DNA of 64,000 nt. Origin: Bradyrhizobium sp. AZCC 2262 (GTDB lineage: Bacteria; Pseudomonadota; Alphaproteobacteria; Rhizobiales; Xanthobacteraceae). The position numbers and the translations under genes were made by a program. Under the pieces are notes generated by a model. It had not been told where the DNA came from. It saw nothing but the letters and a program-made list of their open reading frames with translations, and ran no database searches. The stretch lies in the NCBI RefSeq assembly GCF_036924535.1, contig NZ_JAZHRT010000001.1, forward strand, positions 6,200,001 to 6,264,000. The letters run 5' to 3'. This document shows positions 1-64,000 of the stretch, one piece after another (position 1 is the stretch's first letter; every line of letters begins with the position of its first letter).

Positions 1-306
1 CAAATTCTCGCGCACGCTCATGGATGGGAACGTAGCGGCGATTTGGAATGTCCGGCCAATGCCGAGCCGCCAGATCTTAGACGGGCCAAGGCCGTTGATG
101 AGGTGGCCGTCGAAACGTATCTCGCCCGCGTCCGGCGTGATCTGGCCACCCAGCATGTTGAAGCAGGTCGACTTTCCGGCGCCGTTGGGGCCAATGATTG
201 CAACCATCTCGCCCGGATTAACGAGGAAGGAGACGTCGTCCACAGCTTTCACGCCACCAAAGGCCTTCTGGATGGATCGAACAGTGAGTTCGCCGGCGAC
301 ACTCAT
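1..306 (-). CDS. livG: Branched-chain-amino-acid-type ABC transporter ATP-binding protein, 5' part only
   Basis: The N-terminal 102 codons of a LivG-type ATPase are present and the gene runs off the left edge of the window. The Walker A motif GPNGAGKST is visible near residue 40, and the following FNMLGG is usual for this family. The ATG at 306 overlaps the stop of the upstream permease gene by four bases (ATGA), so the two are translationally coupled. LivG energises import through the LivH/LivM permease at the cytoplasmic face. A LivF partner would be expected beyond the edge. The family is secure; the substrate is not shown and may be an aromatic or amino-acid-like compound, given the neighbours. 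Confidence 0.93.
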   Translation of the reverse strand, partial: MSVAGELTVRSIQKAFGGVKAVDDVSFLVNPGEMVAIIGPNGAGKSTCFNMLGGQITPDAGEIRFDGHLINGLGPSKIWRLGIGRTFQIAATFPSMSVRENL

Positions 307-2201
307 GGCGCGTCCCCCACAGAAACGCGTTTGGAAATCGGCATGCTGCGCCACACCAAAGGCCAGATTTTCTGGAGCATCCCGACAATGCCACGCGGAA
401 AGAACATGATGGCAAGCACGATCACGACGCCAAGAGGCGCGCGCCAGAATTCTGTGGTGCGCTGAAGCTCCGCCAAAAGCCAATGATAACCGGCGGCGCC
501 GACGATGGGACCGGCCATGCTCTCTAACCCGCCAAGCAGAAGCATGACGAGGCCATCAACCGACAAAGAAATCGACACGACATCCGGGAACACACTGCCT
601 TTGGCGAAAGCGTAAAGAGCTCCAGCGAGTCCGGCGGCCGCGCCGGCGAGAATGAAGCCAAACCATTGCGTTCGTCGAATATTGATGCCGACGGCATCTG
701 CCCGGGACGGTGAATCGCGCGTCGCTCTTAAGGCGTAGCCGAAAGGCGAGAAAACCACCTTGCGCAAGACAAAGATTGCAGCCGCCACAATGGCGAAGGT
801 GAGATAGAGATAGACGATGTGATTGCGCGCCCAAGTATCCGGCCACACCTTCAAAATGCCGTTGTCGCCTCCTGTCACGCTGATCCACTGCCAAGCCACA
901 GACCAAACGATTTGCGCAAGTGCAAGCGTAAGCATTGCGCGGTAGACGCCGCTGAGCCGCACGCATAGCCAGCCAAACAGAGCCGCGCCCAGTCCGGCCG
1001 CTATCGGCGCACCGATCAGGGCCGCGATAAACGGTAGGTGGAAATACTTCACGCCGAGTGCAACGAAATAGGCGCCGAGTCCGAAATAAGCGGCATGACC
1101 AAAGCTAAGTATGCCGGCCGGCCCCACCAGAAAATGTAGGCTAGCCGCAAACAGGATGAATATGAGAGCTTCGATCACCAGTGTGACGCCGTAGTCGCCG
1201 AGCAGCAACGGCGCGAACACTACGAAGGCGATGCCCAATCCCCAGTAGATCCATTGCTCCCGGCCGCCGGGCGACAGCACTGTATCGTCAGCCTGCCGAG
1301 GATCGCGTACCAGCACTTGGGGCTTTCCGGCAAGACCGTGGGGCCGAAAGACGAGCACCACGGTCATGACTATGAAAATTGTGACCAAGGTCATGGATGG
1401 CATAAGCAGCGTGCCGAACGATTGGACGACGCCGATCATCAGCGCTGCCGCAAAGGCACCGGGGATGCTGCCGAGCCCACCCACAACGACTACAACGAAG
1501 GCTTCAGTAAGCAGATTAAAGTCCATGCCCAAGTTAGCGGCATCCCGCGGTAACTGCACCGCGCCGCCAAGACCGGCCAAGGCGCAGCCGAGAACAAAAA
1601 CGGAAGTGAACAGCCAACGCTGGTTTACTCCAAGGGACCCTACCATTTCCCGGTCCTCGGTCGCAGCGCGTACGAGCGTGCCCCATCGAGTGCGATGAAA
1701 CGTAAGCCATAACAGGCCCAGAATCGCAGGCCCTAGCAACATCAGGAACAAATTATAGGACGGGAAACGGACGCCGAAGAATTCAACTGCCGCAAGGCCC
1801 GGCACGCGCGGCCCTATGAGGTCTTCATTGCCCCAGGCGTAACGTGTGACGTCTTGCACCACGAGTACAACGCCGAACGTAGCAAGTAATTGAAGTAGTT
1901 CCGGCGCCTTATAGAGGCGCCGGAGGATAATGATTTCGACGAGCCCGCCGATCACCCCCGTTAGTGCAGCCGATGCGGCTACGCCAGTCCAAAAACCAAA
2001 CCCGCTTCCGCCCCAATGGCGAGTCAGCGTGTAGGCGATGTAGGCGCCCAACATGTAGAACGAGCCGTGGGCGAAATTGACGATCTGCGTGACCCCAAAG
2101 ATAAGCGACAGACCGCAAGCGACGATGAAGAGCATCGAACCGCTGGCCAATCCGTTCATCAGCAGCGAGAAGAAGGTCTGCGCATCGAGGTGCATAAGCA
2201 A
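303..2201 (-). CDS. Fused LivH-LivM-type ABC transporter permease
   Basis: This is a 632-residue inner-membrane protein carrying both permease halves of a branched-chain-amino-acid-type importer. Residues 1 to about 290 are LivH-like (NGLASGSMLFIVACGLSLIF near the N-terminus) and about 315 to 632 are LivM-like (SFGHAAYFGLGAYFVA, then a conserved GLAGALYAF region). Most family members are two separate proteins of about 290 and 320 residues, so this is a fusion, known in some proteobacteria. The start at 2201 places a hydrophobic helix immediately after the N-terminus. The gene ends in an ATGA overlap with livG. The matching binding protein is not adjacent: only a short remnant of a livK end lies upstream, while a full livK sits at 7830-9110. 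Confidence 0.92.
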   Translation of the reverse strand: MLMHLDAQTFFSLLMNGLASGSMLFIVACGLSLIFGVTQIVNFAHGSFYMLGAYIAYTLTRHWGGSGFGFWTGVAASAALTGVIGGLVEIIILRRLYKAPELLQLLATFGVVLVVQDVTRYAWGNEDLIGPRVPGLAAVEFFGVRFPSYNLFLMLLGPAILGLLWLTFHRTRWGTLVRAATEDREMVGSLGVNQRWLFTSVFVLGCALAGLGGAVQLPRDAANLGMDFNLLTEAFVVVVVGGLGSIPGAFAAALMIGVVQSFGTLLMPSMTLVTIFIVMTVVLVFRPHGLAGKPQVLVRDPRQADDTVLSPGGREQWIYWGLGIAFVVFAPLLLGDYGVTLVIEALIFILFAASLHFLVGPAGILSFGHAAYFGLGAYFVALGVKYFHLPFIAALIGAPIAAGLGAALFGWLCVRLSGVYRAMLTLALAQIVWSVAWQWISVTGGDNGILKVWPDTWARNHIVYLYLTFAIVAAAIFVLRKVVFSPFGYALRATRDSPSRADAVGINIRRTQWFGFILAGAAAGLAGALYAFAKGSVFPDVVSISLSVDGLVMLLLGGLESMAGPIVGAAGYHWLLAELQRTTEFWRAPLGVVIVLAIMFFPRGIVGMLQKIWPLVWRSMPISKRVSVGDAP

Positions 2202-2210
2202 ACGCCTTTA

Positions 2211-2335
2211 GTGTTGCGGTGACGTCGCGGCCTGCCTGGGCGTCGCCGGAGGAAGTCCCAGCGCAGTGAGATAGGCTTCGAAATTTTTGGCGACCTTGGC
2301 GTTTCCGTCTTCTGCCTAGGTTCCATTGAAGGACA
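2211..2335 (-). pseudogene. RidA-family N-terminal remnant joined to a livK 3' remnant
   Basis: On the minus strand this stretch encodes AKNFEAYLTALGLPPATP, which resembles the start of a RidA/YjgF-family protein and the fragment NFGARLAARGLTLPPA in the better-preserved copy at 9201-9661. About 15 codons later the sequence becomes nearly identical for some 30 bases to the last codons and downstream bases of livK at 7815-7850 (shared CCGYGACGTCAC and GCAACAC). The simplest reading is a deletion that fused the RidA start to the livK end, removing the livK body. A stop codon also interrupts the frame just upstream of the RidA part. No function is expected. Confidence 0.55.
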
Positions 2336-2370
2336 AGGTTCCGGAAAAATCGAGTCCAAAATTGTAGCAG

Positions 2371-2399
2371 TTGTATCCAAAAAATAGTCGTATGCATCC
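2371..2399. promoter_or_regulatory. Putative GntR operator pair upstream of the RidA/livHM transcript
   Basis: TTGTATCCAA lies at 2371-2380 and a related ATGCATCC at 2392-2399, so equivalent bases are about two helical turns apart. The flanking sequence is also conserved at 9720-9770. Related copies occur at four other promoter-like places in the window. The motif resembles operators of FCD-type GntR regulators in general form; assignment to the GntR protein at 14367 is inference. Confidence 0.5.
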
Positions 2400-2492
2400 C
2401 GTTCGGGGGTGCCGACCTGGCCGGCTTGTTCAAATTGGTATCTATGTCAGCTACGCTTCGCACCGGACTCGCGAAGCCATCGGCAAGCAGTG

Positions 2493-2759
2493 CTAACCTG
2501 GCCAAATCCGGCAACGCTTACCGGACCAGGGCTCGTTCGGATCCGAAAGGTGGGCGTCGCATTGGACACTCCGTAAGCGCCTGTTCGATATTGTCGAGGT
2601 CGGATATCGACCCACGCCGTCGCGATGATGACCCGTCACCCAGGCGATGGGTCTCCGAACGACGATGCTGTTGATGAGGCGCGCACAATCCAGCGGTGCC
2701 AGCCGGACAACGTCGTAATCCGTATCTACCCCTGGCTCGGCACATGGGCCGGTCATCAT
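2493..2759 (-). pseudogene. Flavin reductase-like N-terminal remnant
   Basis: The first 45 or so codons read like the start of a flavin-reductase-like (FMN-binding split barrel) protein: LAPLDCARLINSIVVRRPIA followed by WVTG, compared with the family pattern of an N-terminal Asp/Leu segment and V-x-PRPIAWV. After this the similarity stops and the frame ends at 88 codons, whereas family members have about 160 to 200 residues. Its ATGATG start overlaps the stop of the SDR gene at 2756, suggesting an original operon. It is probably a truncated, inactive gene. Confidence 0.4.
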
Positions 2760-3476
2760 CGCATCAGCACGCCGCCGCTGCTCACGACTGTCTCCCCGGT
2801 CATCAACTGGGCCCCCTCACCTTCGACCAGCCAAAGCACCAGAGCAGCCATCTCCGAGGGAGACGCGGTTCTGCCGAGCGGTATCTGAGCGGAAATTTTC
2901 TCGAGTCGTCCGGGTATTGCGCGCAAGCCTTCGGTATCGACGGGGCCGGGCGCAACAGCGTTGACCCGTATACGACGTTCGGCAAGATCCGCAGCCATAC
3001 CCCGCGTCAGGCTCACAACCGCCGCTTTGGACGCGTTGTAAAGCAATTGGTCCGGCTTGGCCATGAACGCGTTGATCGACGCGAAGTGAACAATCGCGCC
3101 GCCAGCGGGCATCGTTCGCGCGATGGCCTGACTGAGCAACACTGTTCCAAGCACGTTGATATCAAAGATGCGCCGGTAGGTTGCAACGTCGGCAGTCGCC
3201 AGTGACGACAGAGGAAAAATTCCGGCAGCATTGACGAGGGCCCGTGCTGGCTGCGTCAGTTGGCTCGTTGCGGCCTCAACCGATGCCCGATCGGCAACGT
3301 CTGTCACGATTGGAGAGACATTGCTTTTTCCTGCCGCGAAGGTGCGGCTCGGCATCGTAATCAAGCGCCGCAACGTGCCATCCAGTCGCCAGGAATGCCT
3401 CCGCACAGGCCCGCCCGATTCCCTTCGCTGCTCCCGAGATAACGACAAGAGGCTTTTCGGTGGAGGGCATTGGCAT
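2756..3476 (-). pseudogene. Short-chain dehydrogenase/reductase with an internal frameshift
   Basis: Two overlapping minus-strand frames make one SDR. From the ATG at 3476 the N-terminal frame gives VVISGAAKGIGRACAEAFLA, the nucleotide-binding Rossmann glycine motif. Near 3340-3355 the meaningful frame shifts and continues with VNAAGIF, the serine region HFASINAF, the catalytic YNASK and the C-terminal SSGGVLMR. Joined, they give about 240 residues, the normal SDR length. Either a one-base indel has inactivated the gene or there is an assembly error. A diverged copy of 82 bp of its 3' part occurs at 9856-9938. Its stop codon overlaps the following flavin-reductase-like start. Confidence 0.75.
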
Positions 3477-3517
3477 GTCTTTCCGATTGAATCAAATAGA
3501 ACAGAAGCGAATAAGGT

Positions 3518-4273
3518 TCAGGCAGCAGCGGTCCAGCCGCCATCGCACATCAGCACGACACCGGTGATGTAAGCTGCATCCTGGCTACACAAGAACGCCA
3601 CGGCGTTGCCAATATCTTCCGGCTGGCCAACTCGACCGGCAGGTACCCGCTGCAGCGTCCATCGCAATTGTTCCGGATCCGAGAGGCGACCCTGTGTCAT
3701 CTGGCTCTCGATCGTTCCCGGCCCGACGGCGTTGACGCGAATACCCCGTGGCGCGAGATCTATCGCTGCATGCTTTGTAAACGCGACGACAGCACCTTTG
3801 GATGCGCCGTAATGGGATCGGTGGGGAAACGCGATGACTGAGGACACACTTGCAAGGTTCACGATGGCTCCGCCGCTCTCCATTCTTCTCGCAGCCGCTC
3901 GCGTGCCGAGAAAGACACCCCGGACGTTGACGCTCATCATGCGGTCCCAGGCCTCGACAGACATGTCGGTCAGCGGAATGACCTCGGAAATCCCGGCATT
4001 GTTGACCCAGCCGACAAGTTTGCCGAGCCGTACGGTCACATCTCCCAGTGCTTCAACCGAATTCTCTTCGGTGACATCAACATGTCCGGCCTGCGCTCGG
4101 TGTCCATCGCGGCACAGGCACTCCGCCGTCTCCTCCGCCGCCGCGAGATCGAGGTCCGCGACCATCACACAAGCGCCTCGCTCGCAGAGGCGTCGCGCGA
4201 TGCCTGCGCCTATGCCCCTGCCAGCGCCGGTGACGACGATCCAGCCCTCGATCTGTTCCGATTGAATCGTCAC
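3518..4273 (-). CDS. Short-chain dehydrogenase/reductase
   Basis: This is a complete 251-residue classical SDR, an NAD(P)-dependent cytosolic oxidoreductase. The cofactor motif TGAGRGIG is near residue 15, NNAG near 90, the catalytic serine in LASVSSV near 140, YGASK near 155, and GPGT after it. The start is a GTG at 4273 that shares bases with the TGA of the small upstream ORF (GTGA overlap), supporting coupled translation. It lies between a frameshifted SDR and an unknown 80-residue protein in the catabolic island, so it probably oxidises or reduces an alcohol/ketone intermediate. The substrate cannot be read from sequence. Confidence 0.9.
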   Translation of the reverse strand: MTIQSEQIEGWIVVTGAGRGIGAGIARRLCERGACVMVADLDLAAAEETAECLCRDGHRAQAGHVDVTEENSVEALGDVTVRLGKLVGWVNNAGISEVIPLTDMSVEAWDRMMSVNVRGVFLGTRAAARRMESGGAIVNLASVSSVIAFPHRSHYGASKGAVVAFTKHAAIDLAPRGIRVNAVGPGTIESQMTQGRLSDPEQLRWTLQRVPAGRVGQPEDIGNAVAFLCSQDAAYITGVVLMCDGGWTAAA

Positions 4274-4512
4274 GTATTCGTCCCCCCGAGCGATTGGCGA
4301 TCAATCTGATCTGCAAAAGCGACCGCGTTTGTGTACCCCACGCCCGCTTCCGCCGAGCCAGGTCCGGCCAGAACGGCGCAGAGACCGGATATGTCCGTAA
4401 GAATTCCGATCTGATCGTAGGAGAATCGGGTCTCAGCAAAGGTGTGGTTTCCGCGAACGGCGAGCCCAACCAATGCCTCCGTCAGCAAACCCCGCTTATG
4501 ACTTGCGATCAT
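4270..4512 (-). CDS. Small protein of unknown function, first gene before the SDR
   Basis: This 80-codon frame starts at an ATG (residues MIASHKRG) preceded on its strand by AAGGAGAA, a good ribosome-binding site. It ends in a GTGA overlap with the SDR start. A longer start at 4593 is possible but lacks such a site and would overlap the putative operator at 4555-4583. The protein is moderately hydrophobic with no motif I recognise. The tight coupling and good ribosome site argue that it is translated; it may also be the truncated beginning of a larger ancestral protein. Confidence 0.5.
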   Translation of the reverse strand: MIASHKRGLLTEALVGLAVRGNHTFAETRFSYDQIGILTDISGLCAVLAGPGSAEAGVGYTNAVAFADQIDRQSLGGTNT

Positions 4513-4554
4513 GAAAACCTTCTCCTTAGACCTTCTGTGATCGCAACCATTTTC

Positions 4555-4583
4555 GGATGCAAAAGATCTTTTTGTGGATACAA
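4555..4583. promoter_or_regulatory. Putative GntR operator pair upstream of the SDR operon
   Basis: GGATGCAA starts at 4555 and TGGATACAA ends at 4583; the GGAT elements are 21 bp apart. This is the reverse-complement orientation of the TTGTATCCAA pairs at 2371, 9741 and 14208. It lies about 40 bp upstream of the small ORF that leads the SDR operon. Control by the GntR regulator at 14367 is inferred from motif sharing only. Confidence 0.45.
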
Positions 4584-4599
4584 TTTTTGGCATAAGCGC

Positions 4600-5157
4600 G
4601 CATATGCCGTCAACCCTCAGACAATTTTTTTACATGCTCGCCGCGCAAACATGCGCGGTGTGCATATCCTACGTCACCGTGTTTTCGGAATTCCGACGAA
4701 CCATCTCGTCGTCCGCCGTCCGAAGCTAAGCTGGATCGTGCGCGACCGTCTGCATTCGAGCGCGGCCTTGGCCGCCGCTAGCCGCGGTACGCCGATGCGA
4801 AGGCTGGCTTCGACGGCAAGCCAATATGGGCGATCTCATCAAGTTGCGGTGGGACGGCTTCGGATGAGGCGACCATCCGCGGCGACACTCGTGGCCTACG
4901 ACATTGATAACAACTCACCAGTGGCTTCAATGCGACGCCGGCAAATGTTGTGGGCTGAATGGATTTCGCACCACCCACCGAGACCTATGGCTGGAAAGCG
5001 GCGCCGCGATCCCTATTCAACTCTGGTGCCCCGACATCACATTCATTCGTGAAGCACCCTATCAAGCTATCCGGACTATTTTTAACGTGACATAATTTTC
5101 GATTTGCGTGACGTACCTGACGCGTACACTGGTACCGACTACTTGTGGGATCACTCA
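4600..5157. other. Intergenic stretch without a recognised gene
   Basis: This divergent region separates the SDR operon (minus) from the tautomerase gene (plus). Open frames on both strands are present, but none has a recognisable domain, a ribosome site or a plausible composition. The 252-codon plus-strand frame beginning at 4294 overlaps the coupled small gene antisense and is not credible. Promoters for both flanking genes must lie here; I could not assign them. Confidence 0.4.
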
Positions 5158-5523
5158 ATGCCATACTTAAAAATCGACTATACCGATAACCTACTCGACT
5201 TTCCCGCACCCGTGATACTCGCGAAAGTCAATGAACTGCTGGCCGAAAGCGAAGCCATTCGCGACGAATTCGATCTAAAATCAAGTGTCAGCGCCTTATC
5301 CAACTACAAGATTGGCACTCAAGAGGAAAACCGAGCCTTTGTGTACGCTCAGTTTTATCTCTTCCCTGGAAGGTCACCGGAAACCAGGAAGGATCTCGCG
5401 AACCGAATCGCATCCGTTCTTCGTCGACACGTGCCACGCCTACCGGGAGTTCGCATATTAGTTAGCGTCGAGATGATAGAAATGAATCGAGACACTTATC
5501 GAGTTGAAACATTGGAAGGTTGA
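5158..5523 (+). CDS. 5-carboxymethyl-2-hydroxymuconate isomerase-like (tautomerase superfamily) protein
   Basis: The 121-residue product begins MPYLKIDYTDN. The ATG at 5158 was chosen over upstream frames because it leaves proline as residue 2, the catalytic Pro-1 of tautomerases after Met removal. The central AFVYAQFYLFPGRSPETRK matches the CHMI (HpcD) pattern AFV...L.....GRS-x-E-x-R, and the total length fits CHMI of about 125 residues. CHMI enzymes isomerise unsaturated ring-cleavage acids such as those from homoprotocatechuate. Here, among heterocycle catabolic genes, it could tautomerise an enol/keto acid formed after ring opening. The family call is reasonable; the reaction is inferred. 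Confidence 0.75.
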   Translation: MPYLKIDYTDNLLDFPAPVILAKVNELLAESEAIRDEFDLKSSVSALSNYKIGTQEENRAFVYAQFYLFPGRSPETRKDLANRIASVLRRHVPRLPGVRILVSVEMIEMNRDTYRVETLEG

Positions 5524-5611
5524 TTATTAGTGATCACGACGCCATCTGCGGTGACTTCTTCATCTGCTGCTTATGGCCGGCCTCCTAACAAGGATTCGAG
5601 AGTTGCATTGT

Positions 5612-6697
5612 TCATGCGACGCTTGAGTCTATTTCGGCCCAAGTATCCCGCACGAACTGAGCGATCGCTGCATTCTGGCCTATCAACGAGAATTTGGCGT
5701 TGTGAGCATAGTCGGGAAGGTTGATCATTTCCGTGGTGATGAATTTTAGCCTTTTTGCGGGATCATTTTTATGGTGCCGCAAGACTTTTCGCACGACTTC
5801 CTTTGTAGGCTCCAGTTTGTAGGCATGCCATGCCGAATGCCACTCACCGGGAAGGGGCTTTGTGAAGGGATACAATATCCCACGACCTGGATCGCCGGCT
5901 CTGTTTGTATCTGTCGCATCGCTGGGAACAGCGGCGATGACGTTGCCGGGATCGAATCTGGACCAGATATTTCTTGGTCCGTCCGGCGCAGCGGAGCGAA
6001 CTTGCATCCAGCGTACGATGCCCATCGCTAGCCACTCGTCACACAGGTTACCCTGCTCGAACGGGTCCAGAATCAAGCGACCGGTTTCGACGTCCTCGCG
6101 GACGCACGAGATATCCAGTTCCTCCGGGTTTCCAATCTTGAAATTTACATGGCTGTAATCAAGCGTCAAATTAAAGGGCACGCCGCGTCGTTGCACCTCC
6201 GACGCGACGGGCGTTACGCGACGAAAATCCTCGGACCACATGTTGACATGAAGTTCGAAAGTCGGCTCGACTCCGATCTTCAATCCTTCGTCATAGGTAC
6301 GCAGATAACAATCGACTATTTCCTCGTTGCGCAAAACATGACCATCGGCATGACGCGTATAGATCATGATATTGTGCAGCGATGCACCGATCTCTTTGGC
6401 GATCCGAAGGTTTTTCGGTATTAAGTCGTCCTCTTCTCCCAATCGGTAAAACCAGCTCGCCGTAAGCACCGGGAGATCGTACTTGTCTATAGCCTTTCGG
6501 TATTCATCTAGGTTTTCAGCCGACGGAAGCCGGTCGAAGTAGTCGAACACGCCGGCCTCTTTTACCAGGCGAAATTGTTCGTCGATGAACGCTTCTTCCA
6601 GCGCAACCGGATTCTGAAGAGACGACTGTTGGGCACCGCGTCCGTTGCATCCGATCTTGAAATTCGAGGTCATCGGTGCGGCTCTCAAAATGTTCAT
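5612..6697 (-). CDS. Xylose-isomerase-like TIM-barrel (sugar phosphate isomerase/epimerase superfamily) protein
   Basis: This is a 361-residue soluble protein with the features of AP-endonuclease-2/xylose-isomerase TIM barrels: an acidic-histidine strand EPTFELHVN near residue 145, LDYSHVNF near 178, and a late TTEM near 325, all typical metal-ligand positions. The usual length is 270 to 350 residues. It starts at 6697 in an ATGA overlap with the Rieske oxygenase gene, so the two are co-translated and probably act in sequence. A second ATG at 6673 is possible. The reaction is unknown; such proteins isomerise or epimerise polyhydroxy compounds or act as hydrolases of ring-derived intermediates. 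Confidence 0.75.
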   Translation of the reverse strand: MNILRAAPMTSNFKIGCNGRGAQQSSLQNPVALEEAFIDEQFRLVKEAGVFDYFDRLPSAENLDEYRKAIDKYDLPVLTASWFYRLGEEDDLIPKNLRIAKEIGASLHNIMIYTRHADGHVLRNEEIVDCYLRTYDEGLKIGVEPTFELHVNMWSEDFRRVTPVASEVQRRGVPFNLTLDYSHVNFKIGNPEELDISCVREDVETGRLILDPFEQGNLCDEWLAMGIVRWMQVRSAAPDGPRNIWSRFDPGNVIAAVPSDATDTNRAGDPGRGILYPFTKPLPGEWHSAWHAYKLEPTKEVVRKVLRHHKNDPAKRLKFITTEMINLPDYAHNAKFSLIGQNAAIAQFVRDTWAEIDSSVA

Positions 6698-7728
6698 TGG
6701 CTTGCGAGAGTCTGATCACGGGCGATCATATCATCCACAATACGACGCATCTTGTTCGGCGCTGCGTCGATAGCCAGGTTGATCCGTTTGAAATCAGGAC
6801 GCGCCTCCTCTTCACGATGCAGCGCTTCGAGAATCAATCTGTCTTCGTCGAAGACGGCGCGAAAATCGCTATTCAACTGCGACGCGACATCCGGATCGTC
6901 TTGATTGAAATTCCGGATATGAAGCCAATGGTCGATGCTCGTTCGCTCGTCGACGGGCGTGATGAAATGTCCGGCAAAAATCCGCATTCCTCGGTTGCGA
7001 TCGCCGTCTACAGGAATACTGCCGGCCGGCGCCGTTCCAAAGTCGATTACGGCGATCGACGGTGCATAGTAATGATAATAATGCCAACGATCGACGTTGC
7101 CGCTGAATTTTCGATAGTTCTGGAAAATTCCGATCGGGGGCGCATCGGGAACCCAGCGCCAGACCAAGATCTTCTCGCCATCCCTTTCGCTCTGTACGGG
7201 AATGTCTTCGCTCGCCGCATTGCCCAATGAACCGGAATGAACGAAGCTGACGTGTGAAGGATCGCAGAGATTGTCAGCCAGGTTGAGGTAGTTGGACTGA
7301 TTGTGCAGGGCGTCACCGAAGACGACCGACCAGTTCGGGTCGTGAAACTCGGGAAGATCAAAAATTTTGCTCCGGTCGGCCAATTCCGGATCTCCCATCC
7401 AGATCCAAACCAGACCGAGTCTTTCGCCCGTCGGATAAGATCGCACGACGGCATTCCTTGGAATGACGTTCTGACCGGGAACACGGATGCATTTGCCCGC
7501 GCCGTCAAAAGTCATTCCATGATAACCGCACTCGATCGCGTCCCCCTTCAACCGGCCAAGGGAAAGCGGAAGCATGCGGTGAGGACATAAGTCGTCGAGC
7601 GCGACAACAGAGCCGTCGCTCGATCTGTAAAGAACTACATTCTGCTCAATGACGGTCCGACGCGTGAGCGTGCGCGTTATGTCGTGCGACCAAGCGAGCG
7701 GGTACCACGTGTTGCGTACATATCGCAT
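6694..7728 (-). CDS. Rieske non-haem iron aromatic-ring oxygenase, alpha subunit
   Basis: From the ATG at 7728 the protein has 344 residues, the length of vanillate-O-demethylase or phthalate-dioxygenase-type oxygenases. The Rieske [2Fe-2S] ligands are CPH at 48-50 and CGYH at 67-70. The mononuclear iron motif reads NLCDPSHVSFVH, with Asp156, His159 and His164. An in-frame extension to 7833 lacks family similarity and was rejected. The enzyme needs an external reductase; none of the usual oxygenase type is next to it, but the flavoprotein at 19240-20013 could serve. It would hydroxylate or demethylate a ring or N/O-methyl group. It follows livK and is coupled to the TIM-barrel gene. Confidence 0.9.
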   Translation of the reverse strand: MRYVRNTWYPLAWSHDITRTLTRRTVIEQNVVLYRSSDGSVVALDDLCPHRMLPLSLGRLKGDAIECGYHGMTFDGAGKCIRVPGQNVIPRNAVVRSYPTGERLGLVWIWMGDPELADRSKIFDLPEFHDPNWSVVFGDALHNQSNYLNLADNLCDPSHVSFVHSGSLGNAASEDIPVQSERDGEKILVWRWVPDAPPIGIFQNYRKFSGNVDRWHYYHYYAPSIAVIDFGTAPAGSIPVDGDRNRGMRIFAGHFITPVDERTSIDHWLHIRNFNQDDPDVASQLNSDFRAVFDEDRLILEALHREEEARPDFKRINLAIDAAPNKMRRIVDDMIARDQTLASQ

Positions 7729-7829
7729 GTCAGATTCTTCGCTACCTATTGGATTTCCGTTTAGGCGCTCGTGTGGGCGCGCTCGCGGATGTTGTGCTGG
7801 TGGGTGCATCTTCAGGTGTTGCCGTGACG

Positions 7830-9110
7830 TCACGGCTTGCCCGGGCGTAGCTTTGCCACTTCCGCTGGCGGCGGCAGCAGCTTGGCGCCGTCGATAACGG
7901 TCCAGTCCACCATCACGCCCTTGCCATCCTTCTTGGCAAGTTTGCCTGTGAACACAGGGATTGTTGATTTATTGTCGGCCGCACGGTAAGTGATTGGACC
8001 GAATGGCGTCGGAATGGTGAGATCGGCGAACGCGTCAACGATTTTTTCCGGATCCGTGCTGCCGGCCTTCTTAATTGCCGCGGCGATGGCCTTGTAGGTC
8101 ATGTAACCGTTTATCGATGCCACGCGGGGATAGTCTTTGAACTTCTTTTCGTAGGCGGCACGAAACGCCGTGTGCTCGGGCGTATCGATGCTCTGCCAGG
8201 GATAACCGGTGACGATCCAGCCTTCCGGCGTCTCGTCCTGCAGCGTGTCGAGATATTCGGGCTGCCCGGTGAGGGTGCTCACCACTGTTTTGCCCTTGAA
8301 CGCGCCGCGTGTATTAGCTTCGCGCACCAGGCGGACAAGATCGGTGCCGAATTCCGCATTAAAGATTGCGTCTGGCTGCGCGGCCAGGAGCGCGTCGATG
8401 GTCGGTCCCGGATCGATTTTGCCGAGAGCCGGCCATTGCTCAGCCACGAACTTCACGTCCGGGCGCAGGCGCAGGAGGTGTTGCTTGAAACGGGCTATAT
8501 TCGAAGTGCCATACTCATAATTAGGTGCAACCGTCGCCCATGTCTTTGCAGGAAGCTTCGCCGCGATTTCCGCAAGAGCCAGTGTGTTCATGTAAGTGGT
8601 GGCTGCGGTCTGGAAGGTGTAGCGGTTGCCTTTCTCCCAGACGATGGCGTCGCTGGACGCAATGCCGCAGACGAACGGTACTTTGCGCTGCTGGGCGAAG
8701 TCCGCGAGGGCGAGGCAGACGCTGGAGAGGAAGCCGCCGGCGAGCACGCTGACCCCCTCCGATGCGGTCAGTTCCTCGGCCTGGCGGATAGCATCACCGG
8801 CCTTGGCGGCGTCGTCACGGAAAATAGCCTGAAGCGGCCGCCCGTTGATGCCGCCGGCGGCGTTGATTTCTTCGATGGCGAGCTCGGCACCCCGGCGATA
8901 GGGCTCCGTAAACGGCGCCTGGTTGCTGTAGCTGTTGATGTCCCCAACCTTGATCGGCGTCTGGGCCATCGCAGCGGTGGGCGCACACAAAACGGTAAGC
9001 ACCGTACCAAGCGCGAACGCCCAGTAGTTTCGTCGAAGAGACTTGCTCGGTCGCGAGATCGCCGCGCCAGATTTGGCGACGTCCGGCTTGGTACATTTGA
9101 GTTCTAACAT
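7830..9110 (-). CDS. ABC transporter substrate-binding protein, LivK type
   Basis: The product is 426 residues with a Sec-type signal peptide near residues 27-49, ending APTAAMA before QTPIKVGD, so the mature protein is periplasmic. The type-1 periplasmic binding fold is indicated by GAELAIEEINAAGGINGRPL and the aromatic-compound-like spacing of later blocks. It is the only complete binding protein of this class in the window and probably serves the LivHM/LivG transporter at the left edge, although about 5.6 kb separates them. The long 25-residue n-region before the signal core could mean that the true start is slightly downstream. The ligand is unknown. Confidence 0.92.
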   Translation of the reverse strand: MLELKCTKPDVAKSGAAISRPSKSLRRNYWAFALGTVLTVLCAPTAAMAQTPIKVGDINSYSNQAPFTEPYRRGAELAIEEINAAGGINGRPLQAIFRDDAAKAGDAIRQAEELTASEGVSVLAGGFLSSVCLALADFAQQRKVPFVCGIASSDAIVWEKGNRYTFQTAATTYMNTLALAEIAAKLPAKTWATVAPNYEYGTSNIARFKQHLLRLRPDVKFVAEQWPALGKIDPGPTIDALLAAQPDAIFNAEFGTDLVRLVREANTRGAFKGKTVVSTLTGQPEYLDTLQDETPEGWIVTGYPWQSIDTPEHTAFRAAYEKKFKDYPRVASINGYMTYKAIAAAIKKAGSTDPEKIVDAFADLTIPTPFGPITYRAADNKSTIPVFTGKLAKKDGKGVMVDWTVIDGAKLLPPPAEVAKLRPGKP

Positions 9111-9200
9111 CTGAAGTCCCCTCTGCTTGATTCTAGTTTGCGGACGTTTCCGATTTTGGTTCTGACAGCTGAAAAGTCCCCTTATCCCCGACCGTGAGGA

Positions 9201-9661
9201 CTAAGATGGCTGCGGTGTGTGAGGCAGGCGCGCCCAGGCCGCGGCCTCGATCTCGACCGCGAAACCACGCGACGCCGATCGCGCGGACCGCCCCTCGTCA
9301 CCGAACAAGTCGACAAAAAGATCTGTGCAGCGCTCGACGACGCTCGAATGGCCGGCGGAGGCCGGCGGCGACGCCATGAATCCGGGCACAATGCGCTCTA
9401 CGCCGTCGAGCGTTCCGAAGTCGGGGCGGAAAGTTGCTAATAAACTAAGCCCGCTGAGCCGAGCTGCTGCATAACGCTCCTCCACGGTGAGCCCTTTTCC
9501 CACGTGACCCCGGATGCAGGTGCCATCCGACTTCCAATGGCCGAAACCAGCGAGGACCATCATCTCACCGGCCCAGTATTAGAATTCGCTATCGGCACAA
9601 CCGCTGGAGGAAGGGTGAGGCCCCGTGCAGCGAGACGGGCTCCGAAATTGCTGGCAACCAT
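9201..9661 (-). pseudogene. RidA/YjgF-family protein, frameshifted
   Basis: The first frame from the ATG at 9661 gives NFGARLAARGLTLPPA and then PIANSNTG. Around 9560-9570 the meaning passes to another frame: MVLAGFGHWK, GKGLTVEERYAAARLSGLSL and a C-terminal DLFVDLFGDEGRSARSA. These blocks follow the order of the larger RidA-like (YjgF endoribonuclease-type) family of about 150 residues, which deaminates reactive enamines. The region is broken by at least one indel. The remnant at 2211-2335 is a second, more degraded copy. Functional RidA would make sense beside a lactam/enamine pathway. Confidence 0.7.
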
Positions 9662-9740
9662 GTTGTTTCCGTTTCTGGCATCGGCCGGAGTTCCACTAAA
9701 GGATACGGGTCCTGAAAATACGAGTCCAAAATTATAGCAA

Positions 9741-9770
9741 CTGTATCCAATAATAGCCACGTGTATCCCA
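9741..9770. promoter_or_regulatory. Putative GntR operator pair upstream of the RidA-livK segment
   Basis: CTGTATCCAA at 9741-9750 and GTGTATCCCA at 9761-9770 are direct repeats spaced exactly 20 bp. About 40 bp to the left, the sequence GAGTCCAAAATT and neighbouring bases match 2353-2364, so the whole promoter region is duplicated. This is the clearest tandem pair of the motif set. Confidence 0.55.
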
Positions 9771-9855
9771 CACAGCGGTCGGACACCTTTGCGATCAATA
9801 GCGAGGGCTGTCCCTAAAAGCCCGAAAGTCTAAGTTGAGGTGCTGGCCAATCTCT

Positions 9856-9938
9856 CCCCTCACCTTCAACCAGCCAAAGCACCAGAGCAGCAATCTCCGA
9901 GGGAGACGCGGTTCGGCCGAGCGGTATCCGGGCAGGAA
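9856..9938 (-). repeat. Diverged copy of the 3' part of the SDR gene
   Basis: About 83 bases match 2813-2894 with only about seven differences, including an identical run around GGGAGACGCGGTTC. They encode part of the SDR C-terminal region on the minus strand, with no start or complete domain. With the RidA and promoter copies, this shows that a whole segment was duplicated and then decayed. DNA from 9939 to 10121 shows nothing further. Confidence 0.8.
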
Positions 9939-10121
9939 TGGGTCTGCCGCCCTGCCCGCGATTTCGATTGGCTAGGTACAAACCTCAATGATTGGGGCGG
10001 GCAATGATGCGGTCCAGCTTTCGCGACGCGCGTGTGACTGGCGCGTCCTTATCCACGGATAGGTACGCTTTCATTGAAGTGGCCGTTAGCCGAAACCACT
10101 TTTCTGATAGCCGTCTGGAAG

Positions 10122-11837
10122 TTATTCAGCTGCCTTCAGCTTGGCGACAGAACGATCTGCGGCTCCCGAAGTCGATGGAAAGGCCCGGTAGCCATGCTTC
10201 GCATCCTTCGCCGTTAGCTTGGCAGGTCGATCCGCCGGATTTCCATAGCCTCCGCCGCCGGGCGTCTGCACGTTGATGATATCACCGGCGCGAAGCTGAA
10301 TGTCCTGGTCCTTCGACAAGTGCAGGGGCACGAACGTCCTGCCGCCTTGTTGAATCACAATGCGGTTCGGCTGGCCGGCCTCGCCGCCGAGGACGCCAGG
10401 CGGCCCCACCCTGCCATGATCCATCACGAAGGAGGCGCGAGCTTCGCCGCGCCGCAGCGCAATGGAATAGCGAACACCGAATCCTCCGCGATGCGTTCCC
10501 GCGCCGGCAGACTCTTCGGCTATCGCAAATTCCTTGAACAGAACGGGGAAACGCTGCTCCAGGATCTCGATAGGCGGCGTCTTCGCAATGCCAATTGTCG
10601 AACATCCGTTCGAGATGCCGTCGAACTCGATCGATCCGCCGTATCCGCCGCCAGTCACGATGTACATAACGAAGTTGCTGCCGGTCTCGGGGTCCGTGCC
10701 CCCTATCGCCAGGTTTCCGCTCGTGCCGGCGGGCGCTGCGAACAGTCGTTCCGGTAGCGCTTCGGCGAGGGCCAGAAAAACGGCTTCCGCGATGCGCTGG
10801 CTGACTTCGGCGGCACATCCGGACACGGGACGCGGATATTGTGCATCGAGGAATGTACCGGTCGGCACGGGCACGTGGAGTGGTTCGAACGTCCCGGCGT
10901 TGATTGGAACCTCCGGGAAGATATGCTTGATCGCGAGGTAGATTGCGGACTTGGTGGTCGCGATCACGCTGTTCATAGGTCCGCGGCAAGGCGGGCTTGA
11001 TTTCGAAAGGTCGAACTCGAGACTCTCGCCTCGCTTGCGGATCAAAAGGTTAATCTCGAGCGGCTCATCGACGACGCCGTCGGAATCGACGATCGTAATG
11101 CTGCGGTAGTCGCCATCCGGTATCGCAGTGATCTTGGCCTTCATCTGCTGGCAGGCGCCCTGCTTGAGAAGTTCGATCGCGAGCTCGACAGTGTCAGCGC
11201 CATAACGATCGAGCAGCGCGGTCAAGCGGCGCTCTCCGATCTCAAGCGCGGCTGCTTGCGCCCTGATATCGCCGATCCGCTGATCAGCTATTCGGATGTT
11301 TGAGAGGATGATCGACAGTATTTCCTCGTCGATCACGCCACGTTTGTAGAGCTTCACCGGAGGAATTCGAAGTCCTTCTTGTTCGACTTCGGTCGCCTTA
11401 GCTGAAAAGCCTCCGGGCACCATGCCGCCGGTATCCGGCCAGTGGCCAGTGTTCGAAAGCCAGGCGAAAAGATGCCCCCTGTAGAAGAATGGCTTGACGA
11501 ATTTCACGTCCATCAGGTGCGTGCCGCCGAGATAGGGATCGTTCAGAATGAAGATGTCGCCTTCCTCGAGGTTCTTGGCGCGGTCGATCACCGCGCGCGT
11601 CGAGAACTGCATCGTCCCCACGAAGATCGGGAGCCCCAACTCACCCTGCGCGATGAGCTCCCCGGTTGAGCGATGATAGATGCCGTCGGAGCGATCGAGG
11701 CCTTCTGCGATCACCGGACTGAACGCCGCGCGGACGAAGGTAGTGTCCATCTCGTTGCAGACCTGCTGCAATCCGTTCTGAATGACCGCTAGCGTTACCG
11801 GATCGATCGTCGTCACGTTATTGTCCCTTCCCAACAT
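10122..11837 (-). CDS. hyuB: Hydantoinase B/oxoprolinase-family protein
   Basis: This 571-residue protein is a full-length HyuB-type subunit. Typical blocks are DPVTLAVIQNGLQQV at the N-terminus, GDIFILNDPYLGGTH near 95, WLSNTGHWPDTGG near 125 with its metal-binding-type His/Asp, and the glycine-rich VQTPGGGGYGNP near the C-terminus. It pairs with HyuA, whose stop lies inside the HyuB start region, so the subunits are coupled. Family members (5-oxoprolinase, N-methylhydantoinase, acetophenone carboxylase) use ATP to activate an amide or carbonyl. Here it is a candidate for hydrolytic opening of a lactam produced by ring reduction. That role is inference from context. Confidence 0.92.
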   Translation of the reverse strand: MLGRDNNVTTIDPVTLAVIQNGLQQVCNEMDTTFVRAAFSPVIAEGLDRSDGIYHRSTGELIAQGELGLPIFVGTMQFSTRAVIDRAKNLEEGDIFILNDPYLGGTHLMDVKFVKPFFYRGHLFAWLSNTGHWPDTGGMVPGGFSAKATEVEQEGLRIPPVKLYKRGVIDEEILSIILSNIRIADQRIGDIRAQAAALEIGERRLTALLDRYGADTVELAIELLKQGACQQMKAKITAIPDGDYRSITIVDSDGVVDEPLEINLLIRKRGESLEFDLSKSSPPCRGPMNSVIATTKSAIYLAIKHIFPEVPINAGTFEPLHVPVPTGTFLDAQYPRPVSGCAAEVSQRIAEAVFLALAEALPERLFAAPAGTSGNLAIGGTDPETGSNFVMYIVTGGGYGGSIEFDGISNGCSTIGIAKTPPIEILEQRFPVLFKEFAIAEESAGAGTHRGGFGVRYSIALRRGEARASFVMDHGRVGPPGVLGGEAGQPNRIVIQQGGRTFVPLHLSKDQDIQLRAGDIINVQTPGGGGYGNPADRPAKLTAKDAKHGYRAFPSTSGAADRSVAKLKAAE

Positions 11838-13863
11838 GGATGATCACATTACCCAATAGGTCCACCTGCGCCCGGTCACCGGGATGAATCACGGTCGTTG
11901 CATCCAATTGCTCCAGAATCGCGGGACCCAGAAATTCGCTATTCAGCGGCAAGCGGTCTCGATCGAAGATCGGTGTCGACAGCCATCCGTCTTCGAACCA
12001 GACGCGTCTCATATCTATCTTTGCGTCGTCGAGATTCTTGGCGGCGGTGCTGGATGTCAATGCGTCGACTGGGAAAGGCCTTCTCTTTCCGATCACAGCG
12101 GTATGCAGATTGGCGAGCACGGGTTTGATTTCGGGAAGCGCAACCCTGAAGCGGTTCCAGTAGGCTTCGGCAAACGCCTTGTCGAGGTCGGCAATCTTTA
12201 CTCCGCGTCCTGACAACGCGACGTTCAGGATATGCGTCTGACCCTGGAACTGCATGTCAGCTGTGTGAAAGACCTGCACGTTTTCAATTTCGATATTTTC
12301 GTGCTGAAGAATTTTGTTTCCCTCTTCGATATGCGCGTCGAGCACGGAGAGGACGTCCACCTCGTTGACCATGGAAAGCGGCTTGTTGATTGTCCGCACA
12401 AAGTCATGCCGCAAGTCCGCAACGAGACAACCCAAAGCGTTCGTCAGACCAGGACGGGCCGGAATAAGAACTTTGGGAATGCCAAGCTCGCGCGCCAACG
12501 CGGCCGCATGGAGCGGTCCTGCACCGCCGAATGCCAGAAGGATGAAATCCCGAGGATCATGCCCACGCGACAGCGAGACAAGCCGGATGGCGCCGGCCAT
12601 CTTGTCGTTGGCCACCCGGATGACAGCAGCTGCGGCCTGTTCCGCGCTAAGTTTCAGCGCAGCTCCCACTTGGGTCATCAAGGCCTCTTCCACAACGGTC
12701 ATCGTTGTCAAGTTCTGCACGCCCAGCAGCCGCGCGGGGTTTAGCCGGCCCAGGACCAGATTGGCGTCTGTGATTGTAGGTTCGGTCCCGCCCCTGCCAA
12801 AGCAGATCGGGCCGGGAATGGCTCCGGCGCTCTTCGGCCCGATCTTAAGCAGGCCGGCTTCGTCGACGTGCGCGATCGAACCTCCTCCGGCACCAACGGT
12901 GTGAACGTCCACCATTGGTACGTGGATGGGCATCGCATATTCGATTTCCAGTTCGGAGGAGACCAGCGGCACCCCGTCCTGAATCAGAGCGACGTCTGTC
13001 GACGTGCCGCCCATGTCATAGGTAACGACGTTAGGAAATCCGGCAGCCGTAGCTGTACTGGCAGCTGCGATCACGCCTGAGGCGGGGCCCGACATGACGG
13101 TCTGGACGGCGGTGTGGGTCACGATCGAGGACGATGCCGTACCGCCGTTTCCCTGCATGACGAGAAGCTGGCGTTTCAGCCCGCGGTCCTTGAGTTCAGC
13201 TTCGAGCTTGTTCAAATAACGATGCAGGATCGGCTGGACCGAACCGTTGACGGCAGCGGTCACGCCGCGCTCGTACTCTCGACATTCCCCGATGATTTGG
13301 TGGCCTGCCGTAACGTACTCGTTGGGCCACAGCGATCTCACGATCTCCGCGGCTCGCAATTCGTGATCGGGATTGGCGTAGGAATGCAGAAAATGGATAA
13401 CGACGGACTCGGCGCCCAGCGCAAGCAGCTTCTTCACGACTTCGCGGACCTCGTCCTCGGAAAGCGGATCTACGACTGAGCCCGAAGCATCCATGCGCTC
13501 CGTGACTTCGAAACGGAGGTCGCGGGGAATAATGGGCTCGAACGTTCCGATCAAACCGTAGGGGTTCGGCCGTGTTCGTCGGCCGAGTTCGAGGACGTCT
13601 CGGAAGCCTCTGGTCGTGATCAGTCCGCATTTCGCGAGCTTGCGCTCAAGCACGGCGTTCGTCGTCGCGGTCGTGCCGTGAATGAAAAGGTCGACCCCAT
13701 GCGCACTCATTCCGGTCTTTTCGAGCGCAGCGATCACGCCATGAGCCTGGTTGGCGGTCGTGGTCGGCACCTTTGCCAACTGCAGCCCTCCGTTGGAGGG
13801 GTCATGCAGAATTAGATCCGTAAACGTGCCGCCGACATCACAGCCGACAATGACCGCACCCAT
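11818..13863 (-). CDS. hyuA: Hydantoinase A/oxoprolinase-family ATPase subunit
   Basis: The 681-residue product begins with the actin/ASKHA-type phosphate-binding motif GCDVGGTFTDLIL and has a second ATPase block with TYDMGGTSTDVALI. It is followed by GAGGGSIA and the FGGAGPLHA region, all diagnostic of HyuA. The ATG at 13863 was preferred over a TTG at 13869 because a GGAGA lies about nine bases upstream. It forms the ATP-binding subunit with HyuB, encoded immediately downstream with a short overlap. It is probably cytosolic. The pair lies directly beyond a divergent GntR promoter and is thus a likely first target of that regulator. Confidence 0.92.
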   Translation of the reverse strand: MGAVIVGCDVGGTFTDLILHDPSNGGLQLAKVPTTTANQAHGVIAALEKTGMSAHGVDLFIHGTTATTNAVLERKLAKCGLITTRGFRDVLELGRRTRPNPYGLIGTFEPIIPRDLRFEVTERMDASGSVVDPLSEDEVREVVKKLLALGAESVVIHFLHSYANPDHELRAAEIVRSLWPNEYVTAGHQIIGECREYERGVTAAVNGSVQPILHRYLNKLEAELKDRGLKRQLLVMQGNGGTASSSIVTHTAVQTVMSGPASGVIAAASTATAAGFPNVVTYDMGGTSTDVALIQDGVPLVSSELEIEYAMPIHVPMVDVHTVGAGGGSIAHVDEAGLLKIGPKSAGAIPGPICFGRGGTEPTITDANLVLGRLNPARLLGVQNLTTMTVVEEALMTQVGAALKLSAEQAAAAVIRVANDKMAGAIRLVSLSRGHDPRDFILLAFGGAGPLHAAALARELGIPKVLIPARPGLTNALGCLVADLRHDFVRTINKPLSMVNEVDVLSVLDAHIEEGNKILQHENIEIENVQVFHTADMQFQGQTHILNVALSGRGVKIADLDKAFAEAYWNRFRVALPEIKPVLANLHTAVIGKRRPFPVDALTSSTAAKNLDDAKIDMRRVWFEDGWLSTPIFDRDRLPLNSEFLGPAILEQLDATTVIHPGDRAQVDLLGNVIIHVGKGQ

Positions 13864-14007
13864 TTCCAACTATCTCCAATGATATCTCAGTGAATAATTC
13901 GATGCATTTCCTGTGCCCGGATCGCGGCGATAGATGCCCGATCAGGGCAAACTCGGCGCCGGTTCCGTACGCTTAGTGATCGAGGTCAGGAGGCTCGCTT
14001 TACTTGC

Positions 14008-14166
14008 TCAGCTTTGAGGTTCATGCGGCCGGCGTAGATCGGCGTCGCGCACGTCCTCGGACCGGGATACTTGAGGAAGATGATCTTGCGGCCGGCCCAC
14101 TACCCATTCCATGTCGTTTACGTGCCAGTACTCTGGCGCGAAATCTGTGGGATTATCGGTGGTCAT
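14008..14166 (-). CDS. Small leader ORF of the hyuAB operon, possibly frameshifted
   Basis: From the ATG at 14166, which follows a strong GGGAGAAG ribosome site, 52 codons read MTTDNPTDFAPEYWHVNDME and onward. At about residue 22 a shift into the next frame would give KIIFLKYPGPRTCATPIYAG and stop at 13984, a composition that looks more protein-like than the arginine-rich end of the unshifted frame. I do not recognise the product. It is the first gene after the divergent promoter and could be a small enzyme fragment, an accessory peptide or a decaying gene. Confidence 0.45.
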   Translation of the reverse strand: MTTDNPTDFAPEYWHVNDMEWVVGRPQDHLPQVSRSEDVRDADLRRPHEPQS

Positions 14167-14187
14167 GGTCTTCTCCCGGTGGAATTT

Positions 14188-14217
14188 TACATCCATAATT
14201 TATATCATTGTATCCAA
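14188..14217. promoter_or_regulatory. Putative GntR operator in the gntR/hyuA divergent promoter
   Basis: TACATCCA at 14188-14195 and TTGTATCCAA at 14208-14217 have their ATCCA cores 21 bp apart in an AT-rich spacer, between the hyu leader ORF and the GntR gene. The location is what is expected for autoregulation plus control of hyuAB. It matches the motif pairs at 2371, 4555 and 9741. Confidence 0.55.
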
Positions 14218-14366
14218 AAATATGCTAGTCAAGCGCGATTGTTCGCTTGGTGGTATTCGGTTCATCAAGAACAGCTAACATTTTAGTCACGGATGTCCGC
14301 TCCCCGGCTTGCTTTGCCGCCGAGTCGGCCTTACCGGATGTCACATAGAAGAAAGGCGGAACTCCC

Positions 14367-15092
14367 TTGAAAGCAGCAGCTTCTCCGAAGCTTATCGAGG
14401 ATCTGGCCAACCGGATCCAGGCCAAGATCGTCGCCGGCGAATACCCACCGGGAACACGCTTGAAGCAGGAAGTGCTGGCCCAGCAATTTGACGTAAGCCG
14501 TACTCCAATCAGGGAGGCACTCTCGCGGCTGGAGGCCAAGGGGATCGTCAGTCAGGCCCAGCGCCGCAGCGCGGTGGTCCGCGCGCCTTCCAGCCGTGAA
14601 ATATCCGAAATGTACCAGGTAAGAGCCGAACTTGAGGGCCTGGCCGCGCAGCTTGCGGCGCGCTGGATCACTGATCAGCAATTGGTGGATCTCAGAATTT
14701 CCCATGACGAGTTCGTGCAAGCTGTGAAGGAGCTTCGCGGCGATCGGGATTCCACGTCGCGCGCCGATCCGAAGTGGTTCGAGCAGGCCGCGCAGCGCTG
14801 GATCGACATGAACGCGAAGTTTCACAAGACCATCAATGATGCGTCGAACAATCGATATCTCGCCCGCACCATTCTGGATGTGACATCGGGATATGCGAGG
14901 AGCGTCATGCTGTCTTCGGCCTTCGGCATGAATAGCTTCCGAATTGAGCAGAACATCGTCCAGCATGAACGAATCCTCAAAGCGCTTGAGGACCGCGAGC
15001 CGGCGCGTGCGCGCAGGGCCATGGTGGATCACGTCATGGAATCCGGCGAATTCGTTATCGCATCATTTTCGAACCAAATGGCCGACAGTTAA
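14367..15092 (+). CDS. GntR-family transcriptional regulator, FCD subfamily
   Basis: This 241-residue regulator has an N-terminal winged helix (residues about 8-75) with GEYPPGTRLKQEVLAQQF and VSRTPIREALSRLEAKGIV, the GntR hallmark. A helical FCD effector domain from about 85 to 230 contains MYQVRAELEGLAAQLAA and the metal-site-type FHKTINDASNNRYL. The start is probably the TTG at 14367, about nine bases after AAAGGCGG. It is divergent from hyuAB and closest to the operator at 14188-14217. FCD regulators usually respond to small carboxylates, consistent with a catabolic intermediate as inducer. Confidence 0.92.
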   Translation: MKAAASPKLIEDLANRIQAKIVAGEYPPGTRLKQEVLAQQFDVSRTPIREALSRLEAKGIVSQAQRRSAVVRAPSSREISEMYQVRAELEGLAAQLAARWITDQQLVDLRISHDEFVQAVKELRGDRDSTSRADPKWFEQAAQRWIDMNAKFHKTINDASNNRYLARTILDVTSGYARSVMLSSAFGMNSFRIEQNIVQHERILKALEDREPARARRAMVDHVMESGEFVIASFSNQMADS

Positions 15093-15180
15093 GATAATGC
15101 TCCGTGGGCAGGTGCACGCCCCGGCCTGCAGCGACACTTTGCGATGGCCTTCGCCGGCTCCTCCAATCGCTGCAAGCGGC

Positions 15181-18100
15181 TTACCGGCTCATTCGGATCC
15201 GCCGAATGGTTTCGGGGACACCGATCCAGGCTTGTTTCTCGGGCGCAAATTTTTGCCGCAGATAGGAAACGAGTTCGACAACCTGCTCGTCGTCCAGACT
15301 GTTCTTGAAGGCGGGCATGTAGCCGAGGTCGCTTGAGACGGGCGAGCTAATCCCGTGAAGGATCACCTGGATCAGATTGTCAGGCCTCTGGCTGTGGAGA
15401 TTGCTGTTGAGGGCGAGCGATGGCCTCGTACCGAACAGCCCCGGCGCGCTTGCCTGATGGCAGACTGCACAGGCGCCTTCATGGATTTTCTCGCCGATCG
15501 ACGACGCCGTGATGAATCTGGCGCCTGCCGCCGTTTCGATCTGCTTGGCCAATGTTTCCTGCCCCACCGGATCATGTCTGTCGGCATTGAAAGAGGCGAT
15601 ATAGCTGGCCATTGCCTTGATGTCGCTGTCGGGGAGGACCGCGAGCTCCTTGACGACGGGCGCCATGGGTCCGGCGGCTACGCCGTGAAAGCGGGACGTA
15701 CCGGTCCGCAGATGGGCGAACAGCTCTTCCTCGGTCCAGGGAATTGGCGCGTGAGATAGGGAGTTCAGCGCCGGAGCCTCCCAACCCTTGACCATCGCCC
15801 CACCGAGATGAGCCGGCGCCCCTCCCCTCTCCGCGCCAAAGAGATTGCGCGGAGTATGACACGCGCCGCAGTGGCCAAGCCCTTCCACAAGATAAGCGCC
15901 GCGATTCCAAGCCTCAGATTTCGACGGATCCGCCTGAAACACGGCGGCGCTGTGAAATGCGGCGTTCCAAACTGAAACCAGAGGACGCGCGCCAAATGGA
16001 AACGCCAATTCCGAATTGCGATTTTCCGCATGGACCGGGGACTGGGACATGAGATACGCATAGAGCGCCTGCAAGTCGGCATCAGACGTCTTCGCGAAAT
16101 GATTGTATGGAAACGCCGGGTAAAGATGCCGTCCGTCGCGGTGGATGCCCTCGCGCATGGACCGCTCGAAGGCGGGATACGACCAATCTCCGATTCCGGT
16201 ATCAATATCGGGCGTGATGTTTGTGCTGTAGATCGTCCCGAACGGCGTCTCTATGGCGAGTCCCCCAGCGTTCGCGATACCGTTATCCGTCGTGTGGCAT
16301 ACCGCGCAATTGCCTAGCGCGGCAAGCTGCTTTCCGCGATTGATCGTCGACTTTGAATAAACGGTCGCATCGGGTCTTGGGATCGGCGCTATCGCCGACT
16401 TCCAAGGCATTGCCATCGTAGCGAAGCCGGCCACCGCGACCCACGCGCTTATCAACCCGGCAAAAAGGCCGGTGCGCTTCTTGGCTCGCGACAGTGCCCC
16501 GGACGTCGCGCCGTTCAGGCCGACCCTGATACGGTCTGGCGTGAAGGGCAACTCCCTGAAACGCACGCCGGTTGCGTCGAAGATCGCATTTGCAATCGCC
16601 GCAGCGCTCGGGATCGAAGACGCCTCTCCGATTCCGAGTGGCGGCTGGTCCTGGCGCGGCATCAGCAAAACATCGATTCTGGGGACGTCCGGAAACTTGA
16701 TGATCGGATAGGCGCCCCACTCTCGACTCACGACACCCGCGCGATTGAACGCCACCTCTTCCATCAGCGCCCGGCTCGTCGACTGTATGACGTTGCCTTG
16801 TATCTGGTGCCGCGCACCATCAGGATTGATCACCAGGCCGGCGTCCTGGCCCATGACCACACGCGTCACGTTGACGTCGCCGGTGGTCTTGTTCACCGTC
16901 ACGTCGGCGATCCATGCCGACCAGGCCGCCGCAATACCTGGAAACTTGCCGTGGAGGTGAAGGGCGTATGCGAATCCCCGGCCCGAGACGACATCGCCTT
17001 CCCCGAGCTGATTCGGATGCGGAGTTCGGGGCGTCCATTCGGCCCGCGCGGCGACCTCCTTGATGAGATCTATTCCGCGTTGATCCTTCAAATAGCGCAG
17101 ACGATATTCGATCGGATCAGCGCCGACTTCCGCGGCAAGCTCGTCGATATAGGATTCATGCGCGAACGTGTTCGGGAGTGCCGACACGGCCCGGAGCCAT
17201 GATGCACGCACGATCGGTGGCATGTCGTGCACGACCACGCGCATCGAGTCGAATTCGTATGGGGGGATGGCGGTGCGGTCTCCCATCCCGATCACCTCGG
17301 GAGCGGAAGATATGGTGTTGGTGAGCAGAAGCGCGAGCGTCGGCGAATTGTTCGAGGGATACCGCGTCGTGAAATCGTAAGCTGCGACGCTGCCGTCAGC
17401 GTTGAGGCCACCGTCCACCTCGAGGAACTGCCCGGTGCCCTTCGGCTCCCAGACATGCTCCTGTTCGCGGCTCAGTTGGACGCGCACGGGACGGCCGGTT
17501 GCCCGCGATAGCAGTGTCGCATCGGCCGAGACGTCGTCTGCACAGTTGCGTCCGTAGCAGCCCGCGGCCTCCATGCGCACGATGTCGATCTGCGCTTCGT
17601 CCATCTGCATAAGCAACGCAAGATCGGCGCGGAGTATGTGAGGATTCTGGGTACCGGACCAAACGCGGAGGAAGCCATCCCGGTAGTCCGCCACCGAACA
17701 CGAAGGTCCGATCGATGCGTGCATCTGGTAAGGCCAGATATATTTGGCCTTGATCCGCTTATCGGCTTTCGAGATAGCCTCCCCCACGTCACCCTTGTCG
17801 ATCAGCGTCCTGGGCGTTGACGGGTTGGCGCGCAACGCGGTTTCGATGTCCTTCAGGTCTGGAACCGGCGGCACCGGCTTCCACGCGACTTCGAGAAGCT
17901 CGCCCGCCTTGATGGCATTTTCCTCGCGTTCTGCGATGACGCCGACGAAATCCCCGATTGTCACGACGCCGATCATCCCGGGAAGGTCCGCGACCGATGC
18001 TTCGTTGACGTAAATCAGGCTGTTTCCGACGAAATCTCCTGCATCGACGCCGGCATAAGGCGGACGCACGACGCGCCCATGGACCATGCCGGGGACACGC

Positions 18101-18690
18101 ACGTCGTGGACGTAGGTGAGTTCGCCGGTAGCCTTTGCGACAAGGTCGACACGCGGAGCCTGTTTGCCCACGACTCTGTACGATTCAAAGGATTTCACCG
18201 CGACGTTGTCGGTAAGCTCTATCGCGAATGTTTGCCCCGCGATCAACTCGCCATAACTCGCGCCGCGGTTTCCGCTGCAACGGACGAGTCCGTCCTCGAC
18301 GGATAGTTCGTCCGGATGCACATCGAAGCGCTCCGCGGCACGAGCAACCAGGAATTGGCGGGCCTGGGCAGCCGCTTTTCTGATCGGCACTGCAGCGAGC
18401 TGAATGGTCTCGCTTGCGATCGTCGGGCCTTGATCGGGCGTTCGTGCGGTATCGCCGAGGGACATGACGACGCGTTCGAATGCCACATCGAGCTCTTCGG
18501 CAACGATTTGCGCGAGAGCGGTACGAATGCCCGTTCCAAGATCCACGTGACCGCTGAAGGCAGTTATCGACCCGTCCGACGTTAGAACGAGAAAGTTCTC
18601 GGTCGCACCTCTAGACGATCGCCGCACGACGGATAAGGTTCCATCGGGACCGGTACCGGCGGTTACCGCCGGGATTTCAATGTTCGGCAT
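15181..18690 (-). CDS. Molybdenum hydroxylase large subunit fused to a tri-haem cytochrome c domain (NicB/isoquinoline-oxidoreductase-like)
   Basis: The product has 1169 residues from the ATG at 18690, two bases after the stop of the small subunit gene. Residues 1 to about 730 are a xanthine-dehydrogenase-family molybdopterin-binding subunit, with LGDTARTPDQGPTIAS early and the late GIGEASSIPSAAAIANAIF block. A hydrophobic segment near 740-760 is followed by three CxxCH haem sites: CAVCH near 796, CGACH near 940 and CAVCH near 1075. This architecture is that of nicotinate hydroxylase NicB, in which electrons leave through cytochrome c rather than FAD. The cytochrome part should face the periplasm. 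It probably hydroxylates an N-heterocycle next to the ring nitrogen; nicotinate is the best guess, not proven. Confidence 0.88.
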   Translation of the reverse strand: MPNIEIPAVTAGTGPDGTLSVVRRSSRGATENFLVLTSDGSITAFSGHVDLGTGIRTALAQIVAEELDVAFERVVMSLGDTARTPDQGPTIASETIQLAAVPIRKAAAQARQFLVARAAERFDVHPDELSVEDGLVRCSGNRGASYGELIAGQTFAIELTDNVAVKSFESYRVVGKQAPRVDLVAKATGELTYVHDVRVPGMVHGRVVRPPYAGVDAGDFVGNSLIYVNEASVADLPGMIGVVTIGDFVGVIAEREENAIKAGELLEVAWKPVPPVPDLKDIETALRANPSTPRTLIDKGDVGEAISKADKRIKAKYIWPYQMHASIGPSCSVADYRDGFLRVWSGTQNPHILRADLALLMQMDEAQIDIVRMEAAGCYGRNCADDVSADATLLSRATGRPVRVQLSREQEHVWEPKGTGQFLEVDGGLNADGSVAAYDFTTRYPSNNSPTLALLLTNTISSAPEVIGMGDRTAIPPYEFDSMRVVVHDMPPIVRASWLRAVSALPNTFAHESYIDELAAEVGADPIEYRLRYLKDQRGIDLIKEVAARAEWTPRTPHPNQLGEGDVVSGRGFAYALHLHGKFPGIAAAWSAWIADVTVNKTTGDVNVTRVVMGQDAGLVINPDGARHQIQGNVIQSTSRALMEEVAFNRAGVVSREWGAYPIIKFPDVPRIDVLLMPRQDQPPLGIGEASSIPSAAAIANAIFDATGVRFRELPFTPDRIRVGLNGATSGALSRAKKRTGLFAGLISAWVAVAGFATMAMPWKSAIAPIPRPDATVYSKSTINRGKQLAALGNCAVCHTTDNGIANAGGLAIETPFGTIYSTNITPDIDTGIGDWSYPAFERSMREGIHRDGRHLYPAFPYNHFAKTSDADLQALYAYLMSQSPVHAENRNSELAFPFGARPLVSVWNAAFHSAAVFQADPSKSEAWNRGAYLVEGLGHCGACHTPRNLFGAERGGAPAHLGGAMVKGWEAPALNSLSHAPIPWTEEELFAHLRTGTSRFHGVAAGPMAPVVKELAVLPDSDIKAMASYIASFNADRHDPVGQETLAKQIETAAGARFITASSIGEKIHEGACAVCHQASAPGLFGTRPSLALNSNLHSQRPDNLIQVILHGISSPVSSDLGYMPAFKNSLDDEQVVELVSYLRQKFAPEKQAWIGVPETIRRIRMSR

Positions 18691-18692
18691 GA

Positions 18693-19235
18693 CTACTCCG
18701 AACTTGCCGTTTCGGAGGCTGCCCTCATCACCGCCCGCAGAATTTCGACATGGGCGCCGCATCGGCAAAGATTGTATTTCAGCGCCTCGGCAGCTTCTTG
18801 TTCGGACGGGCGGGCGTTTCGCGCCAACAAGGCTTTTGTCGTCATGATCATCCCGTTGAGGCAATAGCCGCATTGCGCCGCTTCTTCCGCAATGAAAGCG
18901 CTTTGGATCGGATCTAGATCATACCGCGAGCCTAAACCCTCAAGTGTGAGGATGCTTCGGTCGACGCAGCCGCCGACGGGAATGACACACGATCGCGCAG
19001 GCAGTCCGTCCAGGATGACTGTGCATGCGCCGCATTCTCCGAGGCCGCATCCGAATTTGGGGCCGTTCAGCTTCAGATCGTTGCGCAGCACATACAGCAA
19101 CGGCGTAGTACGGGCAGCTACGATCTCGCACGTGCTTCCGTTAACCTGCAGGAGCATGGTCTGATTAGATTTCGCTTCCGACGGCTTGTTCGGCATCGTG
19201 GAGTGGCCGGTCTTCAGGCCGGACGAACTCGTCAT
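18693..19235 (-). CDS. [2Fe-2S] small subunit of molybdenum hydroxylase (NicA-like)
   Basis: This 180-residue protein carries two [2Fe-2S] clusters. The plant-ferredoxin-type cluster is CGLGECGACTV with a later RSCVIPVGG cysteine. The second cluster has CGYCLNGMIM and CRCG near the C-terminus. The order and spacing are standard for xanthine-dehydrogenase-family small subunits, which relay electrons from the molybdenum centre. The ATG at 19235 was chosen because it lies four bases after the stop of the upstream reductase gene; the protein then has an extra N-terminal stretch of about 25 residues, and a start at MPNKPSEAK is also possible. It is the obvious partner of the large subunit at 15181-18690. 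Confidence 0.92.
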   Translation of the reverse strand: MTSSSGLKTGHSTMPNKPSEAKSNQTMLLQVNGSTCEIVAARTTPLLYVLRNDLKLNGPKFGCGLGECGACTVILDGLPARSCVIPVGGCVDRSILTLEGLGSRYDLDPIQSAFIAEEAAQCGYCLNGMIMTTKALLARNARPSEQEAAEALKYNLCRCGAHVEILRAVMRAASETASSE

Positions 19236-19239
19236 GAGA

Positions 19240-20013
19240 TCATCGCTCCGCGAAAGCCTTCTCGACGACAAAATCCGCGGCTTGCCCGTGATTGCCTTCC
19301 TCGAATCCTTTTTCGATGAGGATGGATTTCGTGTCGGCGAGCAAGGCCGGGCTACCGCAGATCATCATCCTGTCCTTTGCCGCGTCCAGATTCGGCAGCG
19401 AAATGTCGGAGAAGAGATTGCCTGAAGTAATGAGACTGGTGATGCGTCCACGGTTGCGGAAGGGATCGCGCGTCACAGTCGGATAGTAGATCAGTTGCTC
19501 TCTAATCAACTCGCCGATCAATTCATCCTGCGGCAGCTTCTCCGTGATCATCTCGCCATATGCGAGTTCCACGACACGGCGGCATCCGTGGAGCAGAACG
19601 ATCTTCTCGAAGCGGCCGTAGGTTGCCGGATCCTTGATCACACTCAGGAACGGCGCGAGGCCCGTACCCGTTCCGATCAGATAAAGATTTCGGCCGTTTG
19701 TCAGGTTGTCGATGACGAGTGTCCCCGTCGATTTGCGCCCGACGATGATCTGGTCGCCCTCCTTCAGATGCTGAAGCCGCGACGTGAGGGGCCCGTCCGG
19801 CACCTTGATGGAGAAGAACTCGAGGTTGGGCTCGTAATTCGCGCTCGCGACGCTATAGGCGCGCATCAGCGGCCTGTCGCCGATTTCAAGTCCTATCATC
19901 ACGAACTCGCCGTTGCGGAAGCGGAACGACGGATCGCGGGTGGTCGTGAAGCTGAACAGGTTGTCCGTCCAGTGATGGACGTTCAGGACACTTTCCTGGT
20001 TGAAATTTGCCAT
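19240..20013 (-). CDS. Ferredoxin--NADP+ reductase-type flavoprotein
   Basis: The 257-residue protein starts MANFNQESVLNVHHWTDNLF at 20013, the usual Fpr N-terminus, with an AAGGAACG-like ribosome site; the upstream in-frame extension is not conserved-looking. FAD and NADP motifs include RAYSVASANYEP, IGTGTGLAPFLS and the MMICGSPALL block, ending VVEKAF. Bacterial Fpr enzymes exchange electrons between NADPH and ferredoxin or flavodoxin. Here the gene is directly upstream of the molybdenum hydroxylase and downstream of the 6-hydroxynicotinate-reductase-like gene, so it may supply low-potential electrons to the reductase. Feeding the Rieske oxygenase is an alternative. Confidence 0.9.
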   Translation of the reverse strand: MANFNQESVLNVHHWTDNLFSFTTTRDPSFRFRNGEFVMIGLEIGDRPLMRAYSVASANYEPNLEFFSIKVPDGPLTSRLQHLKEGDQIIVGRKSTGTLVIDNLTNGRNLYLIGTGTGLAPFLSVIKDPATYGRFEKIVLLHGCRRVVELAYGEMITEKLPQDELIGELIREQLIYYPTVTRDPFRNRGRITSLITSGNLFSDISLPNLDAAKDRMMICGSPALLADTKSILIEKGFEEGNHGQAADFVVEKAFAER

Positions 20014-20227
20014 CGTTCCTTCTCTTTCCATTGGCGGGCCCGACCGAAACTGTGTTGACGGTCGCGTCCGCATTTGCTGCGATTTGCGTTTGGGGCCAGG
20101 AGACGTCTGTGTTCGACGAGGGGGCCTATTCCGTGATCAGATCGATCGGATCATCATGCTGATCTTTGATCGATGCCTATCTGGAGAGTTGACCGCGACA
20201 GTTTTCGCGCGTTGAGCTTTGCCCGAA

Positions 20228-21652
20228 TCATTGCCATGTCTTCATCGCCTTCAGCGAAGACAGCGGCTGGATGTGATCGACATGCCCTCCTAGCCTTGCA
20301 TAGTCATCACGCCGCATCGTGAATTCGATAGGTGCAACGACCGCCGGCGTCGGCACGTAGCCGAATGCGTTCTTGGGAAGTTGAGAAACATCGACCATGA
20401 ACGTGATGCCGCCGCCGGGCCAGACAAATACAGGCGCGCCGCCGCACGTGACTGACGTAATCGCTTCCTTCACTGAGTTCGTCAGTTGCACGGGATTTTC
20501 GGTGACGCCGGACCGCAGCGAGCCTCCGGCCCCGCCCATGAATAACACCGTGCACATTCCCGGCTCGCAGTTTTCGCTGATGCGTTCGATCGACGGTGTT
20601 AGATGGACCGGCAACGCCTTCTCGATAGGACGCAGGCCCTGGTCGAGTTCATAGTAGGCCCATTGCTCGCCCGTTGTGCTTACCATGAGCAATCGCAGAC
20701 CCGGCCAGGCCTGCTTCGTATCGAAAGGGCCGAGAATCGTAAGCGGGTCGGCGATATCGGTGCCGCCCCACCCGCTTCCCGGCTCGGCGACCTGAAAATA
20801 GCGGCCCGGGGTCGAGCGACGGCCCTTCAGTTTAATTCCCGTTCCCGGAATGCCGAGCATCTTGCCGGCCTGATGTTCGGACAACACGCCGGTAATGTGG
20901 TCGTCGACAGCCACCACTTCGTCGATTTGGCCTAACCACTGCTTGGCGAACATTCCGATCGTTGCCGAGCCGCAGCCGGCGCGCATGCGCAGTTCGTCGA
21001 CGCCGTTCACGATGGGCGCGTGTCCGGATTGCACGATAACGGAAGCACCGCCGTCCACCGTTAGTTCAAGCGGATTGCCGTTGCAGAGTGACACCAGGGC
21101 ATCGCAGGTCGCGCGTCCCTCCTTTTTCGATCCTCCGGTGAGGTGGTGCACGCCGCCCAGCGAAAACATCTGCGAGCCGTATTCGCTCGTCGTGACGTGC
21201 CCGACCGCCTCGCCTTGCGAGCGAACCGTTGCCGCTTCCGCGCCGAGGTGACGGTCCGTGTCGATCTTGATCTTGACGCCGCAGTAACTGAATATTCCCT
21301 CGGTGACGACGGTCACCATGTCGACGCCGTCGATTGCGGAGGATACGATCAGCGGTGCCGGCTTGTAGTCGGGATACGTCGTGCCCGCACCAATGGCGGT
21401 CACGAAAGTTCTGCGCTCATGAAGCGGCGAGCCGTCCCAATCTTTGCTGCTTCGGAACGGGACGAGATGTCCGCCTTGTGCAACCGTCCTTTCGAGGATT
21501 ACGTGCGGGTCGACGCGGACCAGCTCCCCTTCGACATTCGCATAGCGGTCGCACGCGCCCGCTGCGCCTGGTTTGATGTAGCACATCACCGGACAGGCAT
21601 CGCATCTGATCTTGTCGCTGGCGGCGTCCAATTGGGTCGCTGGGGGATTCAT
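20228..21652 (-). CDS. 6-hydroxynicotinate reductase-like [4Fe-4S] protein
   Basis: The 474-residue protein opens with a cysteine cluster C17-x2-C20-x3-C24-x9-C34 (IRCDACPVMCYI then GACDRYAN), suitable for a [4Fe-4S] centre. From memory of the family, this N-terminus and length match 6-hydroxynicotinate reductase of the fermentative and rhizobial nicotinate route, which reduces 6-hydroxynicotinate to 1,4,5,6-tetrahydro-6-oxonicotinate with ferredoxin. The neighbours fit: an Fpr-type reductase and a NicAB-like hydroxylase lie downstream, a carrier upstream. No signal peptide is present, so it is cytosolic. The identity is likely, but it could act on another hydroxylated heterocycle. Confidence 0.75.
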   Translation of the reverse strand: MNPPATQLDAASDKIRCDACPVMCYIKPGAAGACDRYANVEGELVRVDPHVILERTVAQGGHLVPFRSSKDWDGSPLHERRTFVTAIGAGTTYPDYKPAPLIVSSAIDGVDMVTVVTEGIFSYCGVKIKIDTDRHLGAEAATVRSQGEAVGHVTTSEYGSQMFSLGGVHHLTGGSKKEGRATCDALVSLCNGNPLELTVDGGASVIVQSGHAPIVNGVDELRMRAGCGSATIGMFAKQWLGQIDEVVAVDDHITGVLSEHQAGKMLGIPGTGIKLKGRRSTPGRYFQVAEPGSGWGGTDIADPLTILGPFDTKQAWPGLRLLMVSTTGEQWAYYELDQGLRPIEKALPVHLTPSIERISENCEPGMCTVLFMGGAGGSLRSGVTENPVQLTNSVKEAITSVTCGGAPVFVWPGGGITFMVDVSQLPKNAFGYVPTPAVVAPIEFTMRRDDYARLGGHVDHIQPLSSLKAMKTWQ

Positions 21653-21727
21653 GACGGTATCGTCCTGTGGAAAGTTATCGGGCCGAAGAAGGGCGCAGCG
21701 CGGTCAAACGTCGCGCCCTTTCGTCGG

Positions 21728-23074
21728 TTACTGCGCCACTGCCTCGTGGGTGGGCGCCGCGATCATGACCGCGACGCCGTCCGTTTTCGTCTTTGTCGCG
21801 AAGCCGGCCATCGCGAGAAGCAGCACGCCAAGGAACGAGACTCCAGCGAGGATGCTGTAGAAGATCGCCAGCGGGAACCACTGGCCCGGATAACTGGCCG
21901 ACAGAGCCACGCCGATCACCGGTGTGAAGCCGCCAAAGATGGCGCCTCCGAGCTGATACGATGCCGAGATCGAGCTGTACCGAACCTCCACCGGGAACAC
22001 CTTGCTCGCGTAACCAGCGATGACCGCATAGAAGCCGGAGGCGCACAGTGTCGCGATCGAAACCCCGGCGACGATGCCGGTTGTCGTCTTTAATTGAACC
22101 AGCAGGAACATCGGATAGGGCGCAAGCATTGCGAGCGCCGAAGCCACGAGCAAAAATCTGCTGTCACCGATCCGCTCCGCGATTTTAGCGGCCGCGAGCT
22201 GCCCAAGGAATTGCACGACCGCCACCATGGCGAGGCAGTCGAGAATTACCGCACGATCGAGGCCCAGGGTGCGGGTGGTGTAGGCGATCAGGAATGTGTT
22301 CGTGAAGTAGAACCCGGCGGTGCCGATGGTGAAGGCCAGCATCGTGAACAGGATCGGCCACGTAGCTTGCCGGAAGGCTTCGGCGATCGGGAAGCGCGCC
22401 AGCTTCTTGCTTTCGCTCGCCGCGGTGAATTCGGGCGACTCATTGACCCCCAGACGAATCGCTATTCCGACAACGAGGAGAACAAGGCTCAACAGGAACG
22501 GAATTCTCCATCCCCAGACCGCGAAACTGTCGCCCGACGCGCGTGAAACGATCGCGAAGATGCCCATCGAGAGCAACACCGCGGCGGGGCTGCCAAGTTG
22601 CGCGAACGAGGCATACCAGGTCCGACGACCCTCGGGCGCATGTTCGCCGGCCATCAGAACCGCCCCGCCCCACTCTCCACCTACCGAGATGCCCTGGCAG
22701 ATCCGAAGAACAATGAGCATCACGGGTGCCCATATTCCGACCTGAGCGTAGGTGGGCAGGACGCCGATAGCCGACGTCGACAATCCCATCAGCAGCAGCG
22801 TCGCAATGAGCGCTTTTTTTCTGCCGAACCGGTCACCCAGATGACCGAAGAAGAAACCTCCAAGCGGCCTCGCAAAGAAACCGACGCCGAAAGTGGCAAG
22901 GGAGATCAGCAGCGACACGTTGGGGTCGCTGTTGGGGAAGAAGAGCTGCGGAAAGACCAGTGCGGAAGCCGTGCTGTAAATGAAGAAATCGTACCATTCG
23001 ATTGTGGTGCCCGCGAAGGCGGCGGTGGCGGCGCGCTCGGGTTGACGCACCGAGGTCGAGACAGCACTGCCCAT
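21728..23074 (-). CDS. MFS transporter, metabolite:H+ symporter type
   Basis: From the ATG at 23074, preceded by AGGAG eight bases upstream, the protein has 448 residues and about 12 hydrophobic segments. TTIEWYDFFIYSTASALVF at the first helix, RPLGGFFFGHLGDRFGRK between helices 2 and 3, and SVGGEWGGAVLMAGEHAP in helix 5 identify the MHS branch (ShiA/ProP/KgtP-like), which imports carboxylates with protons. It precedes the reductase gene by 75 bp and is probably in the same transcript. An aromatic or heterocyclic carboxylate is the likely cargo; this is inference. Confidence 0.92.
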   Translation of the reverse strand: MGSAVSTSVRQPERAATAAFAGTTIEWYDFFIYSTASALVFPQLFFPNSDPNVSLLISLATFGVGFFARPLGGFFFGHLGDRFGRKKALIATLLLMGLSTSAIGVLPTYAQVGIWAPVMLIVLRICQGISVGGEWGGAVLMAGEHAPEGRRTWYASFAQLGSPAAVLLSMGIFAIVSRASGDSFAVWGWRIPFLLSLVLLVVGIAIRLGVNESPEFTAASESKKLARFPIAEAFRQATWPILFTMLAFTIGTAGFYFTNTFLIAYTTRTLGLDRAVILDCLAMVAVVQFLGQLAAAKIAERIGDSRFLLVASALAMLAPYPMFLLVQLKTTTGIVAGVSIATLCASGFYAVIAGYASKVFPVEVRYSSISASYQLGGAIFGGFTPVIGVALSASYPGQWFPLAIFYSILAGVSFLGVLLLAMAGFATKTKTDGVAVMIAAPTHEAVAQ

Positions 23075-23261
23075 GGAAATACTCCTATTTTTGACCAATG
23101 AGCGACTTCGCAAGGTTCGTGCCACCTGCCAAACCGCCGATCCGTGACACCATATCCAGAATTATGTAGTTAAAACAACGTTCTGCGTTATTTCCTTTGC
23201 CGGCTATCGCCGGCACAGCTAACTTATGGGCTAAAATTTAAGCATACAAGTCTATAATTTA

Positions 23262-23289
23262 TACATCCAGTACTAATAATCTTGGATAC
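23262..23289. promoter_or_regulatory. Putative GntR operator in the divergent MFS/molybdoenzyme promoter
   Basis: TACATCCA at 23262-23269 and TTGGATAC at 23282-23289 are related to the TTGTATCCAA motif but arranged head to head, unlike the direct pairs elsewhere. The AT-rich divergent intergenic region 23075-23365 controls the MFS operon on the minus strand and the molybdoenzyme gene on the plus strand. Assignment to the GntR regulator is tentative. Confidence 0.4.
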
Positions 23290-23365
23290 TATAATCTTCG
23301 TTCAGGGTTCGTTTGTCGACAAATGGTTGCCAAACTGGCACTGAAGCTCGAGTGGGAGGCCGGCA

Positions 23366-25366
23366 ATGACCAAAAAGATCTACACATCGTGCACACTGGA
23401 TTGTCCCGACGGGTGCGGAATCATTGCCCATGTCGACAATGGCCGCGTGGTGAAGCTTGAGGGACATCCGGATCACGAATTTACGAAGGGTTACCTCTGC
23501 GCCAAGACCTATAGATTTCCGAAGCGGCTCTATAGTCCTGAGCGGCAGCTTCATCCGCTCAAGCGCGCAAACGGATCCATCGACTCGCCGTGGGTACGCA
23601 TCGGGTGGGATGAAGCGCTGGACCTGGTGGCCGACAGAATCCGCCGCTTCAAGGCGGAAACGGGCTCGCTTTCGATCATGCACTATCAGCGGACCGGATC
23701 GTGGGGAGTGACGAAGAAACTCAACCACCGCTTCTGGAATCTATTGGGCGGTGTAACAACGCCAAGCGGCTCACTGTGCAGCGGAGCCGCGCGCGCCGGA
23801 CAGAAGCTCGACTTTGGCATTCGCTTAGGTCACGATCCTTCAGACATCGTCAACAGCAAGCTTGTCCTTCTCTGGGGACGCAATCCTCTAGCCACGAACC
23901 TGCACTTGGTGCCACTACTGAAAACGGTCAGTGAGCAAGGCGGCAGGGTGATCCTTGTCGATCCCGTTAAAAGCGAATCAGCGACGATTTGCGATCGGCA
24001 CGTCCAGCCGCGCGTCGCAACGGACGCCTCATTTGCGCTTGCTCTGGCCAAAATCGTCCTGGAAGAGGGCCTGGAGGATAAGGACTTCATTGAACGTCAC
24101 ACCGACGGGTTCGCAAAATTCCGAACTCTCGTCGATTCCCATTCGCTCCAATCGCTCAGCGACCGTTGCGGATTGTCGATCGAGGACCTGCGGGAGTTGG
24201 CGCGCGAATACGCAACAACGAAGCCGGCGTCCATCCAGCTCGGATGGGGATTGAACAAGTACAAGAGCAGCGCGGAGATCTTCCGCTGCGTCGATGCCCT
24301 CGCCGCGCTCTGCGGTCAGATCGGCATTCCCGGCGGCGGCGTGACCCACGGTTATGACACCCAACGTCTTTTCGACAAGACGATAGAAGCATCCGACAGG
24401 GCGGAATTTCATCGGGCGATTCCAGAGCCTCTCCTGGGCCGCGGATTGCTGGAAGCCTCCGATCCTCCCGTCCGCATGATGTTCGTGAACGGCGGAAATC
24501 CGGTAAACCAATCGCCTAACTCAAATTTGGTCGCCAAGGCGCTCACGCAACTAGATTTTGTTGTCGTCGTCGACAGTTTTCTAACCGATACGACGGACTA
24601 CGCACATATCTTCCTTCCGACGACGACGTTTCTGGAGGAAGAAGACGCACTCGTCTCGTGGGGCCACAACATTCTCGGCGGTGTAAACCCCGCCATTGAT
24701 CCCGTCGGAGAATCCAGGTCGGATCTCTGTATTGTGCAGCAGCTCGCCGATCGGTTGGGTATCGGGGAAGAGATGGCCGGCACGCCGCGCGAGTGGTTGA
24801 GGCGCGTCATGAGCCCGATGGAGGCAAAGGGTGTGACGGTCGATGCACTTCTGGACGGCCCCATTCGCTGCCCGGTGGCGCCTCTTATACCGTTTGCAGA
24901 CAAGAAGTTTCCCACGAGGTCGGGGCACTTCGAATTCATCTCCGAGATCGAAGTCGAGCAACGGAGGGATCCGGCGTTTCCCCTCACGCTGGTTACCAAT
25001 TTTAGCAAGAAATGGTTGCTGTCACAGATGACGGAAGCCGAACATCCCAAGCTTGCCACTGTCCGCGTCGGCGCCGACTGGGCCGCAAACCATGGGATTG
25101 AGAACGGCCGGCAGATGCGGCTACGCTCCGCTGTCGGAGAACTCGTGGTCGAGGTACAGGTCGATCCGCGCGTCGGCAAGGAGATGGTGATCATGGCCGT
25201 CGGGACATGGATGAAACGCCACGGCGGCGTAAACATTCTGACGGAAGACATCATGACGAATTTCGGAGAGATGGCCGCGTACGGAGAAACACGCGTTCTT
25301 CTTGAGCCGCTGGAACCGGCGCTGGCCGCCGCTACTCGCGGCGTTGATTTGCAAATGACCGCATGA
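23366..25366 (+). CDS. Molybdopterin oxidoreductase of the DMSO reductase family
   Basis: This 666-residue protein has an N-terminal [4Fe-4S] motif C9-x3-C13-x3-C17-x27-C45 and the bis-MGD molybdopterin fold: LLWGRNPLATN near 175, a VNGGNPVNQSPNS block near 375, and a C-terminal MoCo-binding domain beginning near 545 (TLVTNFSKKWLLSQMTEAEH). There is no Tat signal, so it is cytoplasmic. It resembles formate-dehydrogenase-like and hydroxytransferase-like members whose substrates vary widely. Being divergent from the MFS/reductase operon and sharing the motif, it is probably part of the same pathway, perhaps a second oxidation or hydration step. The exact reaction is unknown. Confidence 0.88.
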   Translation: MTKKIYTSCTLDCPDGCGIIAHVDNGRVVKLEGHPDHEFTKGYLCAKTYRFPKRLYSPERQLHPLKRANGSIDSPWVRIGWDEALDLVADRIRRFKAETGSLSIMHYQRTGSWGVTKKLNHRFWNLLGGVTTPSGSLCSGAARAGQKLDFGIRLGHDPSDIVNSKLVLLWGRNPLATNLHLVPLLKTVSEQGGRVILVDPVKSESATICDRHVQPRVATDASFALALAKIVLEEGLEDKDFIERHTDGFAKFRTLVDSHSLQSLSDRCGLSIEDLRELAREYATTKPASIQLGWGLNKYKSSAEIFRCVDALAALCGQIGIPGGGVTHGYDTQRLFDKTIEASDRAEFHRAIPEPLLGRGLLEASDPPVRMMFVNGGNPVNQSPNSNLVAKALTQLDFVVVVDSFLTDTTDYAHIFLPTTTFLEEEDALVSWGHNILGGVNPAIDPVGESRSDLCIVQQLADRLGIGEEMAGTPREWLRRVMSPMEAKGVTVDALLDGPIRCPVAPLIPFADKKFPTRSGHFEFISEIEVEQRRDPAFPLTLVTNFSKKWLLSQMTEAEHPKLATVRVGADWAANHGIENGRQMRLRSAVGELVVEVQVDPRVGKEMVIMAVGTWMKRHGGVNILTEDIMTNFGEMAAYGETRVLLEPLEPALAAATRGVDLQMTA

Positions 25367-25897
25367 TGAATTCCCCAGCTTCAGGATGCAGGCGATTGTC
25401 GGGCAGCACGCGCGAATCCTAAAAGCAATTCGAGGCACGGCAATCCGCCAGAACCCGAAGAGCCGGCAACTAGGAAGTCCGTAGTGATGGGTTCGAATGC
25501 GTTCTCCGACATACGACCAGACTGCCGTCCTGCGTCGAGATCACGGACGGTGCTGAACTGGGGAACGGGACCTGGATCGCCCGCCTTGAGCGGGGATTGA
25601 GCGGCGCATGTCAGACCGCAGATTTCTCTAAGCGCGGCAATCAGGAAGCTGCGGAAGCTGCTCCTGAGATCGCACTGAAGGCCGCGGCAATCGCTGCAAT
25701 CCTAATCAAGGCAAGTCGAGACCAGTATCATGCCACCGGTAGGTCATGCGCCTGCCCGGATGACACCATGCGCAACGGCAGAGCGTGCGGCTCTCGGAGC
25801 GCCTATTCTCGGCCGGGCAGCGCGACACCGCTTTGCTATCCTAGCGATGTGACGCCCGTGATGATCGAGAGCTATAGGCAAAGGCAGGCTTCGGTGA
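25367..25897. other. Intergenic stretch without a recognised gene
   Basis: After the molybdoenzyme stop there is about 530 bp with no reading frame that resembles a protein. No clear terminator with a T-run was seen. It marks the transition from the catabolic island into mobile-element debris. Confidence 0.45.
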
Positions 25898-26137
25898 TCA
25901 CGCGCCGCCGCGCAGCAGTTGGCGATAACCTTGCTCGGTCATCCATCTGGCACGCGAGAGGTGGCTTTCGAAGGCTCGCCGCGCGCGGTGGGCCTCAGTG
26001 TCTGGATCGATGCGCAGCACGATCCGAGAGACTTCACGCCAGTCAGCGCCTTGTTGATCAGCATCAAGTACCCGCATGTACGTGATCATGTGTTCCTCGT
26101 CATAAGCAGTGAGGACTGGCCCGCTTGGCGCAAACAT
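25898..26137 (-). CDS. DUF2285-domain protein (integrative-element regulator type)
   Basis: The 79-residue frame contains YMRVLDADQQGADWREVSRI, then VLRIDPD and ARWMTEQGYRQLLRGG, the pattern of DUF2285 proteins. In Mesorhizobium symbiosis elements a DUF2285 polypeptide forms the C-terminal half of FseA, an activator of excision and transfer joined to its N-terminal half by programmed frameshifting. The length here fits such a stand-alone C-terminal half. I see no convincing N-terminal partner directly upstream, so this may be an isolated remnant. It indicates that integrative or conjugative DNA has been here. Confidence 0.7.
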   Translation of the reverse strand: MFAPSGPVLTAYDEEHMITYMRVLDADQQGADWREVSRIVLRIDPDTEAHRARRAFESHLSRARWMTEQGYRQLLRGGA

Positions 26138-26265
26138 CAGTGACTTGCGGATTGAGTTGCGGCTCTTTCATACGCGCGCTCGGTTTTTAGCGAAACGCGT
26201 CAGAAAGAACAGCTACTCCCCAATGACCTAGGGAACTCCCGTAAATGTATGCCGCAAATGCTGGC

Positions 26266-26305
26266 CGATCTCCTCGTTTTCAACATGAGTAAAACGAGGA
26301 GATCG
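26266..26305. repeat. Perfect 15-bp inverted repeat (hairpin)
   Basis: CGATCTCCTCGTTTT at 26266-26280 is exactly complementary to AAAACGAGGAGATCG at 26291-26305, separated by a 10-base loop. No T-run follows on either strand, so a standard intrinsic terminator is unlikely. It lies between the DUF2285 gene and small ORFs, and could be a recombination, processing or operator site. Confidence 0.7.
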
Positions 26306-26492
26306 ATGTTACGCCGCGTGCGTGGAGAAGAGCACCTTTTGCTGCGCCAGTACTTCCCGCGCGGCAACTGCATAGATACTGCCATTTGTACTTACTCTCT
26401 TCCTTTACTCGCCGCGCTATCCCGTCGCGGCCCCCACACCCACATTTATCCGTTCGTACAACGAGGACCTAACCTTGAGCCGACGCACATTT

Positions 26493-26657
26493 GGAATGCC
26501 CGAGGCCGATGAATTGAAAGACATGACAAGGGTGTTAGCGAGCTTATGGGAAGCCGCGCAACGGCTTCCTAAGGGATCATCCGAACGGCAGGATGCTTTC
26601 AGACAGATTGGCGGCTTCCATAGCCGGTTGGCGGCATTAATTACGCGCGCCCTTTAG
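26493..26657 (+). CDS. Small hypothetical protein
   Basis: The 54-codon frame (or 60 codons from a TTG at 26475) encodes a mostly helical, charged peptide with LASLWEAAQRLPKGSSERQD followed by AFRQIGGFHSRLAALI. The amphipathic composition looks like a real small rhizobial protein rather than chance coding. I know no function for it. There is no operon context. Confidence 0.35.
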   Translation, partial: GMPEADELKDMTRVLASLWEAAQRLPKGSSERQDAFRQIGGFHSRLAALITRAL

Positions 26658-26925
26658 GCTCTCAGGGATGTCGTGTCGGGCTCTGCGGTGGCGACCGATC
26701 CAACTCGCGCCGGAAGATTGCGATTTGGAAGTTGGCGAACTTGATAAGACTGGCATTATCCCATTGGGTTTTCCCTGCCGTCGAAAATTGGGGGGATGGT
26801 ACAATGCTTGGGCCGATGAGCCGATTTTGATTTTTCCGACGCACTGGAGGATCTGGCGCGCGCCAACAAGTTGGTGAGCTGATTTTTGCGGACGCTCGCC
26901 CTTTTTGAAGAAGTGGAACCCCGTT

Positions 26926-27207
26926 ATGAGGACAGCGCTTTGCTTCGCTATGTTGCTCATTCCCACGATTGCGCTCGCTCAAGGCGCAACAACTGCAAAG
27001 CGGCCGATCGTCAGCGCGAAGCCGTTCGTTCAGACGAAGCCGAGAGCGCCCGTTGGTTGCAAGCTCGTCGGAACGGTCAAGGGAACGAAGCTCTGGGCGG
27101 GCGAATGCACGGCGACACCGGAGCTAAGAACAGGTACGCCATCCGAAGAGTCCGGTCCGTCGGTCCCCGACGCGGCGGGCGGGGCCACGCCGAAGGATCA
27201 GCAGTAA
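26926..27207 (+). CDS. Small exported hypothetical protein
   Basis: From the ATG at 26926 the protein has 93 residues. A clear Sec signal peptide, MRTALCFAMLLIPTIALAQG, ends with a good cleavage site after ALA. The mature part of about 73 residues is Lys/Pro/Thr-rich with two cysteines (GCKLVGTVKGTKLWAGEC) that could form a disulphide. The ATG at 26905 would place seven residues ahead of the signal and is less likely. It is a periplasmic or secreted protein of unknown role and stands alone between the debris and the IS110 fragment. Confidence 0.55.
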   Translation: MRTALCFAMLLIPTIALAQGATTAKRPIVSAKPFVQTKPRAPVGCKLVGTVKGTKLWAGECTATPELRTGTPSEESGPSVPDAAGGATPKDQQ

Positions 27208-27297
27208 CGCTGCAATTCATGTGCTGGTGTGGACGGCCTCTCATCCCCACGGTTCTATGGCGCTCTCGGCGTCACAGCTAGATGAGAGGAAAGTCTG

Positions 27298-27596
27298 ATG
27301 AATCTTCCTATTCGCATCGGTATGGATACTTCTAAGTCGGTTTTCCAGCTTCACGGTGTTGACGAGAACGAGGTGGTGGTTGTCCGCCGCCAGTTCCGGC
27401 GAGCCGAGATGATCCGCTACTTCGAGCGGCTTCCGCCGGTTCTAGTCGCCATTGAGTCCTGCGGCAGCTCGCATCATTGGGCGCGCCTGCTGCAGTCGTT
27501 CGGTCACGAGGTGAAGCTGATCCCACCTCAGTATGTGAAGGCTTACGTGAAGCGCGGTAAGAACGACGCGGCCGACGCCGAGGCGTTGTGTTCAAT
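27298..27596 (+). pseudogene. IS110-family transposase, N-terminal fragment
   Basis: The frame starts at a normal ATG (MNLPIRIGMDTSKSVFQLHG) and shows the DEDD-type RuvC-like catalytic start of IS110 transposases: IGMDTSK with the first Asp, AIESCGSSHHWAR with Glu, and YVKRGKNDAADAEAL with the paired Asp. Immediately after this last motif, near 27594, similarity ends and a different sequence begins. About two thirds of the usual 340 residues, including the C-terminal transposase-20 domain, are missing. The element is dead. The junction dates an insertion or deletion that joined unrelated DNA. Confidence 0.88.
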
Positions 27597-27604
27597 ATTC
27601 CCAA

Positions 27605-28096
27605 TTGACCCGCTATGTCGGCGCCGACGGCGATGCGCGGCTCGCCTTTGAGAAAGACCAGTTCGGCCAACCGACCAGGATCGCCGACAATTACGTCCAC
27701 AACCGCATGTTCTCGACGCAGATCAGCGAGGACTTTTACATCGACAGGGATATTAAGCCCCTCGTGCTCCAGTTGCGGGATGAACGCTTTCTCCATCCTA
27801 ACGACAAGACGCTGCCCTTCTATCGCTCGCTTGCGGTGTATCCGATCTACGGAACCTTGCCCAATGCCGATGCCCGCGAAACGAAGGACTGGTTTATATA
27901 CAAGCAGATGCTCGTGGCCGGGACCCTTTGCGTGGATTCGCCCAAAACGCGGGCGTTCGACAACGCCAAGCGATCGACCCGCGAGCAGGATCTTAGCACG
28001 CTGAAGCTGCTTTCCTGCCTCGCGTTCTCCAGCTTTCAACTCGTCTCGGTAGCGTCCGCTGTGGATCGGCGCCAGACCTTGACCCCTCTGGTGTGA
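27605..28096 (+). pseudogene. Unidentified coding fragment beyond the IS110 junction
   Basis: A 163-codon frame begins exactly at the point where the IS110 transposase ends and can be extended upstream only to the junction, so its natural start is missing. The first 110 residues look genuinely protein-like (IADNYVHNRMFSTQISEDFY, RSLAVYPIYGTLPNADARET). The end is low in complexity and probably out of its original frame. I do not recognise the family. It is best read as an internal piece of an interrupted gene. Confidence 0.45.
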
Positions 28097-28159
28097 GTAG
28101 AGTCATAAGGTTGCGGCGCCGATCGGCTTCCGGACCCCACGACGATTCACATGTTGCGG

Positions 28160-30253
28160 CTAGAACTCACAGAGAGCCCTGGCCACCTTGTCTCTCTCTG
28201 GATTTGGTGGAATGTCCGAGAAATTGTCGACCGTCGAGACCTCTGCGACCAGACGATCGGCGTCTTCCGATCTCAGAAACCTGCGCGCGACTTCTTGTTT
28301 GGCAACTTTCTTCACCGCGCAGATATAGCCCGCTTGGGTGCCATATCGCTCCTCCAACGAGGGCCGTGGATCACCGATGGCGTCACGCTCGGCTTTCGAC
28401 TTGGCGAACGGGATGTATCCCCCGGTCAGACCGCCACCGCAGGGTTGCCCCTTGAAAAACCCTGCTGCCGTAACGTTCCATCCGGTATAAGTGCCGAGCG
28501 GCACCTGATGCAGCACCGATGCCACGCCTACCCGTTCGTTCCCGTCCTGATTAACTCGCGGCATAAGAGCTGGGATGATCTGTTTGATGGCAGGGGGTTG
28601 TCGCGTGATGATCCCAGAGAAATTCGCGTAGTCCAACTTGCTTCCGAAGTCATAGTCGAACAGCCCGACCGCCAGGCCAGTTGGCGGAGGCACTCCGGGG
28701 ATTGACGGGAAATGCATGGCTTCCATCGTGTTGGGCACTAAATCGCCACCGCCGAGCGTCGGATAGACACTGGGTGGTGGTTCTATCCCCTGCACGACCC
28801 AGTCGACCAACGCAACCTGCAGCGCGTTCATCGTTTCGTCTTCGGGATTGGGATTCTGAGCAAGAACGCAACCGGCGGCCGGGCGAGATGTCAGGCCGAA
28901 ACCGCCGGCCCCTCCGCCATGCGTGGTACCCGGAAAATAGTAACGCCTCACGATTGGCGGCAAGGGAAGATCAGCCTTCCCGTCTGTACCCGTCTCCGCG
29001 ATCGTCATCAGTCTGGCATTATACTCGCTGGCGCCGAAGGTTTCGAAGATTTTTGGGCAAGTCCCGGTCGCGGTGCACCTGTCCAGAAGGCTCGCCTCGC
29101 CTCGACCACGCTTGATATCGATGTAGGAGGCCCACCATAAAACTCCTTCTCCTCCAGGCTCGTAGAGGGTTCCAGACCCACTCGGCAGTCCAAAGCGGAC
29201 ATTGATAGAGGTCAGTCGCCCAGCAATGTGAGGGTTAGCTCCGTCGAACACGCGGCGCTTTTGTTCGTCCTGATTAAAGCCGAGCAGGATGAAAGTCTTC
29301 AATGCGTTACCCGACTGGGAAATGCCCTGCACCACGGCATGATGGATCGTGCCCGCGATCGGATTTGGCGAGCCCTGATCGTCAGCGGCTTCGAAACGGA
29401 AGAACGATGCGACATCGCGCATCGCCGCGAGGCCTATGCCCAGTATCTTTGGATCCTTCGCCTCGTAGACAAGTTCGTACAGCAGACCCGGATCAAACCC
29501 GTTCTTCAAGCACAACGAGCGGGGGTTGGCGCTGCCGGGAAATGGAATCTTCGTACAGTCAGCAAAGGCCCAATCGCTGTCGGGGATTTCTTTTGAAACG
29601 CCAGTTTCGCCAGAGCGTGTCTCCGAGCTCTTGGCGATTAAGCGAGTTTTGGTCGTATCAAGGGACGCAGCATCGTAGGGAATCAGCGTCGCGACCATCC
29701 CCAGTGGACGGGTGTTGGAGCCATTTGGTGCATTCGCGATGCGGGCCAGTACGACTCCTGTGATCGAGGACCCGTCGGGATTGCGCGCCACTGGAACCTG
29801 AACCGTCCAATTGACCGCCGTCTGCTCGATATCGCCCTGCCAACCGCTGATCAGCGCAACGTGACCGAAATCCTGGGGTTTGGTGGCGGACGGACCAATC
29901 GAGCTGGGACTGTTGTTCATGGCAACCGGCCGGCCGCGATTGACCAGGTCATACCAGAGCACCCCGCTCGCCATGCTCATATTGACAGGCTTGATCAGCG
30001 TGAAATGCGAGACATATTCGACCTGACCGCGCGCGTTTAGGGGCGCGTATTGAATATCGGTGATGATAGCGTTGAGGGGGTTTTTGGGATCGAGTTCACC
30101 GTAAGCGCGCCCAGACAGACTTTTATTTCGTCCGCCAGGAAGTGCGATCGTTTGATCCACGACGATCCGGGTGACACGCGCCTGCGCCAGGTGGGTCACA
30201 ACCAAAGCTACCGCCAACGCCGCTACGGAAATGCACCCGCGAAGGATTCTCAT
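28160..30253 (-). CDS. Exported alpha/beta-hydrolase-domain protein
   Basis: This 697-residue protein begins with a signal peptide (ISVAALAVALVVTHLAQA) and is probably periplasmic or exported. The serine-hydrolase-type nucleophile motif GISQSGNALKTF lies near residue 325, and a late FPGTTHGGG stretch near 450 may carry the catalytic His. Length and motif order fit the large alpha/beta hydrolase domain family seen in catabolic loci for hydrophobic compounds. It is the last gene of the TetR-linked minus-strand operon, 57 bp after the CrtC-like gene. It probably cleaves an ester or lactone of the P450 pathway substrate; this is inferred. Confidence 0.75.
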   Translation of the reverse strand: MRILRGCISVAALAVALVVTHLAQARVTRIVVDQTIALPGGRNKSLSGRAYGELDPKNPLNAIITDIQYAPLNARGQVEYVSHFTLIKPVNMSMASGVLWYDLVNRGRPVAMNNSPSSIGPSATKPQDFGHVALISGWQGDIEQTAVNWTVQVPVARNPDGSSITGVVLARIANAPNGSNTRPLGMVATLIPYDAASLDTTKTRLIAKSSETRSGETGVSKEIPDSDWAFADCTKIPFPGSANPRSLCLKNGFDPGLLYELVYEAKDPKILGIGLAAMRDVASFFRFEAADDQGSPNPIAGTIHHAVVQGISQSGNALKTFILLGFNQDEQKRRVFDGANPHIAGRLTSINVRFGLPSGSGTLYEPGGEGVLWWASYIDIKRGRGEASLLDRCTATGTCPKIFETFGASEYNARLMTIAETGTDGKADLPLPPIVRRYYFPGTTHGGGAGGFGLTSRPAAGCVLAQNPNPEDETMNALQVALVDWVVQGIEPPPSVYPTLGGGDLVPNTMEAMHFPSIPGVPPPTGLAVGLFDYDFGSKLDYANFSGIITRQPPAIKQIIPALMPRVNQDGNERVGVASVLHQVPLGTYTGWNVTAAGFFKGQPCGGGLTGGYIPFAKSKAERDAIGDPRPSLEERYGTQAGYICAVKKVAKQEVARRFLRSEDADRLVAEVSTVDNFSDIPPNPERDKVARALCEF

Positions 30254-30310
30254 TAGATGTTCCTATCCCTTCGAACTCAGCCTCGATCCCCTTCACGAAA
30301 TTTCAGAACT

Positions 30311-31408
30311 CTACACGCCGGGTCGCGCCTTGCCGAAATACATTAGTTCCCAGATCGCACGATCGTCGAAATGCTCCACCCGCGCATCCCCCTCGAATCT
30401 CTCGATCGTGACCTTGCCGGTGAAGCGGTGATAGGCGCCGTCAAAGCCGATCAGCCGGGCGACGATCCGCTTCAGGAGCGGCATACGTTCGGTGAAAATG
30501 GCTTGCAGAATGGTCTCCTCGCGCTCGAATGACACGACATAGCGCGTATCAGCGTCGCGATAGGTGTAGCGCGTGACATCAGCCACCGGCTTGCCGGTCT
30601 TGCCGTCGATCACGACGCGATCCATCTCGAAGGATACTTTGGCATCGTCGTCAGCGATGATCTTGCCGTCCCTGGCCAGCATGTAGACGATCTGCGTTTC
30701 ATAGCCGTAGGCTTCGGTGGCTGTGATGTAGGATGCGATGACCGTGTAGGGACCGACGCTGGCCCGCGCCCAGTACCAGTTGTGCATGAGCGTCTGCATG
30801 GGGACGTCGCCCCAATTGTGATCGTGATATCCGCTGCCGGAGGCGCCATATTCCTCTTTGCCGATGCTGTAGCGGACATTTGCCAGTCCATGGGGCACGG
30901 CGGGAAGCCACGCAAACAGCTTTTCTCGCCCTTCGACCCCAAAATATGAATGACCGGACTTGGGACGCCAGGCGGGAACGTCTCCCGTCAATTCGATGTC
31001 GACCGATATTTCCCCGATGGTTGCCGTGATGTGGTAGCGATTGAGATCTCCGACGAAGTGGTTCGTTCCGATTTTAACGTTGCAGGTAGATTTCGATGCG
31101 GTGAACATCTCCGGGGTGGTGTCGAGGAGCTTGTCGTAGATCCGGCCGTCAGGCAGGGTTATGTTGATGGTGACCCTTGGTGCAAGTGGACCGCTCGGGC
31201 TGACATTGGGTTTGGTATAGAAAACCACGACTACAGTCGCACCATCGTCGAGATGGGCGTCGAAGTACCACCATTCGTAGAGGCCTTTTTCCGTACCGAT
31301 GCGTTGACCGTCCTCAAACTGCGCTATTTGGACGGGGTCGATGCCAAGTCTCTCGTAATCGGCAGGACGATCCGCCAGCCGAACGTGGCCATTCTTGCTG
31401 CGATGCAT
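30311..31408 (-). CDS. CrtC/AttH-like lipocalin-fold protein
   Basis: From the ATG at 31408, behind AGGAG, the protein has 365 residues. The diagnostic block KGLYEWWYFDAHLDDG near residue 45 and SGSGYHDHNWGD near 210 are typical of the hydroxyneurosporene synthase (CrtC)/AttH-like beta-barrel group, whose carotenoid members add water to a double bond. No signal peptide is seen. It lies between the TetR gene and the exported hydrolase in one operon. A role in hydrating or binding a terpenoid-like substrate is plausible but unproven. Starts at 31429 or further upstream would overlap the TetR gene end. Confidence 0.7.
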   Translation of the reverse strand: MHRSKNGHVRLADRPADYERLGIDPVQIAQFEDGQRIGTEKGLYEWWYFDAHLDDGATVVVVFYTKPNVSPSGPLAPRVTINITLPDGRIYDKLLDTTPEMFTASKSTCNVKIGTNHFVGDLNRYHITATIGEISVDIELTGDVPAWRPKSGHSYFGVEGREKLFAWLPAVPHGLANVRYSIGKEEYGASGSGYHDHNWGDVPMQTLMHNWYWARASVGPYTVIASYITATEAYGYETQIVYMLARDGKIIADDDAKVSFEMDRVVIDGKTGKPVADVTRYTYRDADTRYVVSFEREETILQAIFTERMPLLKRIVARLIGFDGAYHRFTGKVTIERFEGDARVEHFDDRAIWELMYFGKARPGV

Positions 31409-31433
31409 GGGTCCGGCTTCTCCTGGCATGGCT

Positions 31434-32072
31434 TTATCGTCTGGCCTCAAAACTGAGACGCAGCGTGGCGAGAGTGGTTTTGCGGATCGGATCAAGGTTC
31501 ATCGTTGGATCGACGAGCAGTTGCATGGAGAGGCCCAGCTGCAGGCTGCCCACCATCAGCGCCGCGGCGTCGGCGTCCAGATCGGATCGGATGCAGCCCT
31601 CGGCTTGTCCTTTTTGGACATAGCCCCGAAGTCGCGTCCTTACTTGCTCATGCGATGCGGCGAACGCCGTACGCAATGAACTCGCATCGGCTACCGCGGC
31701 CGACAACAACATAAAGTAAGCTTTCAGCTCGCCCTTCTCGGACAGGCTCCGCAGATAGAGGTCCGTATCGGCGAGTAGCGCATCAAGCCCAGGCATCTGA
31801 TCGATGCCGAGCTCCGCGGCCAACACAGTTCGGCGGTCATGGAGATAACTGATTACGGCGTCGATCAGCCCTTGCTTTGAGCCAAACCGGCGTGTGACCA
31901 GGCTGCGGCTATAGCCTCCTCGTTGGCCGATCGCTTCGAACGTAGCCGCGCTGACACCGTGTTCGGCGGTAACGGAGATTGCGGCCCTGACGAGGCCGCG
32001 TTCGGAATCTTCCCGACGTTCGGCCTGGGTACGGCGAACGCGCATGGCTGATCGGTCGATCATCTGAAACAT
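31434..32072 (-). CDS. TetR-family transcriptional regulator
   Basis: The 212-residue protein has an N-terminal helix-turn-helix (AAISVTAEHGVSAATFEAIG, then GGYSRSLVTRRFGSKQGLI) and a C-terminal ligand domain with the LDADAAALMVGSLQLGLSMQ helix common in TetR proteins. GGGGG abuts the ATG at 32072, so the ATG at 32063 (MIDRSAM), about ten bases downstream of the G-run, may be the true start. It is divergent from the P450 gene, with an inverted repeat between them at 32087-32106, and heads the minus-strand operon. It probably represses both transcripts until the pathway substrate binds. Confidence 0.9.
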   Translation of the reverse strand: MFQMIDRSAMRVRRTQAERREDSERGLVRAAISVTAEHGVSAATFEAIGQRGGYSRSLVTRRFGSKQGLIDAVISYLHDRRTVLAAELGIDQMPGLDALLADTDLYLRSLSEKGELKAYFMLLSAAVADASSLRTAFAASHEQVRTRLRGYVQKGQAEGCIRSDLDADAAALMVGSLQLGLSMQLLVDPTMNLDPIRKTTLATLRLSFEARR

Positions 32073-32086
32073 ACCCCCTTATAACT

Positions 32087-32106
32087 TAGTAGTTGGAGAA
32101 CTACTA
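32087..32106. promoter_or_regulatory. Putative TetR operator
   Basis: TAGTAGTT and AACTACTA form a perfect inverted repeat with a four-base centre (GGAG), 15 bp upstream of the TetR start and 70 bp upstream of the P450 start. Size, symmetry and position suit a TetR dimer site controlling both directions. Confidence 0.65.
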
Positions 32107-32175
32107 TCTTAATGTTAGCTTGCCGTCGCAGAGCCGCAGCCGACGTCCAAGAATACCGCAAGGGAGAGATTTGAG

Positions 32176-33444
32176 ATGACCATTCCCCAGGAGGTGGCGG
32201 ACACCATCGTCGATCCCAAGGCTTACGCGGACGGAAAAATTTACGAGAGCTATGCTTGGCTTCGCGCCAACAATCCGCTCGGGGTAGCACAACCAGCAGG
32301 CTACGATCCGTTCTGGGTCGTCACCCGGCACGCGGATATCCTCGATATCAGCCGCCAGAACGATCTCTTTCATAGCGGCGATCGGGCGACGACGATCACC
32401 AACAAGGCGGCCGACGATCATATCCGCAAGCAGACCGGCGGCAGCCCGCACCTTGTACGCAGCCTGGTTCAGATGGACGCGCCGGATCATGCGAAATATC
32501 GCGCCCTGACCCAGGCCTGGTTCATGCCACGCAACATCGTCGGCCTCGACCAGCGAATCCGCAACATCGCCCGCGCCTCGGTCGAGCGCATGGCCGCGAA
32601 AGGCAGCGAATGCGACTTCGTCCGCGAGGTCGCCCTCCACTATCCGCTGCACGTCGTCATGGAAATTCTGGGCGTGCCGGAGGAGGACGAGCCGCGCATG
32701 TTGATGCTGACTCAAGAACTGTTCGGCGCGACGGATCCTGAGCTCGGTCGCGCCCCCGGCGCAGCGGCCGTCCCCGGTGATATCGGTTCGATCCAGGCGG
32801 TGCTGGCCGACTTCTATCAATACTTCGCGAAGATCAGCGCGGATCGCCGCGCCAATCCCCGCGACGATCTGGCGACGGTCATTGCAACCAGCCAGGTCGA
32901 TGGACGGCTCATCTCCGAATTCGAGGCGATGAGCTACTACGTCATCGTCGCCACCGCCGGGCACGATACCACCTCATCGACCACCGCCGGGGCGATGCGG
33001 GCCTTGTGCGAGAACCCGGACCAGTTCGCCTATGTGAAGGAAGATCTCTCGCGCGTGCCGGGCTTCATCGACGAGGCCATTCGCTGGACGACGCCGGTCA
33101 AGACCTTCATGCGCTCGGCGACGGCGGACGCAAAGGTTGGCGGTCAGGCGATCGCCAAGGGCGATTGGCTGATGCTCTGCTACGCGTCGGGCAATCGCGA
33201 CGAGGCCGTGTTCGATGAGCCGAATCGCTTCCGCGCGGACCGCAAGCCGAACAAGCAGCTTGCGTTCGGCTATGGCGCGCACCTCTGCCTCGGCCAGCAC
33301 CTCGCCAAAATGGAAATGCGCATACTCTACGAGGAGCTTCTGCCGCGGCTGAAATCCGTCGAACTCGCAGGCGAGCCGAAGATGTCCCAGGCCCTGTTCG
33401 TCAACGGGCTGAAGAGCTTGCCGATCCGGTTCGAATTCTCTTAG
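32176..33444 (+). CDS. Cytochrome P450
   Basis: This is a complete 422-residue soluble bacterial P450. The I-helix oxygen-activation motif is AGHDTTSS near residue 260. The ExxR equivalent lies in DEAIRWTTPVKTFMR, and the haem-binding loop is FGYGAHLCLGQHLA with the axial Cys near 371. The ATG at 32176 follows GGGAGAG. No redox partner ferredoxin is adjacent. It is the first gene of a plus-strand operon with an APH-like kinase, an alcohol dehydrogenase and an unknown beta-rich protein, so it probably hydroxylates a hydrophobic substrate to an alcohol that the dehydrogenase oxidises. The open frame between 33445 and 33610 has no identified function. Confidence 0.93.
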   Translation: MTIPQEVADTIVDPKAYADGKIYESYAWLRANNPLGVAQPAGYDPFWVVTRHADILDISRQNDLFHSGDRATTITNKAADDHIRKQTGGSPHLVRSLVQMDAPDHAKYRALTQAWFMPRNIVGLDQRIRNIARASVERMAAKGSECDFVREVALHYPLHVVMEILGVPEEDEPRMLMLTQELFGATDPELGRAPGAAAVPGDIGSIQAVLADFYQYFAKISADRRANPRDDLATVIATSQVDGRLISEFEAMSYYVIVATAGHDTTSSTTAGAMRALCENPDQFAYVKEDLSRVPGFIDEAIRWTTPVKTFMRSATADAKVGGQAIAKGDWLMLCYASGNRDEAVFDEPNRFRADRKPNKQLAFGYGAHLCLGQHLAKMEMRILYEELLPRLKSVELAGEPKMSQALFVNGLKSLPIRFEFS

Positions 33445-33609
33445 GCCCGCGGGCGCGTCGATGCCGAGCCGAAATCGCTCGGCTGGCGTTTCGCGACGGC
33501 GCCCATCCGTACCTGGGTCGATGCCCAGCGCGAATTGACGGACCTTCACCGGCTAATGAAGAAGACCGCCCAAACGCCGGTTGCTTGGAGGAATGGGGAG
33601 GGTGCGACG

Positions 33610-34692
33610 ATGAATTTTCTGATCCCGGGCCCGCTCCAGATCGACCCGGAGTGGATGACGGATGCGTTGCGGCGGGCTGACGCGATACGCGAGGCCAGGG
33701 TTGTAGACATGACCTGCAAGCCGGTAGGTAACGGACTTGTTGGGGACAGCTACCGTTTCAGCCTGACCTATGAAGGGGTCGAGCCCGGCGCGCCGGCCAG
33801 CGTAATCGGCAAGTTTCCTGCGGCCGATCCGAACAGCCGCCGTTCGGGATCTGAGCACCTGCTCTATCTGCGCGAGGTGTCGTTCTATCGCGAGCTCGCG
33901 CATACCCTCGCCATCCATACGCCCCGCCCCTTCGTCGCCGAGATCGATCCGGAATCCGACGACTTCATCTTGATCCTGGAAGACCTGACACCTTTCCGGC
34001 AAGCCGATCAGCTCGCCGGCTGTTCACTCGACGACGCCATGACCGTGATGGCGGAGGCTGCGGCGTTGCACGCATCACGCTGGGACGACCCGGCGCTGCA
34101 ATCGCTGGACTGGCTGGTGGCCCGCCCGGCTCGGGCCTCGGCCGCGGTCCATGAGACGCTGCCTCCCATCATCGGTCTCTTCAAGGACCGCTACCGGGAC
34201 GCCCTCGAACCGGAGTACCTGGCGCTCGTGAAAAAACTTCCCGAAGTGCTGGCGCGCAGCCGCGAGGACCAATCGTCACCGCGCACGGTCCAGCATGCGG
34301 ACTTCCGGCTCGACAATGTGCTGTTCGACGTCAAGGGCGGAGCGCGGCCGATGGCGACGCTCGATTGGCAGACCTTGAGAATCGGACCGGGTGCCATGGA
34401 CGTGGCCTATTTCCTGTCCGCGGGCCTCGAGCCGTCCGAGCGGCGGCAGCACGAAGCCGATCTGGTGCATTTCTATCACGCCGAGCTGACCCGGCGTGGC
34501 GTGCGGAACTATGACTGGGATCATTGCTGGCATGAGTATCGGCGTCAGACCTTCCACGGCATTCTGATGGGCGTGTTCTCCGCCCTCAGCGTCGAGCGGA
34601 CCGAACGGGGCGATGCGCTCTTCCTGAAGATGACCAGGGGCGCCTGCGAACAGGCGCTCGACCACCAAAGCATTGAACTCTGGCAGGCCTGA
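33610..34692 (+). CDS. Aminoglycoside-phosphotransferase-like kinase family protein
   Basis: The 360-residue product starts at the ATG at 33610, after GGGGAGGG, rather than at the upstream open frame. The kinase-like catalytic loop is VQHADFRLDNVLFD near residue 235, and ATLDWQTLRIGPGAMDVAYF is the Mg-binding Asp region; these are the Brenner-type and DFG-like motifs of the APH/choline-kinase fold. Such proteins in catabolic clusters are usually not drug-resistance enzymes. It may phosphorylate an alcohol or bind a CoA-type substrate. It lies between the P450 and the alcohol dehydrogenase with short spacing. Confidence 0.82.
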   Translation: MNFLIPGPLQIDPEWMTDALRRADAIREARVVDMTCKPVGNGLVGDSYRFSLTYEGVEPGAPASVIGKFPAADPNSRRSGSEHLLYLREVSFYRELAHTLAIHTPRPFVAEIDPESDDFILILEDLTPFRQADQLAGCSLDDAMTVMAEAAALHASRWDDPALQSLDWLVARPARASAAVHETLPPIIGLFKDRYRDALEPEYLALVKKLPEVLARSREDQSSPRTVQHADFRLDNVLFDVKGGARPMATLDWQTLRIGPGAMDVAYFLSAGLEPSERRQHEADLVHFYHAELTRRGVRNYDWDHCWHEYRRQTFHGILMGVFSALSVERTERGDALFLKMTRGACEQALDHQSIELWQA

Positions 34693-34704
34693 CGGGAAAC
34701 GCCC

Positions 34705-35814
34705 ATGCAGATTACAGCCGCAGTCGTCCGCGAGCCGGGCGCAAACTTCACCCTGGAGGCTGTCGAGCTCGACGAGCCGCGGGCTGACGAGATTCTAGTG
34801 CGCATCGCCGCGGTTGGCGTCTGCCACACCGACCTCGTGGCGCGGGATGGCGTCATGCCCTTCTCCATGCCGGCTGTGCTGGGCCACGAGGGCGCCGGGA
34901 CCGTAGAGAAGGTCGGTTCGGCGGTGACCAAGATCGCGCCAGGCGACCGCGTGGCCATCATCTTCCGATCATGCGGATCGTGCGACCGCTGCGGGAGCGG
35001 CGATCCAGCCTATTGCTACACCATGCCGATACTCAACTATATCGGCATGAGGCCTGACGGCTCAACGGCGATCCGTCATGGCGACATCGCCATCTCGTAT
35101 AACTTCTTCGGCCAGTCGTCCTTCGCCAGCCATACGCTGGCCTACGAACGCAATGTCCTGAAGCTCCCGGACGACATCCCCTTCGAGATCGCCGCACCCC
35201 TGGGCTGCGGCGTCCAGACCGGCGCGGGCGGGGTGATGCTGGCCCTCGCCTGCCCCCGGAACTCCTCAATCCTGATCACCGGCGGCGGGACTGTTGGGCT
35301 GTCGGCGGTGATGGGAGCAGCGATCCAAGGCTGCCGGACCATCATCGTGGTGGAGCCACATGCGGCGCGGCGTGTCCTGGCACAACAATTGGGTGCCACG
35401 CACCTGATCGCCCCGAACGAATGTCCGGACCTCGCCGCGGCGGTGCGAGCCATCCTGCCAAACGGGGTGGACTATGCCTTCGACACTACCGGCCAGCCTG
35501 AGATCCTCACCGCCGCGATGGGCGCGCTGGCGCCCAAGGGTGTGCTCGGCATCGTCGGGATTCCGCCGGTAGGCACACCCATGCCGGGCCAACTTGGGGT
35601 CGTGCTCCAATTGGGTCAGACCGTGCGGGGGATCATCGAGGGCGATAGCGACCCGGAGTTCTTCCTGCCGATACTGATCGATCACTGGCGCGCCGGCCGG
35701 CTGCCATTAGAGATGCTGATCCACGCCTTTCCCTTTGACCAGATCAACCACGCCATCTTGGCGCAGCACCAAGGCGACTGCGTCAAAGTGGTACTGACCT
35801 TGCCATCCGCCTGA
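34705..35814 (+). CDS. Zinc-dependent alcohol dehydrogenase
   Basis: The 369-residue medium-chain dehydrogenase has the catalytic-zinc Cys in GVCHTD near residue 40 and GHEGAGTVEKVG near 65. The structural-zinc cysteine set is CGSCDRCGSGDPAYC near 93-107, and the NAD-binding motif is ITGGGTVGLSAV near 195. The sequence is closest by feel to aryl/allyl alcohol dehydrogenases of the XylB type. The ATG at 34705 is 12 bp after the previous stop. It is the likely enzyme for oxidising the alcohol made by the P450. Confidence 0.93.
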   Translation: MQITAAVVREPGANFTLEAVELDEPRADEILVRIAAVGVCHTDLVARDGVMPFSMPAVLGHEGAGTVEKVGSAVTKIAPGDRVAIIFRSCGSCDRCGSGDPAYCYTMPILNYIGMRPDGSTAIRHGDIAISYNFFGQSSFASHTLAYERNVLKLPDDIPFEIAAPLGCGVQTGAGGVMLALACPRNSSILITGGGTVGLSAVMGAAIQGCRTIIVVEPHAARRVLAQQLGATHLIAPNECPDLAAAVRAILPNGVDYAFDTTGQPEILTAAMGALAPKGVLGIVGIPPVGTPMPGQLGVVLQLGQTVRGIIEGDSDPEFFLPILIDHWRAGRLPLEMLIHAFPFDQINHAILAQHQGDCVKVVLTLPSA

Positions 35815-35867
35815 GCAAACTTAATCACGATCGCCGGTTCTGCCGTCGGACCAGTAACGGAAGCCCT

Positions 35868-36995
35868 ATGCTCAACAAGCTCGACGACTTCCCGATCCAC
35901 CAGACACCAGAGCCGATTGCTGTTCCCGTGACCAGCGACCGCAATGTCTACGATCGGACATGGTTTAATGGCTACTCCAGCGACGGCTCCTACTATTTCG
36001 GAGTCGGAATGGCGATCTATCCGCATCGCGGGATCCTCGACTGCGCCTTCAGCGTCGTGCAGCCGGGCGGGCGACAGCACTGCTTCTACGGCTCGCGCCG
36101 CGCCCCGCTCGAGCGCACCGACATGCAGGTCGGTCCCTTCCGTCTACAGGTAATCGAGCCGATGCGCCGAGCCCGGGTGGTGCTGGAGGACAACGCCAGC
36201 GGCATCTCCTGCGACCTGACCTTCTCTGCCCGCACGGCGGCGATCCGGGAAGCCCGCCAGACCCTGTGGAGGGGCGCGCGGCGCGTGATGGACGCCACCC
36301 GCTTCGACCAGTTCGGCCGCTGGAGCGGCGTGGTGCACCATCCGGACGGGGAGATCAAGGTCGATGAAGCGGTCTGCCACGGGACCAAGGACCGCTCCTG
36401 GGGCGTGCGCAGCGTCGGCGAGCGCGAGGTCGGCGGTGCGCCGGCTGCACCGCCGAGCGTGTTCTTCCTCTGGGCGCCGCTGGTGTGGGACGACCACATT
36501 TCCCACGCCATCTTCTTCGATGGTCCGCGCGGCGAGGCCTTGATCAGGGAAGGCATCGTTGCGCCTCTCTATCCGGCCGAAGCCGACGTGCCCGGCGTTG
36601 AGGACGGGAAGGACCAGCGCATGGCGACAGCGCGTCATCGGGTGAACTATGTCCCCGGCACGCGGCTGGCGCGGTCCGCCGAGATCGACTTGATTGATCA
36701 CGACGGCAAGACACGTACGATCGCCCTCGAACCAATCCTGAAGTTCCAGATGAAGGGCCTTGGCTACGGCCATCCCCAATGGGGACAGGGGATGTGGAAG
36801 GGCGAGTTGGAGATCGGTGGGGAGTCATTCGATCCGCAACAGCTTGACCCACTCGCGCCGGAGCATCTTCACGTCCAGCAGGTTGTCCGCGCCAGCGATG
36901 GACAGCGCACCGGCGTCGGTGTGCTCGAGCAGATCTGTCTCGGTCCCTATGAGCCGTCCCGGTTCACCGGCCTCTTCGACGGAGCAAAAGATTAG
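35868..36995 (+). CDS. Uncharacterised beta-rich protein (lipocalin/CrtC-like superfamily)
   Basis: The 375-residue protein lacks a signal peptide. It has the alternating polar/aromatic pattern of beta barrels (RTWFNGYSSDGSYYFGVGMA near the N-terminus, GTKDRSWGVRSVG near 175, FFLWAPLVWDDH near 205). The RDxxWGxR-like middle motif is shared with uncharacterised proteins of lipid, steroid and terpenoid catabolic clusters. It may be functionally paired with the CrtC-like protein encoded at 30311-31408. It closes the P450 operon. No enzymatic residue can be assigned with confidence. Confidence 0.65.
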   Translation: MLNKLDDFPIHQTPEPIAVPVTSDRNVYDRTWFNGYSSDGSYYFGVGMAIYPHRGILDCAFSVVQPGGRQHCFYGSRRAPLERTDMQVGPFRLQVIEPMRRARVVLEDNASGISCDLTFSARTAAIREARQTLWRGARRVMDATRFDQFGRWSGVVHHPDGEIKVDEAVCHGTKDRSWGVRSVGEREVGGAPAAPPSVFFLWAPLVWDDHISHAIFFDGPRGEALIREGIVAPLYPAEADVPGVEDGKDQRMATARHRVNYVPGTRLARSAEIDLIDHDGKTRTIALEPILKFQMKGLGYGHPQWGQGMWKGELEIGGESFDPQQLDPLAPEHLHVQQVVRASDGQRTGVGVLEQICLGPYEPSRFTGLFDGAKD

Positions 36996-37356
36996 AGACC
37001 AGCAACTTCTTGTATCGATATTTCGATACGCATCGAGAAACTTCCCCCATGGCGTGCTGTCGCCGGACCATTCGCGATCCCACCGATAAAATCTCACATA
37101 CTCATCGAAATGTGCGCAACCCAGGTCCGCTTCGGTTTCAAACTGCGAAATACTCAAACGGAGCTTAGTTCCCGACAACGGACATTTGCCCGGATTCCTG
37201 GGATGGTTTGGCGCCCGCCTACAGCGGCCGACCCAGCGTCATTCTGCAGAGAAGAAGCCTCAAGGCGCGCGCCCATTTGGCGAGAGAGCAAGGCTCCTCA
37301 TGGAGCTACGTGCCGGTGCCAAATTCGTTTAGTCAGGAGTCATTCTCCAGGGATAC
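36996..37356. other. Convergent intergenic region
   Basis: This stretch separates the P450 operon (plus) from the metallo-hydrolase (minus). A minus-strand frame at about 37000-37178 encodes ISQFETEADLGCAHFDEYVR and looks faintly protein-like, perhaps a remnant, but I cannot place it. No intrinsic terminator with a strong stem was found. Confidence 0.35.
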
Positions 37357-38373
37357 CTAGATGTTGGGATTCCACGGCATCAGGACTTCGCGATAACCGT
37401 TCGCGGTCTTTTCTACATGGGCGAGAGCGGGGAATGGGTAATGGAAGCCCTGAACCAGCATCTTTTCGGCCACGAGCATGTCGTAGACCTTTCGGCGCGT
37501 GGCTTCGGCCATGACCGGGTCTTGATCAATCGATGCATGCCAACCAGGATTAGCGACGAACAGCACCGGAATATGCGCCACGTCCCCCTGAATAAATACG
37601 CTGCTGGCGCCGGAGGACAGAACGAACGACGTATGCCCAACGGAGTGCCCGGGCGTAGCAATGGCGGTTAGCCCGGCCAAGACCTCCTTGCCTTCCTCGT
37701 AAGGCGTGACCTTGCCGCCAAGCGCGCCAAAAACCCGGCGGCTGTTCTTGAACAAGCCCTCGATCCGGCCCTTCGGCGCCCGGCTCATCTCGCCCTCGTC
37801 CATCCAGAATTTCCATTCAGCGGCCGGCACGAAGATCTCCGCATGCGGGAATGCCGGCTTGCCATCCGCCGCAACCAGGCCATCGACATGATCGATATGG
37901 AAGTGAGAGATCACGACGGCATCGATATTCGAGCGTTCAAGACCCGCGGCCTTCAGGTTCGTCGCGAATTGCCCGACTGTGCCTTTGCTTCGCTCAAACG
38001 CCGCATCGCCGAGACCGGTGTCGATCAGGATCAGCTTCGACCCCGTGTTCACGACGATGGGCGAGAATGGAACGGACAGGGCATCGGTCGCGCGATGGGC
38101 AGCCGCAAGCGCCGCCTTGACCTGCTCCGTTGTCGCGTTTGAAACGAAGTTCTCGACCGGGAATGCCAGCGCACCATCAGTGATGACAGTGACCTCGAAG
38201 TCGCCGACCTTGTAGCGATAGAAGCCGGGAGCCTGCTTCGCCGCGATGGGCGCGGCCGCGTGAACCGTCGTTTCATGCGACAGGGCTGTACCTGCCGTTA
38301 TCATCGCAGCGCCGCCATACAACACTCCACGACGGGTCACGAGATTTGATGTTTTTTCGGCGCAATTGTACAT
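37357..38373 (-). CDS. Exported metallo-beta-lactamase-fold hydrolase
   Basis: From the ATG at 38373 the protein has 338 residues. A twin-arginine-like leader (LVTRRGVLYGGAAMITAGTA) is followed by an AAA cleavage region. The zinc motif HFHIDH lies near residue 168, with later ligands in TPGHSVGH near 245 and FIQGDVAH near 263. This is the MBL fold of glyoxalase-II/lactonase/arylsulfatase-like hydrolases. The longer frame from 38475 adds a non-conserved extension before the Tat leader and was rejected. It stands alone; the substrate could be a lactone or thioester, but nothing specific is shown. Confidence 0.88.
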   Translation of the reverse strand: MYNCAEKTSNLVTRRGVLYGGAAMITAGTALSHETTVHAAAPIAAKQAPGFYRYKVGDFEVTVITDGALAFPVENFVSNATTEQVKAALAAAHRATDALSVPFSPIVVNTGSKLILIDTGLGDAAFERSKGTVGQFATNLKAAGLERSNIDAVVISHFHIDHVDGLVAADGKPAFPHAEIFVPAAEWKFWMDEGEMSRAPKGRIEGLFKNSRRVFGALGGKVTPYEEGKEVLAGLTAIATPGHSVGHTSFVLSSGASSVFIQGDVAHIPVLFVANPGWHASIDQDPVMAEATRRKVYDMLVAEKMLVQGFHYPFPALAHVEKTANGYREVLMPWNPNI

Positions 38374-38473
38374 AGCCAAAGCCTCATGGTTGAAATAGGA
38401 GGGCCGATCGGTTCCGATCTTCTCCATATGCGGACAATTCCTAGAACGGTCAACATGTCTCAAAGGTGCCAAC

Positions 38474-39009
38474 AACCGAATTGGCCAACGAAAAATAGAT
38501 CAGCCTGCGTCGCCGTGGCCATGCTACCTACTCCCGCTTAAATCAACGGAATGATGAAGTCGACTGGGCTTAAAGTGTTGGCGAGTTGTCACGGTAACAA
38601 GTGCCGTCGAGCATTCCAGAATAATACGCGGGCAAGCTCGAAATCCCTATGCGCAATGCGTGGGCTAGTTCCCCAACTTCGCGGGATGACATACTCAAGG
38701 GCTGCGGCCACTGGACTCAACAGGAGCAGTCGACGGAAGTGTCGCGATCTCTGCTCAGGTGGCTGGGCAGTCTGCATCCTTAATTGCAGCACGCCAATCG
38801 CAGCAATCCGGCCCGATCATCGAATGCAAAGAGCAGACGGGTTAGTGCTGCCGTCCCTGCTTCCGAGGTTTGCCCCGATCTCCTGCGCCCCGTCGCGAGG
38901 CTGGCTTGATGATACCCGGATCGAAGGCGAACGAAGGTGACAGCGGAGATTGGGATTGAGGTCGCGATTACTCGTCGGAAGGTGGCGTTGAAACGATAGC
39001 TCAGAAAGC
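38474..39009. other. Intergenic stretch without a recognised gene
   Basis: About 530 bp between two minus-strand genes. A 129-codon plus-strand frame and shorter minus frames are present but show no domain, biased composition or ribosome site. It should contain the promoter of the metallo-hydrolase gene. Confidence 0.4.
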
Positions 39010-39525
39010 TCACTCTGACCCTTTGACAGGATTCGTCCTTATCTCCTTAGGTCCCGCTGAGCGGACGAAATGACGAAGGCGATCCTTCAGGTCGAAAAGT
39101 TCTGTCAAAGGCACGTTTAGAAAGCAGTAAAACTCACCCAACATCTGCTCAGTTCGCTTCCGAAGGGAAACCCCCTTCGGTGTTAGATCGACAAGTACGC
39201 GACGCTCGTCGGTGGCCTGCCGTCGTCGAGTAACGAGTCCCTTGGCCTCGAGCCGTTTAAGCATAGGCGAAAGCGTGCCAAGATCCATTCGTAGAACGGT
39301 GGCCAGATCTCCGACGCCTTGCGGGCCACGCTCCCAAAGCACGACCAGAACCAGATATTGGGGATAGGTCACGCCGAGCTTTTGGAGGTACGGGACGAAC
39401 AGTCGTGTCATGTGATTGCTGGCGGCGTACAGCGCGAAGCAAAGGTGGCCGTCGAGCCCCGGCATTTCCACCGGCGCAATGGTGCTTTTAGCGTTCAGGC
39501 TTTTTCTTCTAAGTTCGCGTTGCAT
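39010..39525 (-). CDS. MarR/OhrR-like regulator, copy 1
   Basis: The 171-residue protein from the ATG at 39525 is a MarR-family winged-helix regulator. The N-terminal LCFALYAASNHMTRLFVPYL carries the conserved Cys that senses organic peroxides in OhrR. The DNA-binding core is GVGDLATVLRMDLGTLSPML with the wing RRRQATDERRVLV. Starts up to 39612 are possible. About 80% of the residues by eye are identical to the regulator encoded at 42662-43171, and the two bracket the molybdenum hydroxylase operon. The regulator probably responds to oxidants or reactive aldehydes. Confidence 0.88.
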   Translation of the reverse strand: MQRELRRKSLNAKSTIAPVEMPGLDGHLCFALYAASNHMTRLFVPYLQKLGVTYPQYLVLVVLWERGPQGVGDLATVLRMDLGTLSPMLKRLEAKGLVTRRRQATDERRVLVDLTPKGVSLRKRTEQMLGEFYCFLNVPLTELFDLKDRLRHFVRSAGPKEIRTNPVKGSE

Positions 39526-39662
39526 ACCACCGACTTCCGGGATAGCTGCCAACAACCGCTTGAGAGCATATGGATACGGGCCCATTAGACCGCCGTTTCG
39601 TGTATAAAGCATTAGTTGAGCCGAATCGTACAGTTAGCAGTCCCGGCCACGCAAGTCGCGCA

Positions 39663-39694
39663 CAAAAAATCCGCCGGAGCTTCCTCCGGCGGAT
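39663..39694 (-). terminator. Intrinsic terminator of the molybdenum hydroxylase operon
   Basis: On the minus strand ATCCGCCGGAG pairs perfectly with CTCCGGCGGAT over an 11-bp stem with a four-base loop, followed directly by six T residues. It is about 30 bp after the stop of the large subunit gene at 39723, an ideal rho-independent terminator. Confidence 0.9.
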
Positions 39695-39722
39695 CATTGT
39701 TGTCGCCTGACGCGCGGTTGGC

Positions 39723-42014
39723 TTACGCCTTCATGTTCGCCTTGACCGCTTCCGCCGTGATCGGCAACGCGCGGACGCGGGCGCCGCAGGCGTTGAAGAT
39801 GGCGTTGCCGAGTGCGGGCGCGATCACCGTCACCGCCGGCTCGCCGACGCCGGTCGGCTTCTCGCCATTGGCAATGACGTGGACGGCGACTTCCGGCATC
39901 TGGCTCATCCGCAACGGTGTGTAGGTATCGAAGTTGGTCTGCTCGATACCGCCATCCTTCAGCGTCGCCTTTTCGAACAACGCAAGCGACATGCCCCACA
40001 GCGCCGCACCCTCGACCTGGGCGCGGATGTTGTCGGGATGCACCTGCATGCCGACGTCGGTGGCCACGGTCAGCTTCTTGACCTTGACCTCACCGCTTGA
40101 TGACACCGCAACATGGGCCACGCACGCGGTCCAGCTTGCGGTCGCCCGTTCCTGCGACGATACGCAGGCCACGCCCATGCCCTCACCTTTCGGCAGTTGC
40201 TTGGTGCCGTAACCGGCAAGACCCATCGCCGCGAGCAGGGTGTTGCGCAGACGCTGCGCACCACCATCGTTCTTGCCTTTGCCGTCCAGCAGCGCGATCC
40301 GGTATTGCGCGGGATCCTTGCCGGCGGCGTTGGCGAGTTCGTCGATCATGCTTTCGATCGCCCAGAAGGTCCAACCGGGCGCGACCGACCGCAACTGACC
40401 CGACGGGGTGGCGTTGTGCGCCATCTCGTTCTTGATCGCACGGACGTTGTGATTGGGCACGGAATAGAAGAAATCCGCCCCGTTCACGGTGAAGGCATCC
40501 AGCGGTCCTTTCTTGTCGACCGAAGGCGACAGGAAATCGGGGATGCCCCAGCGCTGCGTCGGCCACGCACTGACCACGTCGTGATTGAGCGCGATCAGTT
40601 TGCCATCGGCATCGAGGCCCGCCTTGACCTTCTGGAACGTCAGCGGCCGCGAATAGTCCATGGTCATGTCGTTTTCGCGGGAGTAGATCACCTTGACCGG
40701 CTTGCCGACGGCTTTGGCCGCCTGCACCGCCGGTACCATCATGTCGGCGTCGAGACGCCGACCGAAGCCGCCGCCCAGCCACATCTGATGCATCACGACG
40801 AATTTGGGATCGACCCCGGCAGCTCCCGCCGCGATCGCGCCGGAGCGTGTCGCAAACTGGTTGCCGGAATAGATGTGCCAAATATCGCCCTTCAGCTCGG
40901 CGGTGGCGTTCATCGGCTCGAGCGGCGCGTGGATGTTGATGCTGGTGGTGTATTCCGCCTCCAGCACTTTCGCCGCCGTCCCGAAGGCGGCTGCGGTATC
41001 GCCGTCCTTGACGAAGAACTGCCCGGAATCTTCCAGGCCTTGCAGCCGTTTGGCTTCCGCCAGCAGCGACTCGCTCGACAATTTTGCGTTCGGACCGCCG
41101 TCATAGCTGATCTTCAGCGCATCGGCCGCCTTGCGGGCGTTGGCATAGGTATTGGCCACCGCCACCACCCAGCCGGTGGTGCTTCCGGTCTTGTCGTCGA
41201 GCGTGACGGCCTTGATGAAGCCCGGCACCTTCTTTGCCGCTGACTCGTCGACCGCCTTCGCCGTAGCACCAAAGCGCACCGGCGGCGTGACCACCTTGCC
41301 GTAGACCATGCCCGGCAGATTGACGTCGATGCCGTATTTGGCTGACCCGTTGGTCTTCGGCGGGATATCGAGCTGCGGCACCGAGACGCCGACCATGGTG
41401 TACTGATCGGGCGTTTTCAGTTTGAGCGCCTTGAGTTCATCCGGCGTGAAGGTCTTGGTGATCTTGCCGCTCTTGACGATGTCGGCAAAGCTCATCGACT
41501 TCTTCGACTTCGGATGCGAGACCGTGGAATTGCGCACCACGAGTTCGCTGGCCGGCACGCCCATCGATGCGGCTGCGGCTTCCGTCAGCGCGATACGCCC
41601 CGCGGCGCCCGCGCGGCTCATCGCGTCGAAGTTCATCATCGTGCTCCAGCTGCCGCCGGTAATCTGCGCGCCGAGCACGGGGTCGTTGAACTTCGGATCG
41701 TTGGAAGCGAGCTGCACCCGCATGTCTTTCCAGCTCGAGCCGAGTTCTTCGGACACGATCTGCGCCATGGTCGAGGCAATGTGCTGGCCCATGTCGGCCT
41801 TGCCGCACGTTACCGTGACGATGCCGTCGGGTGCGATCGAATACCAGACGCTGGCATCGAAATTCGCCGGTGCTGCGAAGGCCTGGTCGGAGCCCACAAG
41901 ACCGGGAACGGCGGAGTAGCCGAGCGCGAGGCCCGCGGCGGCGGTGCCGACCAGGAACGAGCGGCGGCTGAGGTCGGCGGGCTCGCCGGAGATTGTTTTC
42001 ACGTGCGTATTCAT
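39723..42014 (-). CDS. Xanthine-dehydrogenase-family molybdopterin-binding subunit with Tat signal (isoquinoline oxidoreductase beta-like)
   Basis: The 763-residue protein starts at the ATG at 42014 in an ATGA overlap with the [2Fe-2S] gene. A twin-arginine leader [18 protein letters not shown] near residues 15-32 shows export to the periplasm. Molybdopterin-binding blocks include [33 protein letters not shown] and [19 protein letters not shown] near the C-terminus with the catalytic Glu. Unlike the NicB-like protein at 15181-18690 it has no cytochrome tail, so a separate cytochrome must take the electrons. Aldehydes or N-heterocycles are usual substrates. It ends at a strong terminator. Confidence 0.9.
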
Positions 42015-42502
42015 GTGGGCCTCCGCTCGGTGCCGGCGTTGGACGCGGTGCGCATGTCGGCGGCGGCGCGCATGATGGCCTTCTGGATTCGGGAATAGGT
42101 CATGCAGCGGCACAGATTGCCGTCCATATGCGCAACGACTTCATCCTTGGTCGGATTGGAATTCTTCGACAGCAGCGAAGCCGCCTGCATGATCTGGCCG
42201 GACTGGCAGTAGCCGCATTGCGGAACCTGCTCGGCGATCCAGGCCTTCTGCAGCGGATGATCGCCCTTGGCGCTGAGGCCTTCGATGGTGGTGATCTTCT
42301 TGCCGACGGCGTCGCTGACCGAGGTCTGGCAGGACCTGACGGCCTCGCCGTTGACGTGAACCGTGCAAGCGCCACACAGGCCGGCGCCGCATCCGAATTT
42401 CGTGCCGGTCATCTGCAAGTTTTCGCGGATGACCCAGAGCAGCGGCGTATCATTGGCCGCCTCGACGGACATATTCCGCCCGTTGACGTTCAAGGTGGTC
42501 AT
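42011..42502 (-). CDS. [2Fe-2S] subunit of the Tat-exported molybdenum hydroxylase
   Basis: The 163-residue protein has the first cluster motif [15 protein letters not shown] near residues 38-52 and the second cluster [10 protein letters not shown] plus [10 protein letters not shown] near 96-145, in standard order. No leader is present, so it is probably co-exported with the Tat-bearing large subunit by hitchhiking. The stop overlaps the large subunit start by four bases, indicating fixed stoichiometry and one transcript. The gene start at 42502 is 160 bp from the MarR gene end at 42662. Confidence 0.93.
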
Positions 42503-42661
42503 GTTTCCTCCGAAGGCGGTGTCTATCGGTTAACATGGCCATCCGCCTATCCGGCCATGTCACTCCATCTTCTTGTGGAAATATTTGTCTCTACGAACAC
42601 ACGACTTTCGTGCCCTCCGGCAGTCTCGCAGCTACCGGCCTCGATCGACCAAGCGACAAGC

Positions 42662-43171
42662 TCAGGAAACCACCTTCAAAATTTTGCGGGGAAGTGCCGG
42701 AGACTCCTTCGGTCCTGCCGATTTCACGAAATGATGAAGCCGATCCTTCAGGTCAGTGAGTTCGTCCAAGGGCATGTTCAGAAAGCAGTAAAACTCACCC
42801 AACATCTGCTCGGTTCGCTTCCGAAGCGAAGCCCCCTTCGATGTTAGAGCGACAAGCACGCGACGTTCGTCGCTGGGCGGCCGTTGCCGCGTGATCAGCC
42901 CCTTGCTCTCAATACGCTTGAGCATCGGGGAAAGAGTGCCGAACTCCATACGCAGCAGTGAGGCGAGGTCTCCCACGCCTTGCGCGCCACGCTCCCAAAG
43001 CACGACGAGAACCAGATATTGGGGATAGGTCACGCCGAGCTTTTGAAGGAAGGGCACGAACAGACGTGTCATGTGATTGCTGGCGGCGTAGAGCGCGAAG
43101 CAAAGATGGCTGTCGAGCCCTGGCATTTCTACCGGAGCAATCGAGCTTTTTCTTCTTACATAGCGTCCCAT
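42662..43171 (-). CDS. MarR/OhrR-like regulator, copy 2
   Basis: This 169-residue regulator is a close paralogue of the protein encoded at 39010-39525: long blocks such as LGVTYPQYLVLVVLWERG and RKRTEQMLGEFYCFLN are identical. The reactive Cys in LCFALYAASN is kept, as is the winged-helix core. Differences cluster in the recognition region (LLRMEFGTLSP versus VLRMDLGTLSP) and the C-terminus, so operator preference may differ. It is divergent from the ABM gene at 43318 and upstream of the molybdenum hydroxylase operon. Confidence 0.9.
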   Translation of the reverse strand: MGRYVRRKSSIAPVEMPGLDSHLCFALYAASNHMTRLFVPFLQKLGVTYPQYLVLVVLWERGAQGVGDLASLLRMEFGTLSPMLKRIESKGLITRQRPPSDERRVLVALTSKGASLRKRTEQMLGEFYCFLNMPLDELTDLKDRLHHFVKSAGPKESPALPRKILKVVS

Positions 43172-43317
43172 ATCATTGACTCTTATTATATCGTGTGCAA
43201 ACTAATAGTGTCTTCTGTAACTGTCAACGACTGTTAAGAAGAAGGCGTGACCTGCCTCCGCCTTTAGGCCGGCAGCTGGTCATCACAAGAAAACAAACTC
43301 AAGGGAGAGAAATCATC

Positions 43318-43713
43318 ATGCCTGATATGGATCGCCGTGCATTCGTTGGCGCCGCCGCTGTGGGTGGCGTGGCGGCTGCCGTTCTTGCCGCTTCATCCGC
43401 GATGGCGGCGGGGCAGACCGGTTACTTCGTGATCGCCGAAATCGTGTCCAAGAAGGACAAGGCGGACGATCTCCGCGCGCTGCTCGTGCCCTTCGCCGAG
43501 AAGTCGGCCAAGGAACCAGGTTGCCTGGTCTACACGCTGATGGAAGTGATCGGCGAGCCAGGGCGTTTCCTGACCTTCGAGCGCTGGACCGACAAGGCTG
43601 CCCTCGAAGGCCACATGGTTACCCCGGAGATCAAGGCAATCGTGCCAAAGCTCGAGCCCGTTCTGGCAAAGCCGTTCACTCAGCTTTTCCTCGACGCGCG
43701 AACGGGCGGCTAA
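43318..43713 (+). CDS. Tat-exported antibiotic-biosynthesis-monooxygenase (ABM) domain protein
   Basis: The ATG at 43318, after AAGGGAGAG, begins a 131-residue protein. The leader MDRRAFVGAAAVGGVAAAVL is twin-arginine-like and ends near SAMA. The rest is a dimeric ferredoxin-like ABM/YgiN domain: EIVSKKDKADDLRALLVPFA, EPGCLVYTLME and ERWTDKAALEGHM. YgiN-type proteins are quinol monooxygenases. Export is unusual for this family. It is divergent from the OhrR-like gene and probably controlled by it, together with the cupin and GST genes downstream. Confidence 0.88.
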   Translation: MPDMDRRAFVGAAAVGGVAAAVLAASSAMAAGQTGYFVIAEIVSKKDKADDLRALLVPFAEKSAKEPGCLVYTLMEVIGEPGRFLTFERWTDKAALEGHMVTPEIKAIVPKLEPVLAKPFTQLFLDARTGG

Positions 43714-43822
43714 GCAGAAGGTCTGCTGAATATTACCCAACGGCGGGGGCGCTGCTTCCGCAGCGGCCCGGAACGACACTCGATCGATATCTCGAAGCAA
43801 GTATAGCAACGGGGAGGGAAGA

Positions 43823-44317
43823 ATGCGTGGTCTAATCTATGGGTTAGGTGCGGTGGTGGCACTCGCAATTGCTGCTCCGGCGCTTGCCGGCGATCTGACG
43901 AGCATTGAAGTCGATCCCAGCGGCAAAGCGATTGCGGTCAAGAAGGAGCCTGGAAAGCTCGCGCCGATACCGGACATTGGCGGCATACCGAACAAGGGTT
44001 TCAACTATGGGGCACTCTATCAAGTGCCACCAAACAGCATTGATATCGGCAAAGGCATCAATGTGATGCGCGGGCACGTCGACGCCAACGGCTTGATCGC
44101 GCTTCACGAGGGACCAGCGGAACAGACATACGTTCTTTACGTCATCAGCGGCACTGGCAAGATGACCCTGAACGACAAGGATGGCAAAAAGTACGGCGAT
44201 ATCACCTACAAGCCCGATGACGTCATTCTGTTCCAGCCGCATACGTGGCACGGCTGGGTCAATGGCGATACGCCGTTCGAATTCCTCGGCTTCGACATGC
44301 AGGCGCCGAAGAAATAG
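43823..44317 (+). CDS. Exported cupin-domain protein
   Basis: The 164-residue protein has a signal peptide (GAVVALAIAAPALAGD, cleaved after ALA near residue 22) followed by one cupin barrel. The two cupin motifs are visible as GLIALHEGPAEQTYVLYVISG near 90 and PDDVILFQPHTWHGW near 132, keeping His and Glu metal ligands. The ATG follows GGGGAGGG. It may bind a metal or quinone-like ligand in the periplasm. A degenerate copy of its 3' end lies 46 bp further on. Confidence 0.85.
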   Translation: MRGLIYGLGAVVALAIAAPALAGDLTSIEVDPSGKAIAVKKEPGKLAPIPDIGGIPNKGFNYGALYQVPPNSIDIGKGINVMRGHVDANGLIALHEGPAEQTYVLYVISGTGKMTLNDKDGKKYGDITYKPDDVILFQPHTWHGWVNGDTPFEFLGFDMQAPKK

Positions 44318-44362
44318 TAACGCCAGCCCATCGGCGCGAGCAAAGATCCAATGGTGGCAACC

Positions 44363-44437
44363 CCATTGCATGGCTGGGTCAACGGCGACGCGGCGTTTGA
44401 ATTCTTCGGTTTCGATATGCCGGTATTGCGAAAGTAG
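44363..44437 (+). pseudogene. Tandem remnant of the cupin gene 3' end
   Basis: These 75 bases encode PLHGWVNGDAAFEFFGFDMP, then VLRK and a stop, clearly related to the end of the neighbouring cupin (HTWHGWVNGDTPFEFLGFDM). No start or remaining cupin domain is present. It is the tail of a second cupin gene lost by deletion, or a partial tandem duplication that has diverged. Confidence 0.8.
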
Positions 44438-44513
44438 GTAGTTGGCAGCTTCCACCGTGCAAAGCGTTTCCTCATCGCCGTCCCTCAAGTGCGGCGGCCG
44501 GGATGCCGCTCAA

Positions 44514-44535
44514 GGGCCCGGGCTCGCCCGGGCCC
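44514..44535. repeat. GC-rich perfect hairpin
   Basis: GGGCCCGGGC and GCCCGGGCCC are perfect 10-bp arms around a two-base loop (TC). No T-run follows, so it may act as a transcript-stabilising or attenuating structure between the cupin remnant and the GST gene. Confidence 0.55.
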
Positions 44536-44641
44536 CACTCTCGCGAAATGCCGGCGAACGAGCGCTCCCGAACAAAGGGGGGCGGACTTCAACAATTAGC
44601 CGGAACGGAATGTCCGGCAGACAACCCAGGGAGGGAAACAG

Positions 44642-45577
44642 ATGTCACAGGTCATCCTGCATCACTACCCACTTTCGCCTTACTCGGAAAAGATACGCCT
44701 TGCCCTGGGTCTCAAGGGCGTAAGCTGGAACTCAGTCGATATTCCGGTATGGACGCCGCGCCCCAAACTGACGCCGATGACGGGAGGCTACCGGCGAACT
44801 CCGATCCTTCAAGTCGGGGCGGAGTTCCACTGCGATACGCTGCACATTCTCCGAGCCATTGAAGAATTGGGCTCTTCGGGATCGCTTTATCCGAAAGGTC
44901 AGGAAGGGCTCGCAAAGGCTCTTGGCTGGTGGATCGAGAAAGGCTCCTTCATGAATGCGGTCTGTCTCACGATCGGCAACATGGCAGGGCTGCCTCAAGA
45001 ACTTGTCGAGGAACGACGTCCGCTCTTCCGGGTCAATCTGGACCCGGAGGCATTACGTCCCAAGCGAGCGCTGTACTTGCAGAGGGTCAACGCACACATT
45101 GCATGGCTCGCTGAAGTCCTGGCCGATGGTCGCAAGTTCGTATTCGGGACAGATCCTTCCGCGGCCGACTTATCAGTTTACCACCCGATTTGGTTTGCAC
45201 GGCAGAATGGTGGCAGCGAGGTAAATGAGCTGATCTCTTTCGCAACCGTGATCGACCCGTGGTACGCGAGAGTTGCGGCCATTGGGCACGGCAAATTCTC
45301 CGAAATGACACCCGACCAAGCGATCGAAGTTGCCAAGGCGAATGAACCGAGTGAGCCCGACGAATGGTCGTCAGAGGCGCAGAATGTCGGCCTCCGGCGT
45401 GGTGACTGGGTCAGCGTAACTCCCGACGACTATGGCAATCCCGTGTGCGGAAGCATTCTTGCTTGGGCGCCCGATGAGATTGTCATCCGGCATGAAGACC
45501 CTTCGGTTGGCAAAGTGAACCTGCGCTTCCCGCGAGTCGGCTTTGATGCGACTCTTGCGGAAAGGCAAGCCGCCTAA
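44642..45577 (+). CDS. Glutathione S-transferase family protein
   Basis: The 311-residue product starts MSQVILHHYPLSPYSEKIRL, the thioredoxin-fold N-terminal domain of GSTs, with the cis-Pro segment YRRTPILQVG near residue 50. The C-terminal helical domain follows to about 205, and the remaining 100 residues (GLRRGDWVSVTPDDYGNPVC) are an extra domain, making it longer than the usual 200-230. The ATG follows AGGGAGG. It fits a detoxification block with the molybdenum hydroxylase and the OhrR-like regulators. Confidence 0.87.
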   Translation: MSQVILHHYPLSPYSEKIRLALGLKGVSWNSVDIPVWTPRPKLTPMTGGYRRTPILQVGAEFHCDTLHILRAIEELGSSGSLYPKGQEGLAKALGWWIEKGSFMNAVCLTIGNMAGLPQELVEERRPLFRVNLDPEALRPKRALYLQRVNAHIAWLAEVLADGRKFVFGTDPSAADLSVYHPIWFARQNGGSEVNELISFATVIDPWYARVAAIGHGKFSEMTPDQAIEVAKANEPSEPDEWSSEAQNVGLRRGDWVSVTPDDYGNPVCGSILAWAPDEIVIRHEDPSVGKVNLRFPRVGFDATLAERQAA

Positions 45578-45580
45578 GCG

Positions 45581-45766
45581 CGAAGCGTCGCGAGATTGAA
45601 CAGGTGCGGATTCGAGATCGGCCCAGGCTCGTTGCAATCTTCGCTCGGGAATGTAGTGGGTAAAATTGTCGCCGGCGCCCTCGAACAGTTTCTGCAGATA
45701 TCGTTCCGAAATTCCCTCGGCTTGCGAAACGCGCGCCGGCGCGAGTTCGGGATCATCCAGCCGGCG
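45581..45766 (-). pseudogene. AraC-family DNA-binding domain remnant
   Basis: The minus-strand frame encodes LDDPELAPARVSQAEGISER, then YLQKLFEGAG and YIPERRLQRAWADL, which is the first helix-turn-helix of an AraC/XylS regulator. The second helix-turn-helix and the effector domain are missing, and the frame runs on as antisense of the GST gene. It is a regulator fragment of about 60 codons, with the rest deleted. Confidence 0.7.
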
Positions 45767-45993
45767 CGAAGGGTGGCCGGTCGAGCGGAAGTTCGCTATG
45801 CGCAATCGTGAATTCACCCGCCACATTGATGCTGACCGGATATCTCGGTGCCTCGTCGGAAGACAAGCACACGCGGCTCTATTTCGACCCGTCGGGGATT
45901 CGAGTCGGCGGCAGAAACTTGAGTCTCCGACATCGATTGGCGTCGGGCAAGCGACGACGGCTATTGATCGCGGTGCTTCTTGGTCCAGGTTAA

Positions 45994-47358
45994 CCAGCGC
46001 TCGCGAATGTAGATCCTCAAAGTGGTTGCTCTACCTTTAAACCGGGCCAGCCCGGTCGCCCGCCAAAACCAATGAAAGTCTAGTCCTTAATCATCACCGT
46101 GGCGTGGCTCAGAATAGCGAGTACAAAGCCACGTGCGGGTGATCAAACTGGTCTCCGGCGATAGTCTCCGCAAAACGGGAATATTCGCCATCAAGGCCGG
46201 AGACTTTCAGCAAATTGCACAGGATCGGCGAACCAGCAGTCCGGAGACGAAATCGAATGTGCAAAATGCCGGATTTTCCCGGCCATTCTCGCGTTTCTTG
46301 GGAAACTTGGCCGAACGCATGAATGCCTGGCCGGGGCGGAAGGCTCGAACCCCCGCCTCTTTAGCGATCAATCGCCGGACGACCGTAGACTCAACGTTTT
46401 CGATAGCTGTTTCTACACCAACCCGCGGTTGCGGGCTCGAGTTCTGCCGGCGCGCTCCGAAATGGTGACCACTCTGATCGCGCAGATGTCCGATTTGCTC
46501 GCGCCAATATCCAAATCTACGACGAGCGCGTAGTCGACCTGTACCAATAGGTCTGTGCGCGGTATCTCGTTGGTGTGAAGGGTGCAGAAACAAAGGCAAA
46601 GCGCAGTCAAGCTCGGCTCTCGACCGAATTTCAGAACGGATCGCACTAGCTTTCCAAACCCTTGCCCCGCCTAGAAGTAATCCGGCGGTCAACTATCGAA
46701 AACACGGATTTTCCTTATATTTCAATAGGATATGGCAGAGAGAGTGTCAGTCAATCCCCATTGATGCAAAAGCTATTTTTCATTTCGGCACGTGGGAACC
46801 TACGGTCCTGGCTACCAGCCATTGGCCCATCCCAAGCGTCCGCTGCGCCCCAACCCTTTGCGTCATCTGCGTCGAGCTGGACGCAGCCACCGAGCGGGCC
46901 ATTTCCGCCTGCGGCGGCGACGCTCGCAAGACGGCGAAGGGGCTGATCGTGGCCAACGACTTCTTGGGGCTTCGAAGAAACTGGGGGCGGGTGTATCGAA
47001 AGGCTATTCTCGCGGTCGGCCACAGGTCCGCAAGCTCAAGGATGCCTGCGAGGAAGGGCGCTGCTCTTTCTTTTTGTTCTTCCGAATTAGCCCATAGTGA
47101 CAGCGGAATACTAAGGAAACGGCCGCTTTGCGCCAGAAGAAGTCATTCCACAATTGCTATCTCGTGAATTGGATCTCAGCAGAAGGCAGCGACCTGATGG
47201 CGCGCCCAGGGCACAGAAACCGCACCATGGACACCACCCTTCGAGGCAACTTCAGAAGCGACATGGAAAGGCCAAATTATTTTGGTGAATTCGGACGCAA
47301 CGCGACCATTCCTCCGATCATGTCCCCCGTCCGAATCAAAGAGGGCTGATCGCGGAAT
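45994..47358. other. Degenerate region with no intact gene
   Basis: About 1.3 kb with many short frames and no domain. Near 46868-46965 a plus-strand frame reads CVELDAATERAISACGGDAR and KTAKGLIVANDFLG, which looks like a piece of a small helical protein, but it breaks soon after. A T-arm-like GGTTCGAGCC (minus strand, near 46350) has no matching tRNA body. The region probably consists of worn remnants. Confidence 0.45.
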
Positions 47359-48186
47359 TTACGACTTCACTGCGCCAGCCGTCATGCCGTCGATAAAGCG
47401 ACGTTGCAGCAGCACGAAGACCAATACGACCGGCAGCACGATGATCACCGCTGCAGCAAGCATCTCGCCCCAATCGGTCGAATATTGCCCGGTTAAATTG
47501 TAGAATTTCACGATGGCCGTGACATTGGCGTCGTTCTGCAGGAACGTTACGGCGATGACAAATTCATTCCAGGCGTTGAGGCCGACGATGATAGCAACGG
47601 TCAGCAGACCCGGCCGCATCATCGGCAGAATGACATAGAAGAATTTCTGCCAGGCCGTCGCGCCGTCCACTTCGGCGGCCTCCTCCAGCGCCTCGGGAAT
47701 CGAGAGAACGTAGGTGCGCAGCAGGAAGATCGAAAAGGGCGAGAACATCGCCGTGTAGACCACGGCTACGGCCGGGATCGAATTGACCAGACCGAGCTTC
47801 GCAAAAATGAAATACAGCGGATAGAGATATAGCTGCACCGGAACAGTGATCGAAGCCATGAAGTAAAAGGTGAGGAAGCGGAATCCTTGTCCCCGCTGGC
47901 GCGCCAGCACGTAAGCGCAAGGCGCGGCCGTGAGGCACACCAGGACAATGGTGAGGCCGGCCACCTGGGCGCTGTGCAGCAGGCTCGGGCCGAGCGAGGC
48001 GTTCTTCCACGCATTGACGAAATTCTGCCATTGGAACTGACTGGGCAGCGCGAGTGGATTGGTGCTGATCTCGACCGTCGTCTTCAGCGCATTCATCACC
48101 GCGAGCACGATCGGCAGCAGCGAGACGAACAACGCGACGCCGATCAACGTCAAGCAAAGCGTCCGGTTCAGGCGGCTGTCCATCAT
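47359..48186 (-). CDS. Sugar ABC transporter permease, MalG type
   Basis: From the ATG at 48186, in an ATGA overlap with the previous permease gene, the protein has 275 residues and about six membrane helices. The EAA loop reads EALEEAAEVDGATAWQKFFYVILP near residue 180, where the ATPase docks. Length and motif fit the carbohydrate-uptake-1 family second permease. It closes a binding protein-permease-permease operon. No ATPase gene is present in the operon. Confidence 0.92.
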   Translation of the reverse strand: MMDSRLNRTLCLTLIGVALFVSLLPIVLAVMNALKTTVEISTNPLALPSQFQWQNFVNAWKNASLGPSLLHSAQVAGLTIVLVCLTAAPCAYVLARQRGQGFRFLTFYFMASITVPVQLYLYPLYFIFAKLGLVNSIPAVAVVYTAMFSPFSIFLLRTYVLSIPEALEEAAEVDGATAWQKFFYVILPMMRPGLLTVAIIVGLNAWNEFVIAVTFLQNDANVTAIVKFYNLTGQYSTDWGEMLAAAVIIVLPVVLVFVLLQRRFIDGMTAGAVKS

Positions 48187-49043
48187 GCGGCGCGCGCGCC
48201 CTCGCGAATTTGCAGCCAAAGATACAGCGATGTCGCGCCCAGACCGAACAAACTCATCACGCAAGCTGCGGCAGTCGCCTTGCCGATGTCGTTTGCGAAG
48301 AACGCTTGACGGTAAGCGAGCGTCGCCAGTACTTCGCTGCCGTAGGCAGGGCCGCCCTGGGTCACGATGTAGATGAACTCGAAGACCTGGAAAGACCAGA
48401 TCACCGTTAGGATCATCATCAGCACCAGCGTAGGTCGTATCCCCGGTAACAGGACGTAACGCAAGAGTGCAAAAAAGCCGGCTCCGTCGAGGCGCGCGGC
48501 CTCAATCTGATCGATGCTGATCTGCCGCATGGCGGCGAAGTACACTACCGCGAGAAATCCCCACCAATGCCAGATGTCGACCGCGGCAACGGCATAGAGT
48601 GATCGATCGGGGTTGGCGAGCGGATCCGAGATGGACAGGCCTAACCCGTTCAGCCAACCCACCAGTCCGGTCGCCGGGCTGAAGATCATGCCCTGGAAGA
48701 TGCGGCCGGTGATGGCGGCAGCGAGAATCCGCGGCAGAAAAATGATCGATTGCACCACGATGCGGGAATGTGGAACCATCATCAGCGCGGCTGCCATGAT
48801 CAGCGCCATGCACATCGGTACGATCAGAAAGATCGCGGTCCAGATGAAATTGTTGGTCAGCGCCGACCAGAACACGGGATCATCGAACAGGGCCCGGAAA
48901 TTCGCCAGTCCCGCCCATACCGGCGTGCCGATGCCGTCCCAAAGGAAGAACGCTCCTGCGAGCGTCAGGAGCGCCGGAATCAGGATAATGCAGACGTTGA
49001 TGAGCAACGCCGGCAGCGCAAACAGCCACATCGCGCCGCTCAC
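48183..49043 (-). CDS. Sugar ABC transporter permease, MalF type
   Basis: The 286-residue protein is proposed to start at a GTG at 49043 that shares bases with the TGA of the binding-protein gene (GTGA overlap). The first helix (MWLFALPALLINVCIILIPA) begins right after. The EAA-type loop ISIDQIEAARLDGAGFFALL lies near residue 180. The upstream open frame to 49571 is antisense-like and overlaps the binding protein. It pairs with the MalG-type permease. Confidence 0.9.
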   Translation of the reverse strand: MSGAMWLFALPALLINVCIILIPALLTLAGAFFLWDGIGTPVWAGLANFRALFDDPVFWSALTNNFIWTAIFLIVPMCMALIMAAALMMVPHSRIVVQSIIFLPRILAAAITGRIFQGMIFSPATGLVGWLNGLGLSISDPLANPDRSLYAVAAVDIWHWWGFLAVVYFAAMRQISIDQIEAARLDGAGFFALLRYVLLPGIRPTLVLMMILTVIWSFQVFEFIYIVTQGGPAYGSEVLATLAYRQAFFANDIGKATAAACVMSLFGLGATSLYLWLQIREGARAA

Positions 49044-50383
49044 GCCGAACGGGGAGGAAGCGGCGGCACCTTGCCTTCCTTCAATTCCTGGGCGAACACC
49101 GTCTGCAGGCGGTTGAGGAAAGCTTCGGTAGTGATCCGGTTGAGCCAAACCTGCTCGATCCCTTCCATGACATAGACGTTGGCGGCATTCGGCCAGAACG
49201 TCCAGGTCGTGAAGCCATACCGCCCCTTGCTGAACGCCTCTTGCAGGCTGACGATGGTCTTTTCGAACAGGGGATAGCCGATGCCTTGCAACAGATCGGG
49301 CGGCAGGTCCTTGATCGGCAATGCCCATTTGCCGGGCCAGTCGCGATTCATGTCCTGGTAGAACTTCCGCGACAGCATGAACTCGAACACCGCCGCCGCA
49401 CCTTCCGCATTCGGTGAGGTCTTTGCGATCGAAAGGGTGGCGCCGCATGCCAGATGCAACAACGGCTCGGTCACCCTGTCGCTCAGACCGGGGATCGGAA
49501 CCACGTCCATCACGGTATCCGGTTTGGACATGCCGTAGGACTTGGTGCCAAACGACCATGTGCCGTTCCACGCCATGGCCGCTTTGCCGTTCACCACTTG
49601 CAGAAAACTCTGTTCATTGGTGAGCGAGAAGTAGTTCTTTCCGAAGTAACCCTTGTTGTACCAGGCCTTGGAGAGATCGACAGCCTCGACAAAAGGCGGC
49701 GCGGTCCAGGGCAGTTCACCGCCGAGCGCCTTGCGCACGTTGTCGGGTCCCGCGACGTTGTTGAAGAAAACCGTCATCAGCCATTCATTGACACCCTTCC
49801 AGTCGGCATTGCCGTTGCTGAACGGAGTGATGCCCTTGGCAAGAGCGGCATCTGCGACCTGCTCGAACTCCGCACGGTTGGTCGGAACCTTCCACCCGTT
49901 CTGGCTGAACAACTGTTTGTTGTAAAACAGGTGCATCGATTCGTAGTCGCGCGGCAGCGCATAGAGCTTGTCGCTATAGACGCCGGTGTTGAGCAACGTG
50001 GGCAGGAAACGCTCCTTCCATTTGTACCTCGCCGCAAAATCGTCGAGCGGCAGCAGGTGGCCCGCATTGGCGATGCCTGTGAGGTAGGACGGGCCCGATG
50101 TTTGAACGATGTCGGGCCCGTTGCCGGCAAGCAGCGCGACCTTGAGGAGATTGTTGACCGCCGCGCCCTTTACCTCGAGCTGAAGCAGATATTTGTCCTG
50201 CGAGGCGTTAAAGGCGTCGACGAGGTTGCTGTGCAGCGCCGCCTGGCCGTCGGAATTGGCCTGCGCAAACCAGAAGGTCACGACCTTGCGTCCGTCCTGC
50301 GCCACGGCACGTGCGCGCGGCAGGCTCGCCACAACGGCCGCGGCTGGTATGGCAGCAACGATTTGGCGTCGGGTGACTGGCAT
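49040..50383 (-). CDS. Sugar ABC transporter substrate-binding protein
   Basis: This 447-residue protein has a leader with twin arginines (MPVTRRQIVAAIPAAAVVAS) and an export-type cleavage near ARAVAQ. The mature part is a cluster-1 (MalE-like) binding protein: PDIVQTSGPSYLTGIANAG, DKLYALPRDYESMHLFYN, and AAMAWNGTWSFG in the middle. AGGGAAGGGG precedes the ATG at 50383. It is the first gene of the importer operon, divergent from the LacI regulator. The ligand cannot be read; the linked glycohydrolases suggest a ribosyl or nucleoside-like sugar. Confidence 0.92.
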   Translation of the reverse strand: MPVTRRQIVAAIPAAAVVASLPRARAVAQDGRKVVTFWFAQANSDGQAALHSNLVDAFNASQDKYLLQLEVKGAAVNNLLKVALLAGNGPDIVQTSGPSYLTGIANAGHLLPLDDFAARYKWKERFLPTLLNTGVYSDKLYALPRDYESMHLFYNKQLFSQNGWKVPTNRAEFEQVADAALAKGITPFSNGNADWKGVNEWLMTVFFNNVAGPDNVRKALGGELPWTAPPFVEAVDLSKAWYNKGYFGKNYFSLTNEQSFLQVVNGKAAMAWNGTWSFGTKSYGMSKPDTVMDVVPIPGLSDRVTEPLLHLACGATLSIAKTSPNAEGAAAVFEFMLSRKFYQDMNRDWPGKWALPIKDLPPDLLQGIGYPLFEKTIVSLQEAFSKGRYGFTTWTFWPNAANVYVMEGIEQVWLNRITTEAFLNRLQTVFAQELKEGKVPPLPPRSA

Positions 50384-50435
50384 GGCGCTTCCCCTTCCCT
50401 GCGGACAGCTGAACATGACTGTTGATATTACTTTG

Positions 50436-50449
50436 GTAATACGTATAAC
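50436..50449. promoter_or_regulatory. Putative LacI-type operator
   Basis: GTAATAC and GTATAAC form a near-palindrome centred on CG, the usual centre of LacI/PurR-type operators, with one mismatched pair. It lies 9 bp upstream of the LacI gene and 53 bp upstream of the binding-protein gene, and overlaps another perfect inverted repeat, TATTAC-TTTG-GTAATA at 50426-50441. Either or both may bind the regulator. Confidence 0.55.
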
Positions 50450-50457
50450 TAGTTTCC

Positions 50458-51504
50458 ATGAGAGCGTCAACACGAACACTGGGCGGACGCAGCGCGCGCG
50501 CAGGACTGCGCCCGACACAAAAGGACATTGCGCTCGCCGCCGGCGTGTCGCAGGCGGCCGTGTCGCTCGTGCTCAACAAGGCCGAAACGCCGTCCGTTCC
50601 CGACACGACTCGGGCGCGCATCCTCAAAGTCGCCCGCGCAATGGGCTACCAGCCAAACCATCCCGCGCGCATGTTGCGCCGTGCCCGGACCATGGCGCTC
50701 GCCTGCGTGGTGCCCGACATCACCAACCCATTCTATCCGGGCCTCGTCCGGGGCGTGCAATCAATTGCGGCCCCGACCGGCTACGATGTGCTGATGTTCA
50801 ATACTGACGGCCGCGAAGATGGCGAGGTCCGCGCCGTCAACTGGCTGCTGCAGGGACGCGCGGATGGCGTGGTAGGCACTTTCTTTCATCTCCCCGTTCC
50901 GAAGCTGGCGGCCCTCGCCGGACAAGGCGTTCCGATCGTGCGTCTGGAGAGCCAGCACAAGGCAGGCGGCGATTTGCCGATCGACAGCGTCTATATCGAT
51001 AACGCCGAAGCATCGGCAGCCATGACGCGATACCTGATAGAGCGCGGACACCGTCGCATCGCCATGATCCTCGCCGAAGTCGGGCCGAGCCGGCAGCGAG
51101 CGCTGGGTTACGCCTCGGTCATGCGGGCTGCCGGACTCCGTCCCGACGTAGTGACGGACAGCCGGTATTCGGAAGAATCGGGCGCGCGTGCCATGAGCGA
51201 GATCCTCGCAAGAGGGCAAGAGCGACCCACAGCGATATTTGGCGCCAACGACATGCTCGCGGTCGGTGCGATGGTTTTCGCGCGTAGCGCAGGCCTGTCG
51301 GTTCCCGGCGACATCGCGATCGCCGGATTCGACGACATCCCCGCGGCGAAGCTGCTTGGCCTGACCACCGTCCGCCAGCCGGAGTTCGATCTGGGCGCGC
51401 TCGCCGCGCGCACACTGGTCGAACGGCTTCAGCCCGGCGGGTTGAAGCTGCACGGCCAAAGCCTCGAACTGAAATTCGAAATCATGAAGCGTTCGTCGGC
51501 TTGA
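50458..51504 (+). CDS. LacI-family transcriptional regulator
   Basis: The 348-residue protein has an N-terminal LacI helix-turn-helix (TQKDIALAAGVSQAAVSLVL) followed by the hinge helix with NHPARMLRRARTM. The periplasmic-binding-protein-like effector domain contains VVPDITNPFYPGLVRGVQ and IAGFDDIPAAKLLGLTTVRQ. It is divergent from the importer operon and directly upstream of the two glycohydrolase genes, so it is the local sugar-responsive repressor of both units. Confidence 0.94.
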   Translation: MRASTRTLGGRSARAGLRPTQKDIALAAGVSQAAVSLVLNKAETPSVPDTTRARILKVARAMGYQPNHPARMLRRARTMALACVVPDITNPFYPGLVRGVQSIAAPTGYDVLMFNTDGREDGEVRAVNWLLQGRADGVVGTFFHLPVPKLAALAGQGVPIVRLESQHKAGGDLPIDSVYIDNAEASAAMTRYLIERGHRRIAMILAEVGPSRQRALGYASVMRAAGLRPDVVTDSRYSEESGARAMSEILARGQERPTAIFGANDMLAVGAMVFARSAGLSVPGDIAIAGFDDIPAAKLLGLTTVRQPEFDLGALAARTLVERLQPGGLKLHGQSLELKFEIMKRSSA

Positions 51505-51527
51505 ACGGGCGGACAAGGGAGCCAGGC

Positions 51528-53678
51528 GTGCCAGCCATACCAAGCGACTATGCCGAGCGCGTCTATGCGGGCGTACTCGGGAAGCTGATTGGCGTCTATC
51601 TGGGGCGTCCGTTCGAGGGCTGGACCTATGAACGTATCATGCAGGAGCTCGGTCCGATCAACTTCTACGTGAACGAGCGGCGCGACGTCGCGCTGCGCTC
51701 ACACCATCTCGTCGTGACCGACGACGATATTTCCGGCACCTTCGCGTTCCCACGCGCGCTCGCCGATTGCGGCTTTCCCGCACGCATCAGCTCAGAGCAA
51801 ATCGGAAACGGCTGGCTGAACTATATCGTCGAGGATCGCTCGGTCCTGTGGTGGGGCGGCCTGGGCAATTCGACCGAACACACCGCCTATCTGCGGCTCA
51901 AGTCCGGCATCCCGGCGCCGCAGAGCGGCTCGATCGAACTCAACGGCAAGACCGTGGCCGAGCAGATCGGGGCTCAAATCTTCATTGATGGCTGGGCGAT
52001 GGCGAGCCCCGGCAACCCCGAACAGGCCGCCTACCTCGCGGAGCAGGCAGGCCGTGTCAGTCACGATGGCGAATCCGTCCATGCGGCCAAATTGCTTGCA
52101 GCGATTGAGGCGCAGGCCTTTGTCGAAGTGGACATCCAGAAACTGCTGGATGTCGGTCTTGGATTTGTTCCCGAGGACTGCCTTGTCCGCCGCGTGGTCG
52201 AGGATGTTCGCGAATGGCATGCGGGCGACAACAGGAATGATTGGGAGAGGACTCGGGCGCTGATCGCAGAGCGCTATGGCTACGACAAGTTCAAGGGCAA
52301 CTGCCACGTCATTCCCAACCACGCCCTGATCATCCTGGCGACGCTCTATGGCGCCGACAATTTCCAGAGCGCCATGCGCATCGCCAACACGGCAGGCTGG
52401 GATACCGATTGCAATGCCGGCAACGTCGGATGCCTGTTCGGCATCAGGAGAGGGCTTGCCGGCATCGATGCAGGCCCCGATTTTCGCAAGCCGATCGCGG
52501 ACCGGATGTATATTTCGACGGCCGATGGCGGCGCGTCGATCACCGATGCCGTCATCGAGGCAAATGCATTGATTCAAGCCGGTCATATTCTCGCGGGATC
52601 GAAAGCGCCCGCTCCGGTCAAGAATGGAGCGCGGTTCAATTTCGAATTTCCCGGCAGTTTGCAGGGATTTTCCGTAACGTCCAGCGGACCGGCTTTTCTT
52701 CACGACGTTGAGATCGGCAACGTGGAAGGTCACAGCCGGGACGGCCGTCGCAGCCTTGCGATCGGCTTTCGGTGTCTGTCGCAGGGCCGGGTCGCGCGCG
52801 TTGCCACGCCGACGTTTTTCGACAAGGACGTCTTCACGATGCCGATCTATCAGCTTCTGGCGTGTCCGACCCTGTACTCGGGGCAGCACGTCGAATGCAG
52901 GGTTGAGGCCGAACCGGGCGCAAAGGACGTTTCGGTGCGTCTTTTTGCGAGCGTGTACAACGAGCGTGACGAGCTTGGCTATATCCATGGCGAGCGCCAG
53001 CCGTTGGCGCCAGGTGGCGAAACCATCCTGGCCTGGCGCGTTCCGGATAGCGGCGGCTATCCGATTTTTGAAATCGGCCTCGAACTTGAAACACAGGACT
53101 CGTTCGGAATCGATGGCAAGGCCTACCTCGATTATCTGACTTGGGCGGGCGCGCCCGAGGTCGAGCTTCGTCGGCCGGACAACAATCAGAGCACGATGTG
53201 GAAGCATGCCTGGGTGAATAATGTCAGCCAGTTTGAGACCCGTTGGGAGGGACTGCGCGTCGCCAACGGCGAAGGCATCGGTTTCATTTCGCAGGGCACA
53301 CGGGACTGGCGCGACTACCGCGTCAGGTCAGAGATCACGCCGCTGCTCGCCAGATCGTGGGGCCTTGCTGCCCGGGTGCAGGGACGCGAACGCTACTATG
53401 CGCTGATGTTCGAGGCGGTCGATGGCGGTCGGGTCAAGCTCGTCAAGCGCGATCACGACGAGACCATCTTGGCCACGGATCGCTTCGGATGGGAGTTGGA
53501 CCGGCCCTACGCCGTGGAATTGCGACTGCGCGGCACGGAGATCCAGGCCCTCATCGACGGCAAGGAGATGTTCCTGGTGCGCGATGAAGACGGACAGCCG
53601 CTGCGTGGCGGAGCGATCGGACTCGTCGTCGATACGGGATCGATCGCCACCCAGGCGGTTCACGTTTCTCCAATATGA
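51528..53678 (+). CDS. ADP-ribosylglycohydrolase-family protein with C-terminal beta-sandwich
   Basis: A GTG start at 51528, eight bases after AAGGGAG, gives 716 residues; a TTG at 51501 overlapping the LacI stop is an alternative. Residues about 10-360 form a DraG/ARH-type glycohydrolase: GVLGKLIGVYLGRPFEG at the N-terminus, the metal-site DDDISGT near 72 and AGWDTDCNAGNVGCLFG near 290. The second half is beta-rich, with a concanavalin/laminin-G-like ending (RVQGRERYYALMFEAVDGGR). Such enzymes cleave N- or O-glycosidic ribosyl bonds. No signal peptide is present. It is co-transcribed with the next gene and may process the imported compound. Confidence 0.85.
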   Translation: MPAIPSDYAERVYAGVLGKLIGVYLGRPFEGWTYERIMQELGPINFYVNERRDVALRSHHLVVTDDDISGTFAFPRALADCGFPARISSEQIGNGWLNYIVEDRSVLWWGGLGNSTEHTAYLRLKSGIPAPQSGSIELNGKTVAEQIGAQIFIDGWAMASPGNPEQAAYLAEQAGRVSHDGESVHAAKLLAAIEAQAFVEVDIQKLLDVGLGFVPEDCLVRRVVEDVREWHAGDNRNDWERTRALIAERYGYDKFKGNCHVIPNHALIILATLYGADNFQSAMRIANTAGWDTDCNAGNVGCLFGIRRGLAGIDAGPDFRKPIADRMYISTADGGASITDAVIEANALIQAGHILAGSKAPAPVKNGARFNFEFPGSLQGFSVTSSGPAFLHDVEIGNVEGHSRDGRRSLAIGFRCLSQGRVARVATPTFFDKDVFTMPIYQLLACPTLYSGQHVECRVEAEPGAKDVSVRLFASVYNERDELGYIHGERQPLAPGGETILAWRVPDSGGYPIFEIGLELETQDSFGIDGKAYLDYLTWAGAPEVELRRPDNNQSTMWKHAWVNNVSQFETRWEGLRVANGEGIGFISQGTRDWRDYRVRSEITPLLARSWGLAARVQGRERYYALMFEAVDGGRVKLVKRDHDETILATDRFGWELDRPYAVELRLRGTEIQALIDGKEMFLVRDEDGQPLRGGAIGLVVDTGSIATQAVHVSPI

Positions 53679-53687
53679 GGGATTGCA

Positions 53688-54704
53688 ATGTTGACCGCCA
53701 CGGCCAGCCGGTTTGAAGCCCACGTTCTGGCGTGCCTGGTGTTTGGCGTGATCGGCGACGCAACGGGAACGCCAACCGAGAATCTCGAGCCTGCCGAGAT
53801 CGAACAGCGCTTCGGCTGGGTGGATTGGTTCGAGGGTGACGGAACCGATGACACGATCATGCGGGACCTGGTCGCCTCCGCGCTGATCCGCACCGGTGGC
53901 TATGCCGACGCGGACCATTGGGCCGAGGAATGGCGCGATAGGCACGATGCGATCTTCGGCGGCAAGGTCGGGCGCTTTTTTCCGTCCGTTCTGCACGCGG
54001 CCGCCAAGCTGCGCCACGGCTACGCGCCGCGCACCATTGCGGCGGGCACGATGCCGAGTTCGAGCTCGGCCATGGCGATCGCCCCCGTCGGCATCGTTAA
54101 TGCCGGCAACCCGAGGGCCGCGGCTGCGCAGGCAATGGAAATCGCAAGCCTGATCCATGTGACGGATGTCGCATTCTGTCAGGATGGCGCGGCGGCGGTT
54201 GCTGCCGCCGTCGCGGAAGCGCTGATACCGGAAGCCACTGTTGATTCGGTGCTGAAGGTTTCGATAGCGCATTTAAAGCCGTGGAGTGGCGGGGAGATGC
54301 GGTCTCTGATCACGGCGGCGCTGGAACTTGCCGATGAAGCCGGCGACTACAAGGCGTTCCGCGATCGCTATCACCTCAAATTCCGGCAACGGATTGCCTG
54401 CGACAGCCGCGAAACGGTGCCGGCATCGCTCGCGATTGTCCGCCTCGCGCGGGGCGATCCGAGGCTTGCCGCCTGTCTCGGCGCTAATTTCGGGCGTGAC
54501 GCCGATACCATCGCGTGCATCGCGGCTGGCATCTGCGGCGCGCTGAGTGGCATTTCGGCCGAGAATACGGAGCTGGTCATGCGCTTGCCGATCGAAGCGC
54601 AGCGTGCCCAGGCGGATCTGGCCTCGCGACTGACGGCCGTGACGCGCAGCAAAATGGAGAGCGAGTTGAAAGCAATAGCGCGCTGTCCGATCGGCGCGCG
54701 GTGA
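53688..54704 (+). CDS. ADP-ribosylglycohydrolase-family protein
   Basis: The 338-residue protein is a single-domain ADP-ribosylglycohydrolase. Diagnostic blocks are VFGVIGDATGTPTENLEP near residue 18, the metal-binding EGDGTDDTIMRDL near 48 and the C-terminal NFGRDADTIACIAAGICGAL near 268, which supply the paired Asp/Thr ligands of the two Mg ions. The ATG is 9 bp after the previous stop. Two different family members in tandem beside a sugar importer point to small ribosylated molecules as substrates rather than ADP-ribosylated nitrogenase reductase. Confidence 0.9.
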   Translation: MLTATASRFEAHVLACLVFGVIGDATGTPTENLEPAEIEQRFGWVDWFEGDGTDDTIMRDLVASALIRTGGYADADHWAEEWRDRHDAIFGGKVGRFFPSVLHAAAKLRHGYAPRTIAAGTMPSSSSAMAIAPVGIVNAGNPRAAAAQAMEIASLIHVTDVAFCQDGAAAVAAAVAEALIPEATVDSVLKVSIAHLKPWSGGEMRSLITAALELADEAGDYKAFRDRYHLKFRQRIACDSRETVPASLAIVRLARGDPRLAACLGANFGRDADTIACIAAGICGALSGISAENTELVMRLPIEAQRAQADLASRLTAVTRSKMESELKAIARCPIGAR

Positions 54705-55094
54705 CCGCACCGTACCTCATATCTCAGACAAAGGTGAAGGTCCTTGAGCAGCACACAACCAGGCTCGCGCGAACGTAATGCTGCAGGCAGCGATCTGAGG
54801 GACTTCAAGCCGGAAATGATGTGGACAGCCATAAAACACGACTTTCTGAACAGGTATCCGCGGTCTCTCTGGTGCATTCGTCGAGTTCGAAAATACCGGG
54901 TCATCCACTCATCCGGCAAAGCAAGGCGTGTGGACACATCACGCGAGGGCTTCATCCGGTCGGAAGACGGCGCGACCATCGTTTACCCTCTTCGAAGCGC
55001 GCGGTATCAATTCTAATATTATGGTGTACTCTGAATGCATGCATGTCGATGGTCGACCTGCATTGAGACAACTTTTGGGATGATGGAGGGTAAC
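54705..55094. other. Intergenic stretch without a recognised gene
   Basis: After the glycohydrolase stop about 390 bp hold only short frames without recognisable features. The distal part must contain the promoter of the tiny lysine-rich gene at 55095; CTAATATTATGG near 55013-55024 is AT-rich and may be its -10 region. Confidence 0.35.
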
Positions 55095-55160
55095 ATGGCC
55101 AAGAAAGCGAAGAAGGCAAAGAAGACAGCCAAGAAGACGGCCAAGTCGAAAAAGAAGTAA
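55095..55160 (+). CDS. Tiny lysine/alanine-rich protein
   Basis: A 21-codon gene begins ATG after a strong GGAGGG ribosome site and encodes MAKKAKKAKKTAKKTAKSKK plus one more Lys before TAA. Thirteen of the residues are lysine, in the AKK repeats seen in histone-H1-like or AlgP-like tails. It is followed at 55269 by a near-perfect intrinsic terminator, so it looks like a complete small transcription unit. It would bind nucleic acid non-specifically. Comparable tiny proteins are known in Bradyrhizobium-like genomes, to my recollection. Confidence 0.7.
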   Translation: MAKKAKKAKKTAKKTAKSKKK

Positions 55161-55268
55161 TCGTTCGACGAAACCTCATTGCAATCAGATTGCGTCTGAG
55201 GTCCATTCTTCGCCGCACGGATCGGCGGCAGCCTTCGTCGCAGAATATCCGCGCAACGAACAGTCTGA

Positions 55269-55312
55269 CCGGACCTTTATGCAGATGGCTGCTGCATAAA
55301 GGTCCGGTTTTT
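55269..55312 (+). terminator. Intrinsic terminator after the lysine-rich gene
   Basis: CCGGACCTTTATGCAG at 55269-55284 pairs perfectly with CTGCATAAAGGTCCGG at 55292-55307 (16 bp, seven-base loop) and is followed by TTTTT. It is the strongest terminator in the window and ends plus-strand transcription. Confidence 0.92.
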
Positions 55313-55539
55313 CATTGAGGCTTGACCAAGGAGTCGTCGCAGGGCTGCCTAGCGCACATGGCAATTTAGGCCAACGACCGCTTTGCGGCCAGAAGGGGTC
55401 GTTGTGGACTGTAAGCGCAAAAGGGGATCCTCACCGTCCGTCGCAGATTCTCGCTACGAGAAGTCAGACGCTGGCAGAAGTCCAGCATGCCGCCAAACAC
55501 GAAGTCGAGGCTAGCGTCATCGTGCGCTCTTTGCAGGCC

Positions 55540-55765
55540 CCTCGCAGCATGTGGTGCTACTCGCTTCCCCACCTCGGATGCCCAGCGGCGCCCAGATCAG
55601 AAGCACGATCATTCCGACGGCGTGCAGCACCCCAACGGCGGCGATCGCGCCATAAAGGCTTCCGGTTTTGACGGTCAGCCAGCCAACAAATGCCGGGCAC
55701 GCGGCACCACCGAACGAGCCGATGGCACTGATCAGGGCTATTGTGAATAAGCGCCCGAGAGTGCC
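55540..55765 (-). pseudogene. MFS transporter C-terminal remnant
   Basis: In one minus-strand frame the bases encode IALISAIGSFGGAACPAFVG, then WLTVKTGSLYGAIAAV and IVLLIWAPLGIRG, which are the last two helices and tail of a major-facilitator transporter. No start or upstream helices exist, and the frame is cut near 55765. It borders the conjugation module and marks a recombination junction. Confidence 0.65.
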
Positions 55766-55899
55766 CCCTCCACCGCAAATTGGATCAATAGCTTAACGTG
55801 CCCATCGGCGTCGGGACCCCGCGCCGATTCACAGGTGCCAAGCCGCGCGATGGCGGGCAGCGCTGCGATATTTCGAGTCTCCGCGCCGCGCGCCATCGG

Positions 55900-56169
55900 T
55901 CATGCCCAATCCTGCGGCGTTTCCTGCGAGATGGTGGGCACATCTGTCGCCCGTTCCAAAGCGAATGCCTCCTTTCCCTTTGCGGCCCAGAGCGCTCGCG
56001 CCTGTTCGCCTTGATTGCTTTTGAGCTTGTCTGCCATCCAGAGCAGCGCGCCGAGGATGATGGCGCGATCATCGCCAGTCAGGTCCACCACACGAGCCTT
56101 GACGACGAGGCCGCCCAGTTCGATCAGGTGCCGCGTGCGCTTGCGGCGCTCGACTTGCCAGGCGCGCAT
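55900..56169 (-). CDS. traD: Conjugal transfer protein TraD (Ti type)
   Basis: From the ATG at 56169 the protein has 89 residues. KRTRHLIELGGLVVKARVVD followed by LTGDDRAIILGALLWMADKL is the core of the small TraD family found beside traC and oriT in Agrobacterium/Rhizobium conjugation systems. It starts almost at the stop of traC. It is an accessory DNA-processing protein, unrelated to the F-plasmid coupling protein TraD. A traG coupling-protein gene usually follows, but here the next sequence is an MFS remnant, so the module is truncated. Confidence 0.85.
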   Translation of the reverse strand: MRAWQVERRKRTRHLIELGGLVVKARVVDLTGDDRAIILGALLWMADKLKSNQGEQARALWAAKGKEAFALERATDVPTISQETPQDWA

Positions 56170-56170
56170 A

Positions 56171-56497
56171 TCATGCCGCGCCCTTGCTGCCTGTTGACGG
56201 CTGCGTGCCGCCCGGTTGCGCCCGAGCGCCGCCAGTGTGGCGCTCAGCTGCCGGCGCAGTTCGCCGCGCCCGGCTCTGAAAGAACGCGGTTCCTCGCCTG
56301 GCCCACGCCTCCCTCTTTCCAGCATCTTTGGTCTCAGTCAGCATGATCAGCGCGCCTGCCAGTTCATCGACGTTGAGGCTATCTGCCCCGGTGGCGATGA
56401 CCAGTTCGCCGAGCTGCTGCACCTTGCGGCTCTTGAGGTCTCGCGCCTTGTCCTGAAGCGCTTTCAGTTCCCCGTCGAAATCTCGCGGCTTACGCAT
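56171..56497 (-). CDS. traC: Conjugal transfer protein TraC (Ti type)
   Basis: The ATG at 56497 gives 108 residues beginning MRKPRDFDGELKALQDKARD, then LKSRKVQQLGELVIATGADS, the typical TraC N-terminus. The rest is helical and ends Arg/Ala/Gly-rich. The longer frame to 56689 runs through the oriT and was rejected. TraC is a relaxosome accessory protein that binds near oriT and helps TraA. It is divergent from traA, the standard arrangement. Confidence 0.87.
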   Translation of the reverse strand: MRKPRDFDGELKALQDKARDLKSRKVQQLGELVIATGADSLNVDELAGALIMLTETKDAGKREAWARRGTAFFQSRARRTAPAAERHTGGARAQPGGTQPSTGSKGAA

Positions 56498-56604
56498 CAC
56501 GTTCTCCAGCAATGTTAATGAGGGGATGATAGTTGAGCCCTGGGCATAATGCTGTAAGGTCGCCGGGACGGCCTGGGATGCGGTAGTCCCGCCCGAGAAT
56601 TTTT

Positions 56605-56645
56605 CGAGGGAGGGCGCGCTTATACGTCGTTCCGACGTGCGCTTG
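56605..56645. other. Putative origin of conjugal transfer (oriT)
   Basis: In the traC/traA intergenic region AGGGCGCGCTTA (56611-56622) is, on the other strand, TAAGCGCGCCCT, which closely resembles the RSF1010/Ti-type nick region TAAGTGCGCCCT. Next to it is the inverted repeat ACGTCG-TTC-CGACGT at 56624-56638, as in Ti-type oriT sequences. Position and both elements agree; the exact nick position was not tested. Confidence 0.82.
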
Positions 56646-56668
56646 ACCGTGCCACTGATCTGATCGCG

Positions 56669-59632
56669 ATGGCGATCTATCATCTTCACGTCAAGGTCAT
56701 TGGCCGCAAGTCTGGCTCCAGCGCGGTGGCGTCAGCTGCCTACCGCTCGGGCTCGCGGCTGCGCGACGAGCGGCTTGATCGCAGCCACGATTTTTCCGCC
56801 AAGCGCAGTGTCATCCATTCCGAGGTGCTGCTGCCGGAGAATGCACCGGAAGCATGGAGCGACCGTGAACGGCTCTGGAACGATGTCGAGGCGTTCGAGG
56901 TCAGAAAAGACGCGCAGCTTGCCCGCGAGGTCGAGTTCGCCCTTCCGCGCGAGATGACGCAAGCACAGGGCATTGAACTCGCCCGCGACTTCGCGCAGGC
57001 GGAGTTCGTAGGTTTGGGCATGGTCGCCGATCTCAACGTGCATTGGGACATCGCCGAAGACGGCCTGGCCAAACCCCACGCCCACGTCATGCTCACCATG
57101 CGCGCGGTGGACGAGAACGGTTTTGGTCCGAAGGTGCGGGACTGGAACCGCACCGAGATGGTCGAGCGCTGGCGCGAACGCTGGGCCGAGCTTGTCAACG
57201 AGCGCCTGGCGGAACTCGACATCGACGCGCGGATCGACCATCGCAGTCTGGAAGCGCAGGGTATCGCGCTGGAGCCGCAGAGCCAGATCGGCGCGCCCGC
57301 CAAACGTATCGAGGTTCGGGGCATCGAGGGCGAGAGGATCGAGGCCAACCGCGCGGAGATGCACCGCGAGATCGCACGCGGCAACGGCGCACGGATCATC
57401 GCCGATCCATCGCTTGGGCTGGACGCGATCACGCATCAGCAATCGACGTTCACGCGCCGCGACATGGCTGTCTTCGTGCACCGGCACAGCGATGGGATCG
57501 ATCAGTTCAACGCGGTCATGGGCGCGATGCGCAGTGCGCCCGATCTGGTCGAACTCGGCAAGGACGCTCGCGGCGAAGATCGCTTCACGACCCGCGCCAT
57601 GATCGAGGCGGAACAGCGCCTGCACCGCGCCGCCAAACTCATCGCAGAACGGCAACGCCATGACGTCTATGACAGGGACAGAGAAGCCGCCGTGGCGCGC
57701 GCCGTACAGCGCGGCCTTGTCCTTTCCGGCGAGCAGGCCGATGCGCTGGCGCATGTCACGGATGGGCGCGATCTCGGCATCGTGGTCGGCCATGCCGGAA
57801 CGGGAAAGAGCGCGATGCTGGGCGTGGCGCGGGAGGCCTGGGAAGCGGCGGGCTACGAGGTCCGGGGCACGGCGCTGTCCGGCATCGCCGCCGAAAACCT
57901 CGAAAGCGGATCGGGCATCGCGTCATGCACCATCGCCAGCATGGAGTATGGTTGGCAACAGGGCCGCGACCTGCTCACGACCCGCGATGTGCTGGTGATC
58001 GACGAGGCGGGCATGGTCGGCACACGGCAGTTGGAACGCGTGATGTCCCATGCTGCCGAAGCTGGCGCAAAGGTTGTCCTGGTCGGCGATCCGCAGCAAT
58101 TGCAATCAATAGAGGCGGGCGCGGGGTTCCGTTCGATCCATGAGCGCCATGGCGGCGCGGAAATCGGCGAGGTGCGCCGCCAGCGTCAGGAGTGGCAGCG
58201 GGACGCCACGCGTGATCTCGCCAATCGCCGAACCGGCAACGCGCTGGAAGCCTACCGCTCCCACGGCATGGTGCATGAGGCCCCAACACGCGAGCAGGCG
58301 CGCGGTGATCTGATCGACCGCTGGGATCACGACCGGCAAACGTCGCCCGACGGGAGCCGCATCATCCTCACCCATACCAATGACGAGGTGCGGGCCCTCA
58401 ACGAGGCTGCGCGGATGCGGATGCGTGTCGCCGGTGATCTGGGCAGTGAGGTGCATGTGACGGTCGAGCGCGGCGAGCGCGGCTTCGCCAGCGGGGATCG
58501 CGTCATGTTTCTGCAAAACGAACGAGGCCTTGGCGTAAAGAACGGCACGCTCGGCACCATCGAACAGGTGAACGCGCGGTCCATGATTGTGCGCGTCGAC
58601 GATGGCCGATCCGTTGGCTTCGACCTCAGGGATTACAATCGGATCGACCACGGTTATGCGGCGACGATTCACAAGGCGCAGGGCATGACTGTGGACCGCA
58701 TCCATGTGCTGGCGACGCCGGGCATGGATGCCCATAGCAGCTATGTCGCCCTGTCGCGACACCGGGATGGCTTGGCGCTGCATTACGGCCGCGACGATTT
58801 TGCCAATCCGGACCGCCTCACCCGAACCTTGTCGCGTGACCGGGCCAAGGACATGGCCTCCGACTACGAGCAGCGCGATCCGGCGCAAGTCTATGCCGAG
58901 CGGCGCGGGATCACCTTCGGCGAGCGCGTTGCCGAGATCCTGCGCAGGGTCGTGCCCGAGAGGGTGCGCAACATGTTCGATGGCCTGCGCCCGTCTGCCG
59001 AAGCTGTGCCTGGCACGGACAGCGCGCGGAGGCCGGAACGGGAAGCGTCGGAAAGGAAGACGGCGGAGGACCCGGAAGCGGCGCTGCGTAAAGCCCGCAC
59101 CAAGGCCCTCACCCGCCATGCCCGAGCCGTGGATGCGATCTTCGAGATGCAGGAGCGGGGCGGCAAGGCCAGCCCGGCGCAGGTAAAGGAATTGCAGGAG
59201 GCCCGCAAGGTCTTCGAGGAGGTGCGGCCCTACGGTTCGCAGGACGCCGAAGCCGCCTACAAGAAGAAGCCGGAACTTGTCCGCGAGGCGGCTGGCGGCC
59301 AGGTCAACCGCGCCATCCGCGCTCTCCAACTCGAAACCGAGCTGCGGACCGATCCAAGCCGCCGCGCCGACCGTTTCGTGGAGCGCTGGCAGAAGCTCGA
59401 CCAGGCCAGTCAGCGCCAGTATGAGGCGGGCGACATCTCCGGCTACAAGGCGACGCGCTCGGCGATGGGCAACATGGCGAAAATCCTCGAACGCGATCCG
59501 CAACTGGAATCCATCCTCGCCAACCGCAAGCAGGAACTTGGCATCGCATTTGAATCAGGCCGCCGACTCGGCCAGGAATTGGCCTTCACTCACGGCATCG
59601 ACATTGGCAGAGGCCGGGGCATCGGAATTTGA
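56669..59632 (+). CDS. traA: Relaxase/helicase TraA (Ti type, MobA/MobL + RecD-like)
   Basis: The 987-residue protein combines an N-terminal HUH relaxase (residues 1 to about 230) with a RecD/TraI-type helicase. Relaxase marks are AIYHLHVKVIGRKSGSSAVA with SAAYRSG, and the metal-histidine motif KPHAHVMLTMR near 140. Helicase marks are Walker A VGHAGTGKSAML near 375, Walker B VLVIDEAGMVG near 445 and a late YAATIHKAQGMTVDRIHVL near 665. It nicks oriT and unwinds the strand for transfer. Length is slightly below the about 1100 of plasmid TraA; the C-terminal tail looks complete. The ATG at 56669 is right after the oriT. Confidence 0.94.
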   Translation: MAIYHLHVKVIGRKSGSSAVASAAYRSGSRLRDERLDRSHDFSAKRSVIHSEVLLPENAPEAWSDRERLWNDVEAFEVRKDAQLAREVEFALPREMTQAQGIELARDFAQAEFVGLGMVADLNVHWDIAEDGLAKPHAHVMLTMRAVDENGFGPKVRDWNRTEMVERWRERWAELVNERLAELDIDARIDHRSLEAQGIALEPQSQIGAPAKRIEVRGIEGERIEANRAEMHREIARGNGARIIADPSLGLDAITHQQSTFTRRDMAVFVHRHSDGIDQFNAVMGAMRSAPDLVELGKDARGEDRFTTRAMIEAEQRLHRAAKLIAERQRHDVYDRDREAAVARAVQRGLVLSGEQADALAHVTDGRDLGIVVGHAGTGKSAMLGVAREAWEAAGYEVRGTALSGIAAENLESGSGIASCTIASMEYGWQQGRDLLTTRDVLVIDEAGMVGTRQLERVMSHAAEAGAKVVLVGDPQQLQSIEAGAGFRSIHERHGGAEIGEVRRQRQEWQRDATRDLANRRTGNALEAYRSHGMVHEAPTREQARGDLIDRWDHDRQTSPDGSRIILTHTNDEVRALNEAARMRMRVAGDLGSEVHVTVERGERGFASGDRVMFLQNERGLGVKNGTLGTIEQVNARSMIVRVDDGRSVGFDLRDYNRIDHGYAATIHKAQGMTVDRIHVLATPGMDAHSSYVALSRHRDGLALHYGRDDFANPDRLTRTLSRDRAKDMASDYEQRDPAQVYAERRGITFGERVAEILRRVVPERVRNMFDGLRPSAEAVPGTDSARRPEREASERKTAEDPEAALRKARTKALTRHARAVDAIFEMQERGGKASPAQVKELQEARKVFEEVRPYGSQDAEAAYKKKPELVREAAGGQVNRAIRALQLETELRTDPSRRADRFVERWQKLDQASQRQYEAGDISGYKATRSAMGNMAKILERDPQLESILANRKQELGIAFESGRRLGQELAFTHGIDIGRGRGIGI

Positions 59633-59761
59633 CCCATCCGATTTACCGCCGACTCTTCGCCAAAGTACGGCGACGTGTAGAACCCGCTTGCGTGCCCTTG
59701 AATGCCTGCCCTGTCTGGTCTCAGAAGCCGTCAGAAACAGCCAGCAGGAGGCGGCGCGGCT

Positions 59762-59974
59762 ATGCGCGAACCAGACCGTATCATTCGCTTGAGAACCGTT
59801 CTTTCCCGGACCGGGCTGTCCCGGTCCACCATCTACCGCAAGATCGCCGAGGGCACGTTCCCGGCTCAGCTCAAAATCAGCACCAACGGGACTGGGTGGC
59901 ATGAATCCGACATCAACCGCTGGGTCGCCGATCCCGTCTCATGGCGTCCGCGCGAGTTCGATGAGATCTTGTGA
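59762..59974 (+). CDS. AlpA-family regulator
   Basis: The 70-residue protein, from the ATG at 59762 downstream of AGGAGG, is an AlpA/excisionase-type MerR-like helix-turn-helix: RLRTVLSRTGLSRSTIYRKI then GTFPAQLKISTNGTGWHESD and INRWV. AlpA proteins act as transcriptional activators of integrases or as recombination directionality factors in integrative elements. It follows traA by 130 bp and precedes a recombinase remnant, consistent with control of an element's excision. Confidence 0.87.
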   Translation: MREPDRIIRLRTVLSRTGLSRSTIYRKIAEGTFPAQLKISTNGTGWHESDINRWVADPVSWRPREFDEIL

Positions 59975-60159
59975 GGTCGGTGGTTGCCTGCCTTCGGCCA
60001 GACCATCCGGCGGCATGTCCTTTTGCTGCTGACAGCAGTGAACCGGACCGGCCTCAGGCCGTAAAGGCTGGCGCTGTCGCGCCCCCGCTTCGCGGCTTCG
60101 GCCTTGACGGCCTGATGCCGCCCCGGTTTGGGCTCTCCAAGCAGACAAAGGCGGATTAG

Positions 60160-60519
60160 GGGCGCACAGCGCTCCCAATCCGGACTGCTATACCTGTACC
60201 AACCATGTGCTTGGCACTGGCTGCGACAACGCCCGCACCGTGGACCGCAAGGCTCTGGAAAGCCGCGTGCTGACCGGGCTGCGCGAGCATGATGACGCCG
60301 GAGATCGCCGCCGAGGCCATGCGCACCTATACGCAGGAAACCAATCGGCTCAACCGCCAGCGCCGAAGCTCATCGGAATCCACCCGCCCAAGCTTGCCTA
60401 AGCCGCGAAAGCCCATCGCGGAGATCGTGCTCGTCATCGAGCAACGCGGATGGCACCGCGCCCTGTCCGACCGGCTGACCGAGCTTGAGGCCAAACAGGA
60501 CAGTCTCACCGCCCACTGA
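60160..60519 (+). pseudogene. Large serine recombinase C-terminal remnant
   Basis: One frame gives CYTCTNHVLGTGCDNARTVD and RKALESRVLTGLREH, the zinc-ribbon and following helix of large serine recombinases. Near 60290 the sense passes to another frame with MTPEIAAEAMRTYTQETNRL and ends RLTELEAKQDSL. The catalytic N-terminal domain is missing and there is an indel, so it cannot be active. It may represent the lost integrase of the mobile element. Confidence 0.75.
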
Positions 60520-60584
60520 GAGGACGCCATAGCGTAGCGTAGCGCAGACTTGGGCTGTTCATTTAAGCCAAGGCGCGTGACACA

Positions 60585-60917
60585 ATGCGTACCATGGCTC
60601 ACCCTCGCACATCCCATGACCACGTTTCGACGAACAAGGCAGTGTCGAGTGTGGACGACGATAAGAGCACCGGAGTTGATCCGATCGACCCTTCGGCCCT
60701 CGGCTTCACGAAAGTAGCGTACGCGGTCGGCGAGACACTTGAGTTGCTCAGTATCGGCCGCACTGCGCTGTACGCAGCGGTCAAACGAGGTGACCTCAAA
60801 CGCGTCAAGTTCGGCAAGAAGACGTTGTTTTACGCTGCCGACCTTGCCGCGTTTATGGCACGGCTTCGGCACCTGAGCGAATCGGATGAGAGCCAGGTCG
60901 ATCACGGGCATCGCTAG
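60585..60917 (+). CDS. Excisionase-family helix-turn-helix protein
   Basis: The 110-residue frame (starts at 60585 or 60594) contains VGETLELLSIGRTALYAAVK then RGDLKRVKFGKKTLFYAADL and AAFMARLRHL, the pattern of the excisionase/MerR-like DNA-binding domain with the wing contacting DNA. The first 35 residues are unstructured. It sits at the end of the mobilisation module. It could be an excision factor or a regulator. No integrase with intact catalytic residues is found in the window. Confidence 0.7.
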   Translation: MRTMAHPRTSHDHVSTNKAVSSVDDDKSTGVDPIDPSALGFTKVAYAVGETLELLSIGRTALYAAVKRGDLKRVKFGKKTLFYAADLAAFMARLRHLSESDESQVDHGHR

Positions 60918-61220
60918 ATATTTGCGCCGAAATGCAAGATTGACCTACAGCTCGCCGTGGCATCGACAATCGAGCTGCTCGTGCCGGACCAACTTCAAAA
61001 AATACTTTTCCGACTGATAGCGATCGAGCTGCCTTCGTAGTTCGATCGGACGCGATGGACGACCTGAGCGCCGCTGGCGACTGCGCGTAGGGGCGGCGGA
61101 CCGATCTTCTTCCCCTTGGCAACTTTGTTGGTATCTTTGTTGGTACTCGTTGAATCAACATTTTGCTAAGACCAGGAAACCCCTCAAGAAAAGTAGCTTC
61201 ATATGGCCGCTGCCGGGCCC

Positions 61221-61528
61221 ACCAGCCTTCGCTCGCGAAGCGAGTGAGGCTGCCGCGCCGAAGCCCCACTTGGGCGAAGGCGGGCGCGGCCCGCGAGCTA
61301 CGGCTCGGCAAGCCACCCTGCGATCATCTCCGGAAGGCAGCTGCAAGGTGAACGACGCCCCTCCCAACCAAAATACCAGCCTTCGCTCGCGAAGCGAGTG
61401 AGGCTGCCGCGCCGAAGCCCCACTTGGGCGAAGGCGGGCGCGGCCCGCGAGCTACGGCTCGGCAAGCCACCCTGCGATCATCTCCGGAAGGCAGCTGCAA
61501 GGTGAACGACGCCCCTCCCAACCAAAAT
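61221..61528. repeat. Perfect 154-bp tandem duplication
   Basis: Two adjacent copies (61221-61374 and 61375-61528) look identical base for base. Each unit contains the self-complementary TCGCTCGCGAAGCGAG and a second inverted segment around GGGCGAAGGCGGGCGCGGCC. The length is not a multiple of three, and the short frames across it are not credible genes. The flanks 60918-61220 and 61529-61891 hold no recognised gene. The perfect identity indicates a recent event at the edge of the mobile module. Confidence 0.92.
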
Positions 61529-61891
61529 ATCGAAAACAACCCCATGCAAAGTAGCCACGCGGTCGATGCCTCGAGCGATCCGGCGAAAACATTTTGACAC
61601 GTCGGGCAAATCAGCGGCACTATTCCATCGTCGCTTGTTGCTCTGCTTCAGCGAACCATCAAGCTACCGCTCCATATTCGGATCTTACGATGGCCTTTCC
61701 AATCGATCGTAGCTACGACGGGCTTTATCGCAAGAAAAGGCCGAAGCAGCGTGTTTGTGCTGCCAATGAACGGCCGCTCGCAAGTGTCCGCTTTGCTCGC
61801 ACGAGGTCACCGTTTGACCCGAAGCCGACGTAAAGCGAGCCCGTACGTGCTCGAATGGCTGCCATCGTAACCAGAGGCGCGACTGGCGTAA

Positions 61892-62620
61892 CTACAAGAC
61901 CAGCAGCAATCCAGAAAATAGCAACATGGTGAGGATGATCCGCCGGAACGACGCTTCATTGACACGGCGGAAAGCGAAAATCCCCAGCGCCGCGCCGGCA
62001 AGCAGTGCCGGAATACTGGCGACGAACTTTACCAAGACCTTCGAAGACAAATCATTTTGTAACAACATCAGCACGAGCGCGAAAATCTGCATGGCAGCAA
62101 TGAAAGGCTGAACCAGCCCGCGCTGCTCAGTTTTTGGCACGCCGTGGATGTCACACCATATGGTCGGTATTGCACCCGGCATTGCCGTCAACCCGCCGAC
62201 AAAGCCGCCGCCGAAGCCGATTAGTGCATTGCGTCCCACATTCATCTGCAGGCGGTGAGAAAGCACCGGCCGGAATAACGTGTAGACTGCATAACAGGCG
62301 ATGGCGAGACCAAAGCTCTCCCTGAAGATCCGCGCGTCTGCAGCTTGCAGCAACCAGACGGCGATCGGGACGCCAAGCAATCCGCCGACGATCAATACCG
62401 AGCTCTGCTTCCAGCGGATACTTTTTCTCAACGCCCAAAGATTCGTGGCCTGCACGGTGATGCTGCAGGCCATCATCAGCGGGACCGCCTCCAGTGGTGG
62501 GAGAACGTGAAGGAGAATCGCGCCGGCCACCGCCGAAAAGGCAAAGCCCGCGAGGCCCGAGACGAAGGCGCCGCAAAACACGGCGATACTGAGCAGGCAA
62601 AACGACGCCATGTCGCCCAT
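61892..62620 (-). CDS. TauE/SafE-family permease (sulfite exporter-like)
   Basis: This is a 242-residue membrane protein with about eight hydrophobic segments. CGAFVSGLAGFAFSAVAGAI at the N-terminus is the repeated GxxSGLxGxGG-like signature, and GFGGGFVGGLTAMPGAIPTI in the second half is its internal duplicate. The family (formerly DUF81) exports sulfite, sulfoacetate or other organosulfur or carboxylate anions. It is probably monocistronic. The substrate is not indicated by neighbours. Confidence 0.9.
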   Translation of the reverse strand: MGDMASFCLLSIAVFCGAFVSGLAGFAFSAVAGAILLHVLPPLEAVPLMMACSITVQATNLWALRKSIRWKQSSVLIVGGLLGVPIAVWLLQAADARIFRESFGLAIACYAVYTLFRPVLSHRLQMNVGRNALIGFGGGFVGGLTAMPGAIPTIWCDIHGVPKTEQRGLVQPFIAAMQIFALVLMLLQNDLSSKVLVKFVASIPALLAGAALGIFAFRRVNEASFRRIILTMLLFSGLLLVL

Positions 62621-62667
62621 GAGCGAACCCTCCCGGTGGATAATATCCTGGAATAACAGCTTGGCGA

Positions 62668-62856
62668 TTAGTCGCCGGACGACAGTCCGGGCGACTCGGG
62701 CGCTGCCCCGGCGTCGCTCTGGCGGGCGGAGGTCAATATCGTGGCCGCAAGGATGTGCAGAATGACAAAGCAGATGGCGATCGTTGCCAGCAGCCTATTC
62801 TCGCCCGGTGCCGAAATCTGACGTTTGCGTTCGGACGACGTTTCACTGAGCGACAT
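62668..62856 (-). CDS. Small single-helix membrane protein
   Basis: The 62-residue frame from the ATG at 62856 (MSLSETSSERKRQISAPGEN) contains one clear hydrophobic segment, LLATIAICFVILHILAATIL, with positive residues on the N-terminal side, so the N-terminus is probably cytoplasmic. The tail is acidic and short. No family is recognised. It lies 47 bp upstream of the TauE/SafE gene on the same strand and may be co-transcribed with it. Confidence 0.45.
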   Translation of the reverse strand: MSLSETSSERKRQISAPGENRLLATIAICFVILHILAATILTSARQSDAGAAPESPGLSSGD

Positions 62857-63178
62857 CGTCACGTCCTCCAACATCTGACCGAGAGTCAAACTGGTGCCAC
62901 CTATCGTCGATCAGGCGACGATACTGTCGAAGGGTGCGCCCTGCCTGCAGCCGTCGCGAATAGTGCAACGCTTGAAGGAGGCGCCCAAACGAGCCTTCCT
63001 TTCGAGAAGACCTCTCGGAGGCAGCAAACAAATTCGCTGAAAATGATGCATCACTCCTGGTTGAAGCTCTGCTGTCAAACAATGGTACGAACGATGCCGC
63101 GATCGACTGAAACATCTTGTGAAACAACAACCCATAGAACACGCGAGTGAGGCGCCGTGCCTTTTCTTCCATGCGCAT
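62843..63178 (-). CDS. Hypothetical protein with amphipathic C-terminal helix
   Basis: The 111-residue frame contains LLQALHYSRRLQAGRTLRQY and RRLIDD, a pattern that looks like a real conserved rhizobial small protein. The last 20 codons overlap the start of the next small gene. The N-terminal half (RVFYGLLFHKMFQSIAASFV) is hydrophobic. The true start may be downstream, since there is no strong ribosome site at 63178. No function is known to me. Confidence 0.4.
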   Translation of the reverse strand: MRMEEKARRLTRVFYGLLFHKMFQSIAASFVPLFDSRASTRSDASFSANLFAASERSSRKEGSFGRLLQALHYSRRLQAGRTLRQYRRLIDDRWHQFDSRSDVGGRDDVAQ

Positions 63179-63359
63179 GACACGAACACCGTATGTGAGT
63201 GACTGGATGCGGCTGGAAGTATCGAACGGGACGCCGGGCCACGCTTTAACGCGAGCTTAACTTGTCCTTATCGTTTCCTTGATTCTTGAAGGATGTCCTT
63301 GATTTCGGGCCCGCGTGCCGGTTGAATATCCACCTCACCGCTGCTGCGAAGGCATTGTT

Positions 63360-64000
63360 TTGCTGTATTTATTTGACGATTTCGTTCTCGACACCGACCA
63401 GCGGGAATTGCGCCGTGACGGATCTCCGATTCCGTTGCAGCCTCAGGTTTTCGACCTCCTCGCGTATCTGATCCGCCACCGAGCCCGGGTGGTGACCAAG
63501 GACGATCTGATCGGTGCAATTTGGGGCGGTCGCATCGTCTCGGAGTCATCGCTCACGACCCGCATCAACGCAGCCCGCACGGGAATAGGCGATTCCGGCG
63601 AGGCGCAGCGACTAATCAAGACCTTGCCGCGCAAAGGCGTGCGCTTTATCGGCGCGGTGCGCGAAGCAGCCAAGGAGGTCGAGAGCGCGGTCGCACCTCC
63701 GAAGGTCGAGATATCCAGCCTGGTGGGCCGGACAGCCCCCTTCGAGACGATCGACCGGATGACGCGGCACGCATTGTCCGGTCAACGGCAAATGGCCTTT
63801 GTCACGGGAGAAGCCGGGATCGGCAAGACGGCCTTCATCGCCAAGGCGATCGAGCGATTGACGGAACAGGGCTTCGACCTGCTCTATGGACGCTGCACCG
63901 AACGGTTTGGAACGGACGAAGTCTTCCTGCCACTCATCGATGCGCTGGTGAACCGTTATCGGGCGAACGGCCCGGAACTGATTTCGGCCGTTCGCGCGCA
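63360..64000 (+). CDS. Winged-helix (OmpR/CadC-type) and AAA ATPase regulator, 5' part
   Basis: The gene enters the right edge with 213 codons visible. A TTG start at 63360 follows GAAGG by seven bases and gives MLYLFDDFVLDTDQRELRRD. The first 95 residues are an OmpR/CadC-type winged helix (LQPQVFDLLAYLIRHRARVV, RINAARTGIG, TLPRKGVRFIGAV). From about 130 an AAA/STAND ATPase domain starts (SSLVGRTAPFETIDRM) with the Walker A motif GEAGIGKTAF. Such proteins usually continue with TPR repeats or an adenylate cyclase domain. Its target is unknown; no ATG start is present in frame nearby. Confidence 0.85.
   Translation, partial: MLYLFDDFVLDTDQRELRRDGSPIPLQPQVFDLLAYLIRHRARVVTKDDLIGAIWGGRIVSESSLTTRINAARTGIGDSGEAQRLIKTLPRKGVRFIGAVREAAKEVESAVAPPKVEISSLVGRTAPFETIDRMTRHALSGQRQMAFVTGEAGIGKTAFIAKAIERLTEQGFDLLYGRCTERFGTDEVFLPLIDALVNRYRANGPELISAVRA

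Follow-up and report, generated by a model that had tools for sequence, protein, structure and literature searches.

The window analysed here, a 64-kb stretch of DNA from Bradyrhizobium sp. AZCC 2262, carries an island of genes in its left 25.4 kb (1-25.4 kb; Table 1). A sequence-only reading had placed a single nicotinate-type pathway at 15181..25366. A frame check confirmed open frames for all of the genes it named and a common promoter motif favours the one-pathway claim, but its limits were too narrow, as the island reaches the left edge of the window. HyuAB, the GntR regulator, the ABC transporter, the Rieske enzyme and other genes at 1-15.1 kb, all members of the regulon by promoter motif, had been missed.

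Table 1. Genes and predicted operator sites of the island (window coordinates). The starts of NicB (18690), NicA (19235), Fpr (20013) and the MHS carrier (23074) are probable ones, read from the frames, not computed.
Feature	Position	Strand	Basis or remark
LivG-type ABC ATPase, 5' part	1..252	-	ABC_tran; runs off left edge of window
Fused LivH/LivM ABC permease	303..2201	-	BPD_transp_2, two stretches
GntR operator-like site, upstream of permease gene	2351..2379	.	15.7 + 10.1 bits, 21 bp apart
Short-chain dehydrogenase, N-terminus short	2756..3448	-	adh_short_C2
Short-chain dehydrogenase	3518..4273	-	adh_short_C2
GntR operator-like site, ~300 bp upstream of dehydrogenase gene	4554..4583	.	19.5 + 13.8 bits, 21 bp apart
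Xylose-isomerase-like TIM-barrel protein	5612..6697	-	AP_endonuc_2, E 7e-4, under its cut-off
Rieske oxygenase, VanA/dicamba O-demethylase type	6694..7833	-	Rieske + VanA_C; DdmC E 1.7e-46
ABC substrate-binding protein	7830..9110	-	Peripla_BP_6
GntR operator-like site, ~600 bp upstream of binding-protein/Rieske/TIM-barrel genes	9721..9749	.	18.4 + 7.8 bits, 21 bp apart
HyuB/CapB-type subunit, ATP-dependent lactamase	10122..11837	-	Hydantoinase_B; 6yra_B E 4e-80
HyuA/CapA-type ATP-binding subunit	11818..13869	-	Hydantoinase_A; 6yra_A E 4e-113
Cupin gene remnant	13998..14166	-	tblastn: residues 1-25 + 103-135 of 144 left
GntR operator-like site, HyuA-GntR divergent region	14188..14216	.	31.4 + 11.8 bits, 21 bp apart
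GntR/FCD-family regulator	14367..15092	+	GntR + FCD domains
NicB, molybdenum hydroxylase subunit, three-haem tail	15181..18690	-	MoCoBD_1/2, cytochrome c, 3 CxxCH
NicA, [2Fe-2S] subunit	18693..19235	-	Fer2 + Fer2_2
Fpr, ferredoxin-NADP reductase type flavoprotein	19240..20013	-	domain search; open frame to 20073
Hnr, 6-hydroxynicotinate reductase family, [4Fe-4S] motif	20228..21652	-	family match + Cys motif
MHS-type (metabolite:H+ symporter) carrier	21728..23074	-	MFS_1/Sugar_tr; open frame to 23125
GntR operator-like site, MHS-molybdoenzyme divergent region	23262..23291	.	25.4 + 12.1 bits, 21 bp apart
Lone DMSO-reductase-family (FdhF-like) molybdoenzyme, 666 aa	23366..25366	+	Cys at metal-ligand position

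Gene content of the island

The host also has a complete ordinary nicotinate cluster (NicAB, Hnr, enamidase and Fpr), 1.2 Mb from the island. The window permease is 54% identical to the permease of that cluster and 80% to one that lies beside HyuAB and the molybdoenzyme in a related genome, G1220; for the binding protein the figures are 56% and 74%. The LivG-type gene is followed, left of the window, by a second ABC ATPase gene (gene calls L149 9540-10253 and 8839-9540). Both a Rieske and a VanA_C domain are present in the oxygenase, a predicted O-/N-demethylase; in 11 of 26 plasmid-borne Hnr loci a relative (51-56%) adjoins the gene for the binding protein. In G224, G1140 and G1182 the cupin gene has a long open frame, and the G1182 copy encodes a Cupin_7 protein.

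The [4Fe-4S] protein at 20228-21652, previously likened to Hnr, belongs by sequence to the family that databases call Hnr. Of 8000 proteins scored, the best 120 are 75-97% identical to it, nearly all of these cover at least 96% of the query and many are annotated as Hnr. Its cysteine motif, C17-x2-C20-x3-C24-x9-C34, is invariant in all 94 aligned rows. Nothing was found above the Pfam cut-off, in NCBIfam or, by sequence, in the PDB, leaving this family with neither a curated match nor a solved relative. The NicA/NicB-like hydroxylase with a tri-haem tail (15181-19235) was borne out as well, NicA having two [2Fe-2S] domains and NicB combining MoCo-binding domains with a C-terminal three-haem domain (CxxCH at ORF residues 856, 1002 and 1135). 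Domain searches recovered the Fpr-type reductase (19240-20073), the MHS-type carrier (21728-23125) and the DMSO-reductase-family enzyme (23366-25366), the last with [4Fe-4S], molybdopterin and dinucleotide-binding domains; the top NCBIfam match of the carrier, TIGR00883 (metabolite/H+ symporter), scores 387 bits, below the cut-off of 443.

Hnr is 77% identical to its ordinary-cluster counterpart, NicA 67%, NicB 68%, and Fpr 82% to the copy adjoining the enamidase there. The 67-68% identity to that NicAB copy, which lies beside nicotinate phosphoribosyltransferase and Hnr, is no more than suggestive of nicotinate as the NicAB substrate. Fpr repeatedly accompanies Hnr: it lies near Hnr markers in the loci examined here, a homologue occurs in 21 of the 26 plasmid loci, and of the 80 best Fpr loci in the genome collection, 52 have the Hnr-cluster MarR gene next to Fpr.

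HyuAB, 504 and 311 bits against a curated cut-off of 1000 for caprolactamase proper, resembles CapAB of Pseudomonas jessenii (6yra; PMC8453981) in having both subunits with ATP and metal sites, although its gene company is different. The HyuB metal ligands D48, H107, D110 and H132 and, in HyuA, D11 and the DMGGT motif are kept; all six residues essential in caprolactamase, as judged from the mutants covered in that account, are conserved in 10122-13869. An ATP-dependent lactamase of the CapAB/OplAB/HyuAB kind is thus predicted. The related oxoprolinase pair OplAB hydrolyses delta-valerolactam, a six-membered lactam, according to PMC11033972, which provides a likeness for ATP-dependent opening of such a ring by HyuAB, whereas the OplAB system as outlined there has no ring reductase and a different substrate.

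A shared promoter motif

The motif matrix was trained on 10 sites from five other genomes, with no window site used. The ten top-scoring rows of the window all fall at five island promoters (2.3-23.3 kb), at each of which a second half-site lies 21 bp away, and all scores in the remaining 38.6 kb are below 10 bits. Neither the ordinary cluster (44 kb) nor the 10 kb that flank the window on its left contain a site of at least 11 bits; the background at 14 bits or more was 5 in 1,533 kb and 5 in 1,055 kb. The simple consensus alone was not significant (9 matches against 6.2 expected), and the matrix also matches other places in the genomes of relatives, at up to 14.7 bits. Because five promoters carry the motif and the rest of the window does not, the island is predicted to be one GntR regulon. 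The second molybdoenzyme is a member of this regulon and a candidate participant, with no step in the pathway proposed below given to it.

Enamidase or HyuAB in Hnr loci

Eubacterium barkeri ferments nicotinate anaerobically with Hnr and an enamidase. The Hnr family is common to that system, also cited in PMC3511419, and to the window; in contrast, the present host is proteobacterial and ring opening is here assigned to HyuAB. The reductive gene set that the sequence-only reading saw in an aerobic host is indeed present, but the route was already known from aerobic Bradyrhizobiaceae, in which an Hnr homologue 42% identical to the E. barkeri enzyme was reported (Shettigar et al., 2012, PMC3511419). 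Like the Azorhizobium/Bradyrhizobiaceae cluster described in that paper, the window has Hnr, a hydroxylase of the NicAB type and an ABC transporter of the Liv type. It differs in lacking enamidase, UPF0280 and AA_synth, the MarR-containing set being replaced by HyuAB, GntR, the MHS carrier, the Rieske enzyme and the second molybdoenzyme. The earlier interpretation is therefore partly supported, and what seems unusual is a step it did not mention, ring opening, with HyuAB in the place of the expected enamidase under a separate GntR switch.

No enamidase was found in the window by tblastn; the single one in the host genome at E 1e-60, a homologue of 2VUN (E 2.5e-107), lies at 4.998 Mb in the ordinary cluster. 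Among the 26 plasmid Hnr loci, which are non-independent in that they include near-identical Sulfitobacter plasmids, enamidase is present in 16 and window-clade HyuAB in 10, and no locus has both or lacks both. A further 32 loci with Hnr-cluster markers in the genome collection comprised 31 with enamidase, none with window-clade HyuAB and one with neither within the 10-kb flanks. Placed on the Hnr tree, the enamidase and HyuAB labels require four changes, at least three of them forced. This either/or pattern points to repeated replacement of enamidase by an ATP-dependent enzyme, also in relatives. Window-type HyuAs, the Hnr-linked ones included, group in a single clade (100/100) to which 13 further HyuAs, among them paralogues from the same genomes, do not belong.

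UPF0280 and AA_synth are present in all 26 plasmid loci and had no match in the window (tblastn, E 1e-10, more than 100 bits), so the island would have to borrow both from the ordinary cluster. Enamidase acts on its substrate without ATP; an ATP-dependent substitute therefore looks wasteful unless the lactam differs.

Proposed pathway and its alternatives

On balance, we favour the view that the left 25.4 kb is a single GntR regulon for a second reductive pyridine-carboxylate path, in which ATP-dependent HyuAB replaces the enamidase. The substrate would be nicotinate or a closely related compound, perhaps a methylated one. We infer the reactions and the direction of electron flow as follows. 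The ABC system and the MHS carrier would bring in a pyridine carboxylate, which the Rieske enzyme could optionally demethylate or hydroxylate, and NicAB would hydroxylate the ring to a 6-oxo compound, electrons leaving through the haem tail. Hnr may then reduce the ring by two electrons, which NADPH would supply by way of Fpr and a ferredoxin not recognised in the island. HyuAB would open the resulting six-membered lactam with consumption of ATP, at the point where the ordinary cluster uses its ATP-free enamidase.

The molybdoenzyme bears on two other readings. It occurs in 3 of 265 genus genomes, 4 of 391 in a family draw and 1 of 385 in a class draw (its own genome counted each time), and, rare as it is, all six genomes in which it was found have it next to HyuAB and GntR. 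Together with these two and, in most cases, the MHS carrier, it might form a core serving another N-heterocycle, in which it would produce or alter the ring compound and Hnr (here also NicAB and Fpr) was recruited later to act on a hydroxylated ring other than 6-hydroxynicotinate; we regard this as possible but doubtful. In three of the six genomes (G164, G1182 and G1220, each with Hnr and enamidase elsewhere) the module lacks an adjacent Hnr, and window-type HyuAB may therefore act on something else. On the Hnr tree, the module-associated copies from the window, G1140 and G224 group by themselves (99/94). The only Hnr of G1140 at E 1e-100 lies within the HyuAB module, and the whole genome gave no enamidase at E 1e-60 and no NicB-type match at E 1e-200, so its Hnr would have to receive its substrate from a source other than a close NicB. 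Against the idea of such a core stand the similarity of NicA, NicB and Hnr to the ordinary nicotinate cluster and the 10 plasmid Hnr loci in which window-clade HyuAs replace enamidase with no such molybdoenzyme present. In formate dehydrogenases, the Cys/Sec ligand and a neighbouring His are catalytic. The top matches of the molybdoenzyme are formate dehydrogenases, and it shares the domains and ligand cysteine position of the FdhF type (Cys138, unchanged across all 112 rows). That it is one, supplying electrons for ring reduction, is nevertheless highly improbable: the His is replaced by Ser139 (Ser in 90% of the 112 rows), the score of 256 bits is far under the family cut-off of 666, and no adjoining electron-transfer subunit was recognised in six loci, where part of the gene calls were searched against families.

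It is also improbable that the island is a redundant second nicotinate cluster with HyuAB and the rest as neighbours acting on unrelated substrates such as hydantoins. The complete ordinary cluster in the same genome and the frequency of HyuA-type proteins (five matches in the host at E 1e-30) would fit, but the common motif, the either/or pattern and the grouping of Hnr-linked HyuAs in one clade argue otherwise.

The favoured reading of a GntR-controlled second path has a bolder form, rather unlikely in our view, in which a second branch of reductive pyridine catabolism exists in aerobic soil bacteria and a cofactor-rich NicAB-Hnr-molybdoenzyme chain makes an enamidase-resistant lactam that the ATP-dependent lactamase opens. 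The molybdoenzyme would then be a stand-alone Mo/W-bis-pterin enzyme performing a new kind of N-heterocycle reaction, such as hydroxylating the ring in another way or reducing it further to give a saturated lactam, and methylated pyridines would enter by way of the Rieske enzyme.

Plants and soil commonly contain nicotinate and related pyridines, whose reductive degradation has been described with enamidase ring opening. Rhizobia and marine Rhodobacterales, with plasmids bearing the HyuAB version, allow direct testing of the proposed replacement, and a defined regulon with predicted operator sites offers a setting for working out the role of the rare molybdoenzyme.

Gene content of the island and its ordinary counterpart

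The genes that the sequence-only reading had listed as a nicotinate-type degradation island are real and have open frames (see the table below), which also rules out a decayed cluster. The [4Fe-4S] protein was confirmed as a member of the 6-hydroxynicotinate reductase (Hnr) family: all 8000 of the scored candidates in a protein search were relatives, the best 120 of these being often named 6-hydroxynicotinate reductase. Its four-cysteine motif is kept without change in all 94 aligned rows; nothing above the cut-off was found in Pfam, and no match in NCBIfam or the PDB. The nicotinate-type chemistry proposed in that reading fits these genes, although the reductive route itself was already known.

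Main genes of the island (window coordinates)
Feature	Position	Remarks
HyuA and HyuB	10122-13869	ATP-dependent lactamase pair
GntR regulator	14367-15092	
NicB	15181-18690	molybdopterin domains and three CxxCH motifs
NicA	18693-19235	two [2Fe-2S] domains
Fpr-type reductase	19240-20013	
Hnr-family protein	20228-21652	
MHS-type carrier	21728-23074	
Lone DMSO-reductase-family enzyme	23366-25366	

The 9.48-Mb genome carries a second Hnr at 5.015 Mb, surrounded by NicA, NicB, nicotinate phosphoribosyltransferase, UPF0280, AA_synth, a MarR regulator and a Liv-type transporter. About 9 kb past the MarR gene lies an Fpr (82% to that of the window), together with an amidohydrolase that, among solved structures, best matches the enamidase 2VUN (E 2.5e-107). 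This cluster is consistent with the aerobic reductive nicotinate cluster described for Azorhizobium and Bradyrhizobiaceae (PMC3511419). The identities between the window and this ordinary cluster (NicA 67%, NicB 68%, Hnr 77%, binding protein 56%, permease 54%) indicate that the window holds a divergent second set. When 118 Hnr rows were placed in a quick tree, the window Hnr fell in an eight-row clade (SH-aLRT 99) separate from the ordinary copy. A scan of 265 genomes of the genus gave the window Hnr 1,095 bits and the next best, in genome G224, 862 bits (78%); among the matches listed, the highest identity elsewhere in the genus was 79%, to the ordinary copy of genome G165.

Enamidase or HyuAB in Hnr loci

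Hnr was found in 26 of 72,556 plasmid records, and all 26 surroundings were read, 20 kb per side where the record permitted (three shorter reads, L165-L167, are of the same records as L185-L187 and were counted once). Enamidase occurs in 16 of these loci (67-75% identity to that of this genome) and window-like HyuAB in 10 (HyuA 56-59%, HyuB 63-67%), with none of the 26 encoding both and none encoding neither. One enamidase-type locus, L172, additionally carries a HyuAB that is distant (42-43%) and not part of the window clade. No probability is given for this either/or pattern, since many of the Sulfitobacter rows are near-copies. On an Hnr tree of 37 rows, 35 of them labelled, the label switches four times, at least three of these being forced by well-supported branches; the tree omits one plasmid row, L192, whose gene lies in two frames, and the genome rows L145 and L147 carry no label.

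The HyuA proteins concerned form a clade with 100/100 support, comprising 13 Hnr-linked members and three from molybdoenzyme modules lacking Hnr, and 13 other HyuAs, including same-genome paralogues, lie outside it. Among the 80 best Fpr loci of the genome collection, 32 have Hnr-cluster markers; enamidase is present in 31 of them and window-type HyuAB in none, the remaining locus (L106) having neither within its flanks. Genome G1140 has a single Hnr (E 1e-100), sited in a HyuAB module, and no enamidase was found in its whole genome at E 1e-60. Its HyuA (L159:7180-9226) is split over two frames, either through a frame shift or through an error in the assembly.

According to one study, caprolactamase activity is nearly or fully lost without D11 and D295 of CapA or D41, H99, D102 and H124 of CapB (PMC8453981). 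Window HyuAB keeps all six positions. A related enzyme pair opens delta-valerolactam, according to a second paper (PMC11033972). Caprolactamase was rejected as the exact identity of HyuAB, the family cut-off being missed. From the either/or loci, the HyuA clade, the conserved caprolactamase residues and the delta-valerolactam-opening pair, our inference is that the lactam produced by Hnr is opened by HyuAB instead of by an enamidase. The new part would be an ATP-dependent ring-opening pair replacing enamidase, recurring in several lineages, within a defined regulon that also holds the lone molybdoenzyme. In the open-licence literature searched, in part by titles and opening lines of abstracts, no paper on hydroxynicotinate together with a hydantoinase was found, and the one match for nicotinate degradation with an oxoprolinase concerned fungal nicotine work.

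The module formed by HyuAB, GntR and the lone molybdoenzyme might otherwise serve some other heterocycle, and the main support for this is that the molybdoenzyme is found without an adjacent Hnr. HyuAB and GntR accompany it in all six of its loci and the MHS carrier in five, while Hnr is present in three (the window, G224 and G1140), Fpr in three (the window, G1140 and G1220) and NicAB, the molybdenum hydroxylase, in the window only. Close relatives of the molybdoenzyme are found in three of 265 genomes of the genus (E 1e-200), and in four of 391 genomes of a family draw and one of 385 of a class draw (E 1e-180), own genome included in each; the order, family and class searches were even draws rather than surveys of every genome. 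The cysteine at its ligand position is invariant (112 of 112 rows) and is followed by serine in 90% of the rows, where formate dehydrogenases have histidine. Formate dehydrogenase was rejected as its identity given this change from histidine to serine, the lack of any recognised partner and a score far under the cut-off.

The predicted GntR regulon and the island's edges

The extent originally proposed (15181-25366) proved too small. Transporter, Rieske, TIM-barrel and dehydrogenase genes lie between HyuAB and the left window edge, and the island appears as one predicted regulon reaching that edge. An AT-rich element, TTGTATCCA, is located in the HyuA-GntR region. The motif was first spotted in the window and then sought in relatives, the training set being all ten exact matches to TGTATCCA in 182 kb from five other genomes with HyuAB-GntR-molybdoenzyme, and none from the window. 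All ten adjoin GntR or the molybdoenzyme, or precede transporter genes. The resulting matrix scored five window sites at 31.4 (14209), 25.4 (23283), 19.5 (4575), 18.4 (9742) and 15.7 bits (2372). Each is paired with a second half-site of lower score at a distance of 21 bp. These five predicted operator sites account for the ten top rows, and the best other place in the window reaches 9.2 bits.

Matches of at least 14 bits averaged 0.33 per 64 kb in 30 second-order Markov sequences, and numbered five in 1,533 kb of real DNA (the 80 Fpr loci) and five in 1,055 kb (the 26 plasmid loci). The ordinary cluster has no match of at least 11 bits. When each genome was left out in turn, its sites were recovered at 13-34 bits, with a few further places in the relatives scoring 11-14.7 bits. 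Slightly different pseudocounts were used in the last control of the matrix scan. The bare consensus with one mismatch was without enrichment (9 found against 6.2 expected).

A common origin is possible for sites 2372 and 9742, since dehydrogenase sequence lies upstream of both: an 84-bp stretch of a dehydrogenase gene occurs at 9856-9939 and again at 2813-2896 (92% identical), in each case upstream of an operator-like site. The duplicate reads as a piece of a dehydrogenase gene and points to duplication within the region. The dehydrogenase at 2756-3448 has a short N-terminus. Within 1-30 kb the 84-bp stretch is the sole direct repeat of at least 30 bp, and a repeat-bounded island was rejected on this range; the left edge of the island lies outside the window. 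A cupin gene remnant at 13998-14166 retains residues 1-25 and 103-135 of 144, and long open copies are present in G224, G1140 and G1182. Immediately right of the island, 27298-27651 encodes the N-terminal part of an IS110-family transposase (100 bits, cut-off 140).

Companion genes and other features of the window

There is a 4-bp overlap between the Rieske frame and the end of the binding-protein gene, although the true start of the Rieske gene may be further in. Relatives of 51-56% identity adjoin the binding-protein gene in 11 of the 26 plasmid loci, in enamidase and HyuAB types alike. The nearest solved relative is dicamba O-demethylase, with methylxanthine N-demethylases among the matches, and this likeness makes a methylated pyridine carboxylate a reasonable guess for the substrate. 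Trigonelline and homarine were considered as substrates and set aside; among the titles found for them in the open-licence literature, none pointed to a Rieske enzyme.

An Fpr homologue is encoded in 21 of the 26 plasmid loci. UPF0280 and AA_synth, present in all 26, are absent from the window, whose set may borrow them from the ordinary cluster. UPF0280 (L003:14172-15080) has a weak ApbE match below the cut-off (E 0.0029) and is perhaps a maturation factor for Hnr. The flavin in Hnr is covalently bound. Attachment of this flavin by UPF0280 stays an idea, as T231 of Hnr, the one threonine considered, is missing from the conserved positions listed.

Across the whole window, Rfam gave no RNA element at gathering score. 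Genes for a large alpha/beta hydrolase, a Diels-Alderase-like protein, a TetR regulator, a P450, a kinase-like protein and an alcohol dehydrogenase lie at 28160-35814. At 56669-59632 is a MobA/MobL-type relaxase with a helicase-like domain, inside which ARAGORN placed a possibly false tRNA-Asn on the opposite strand (57343-57417). Two neighbouring ADP-ribosylglycohydrolase-family genes (51501-54704) lie beside genes for a LacI regulator and for a sugar-type ABC system, and 39723-42502 holds another gene pair for a xanthine-oxidase-family Mo subunit and a [2Fe-2S] subunit.
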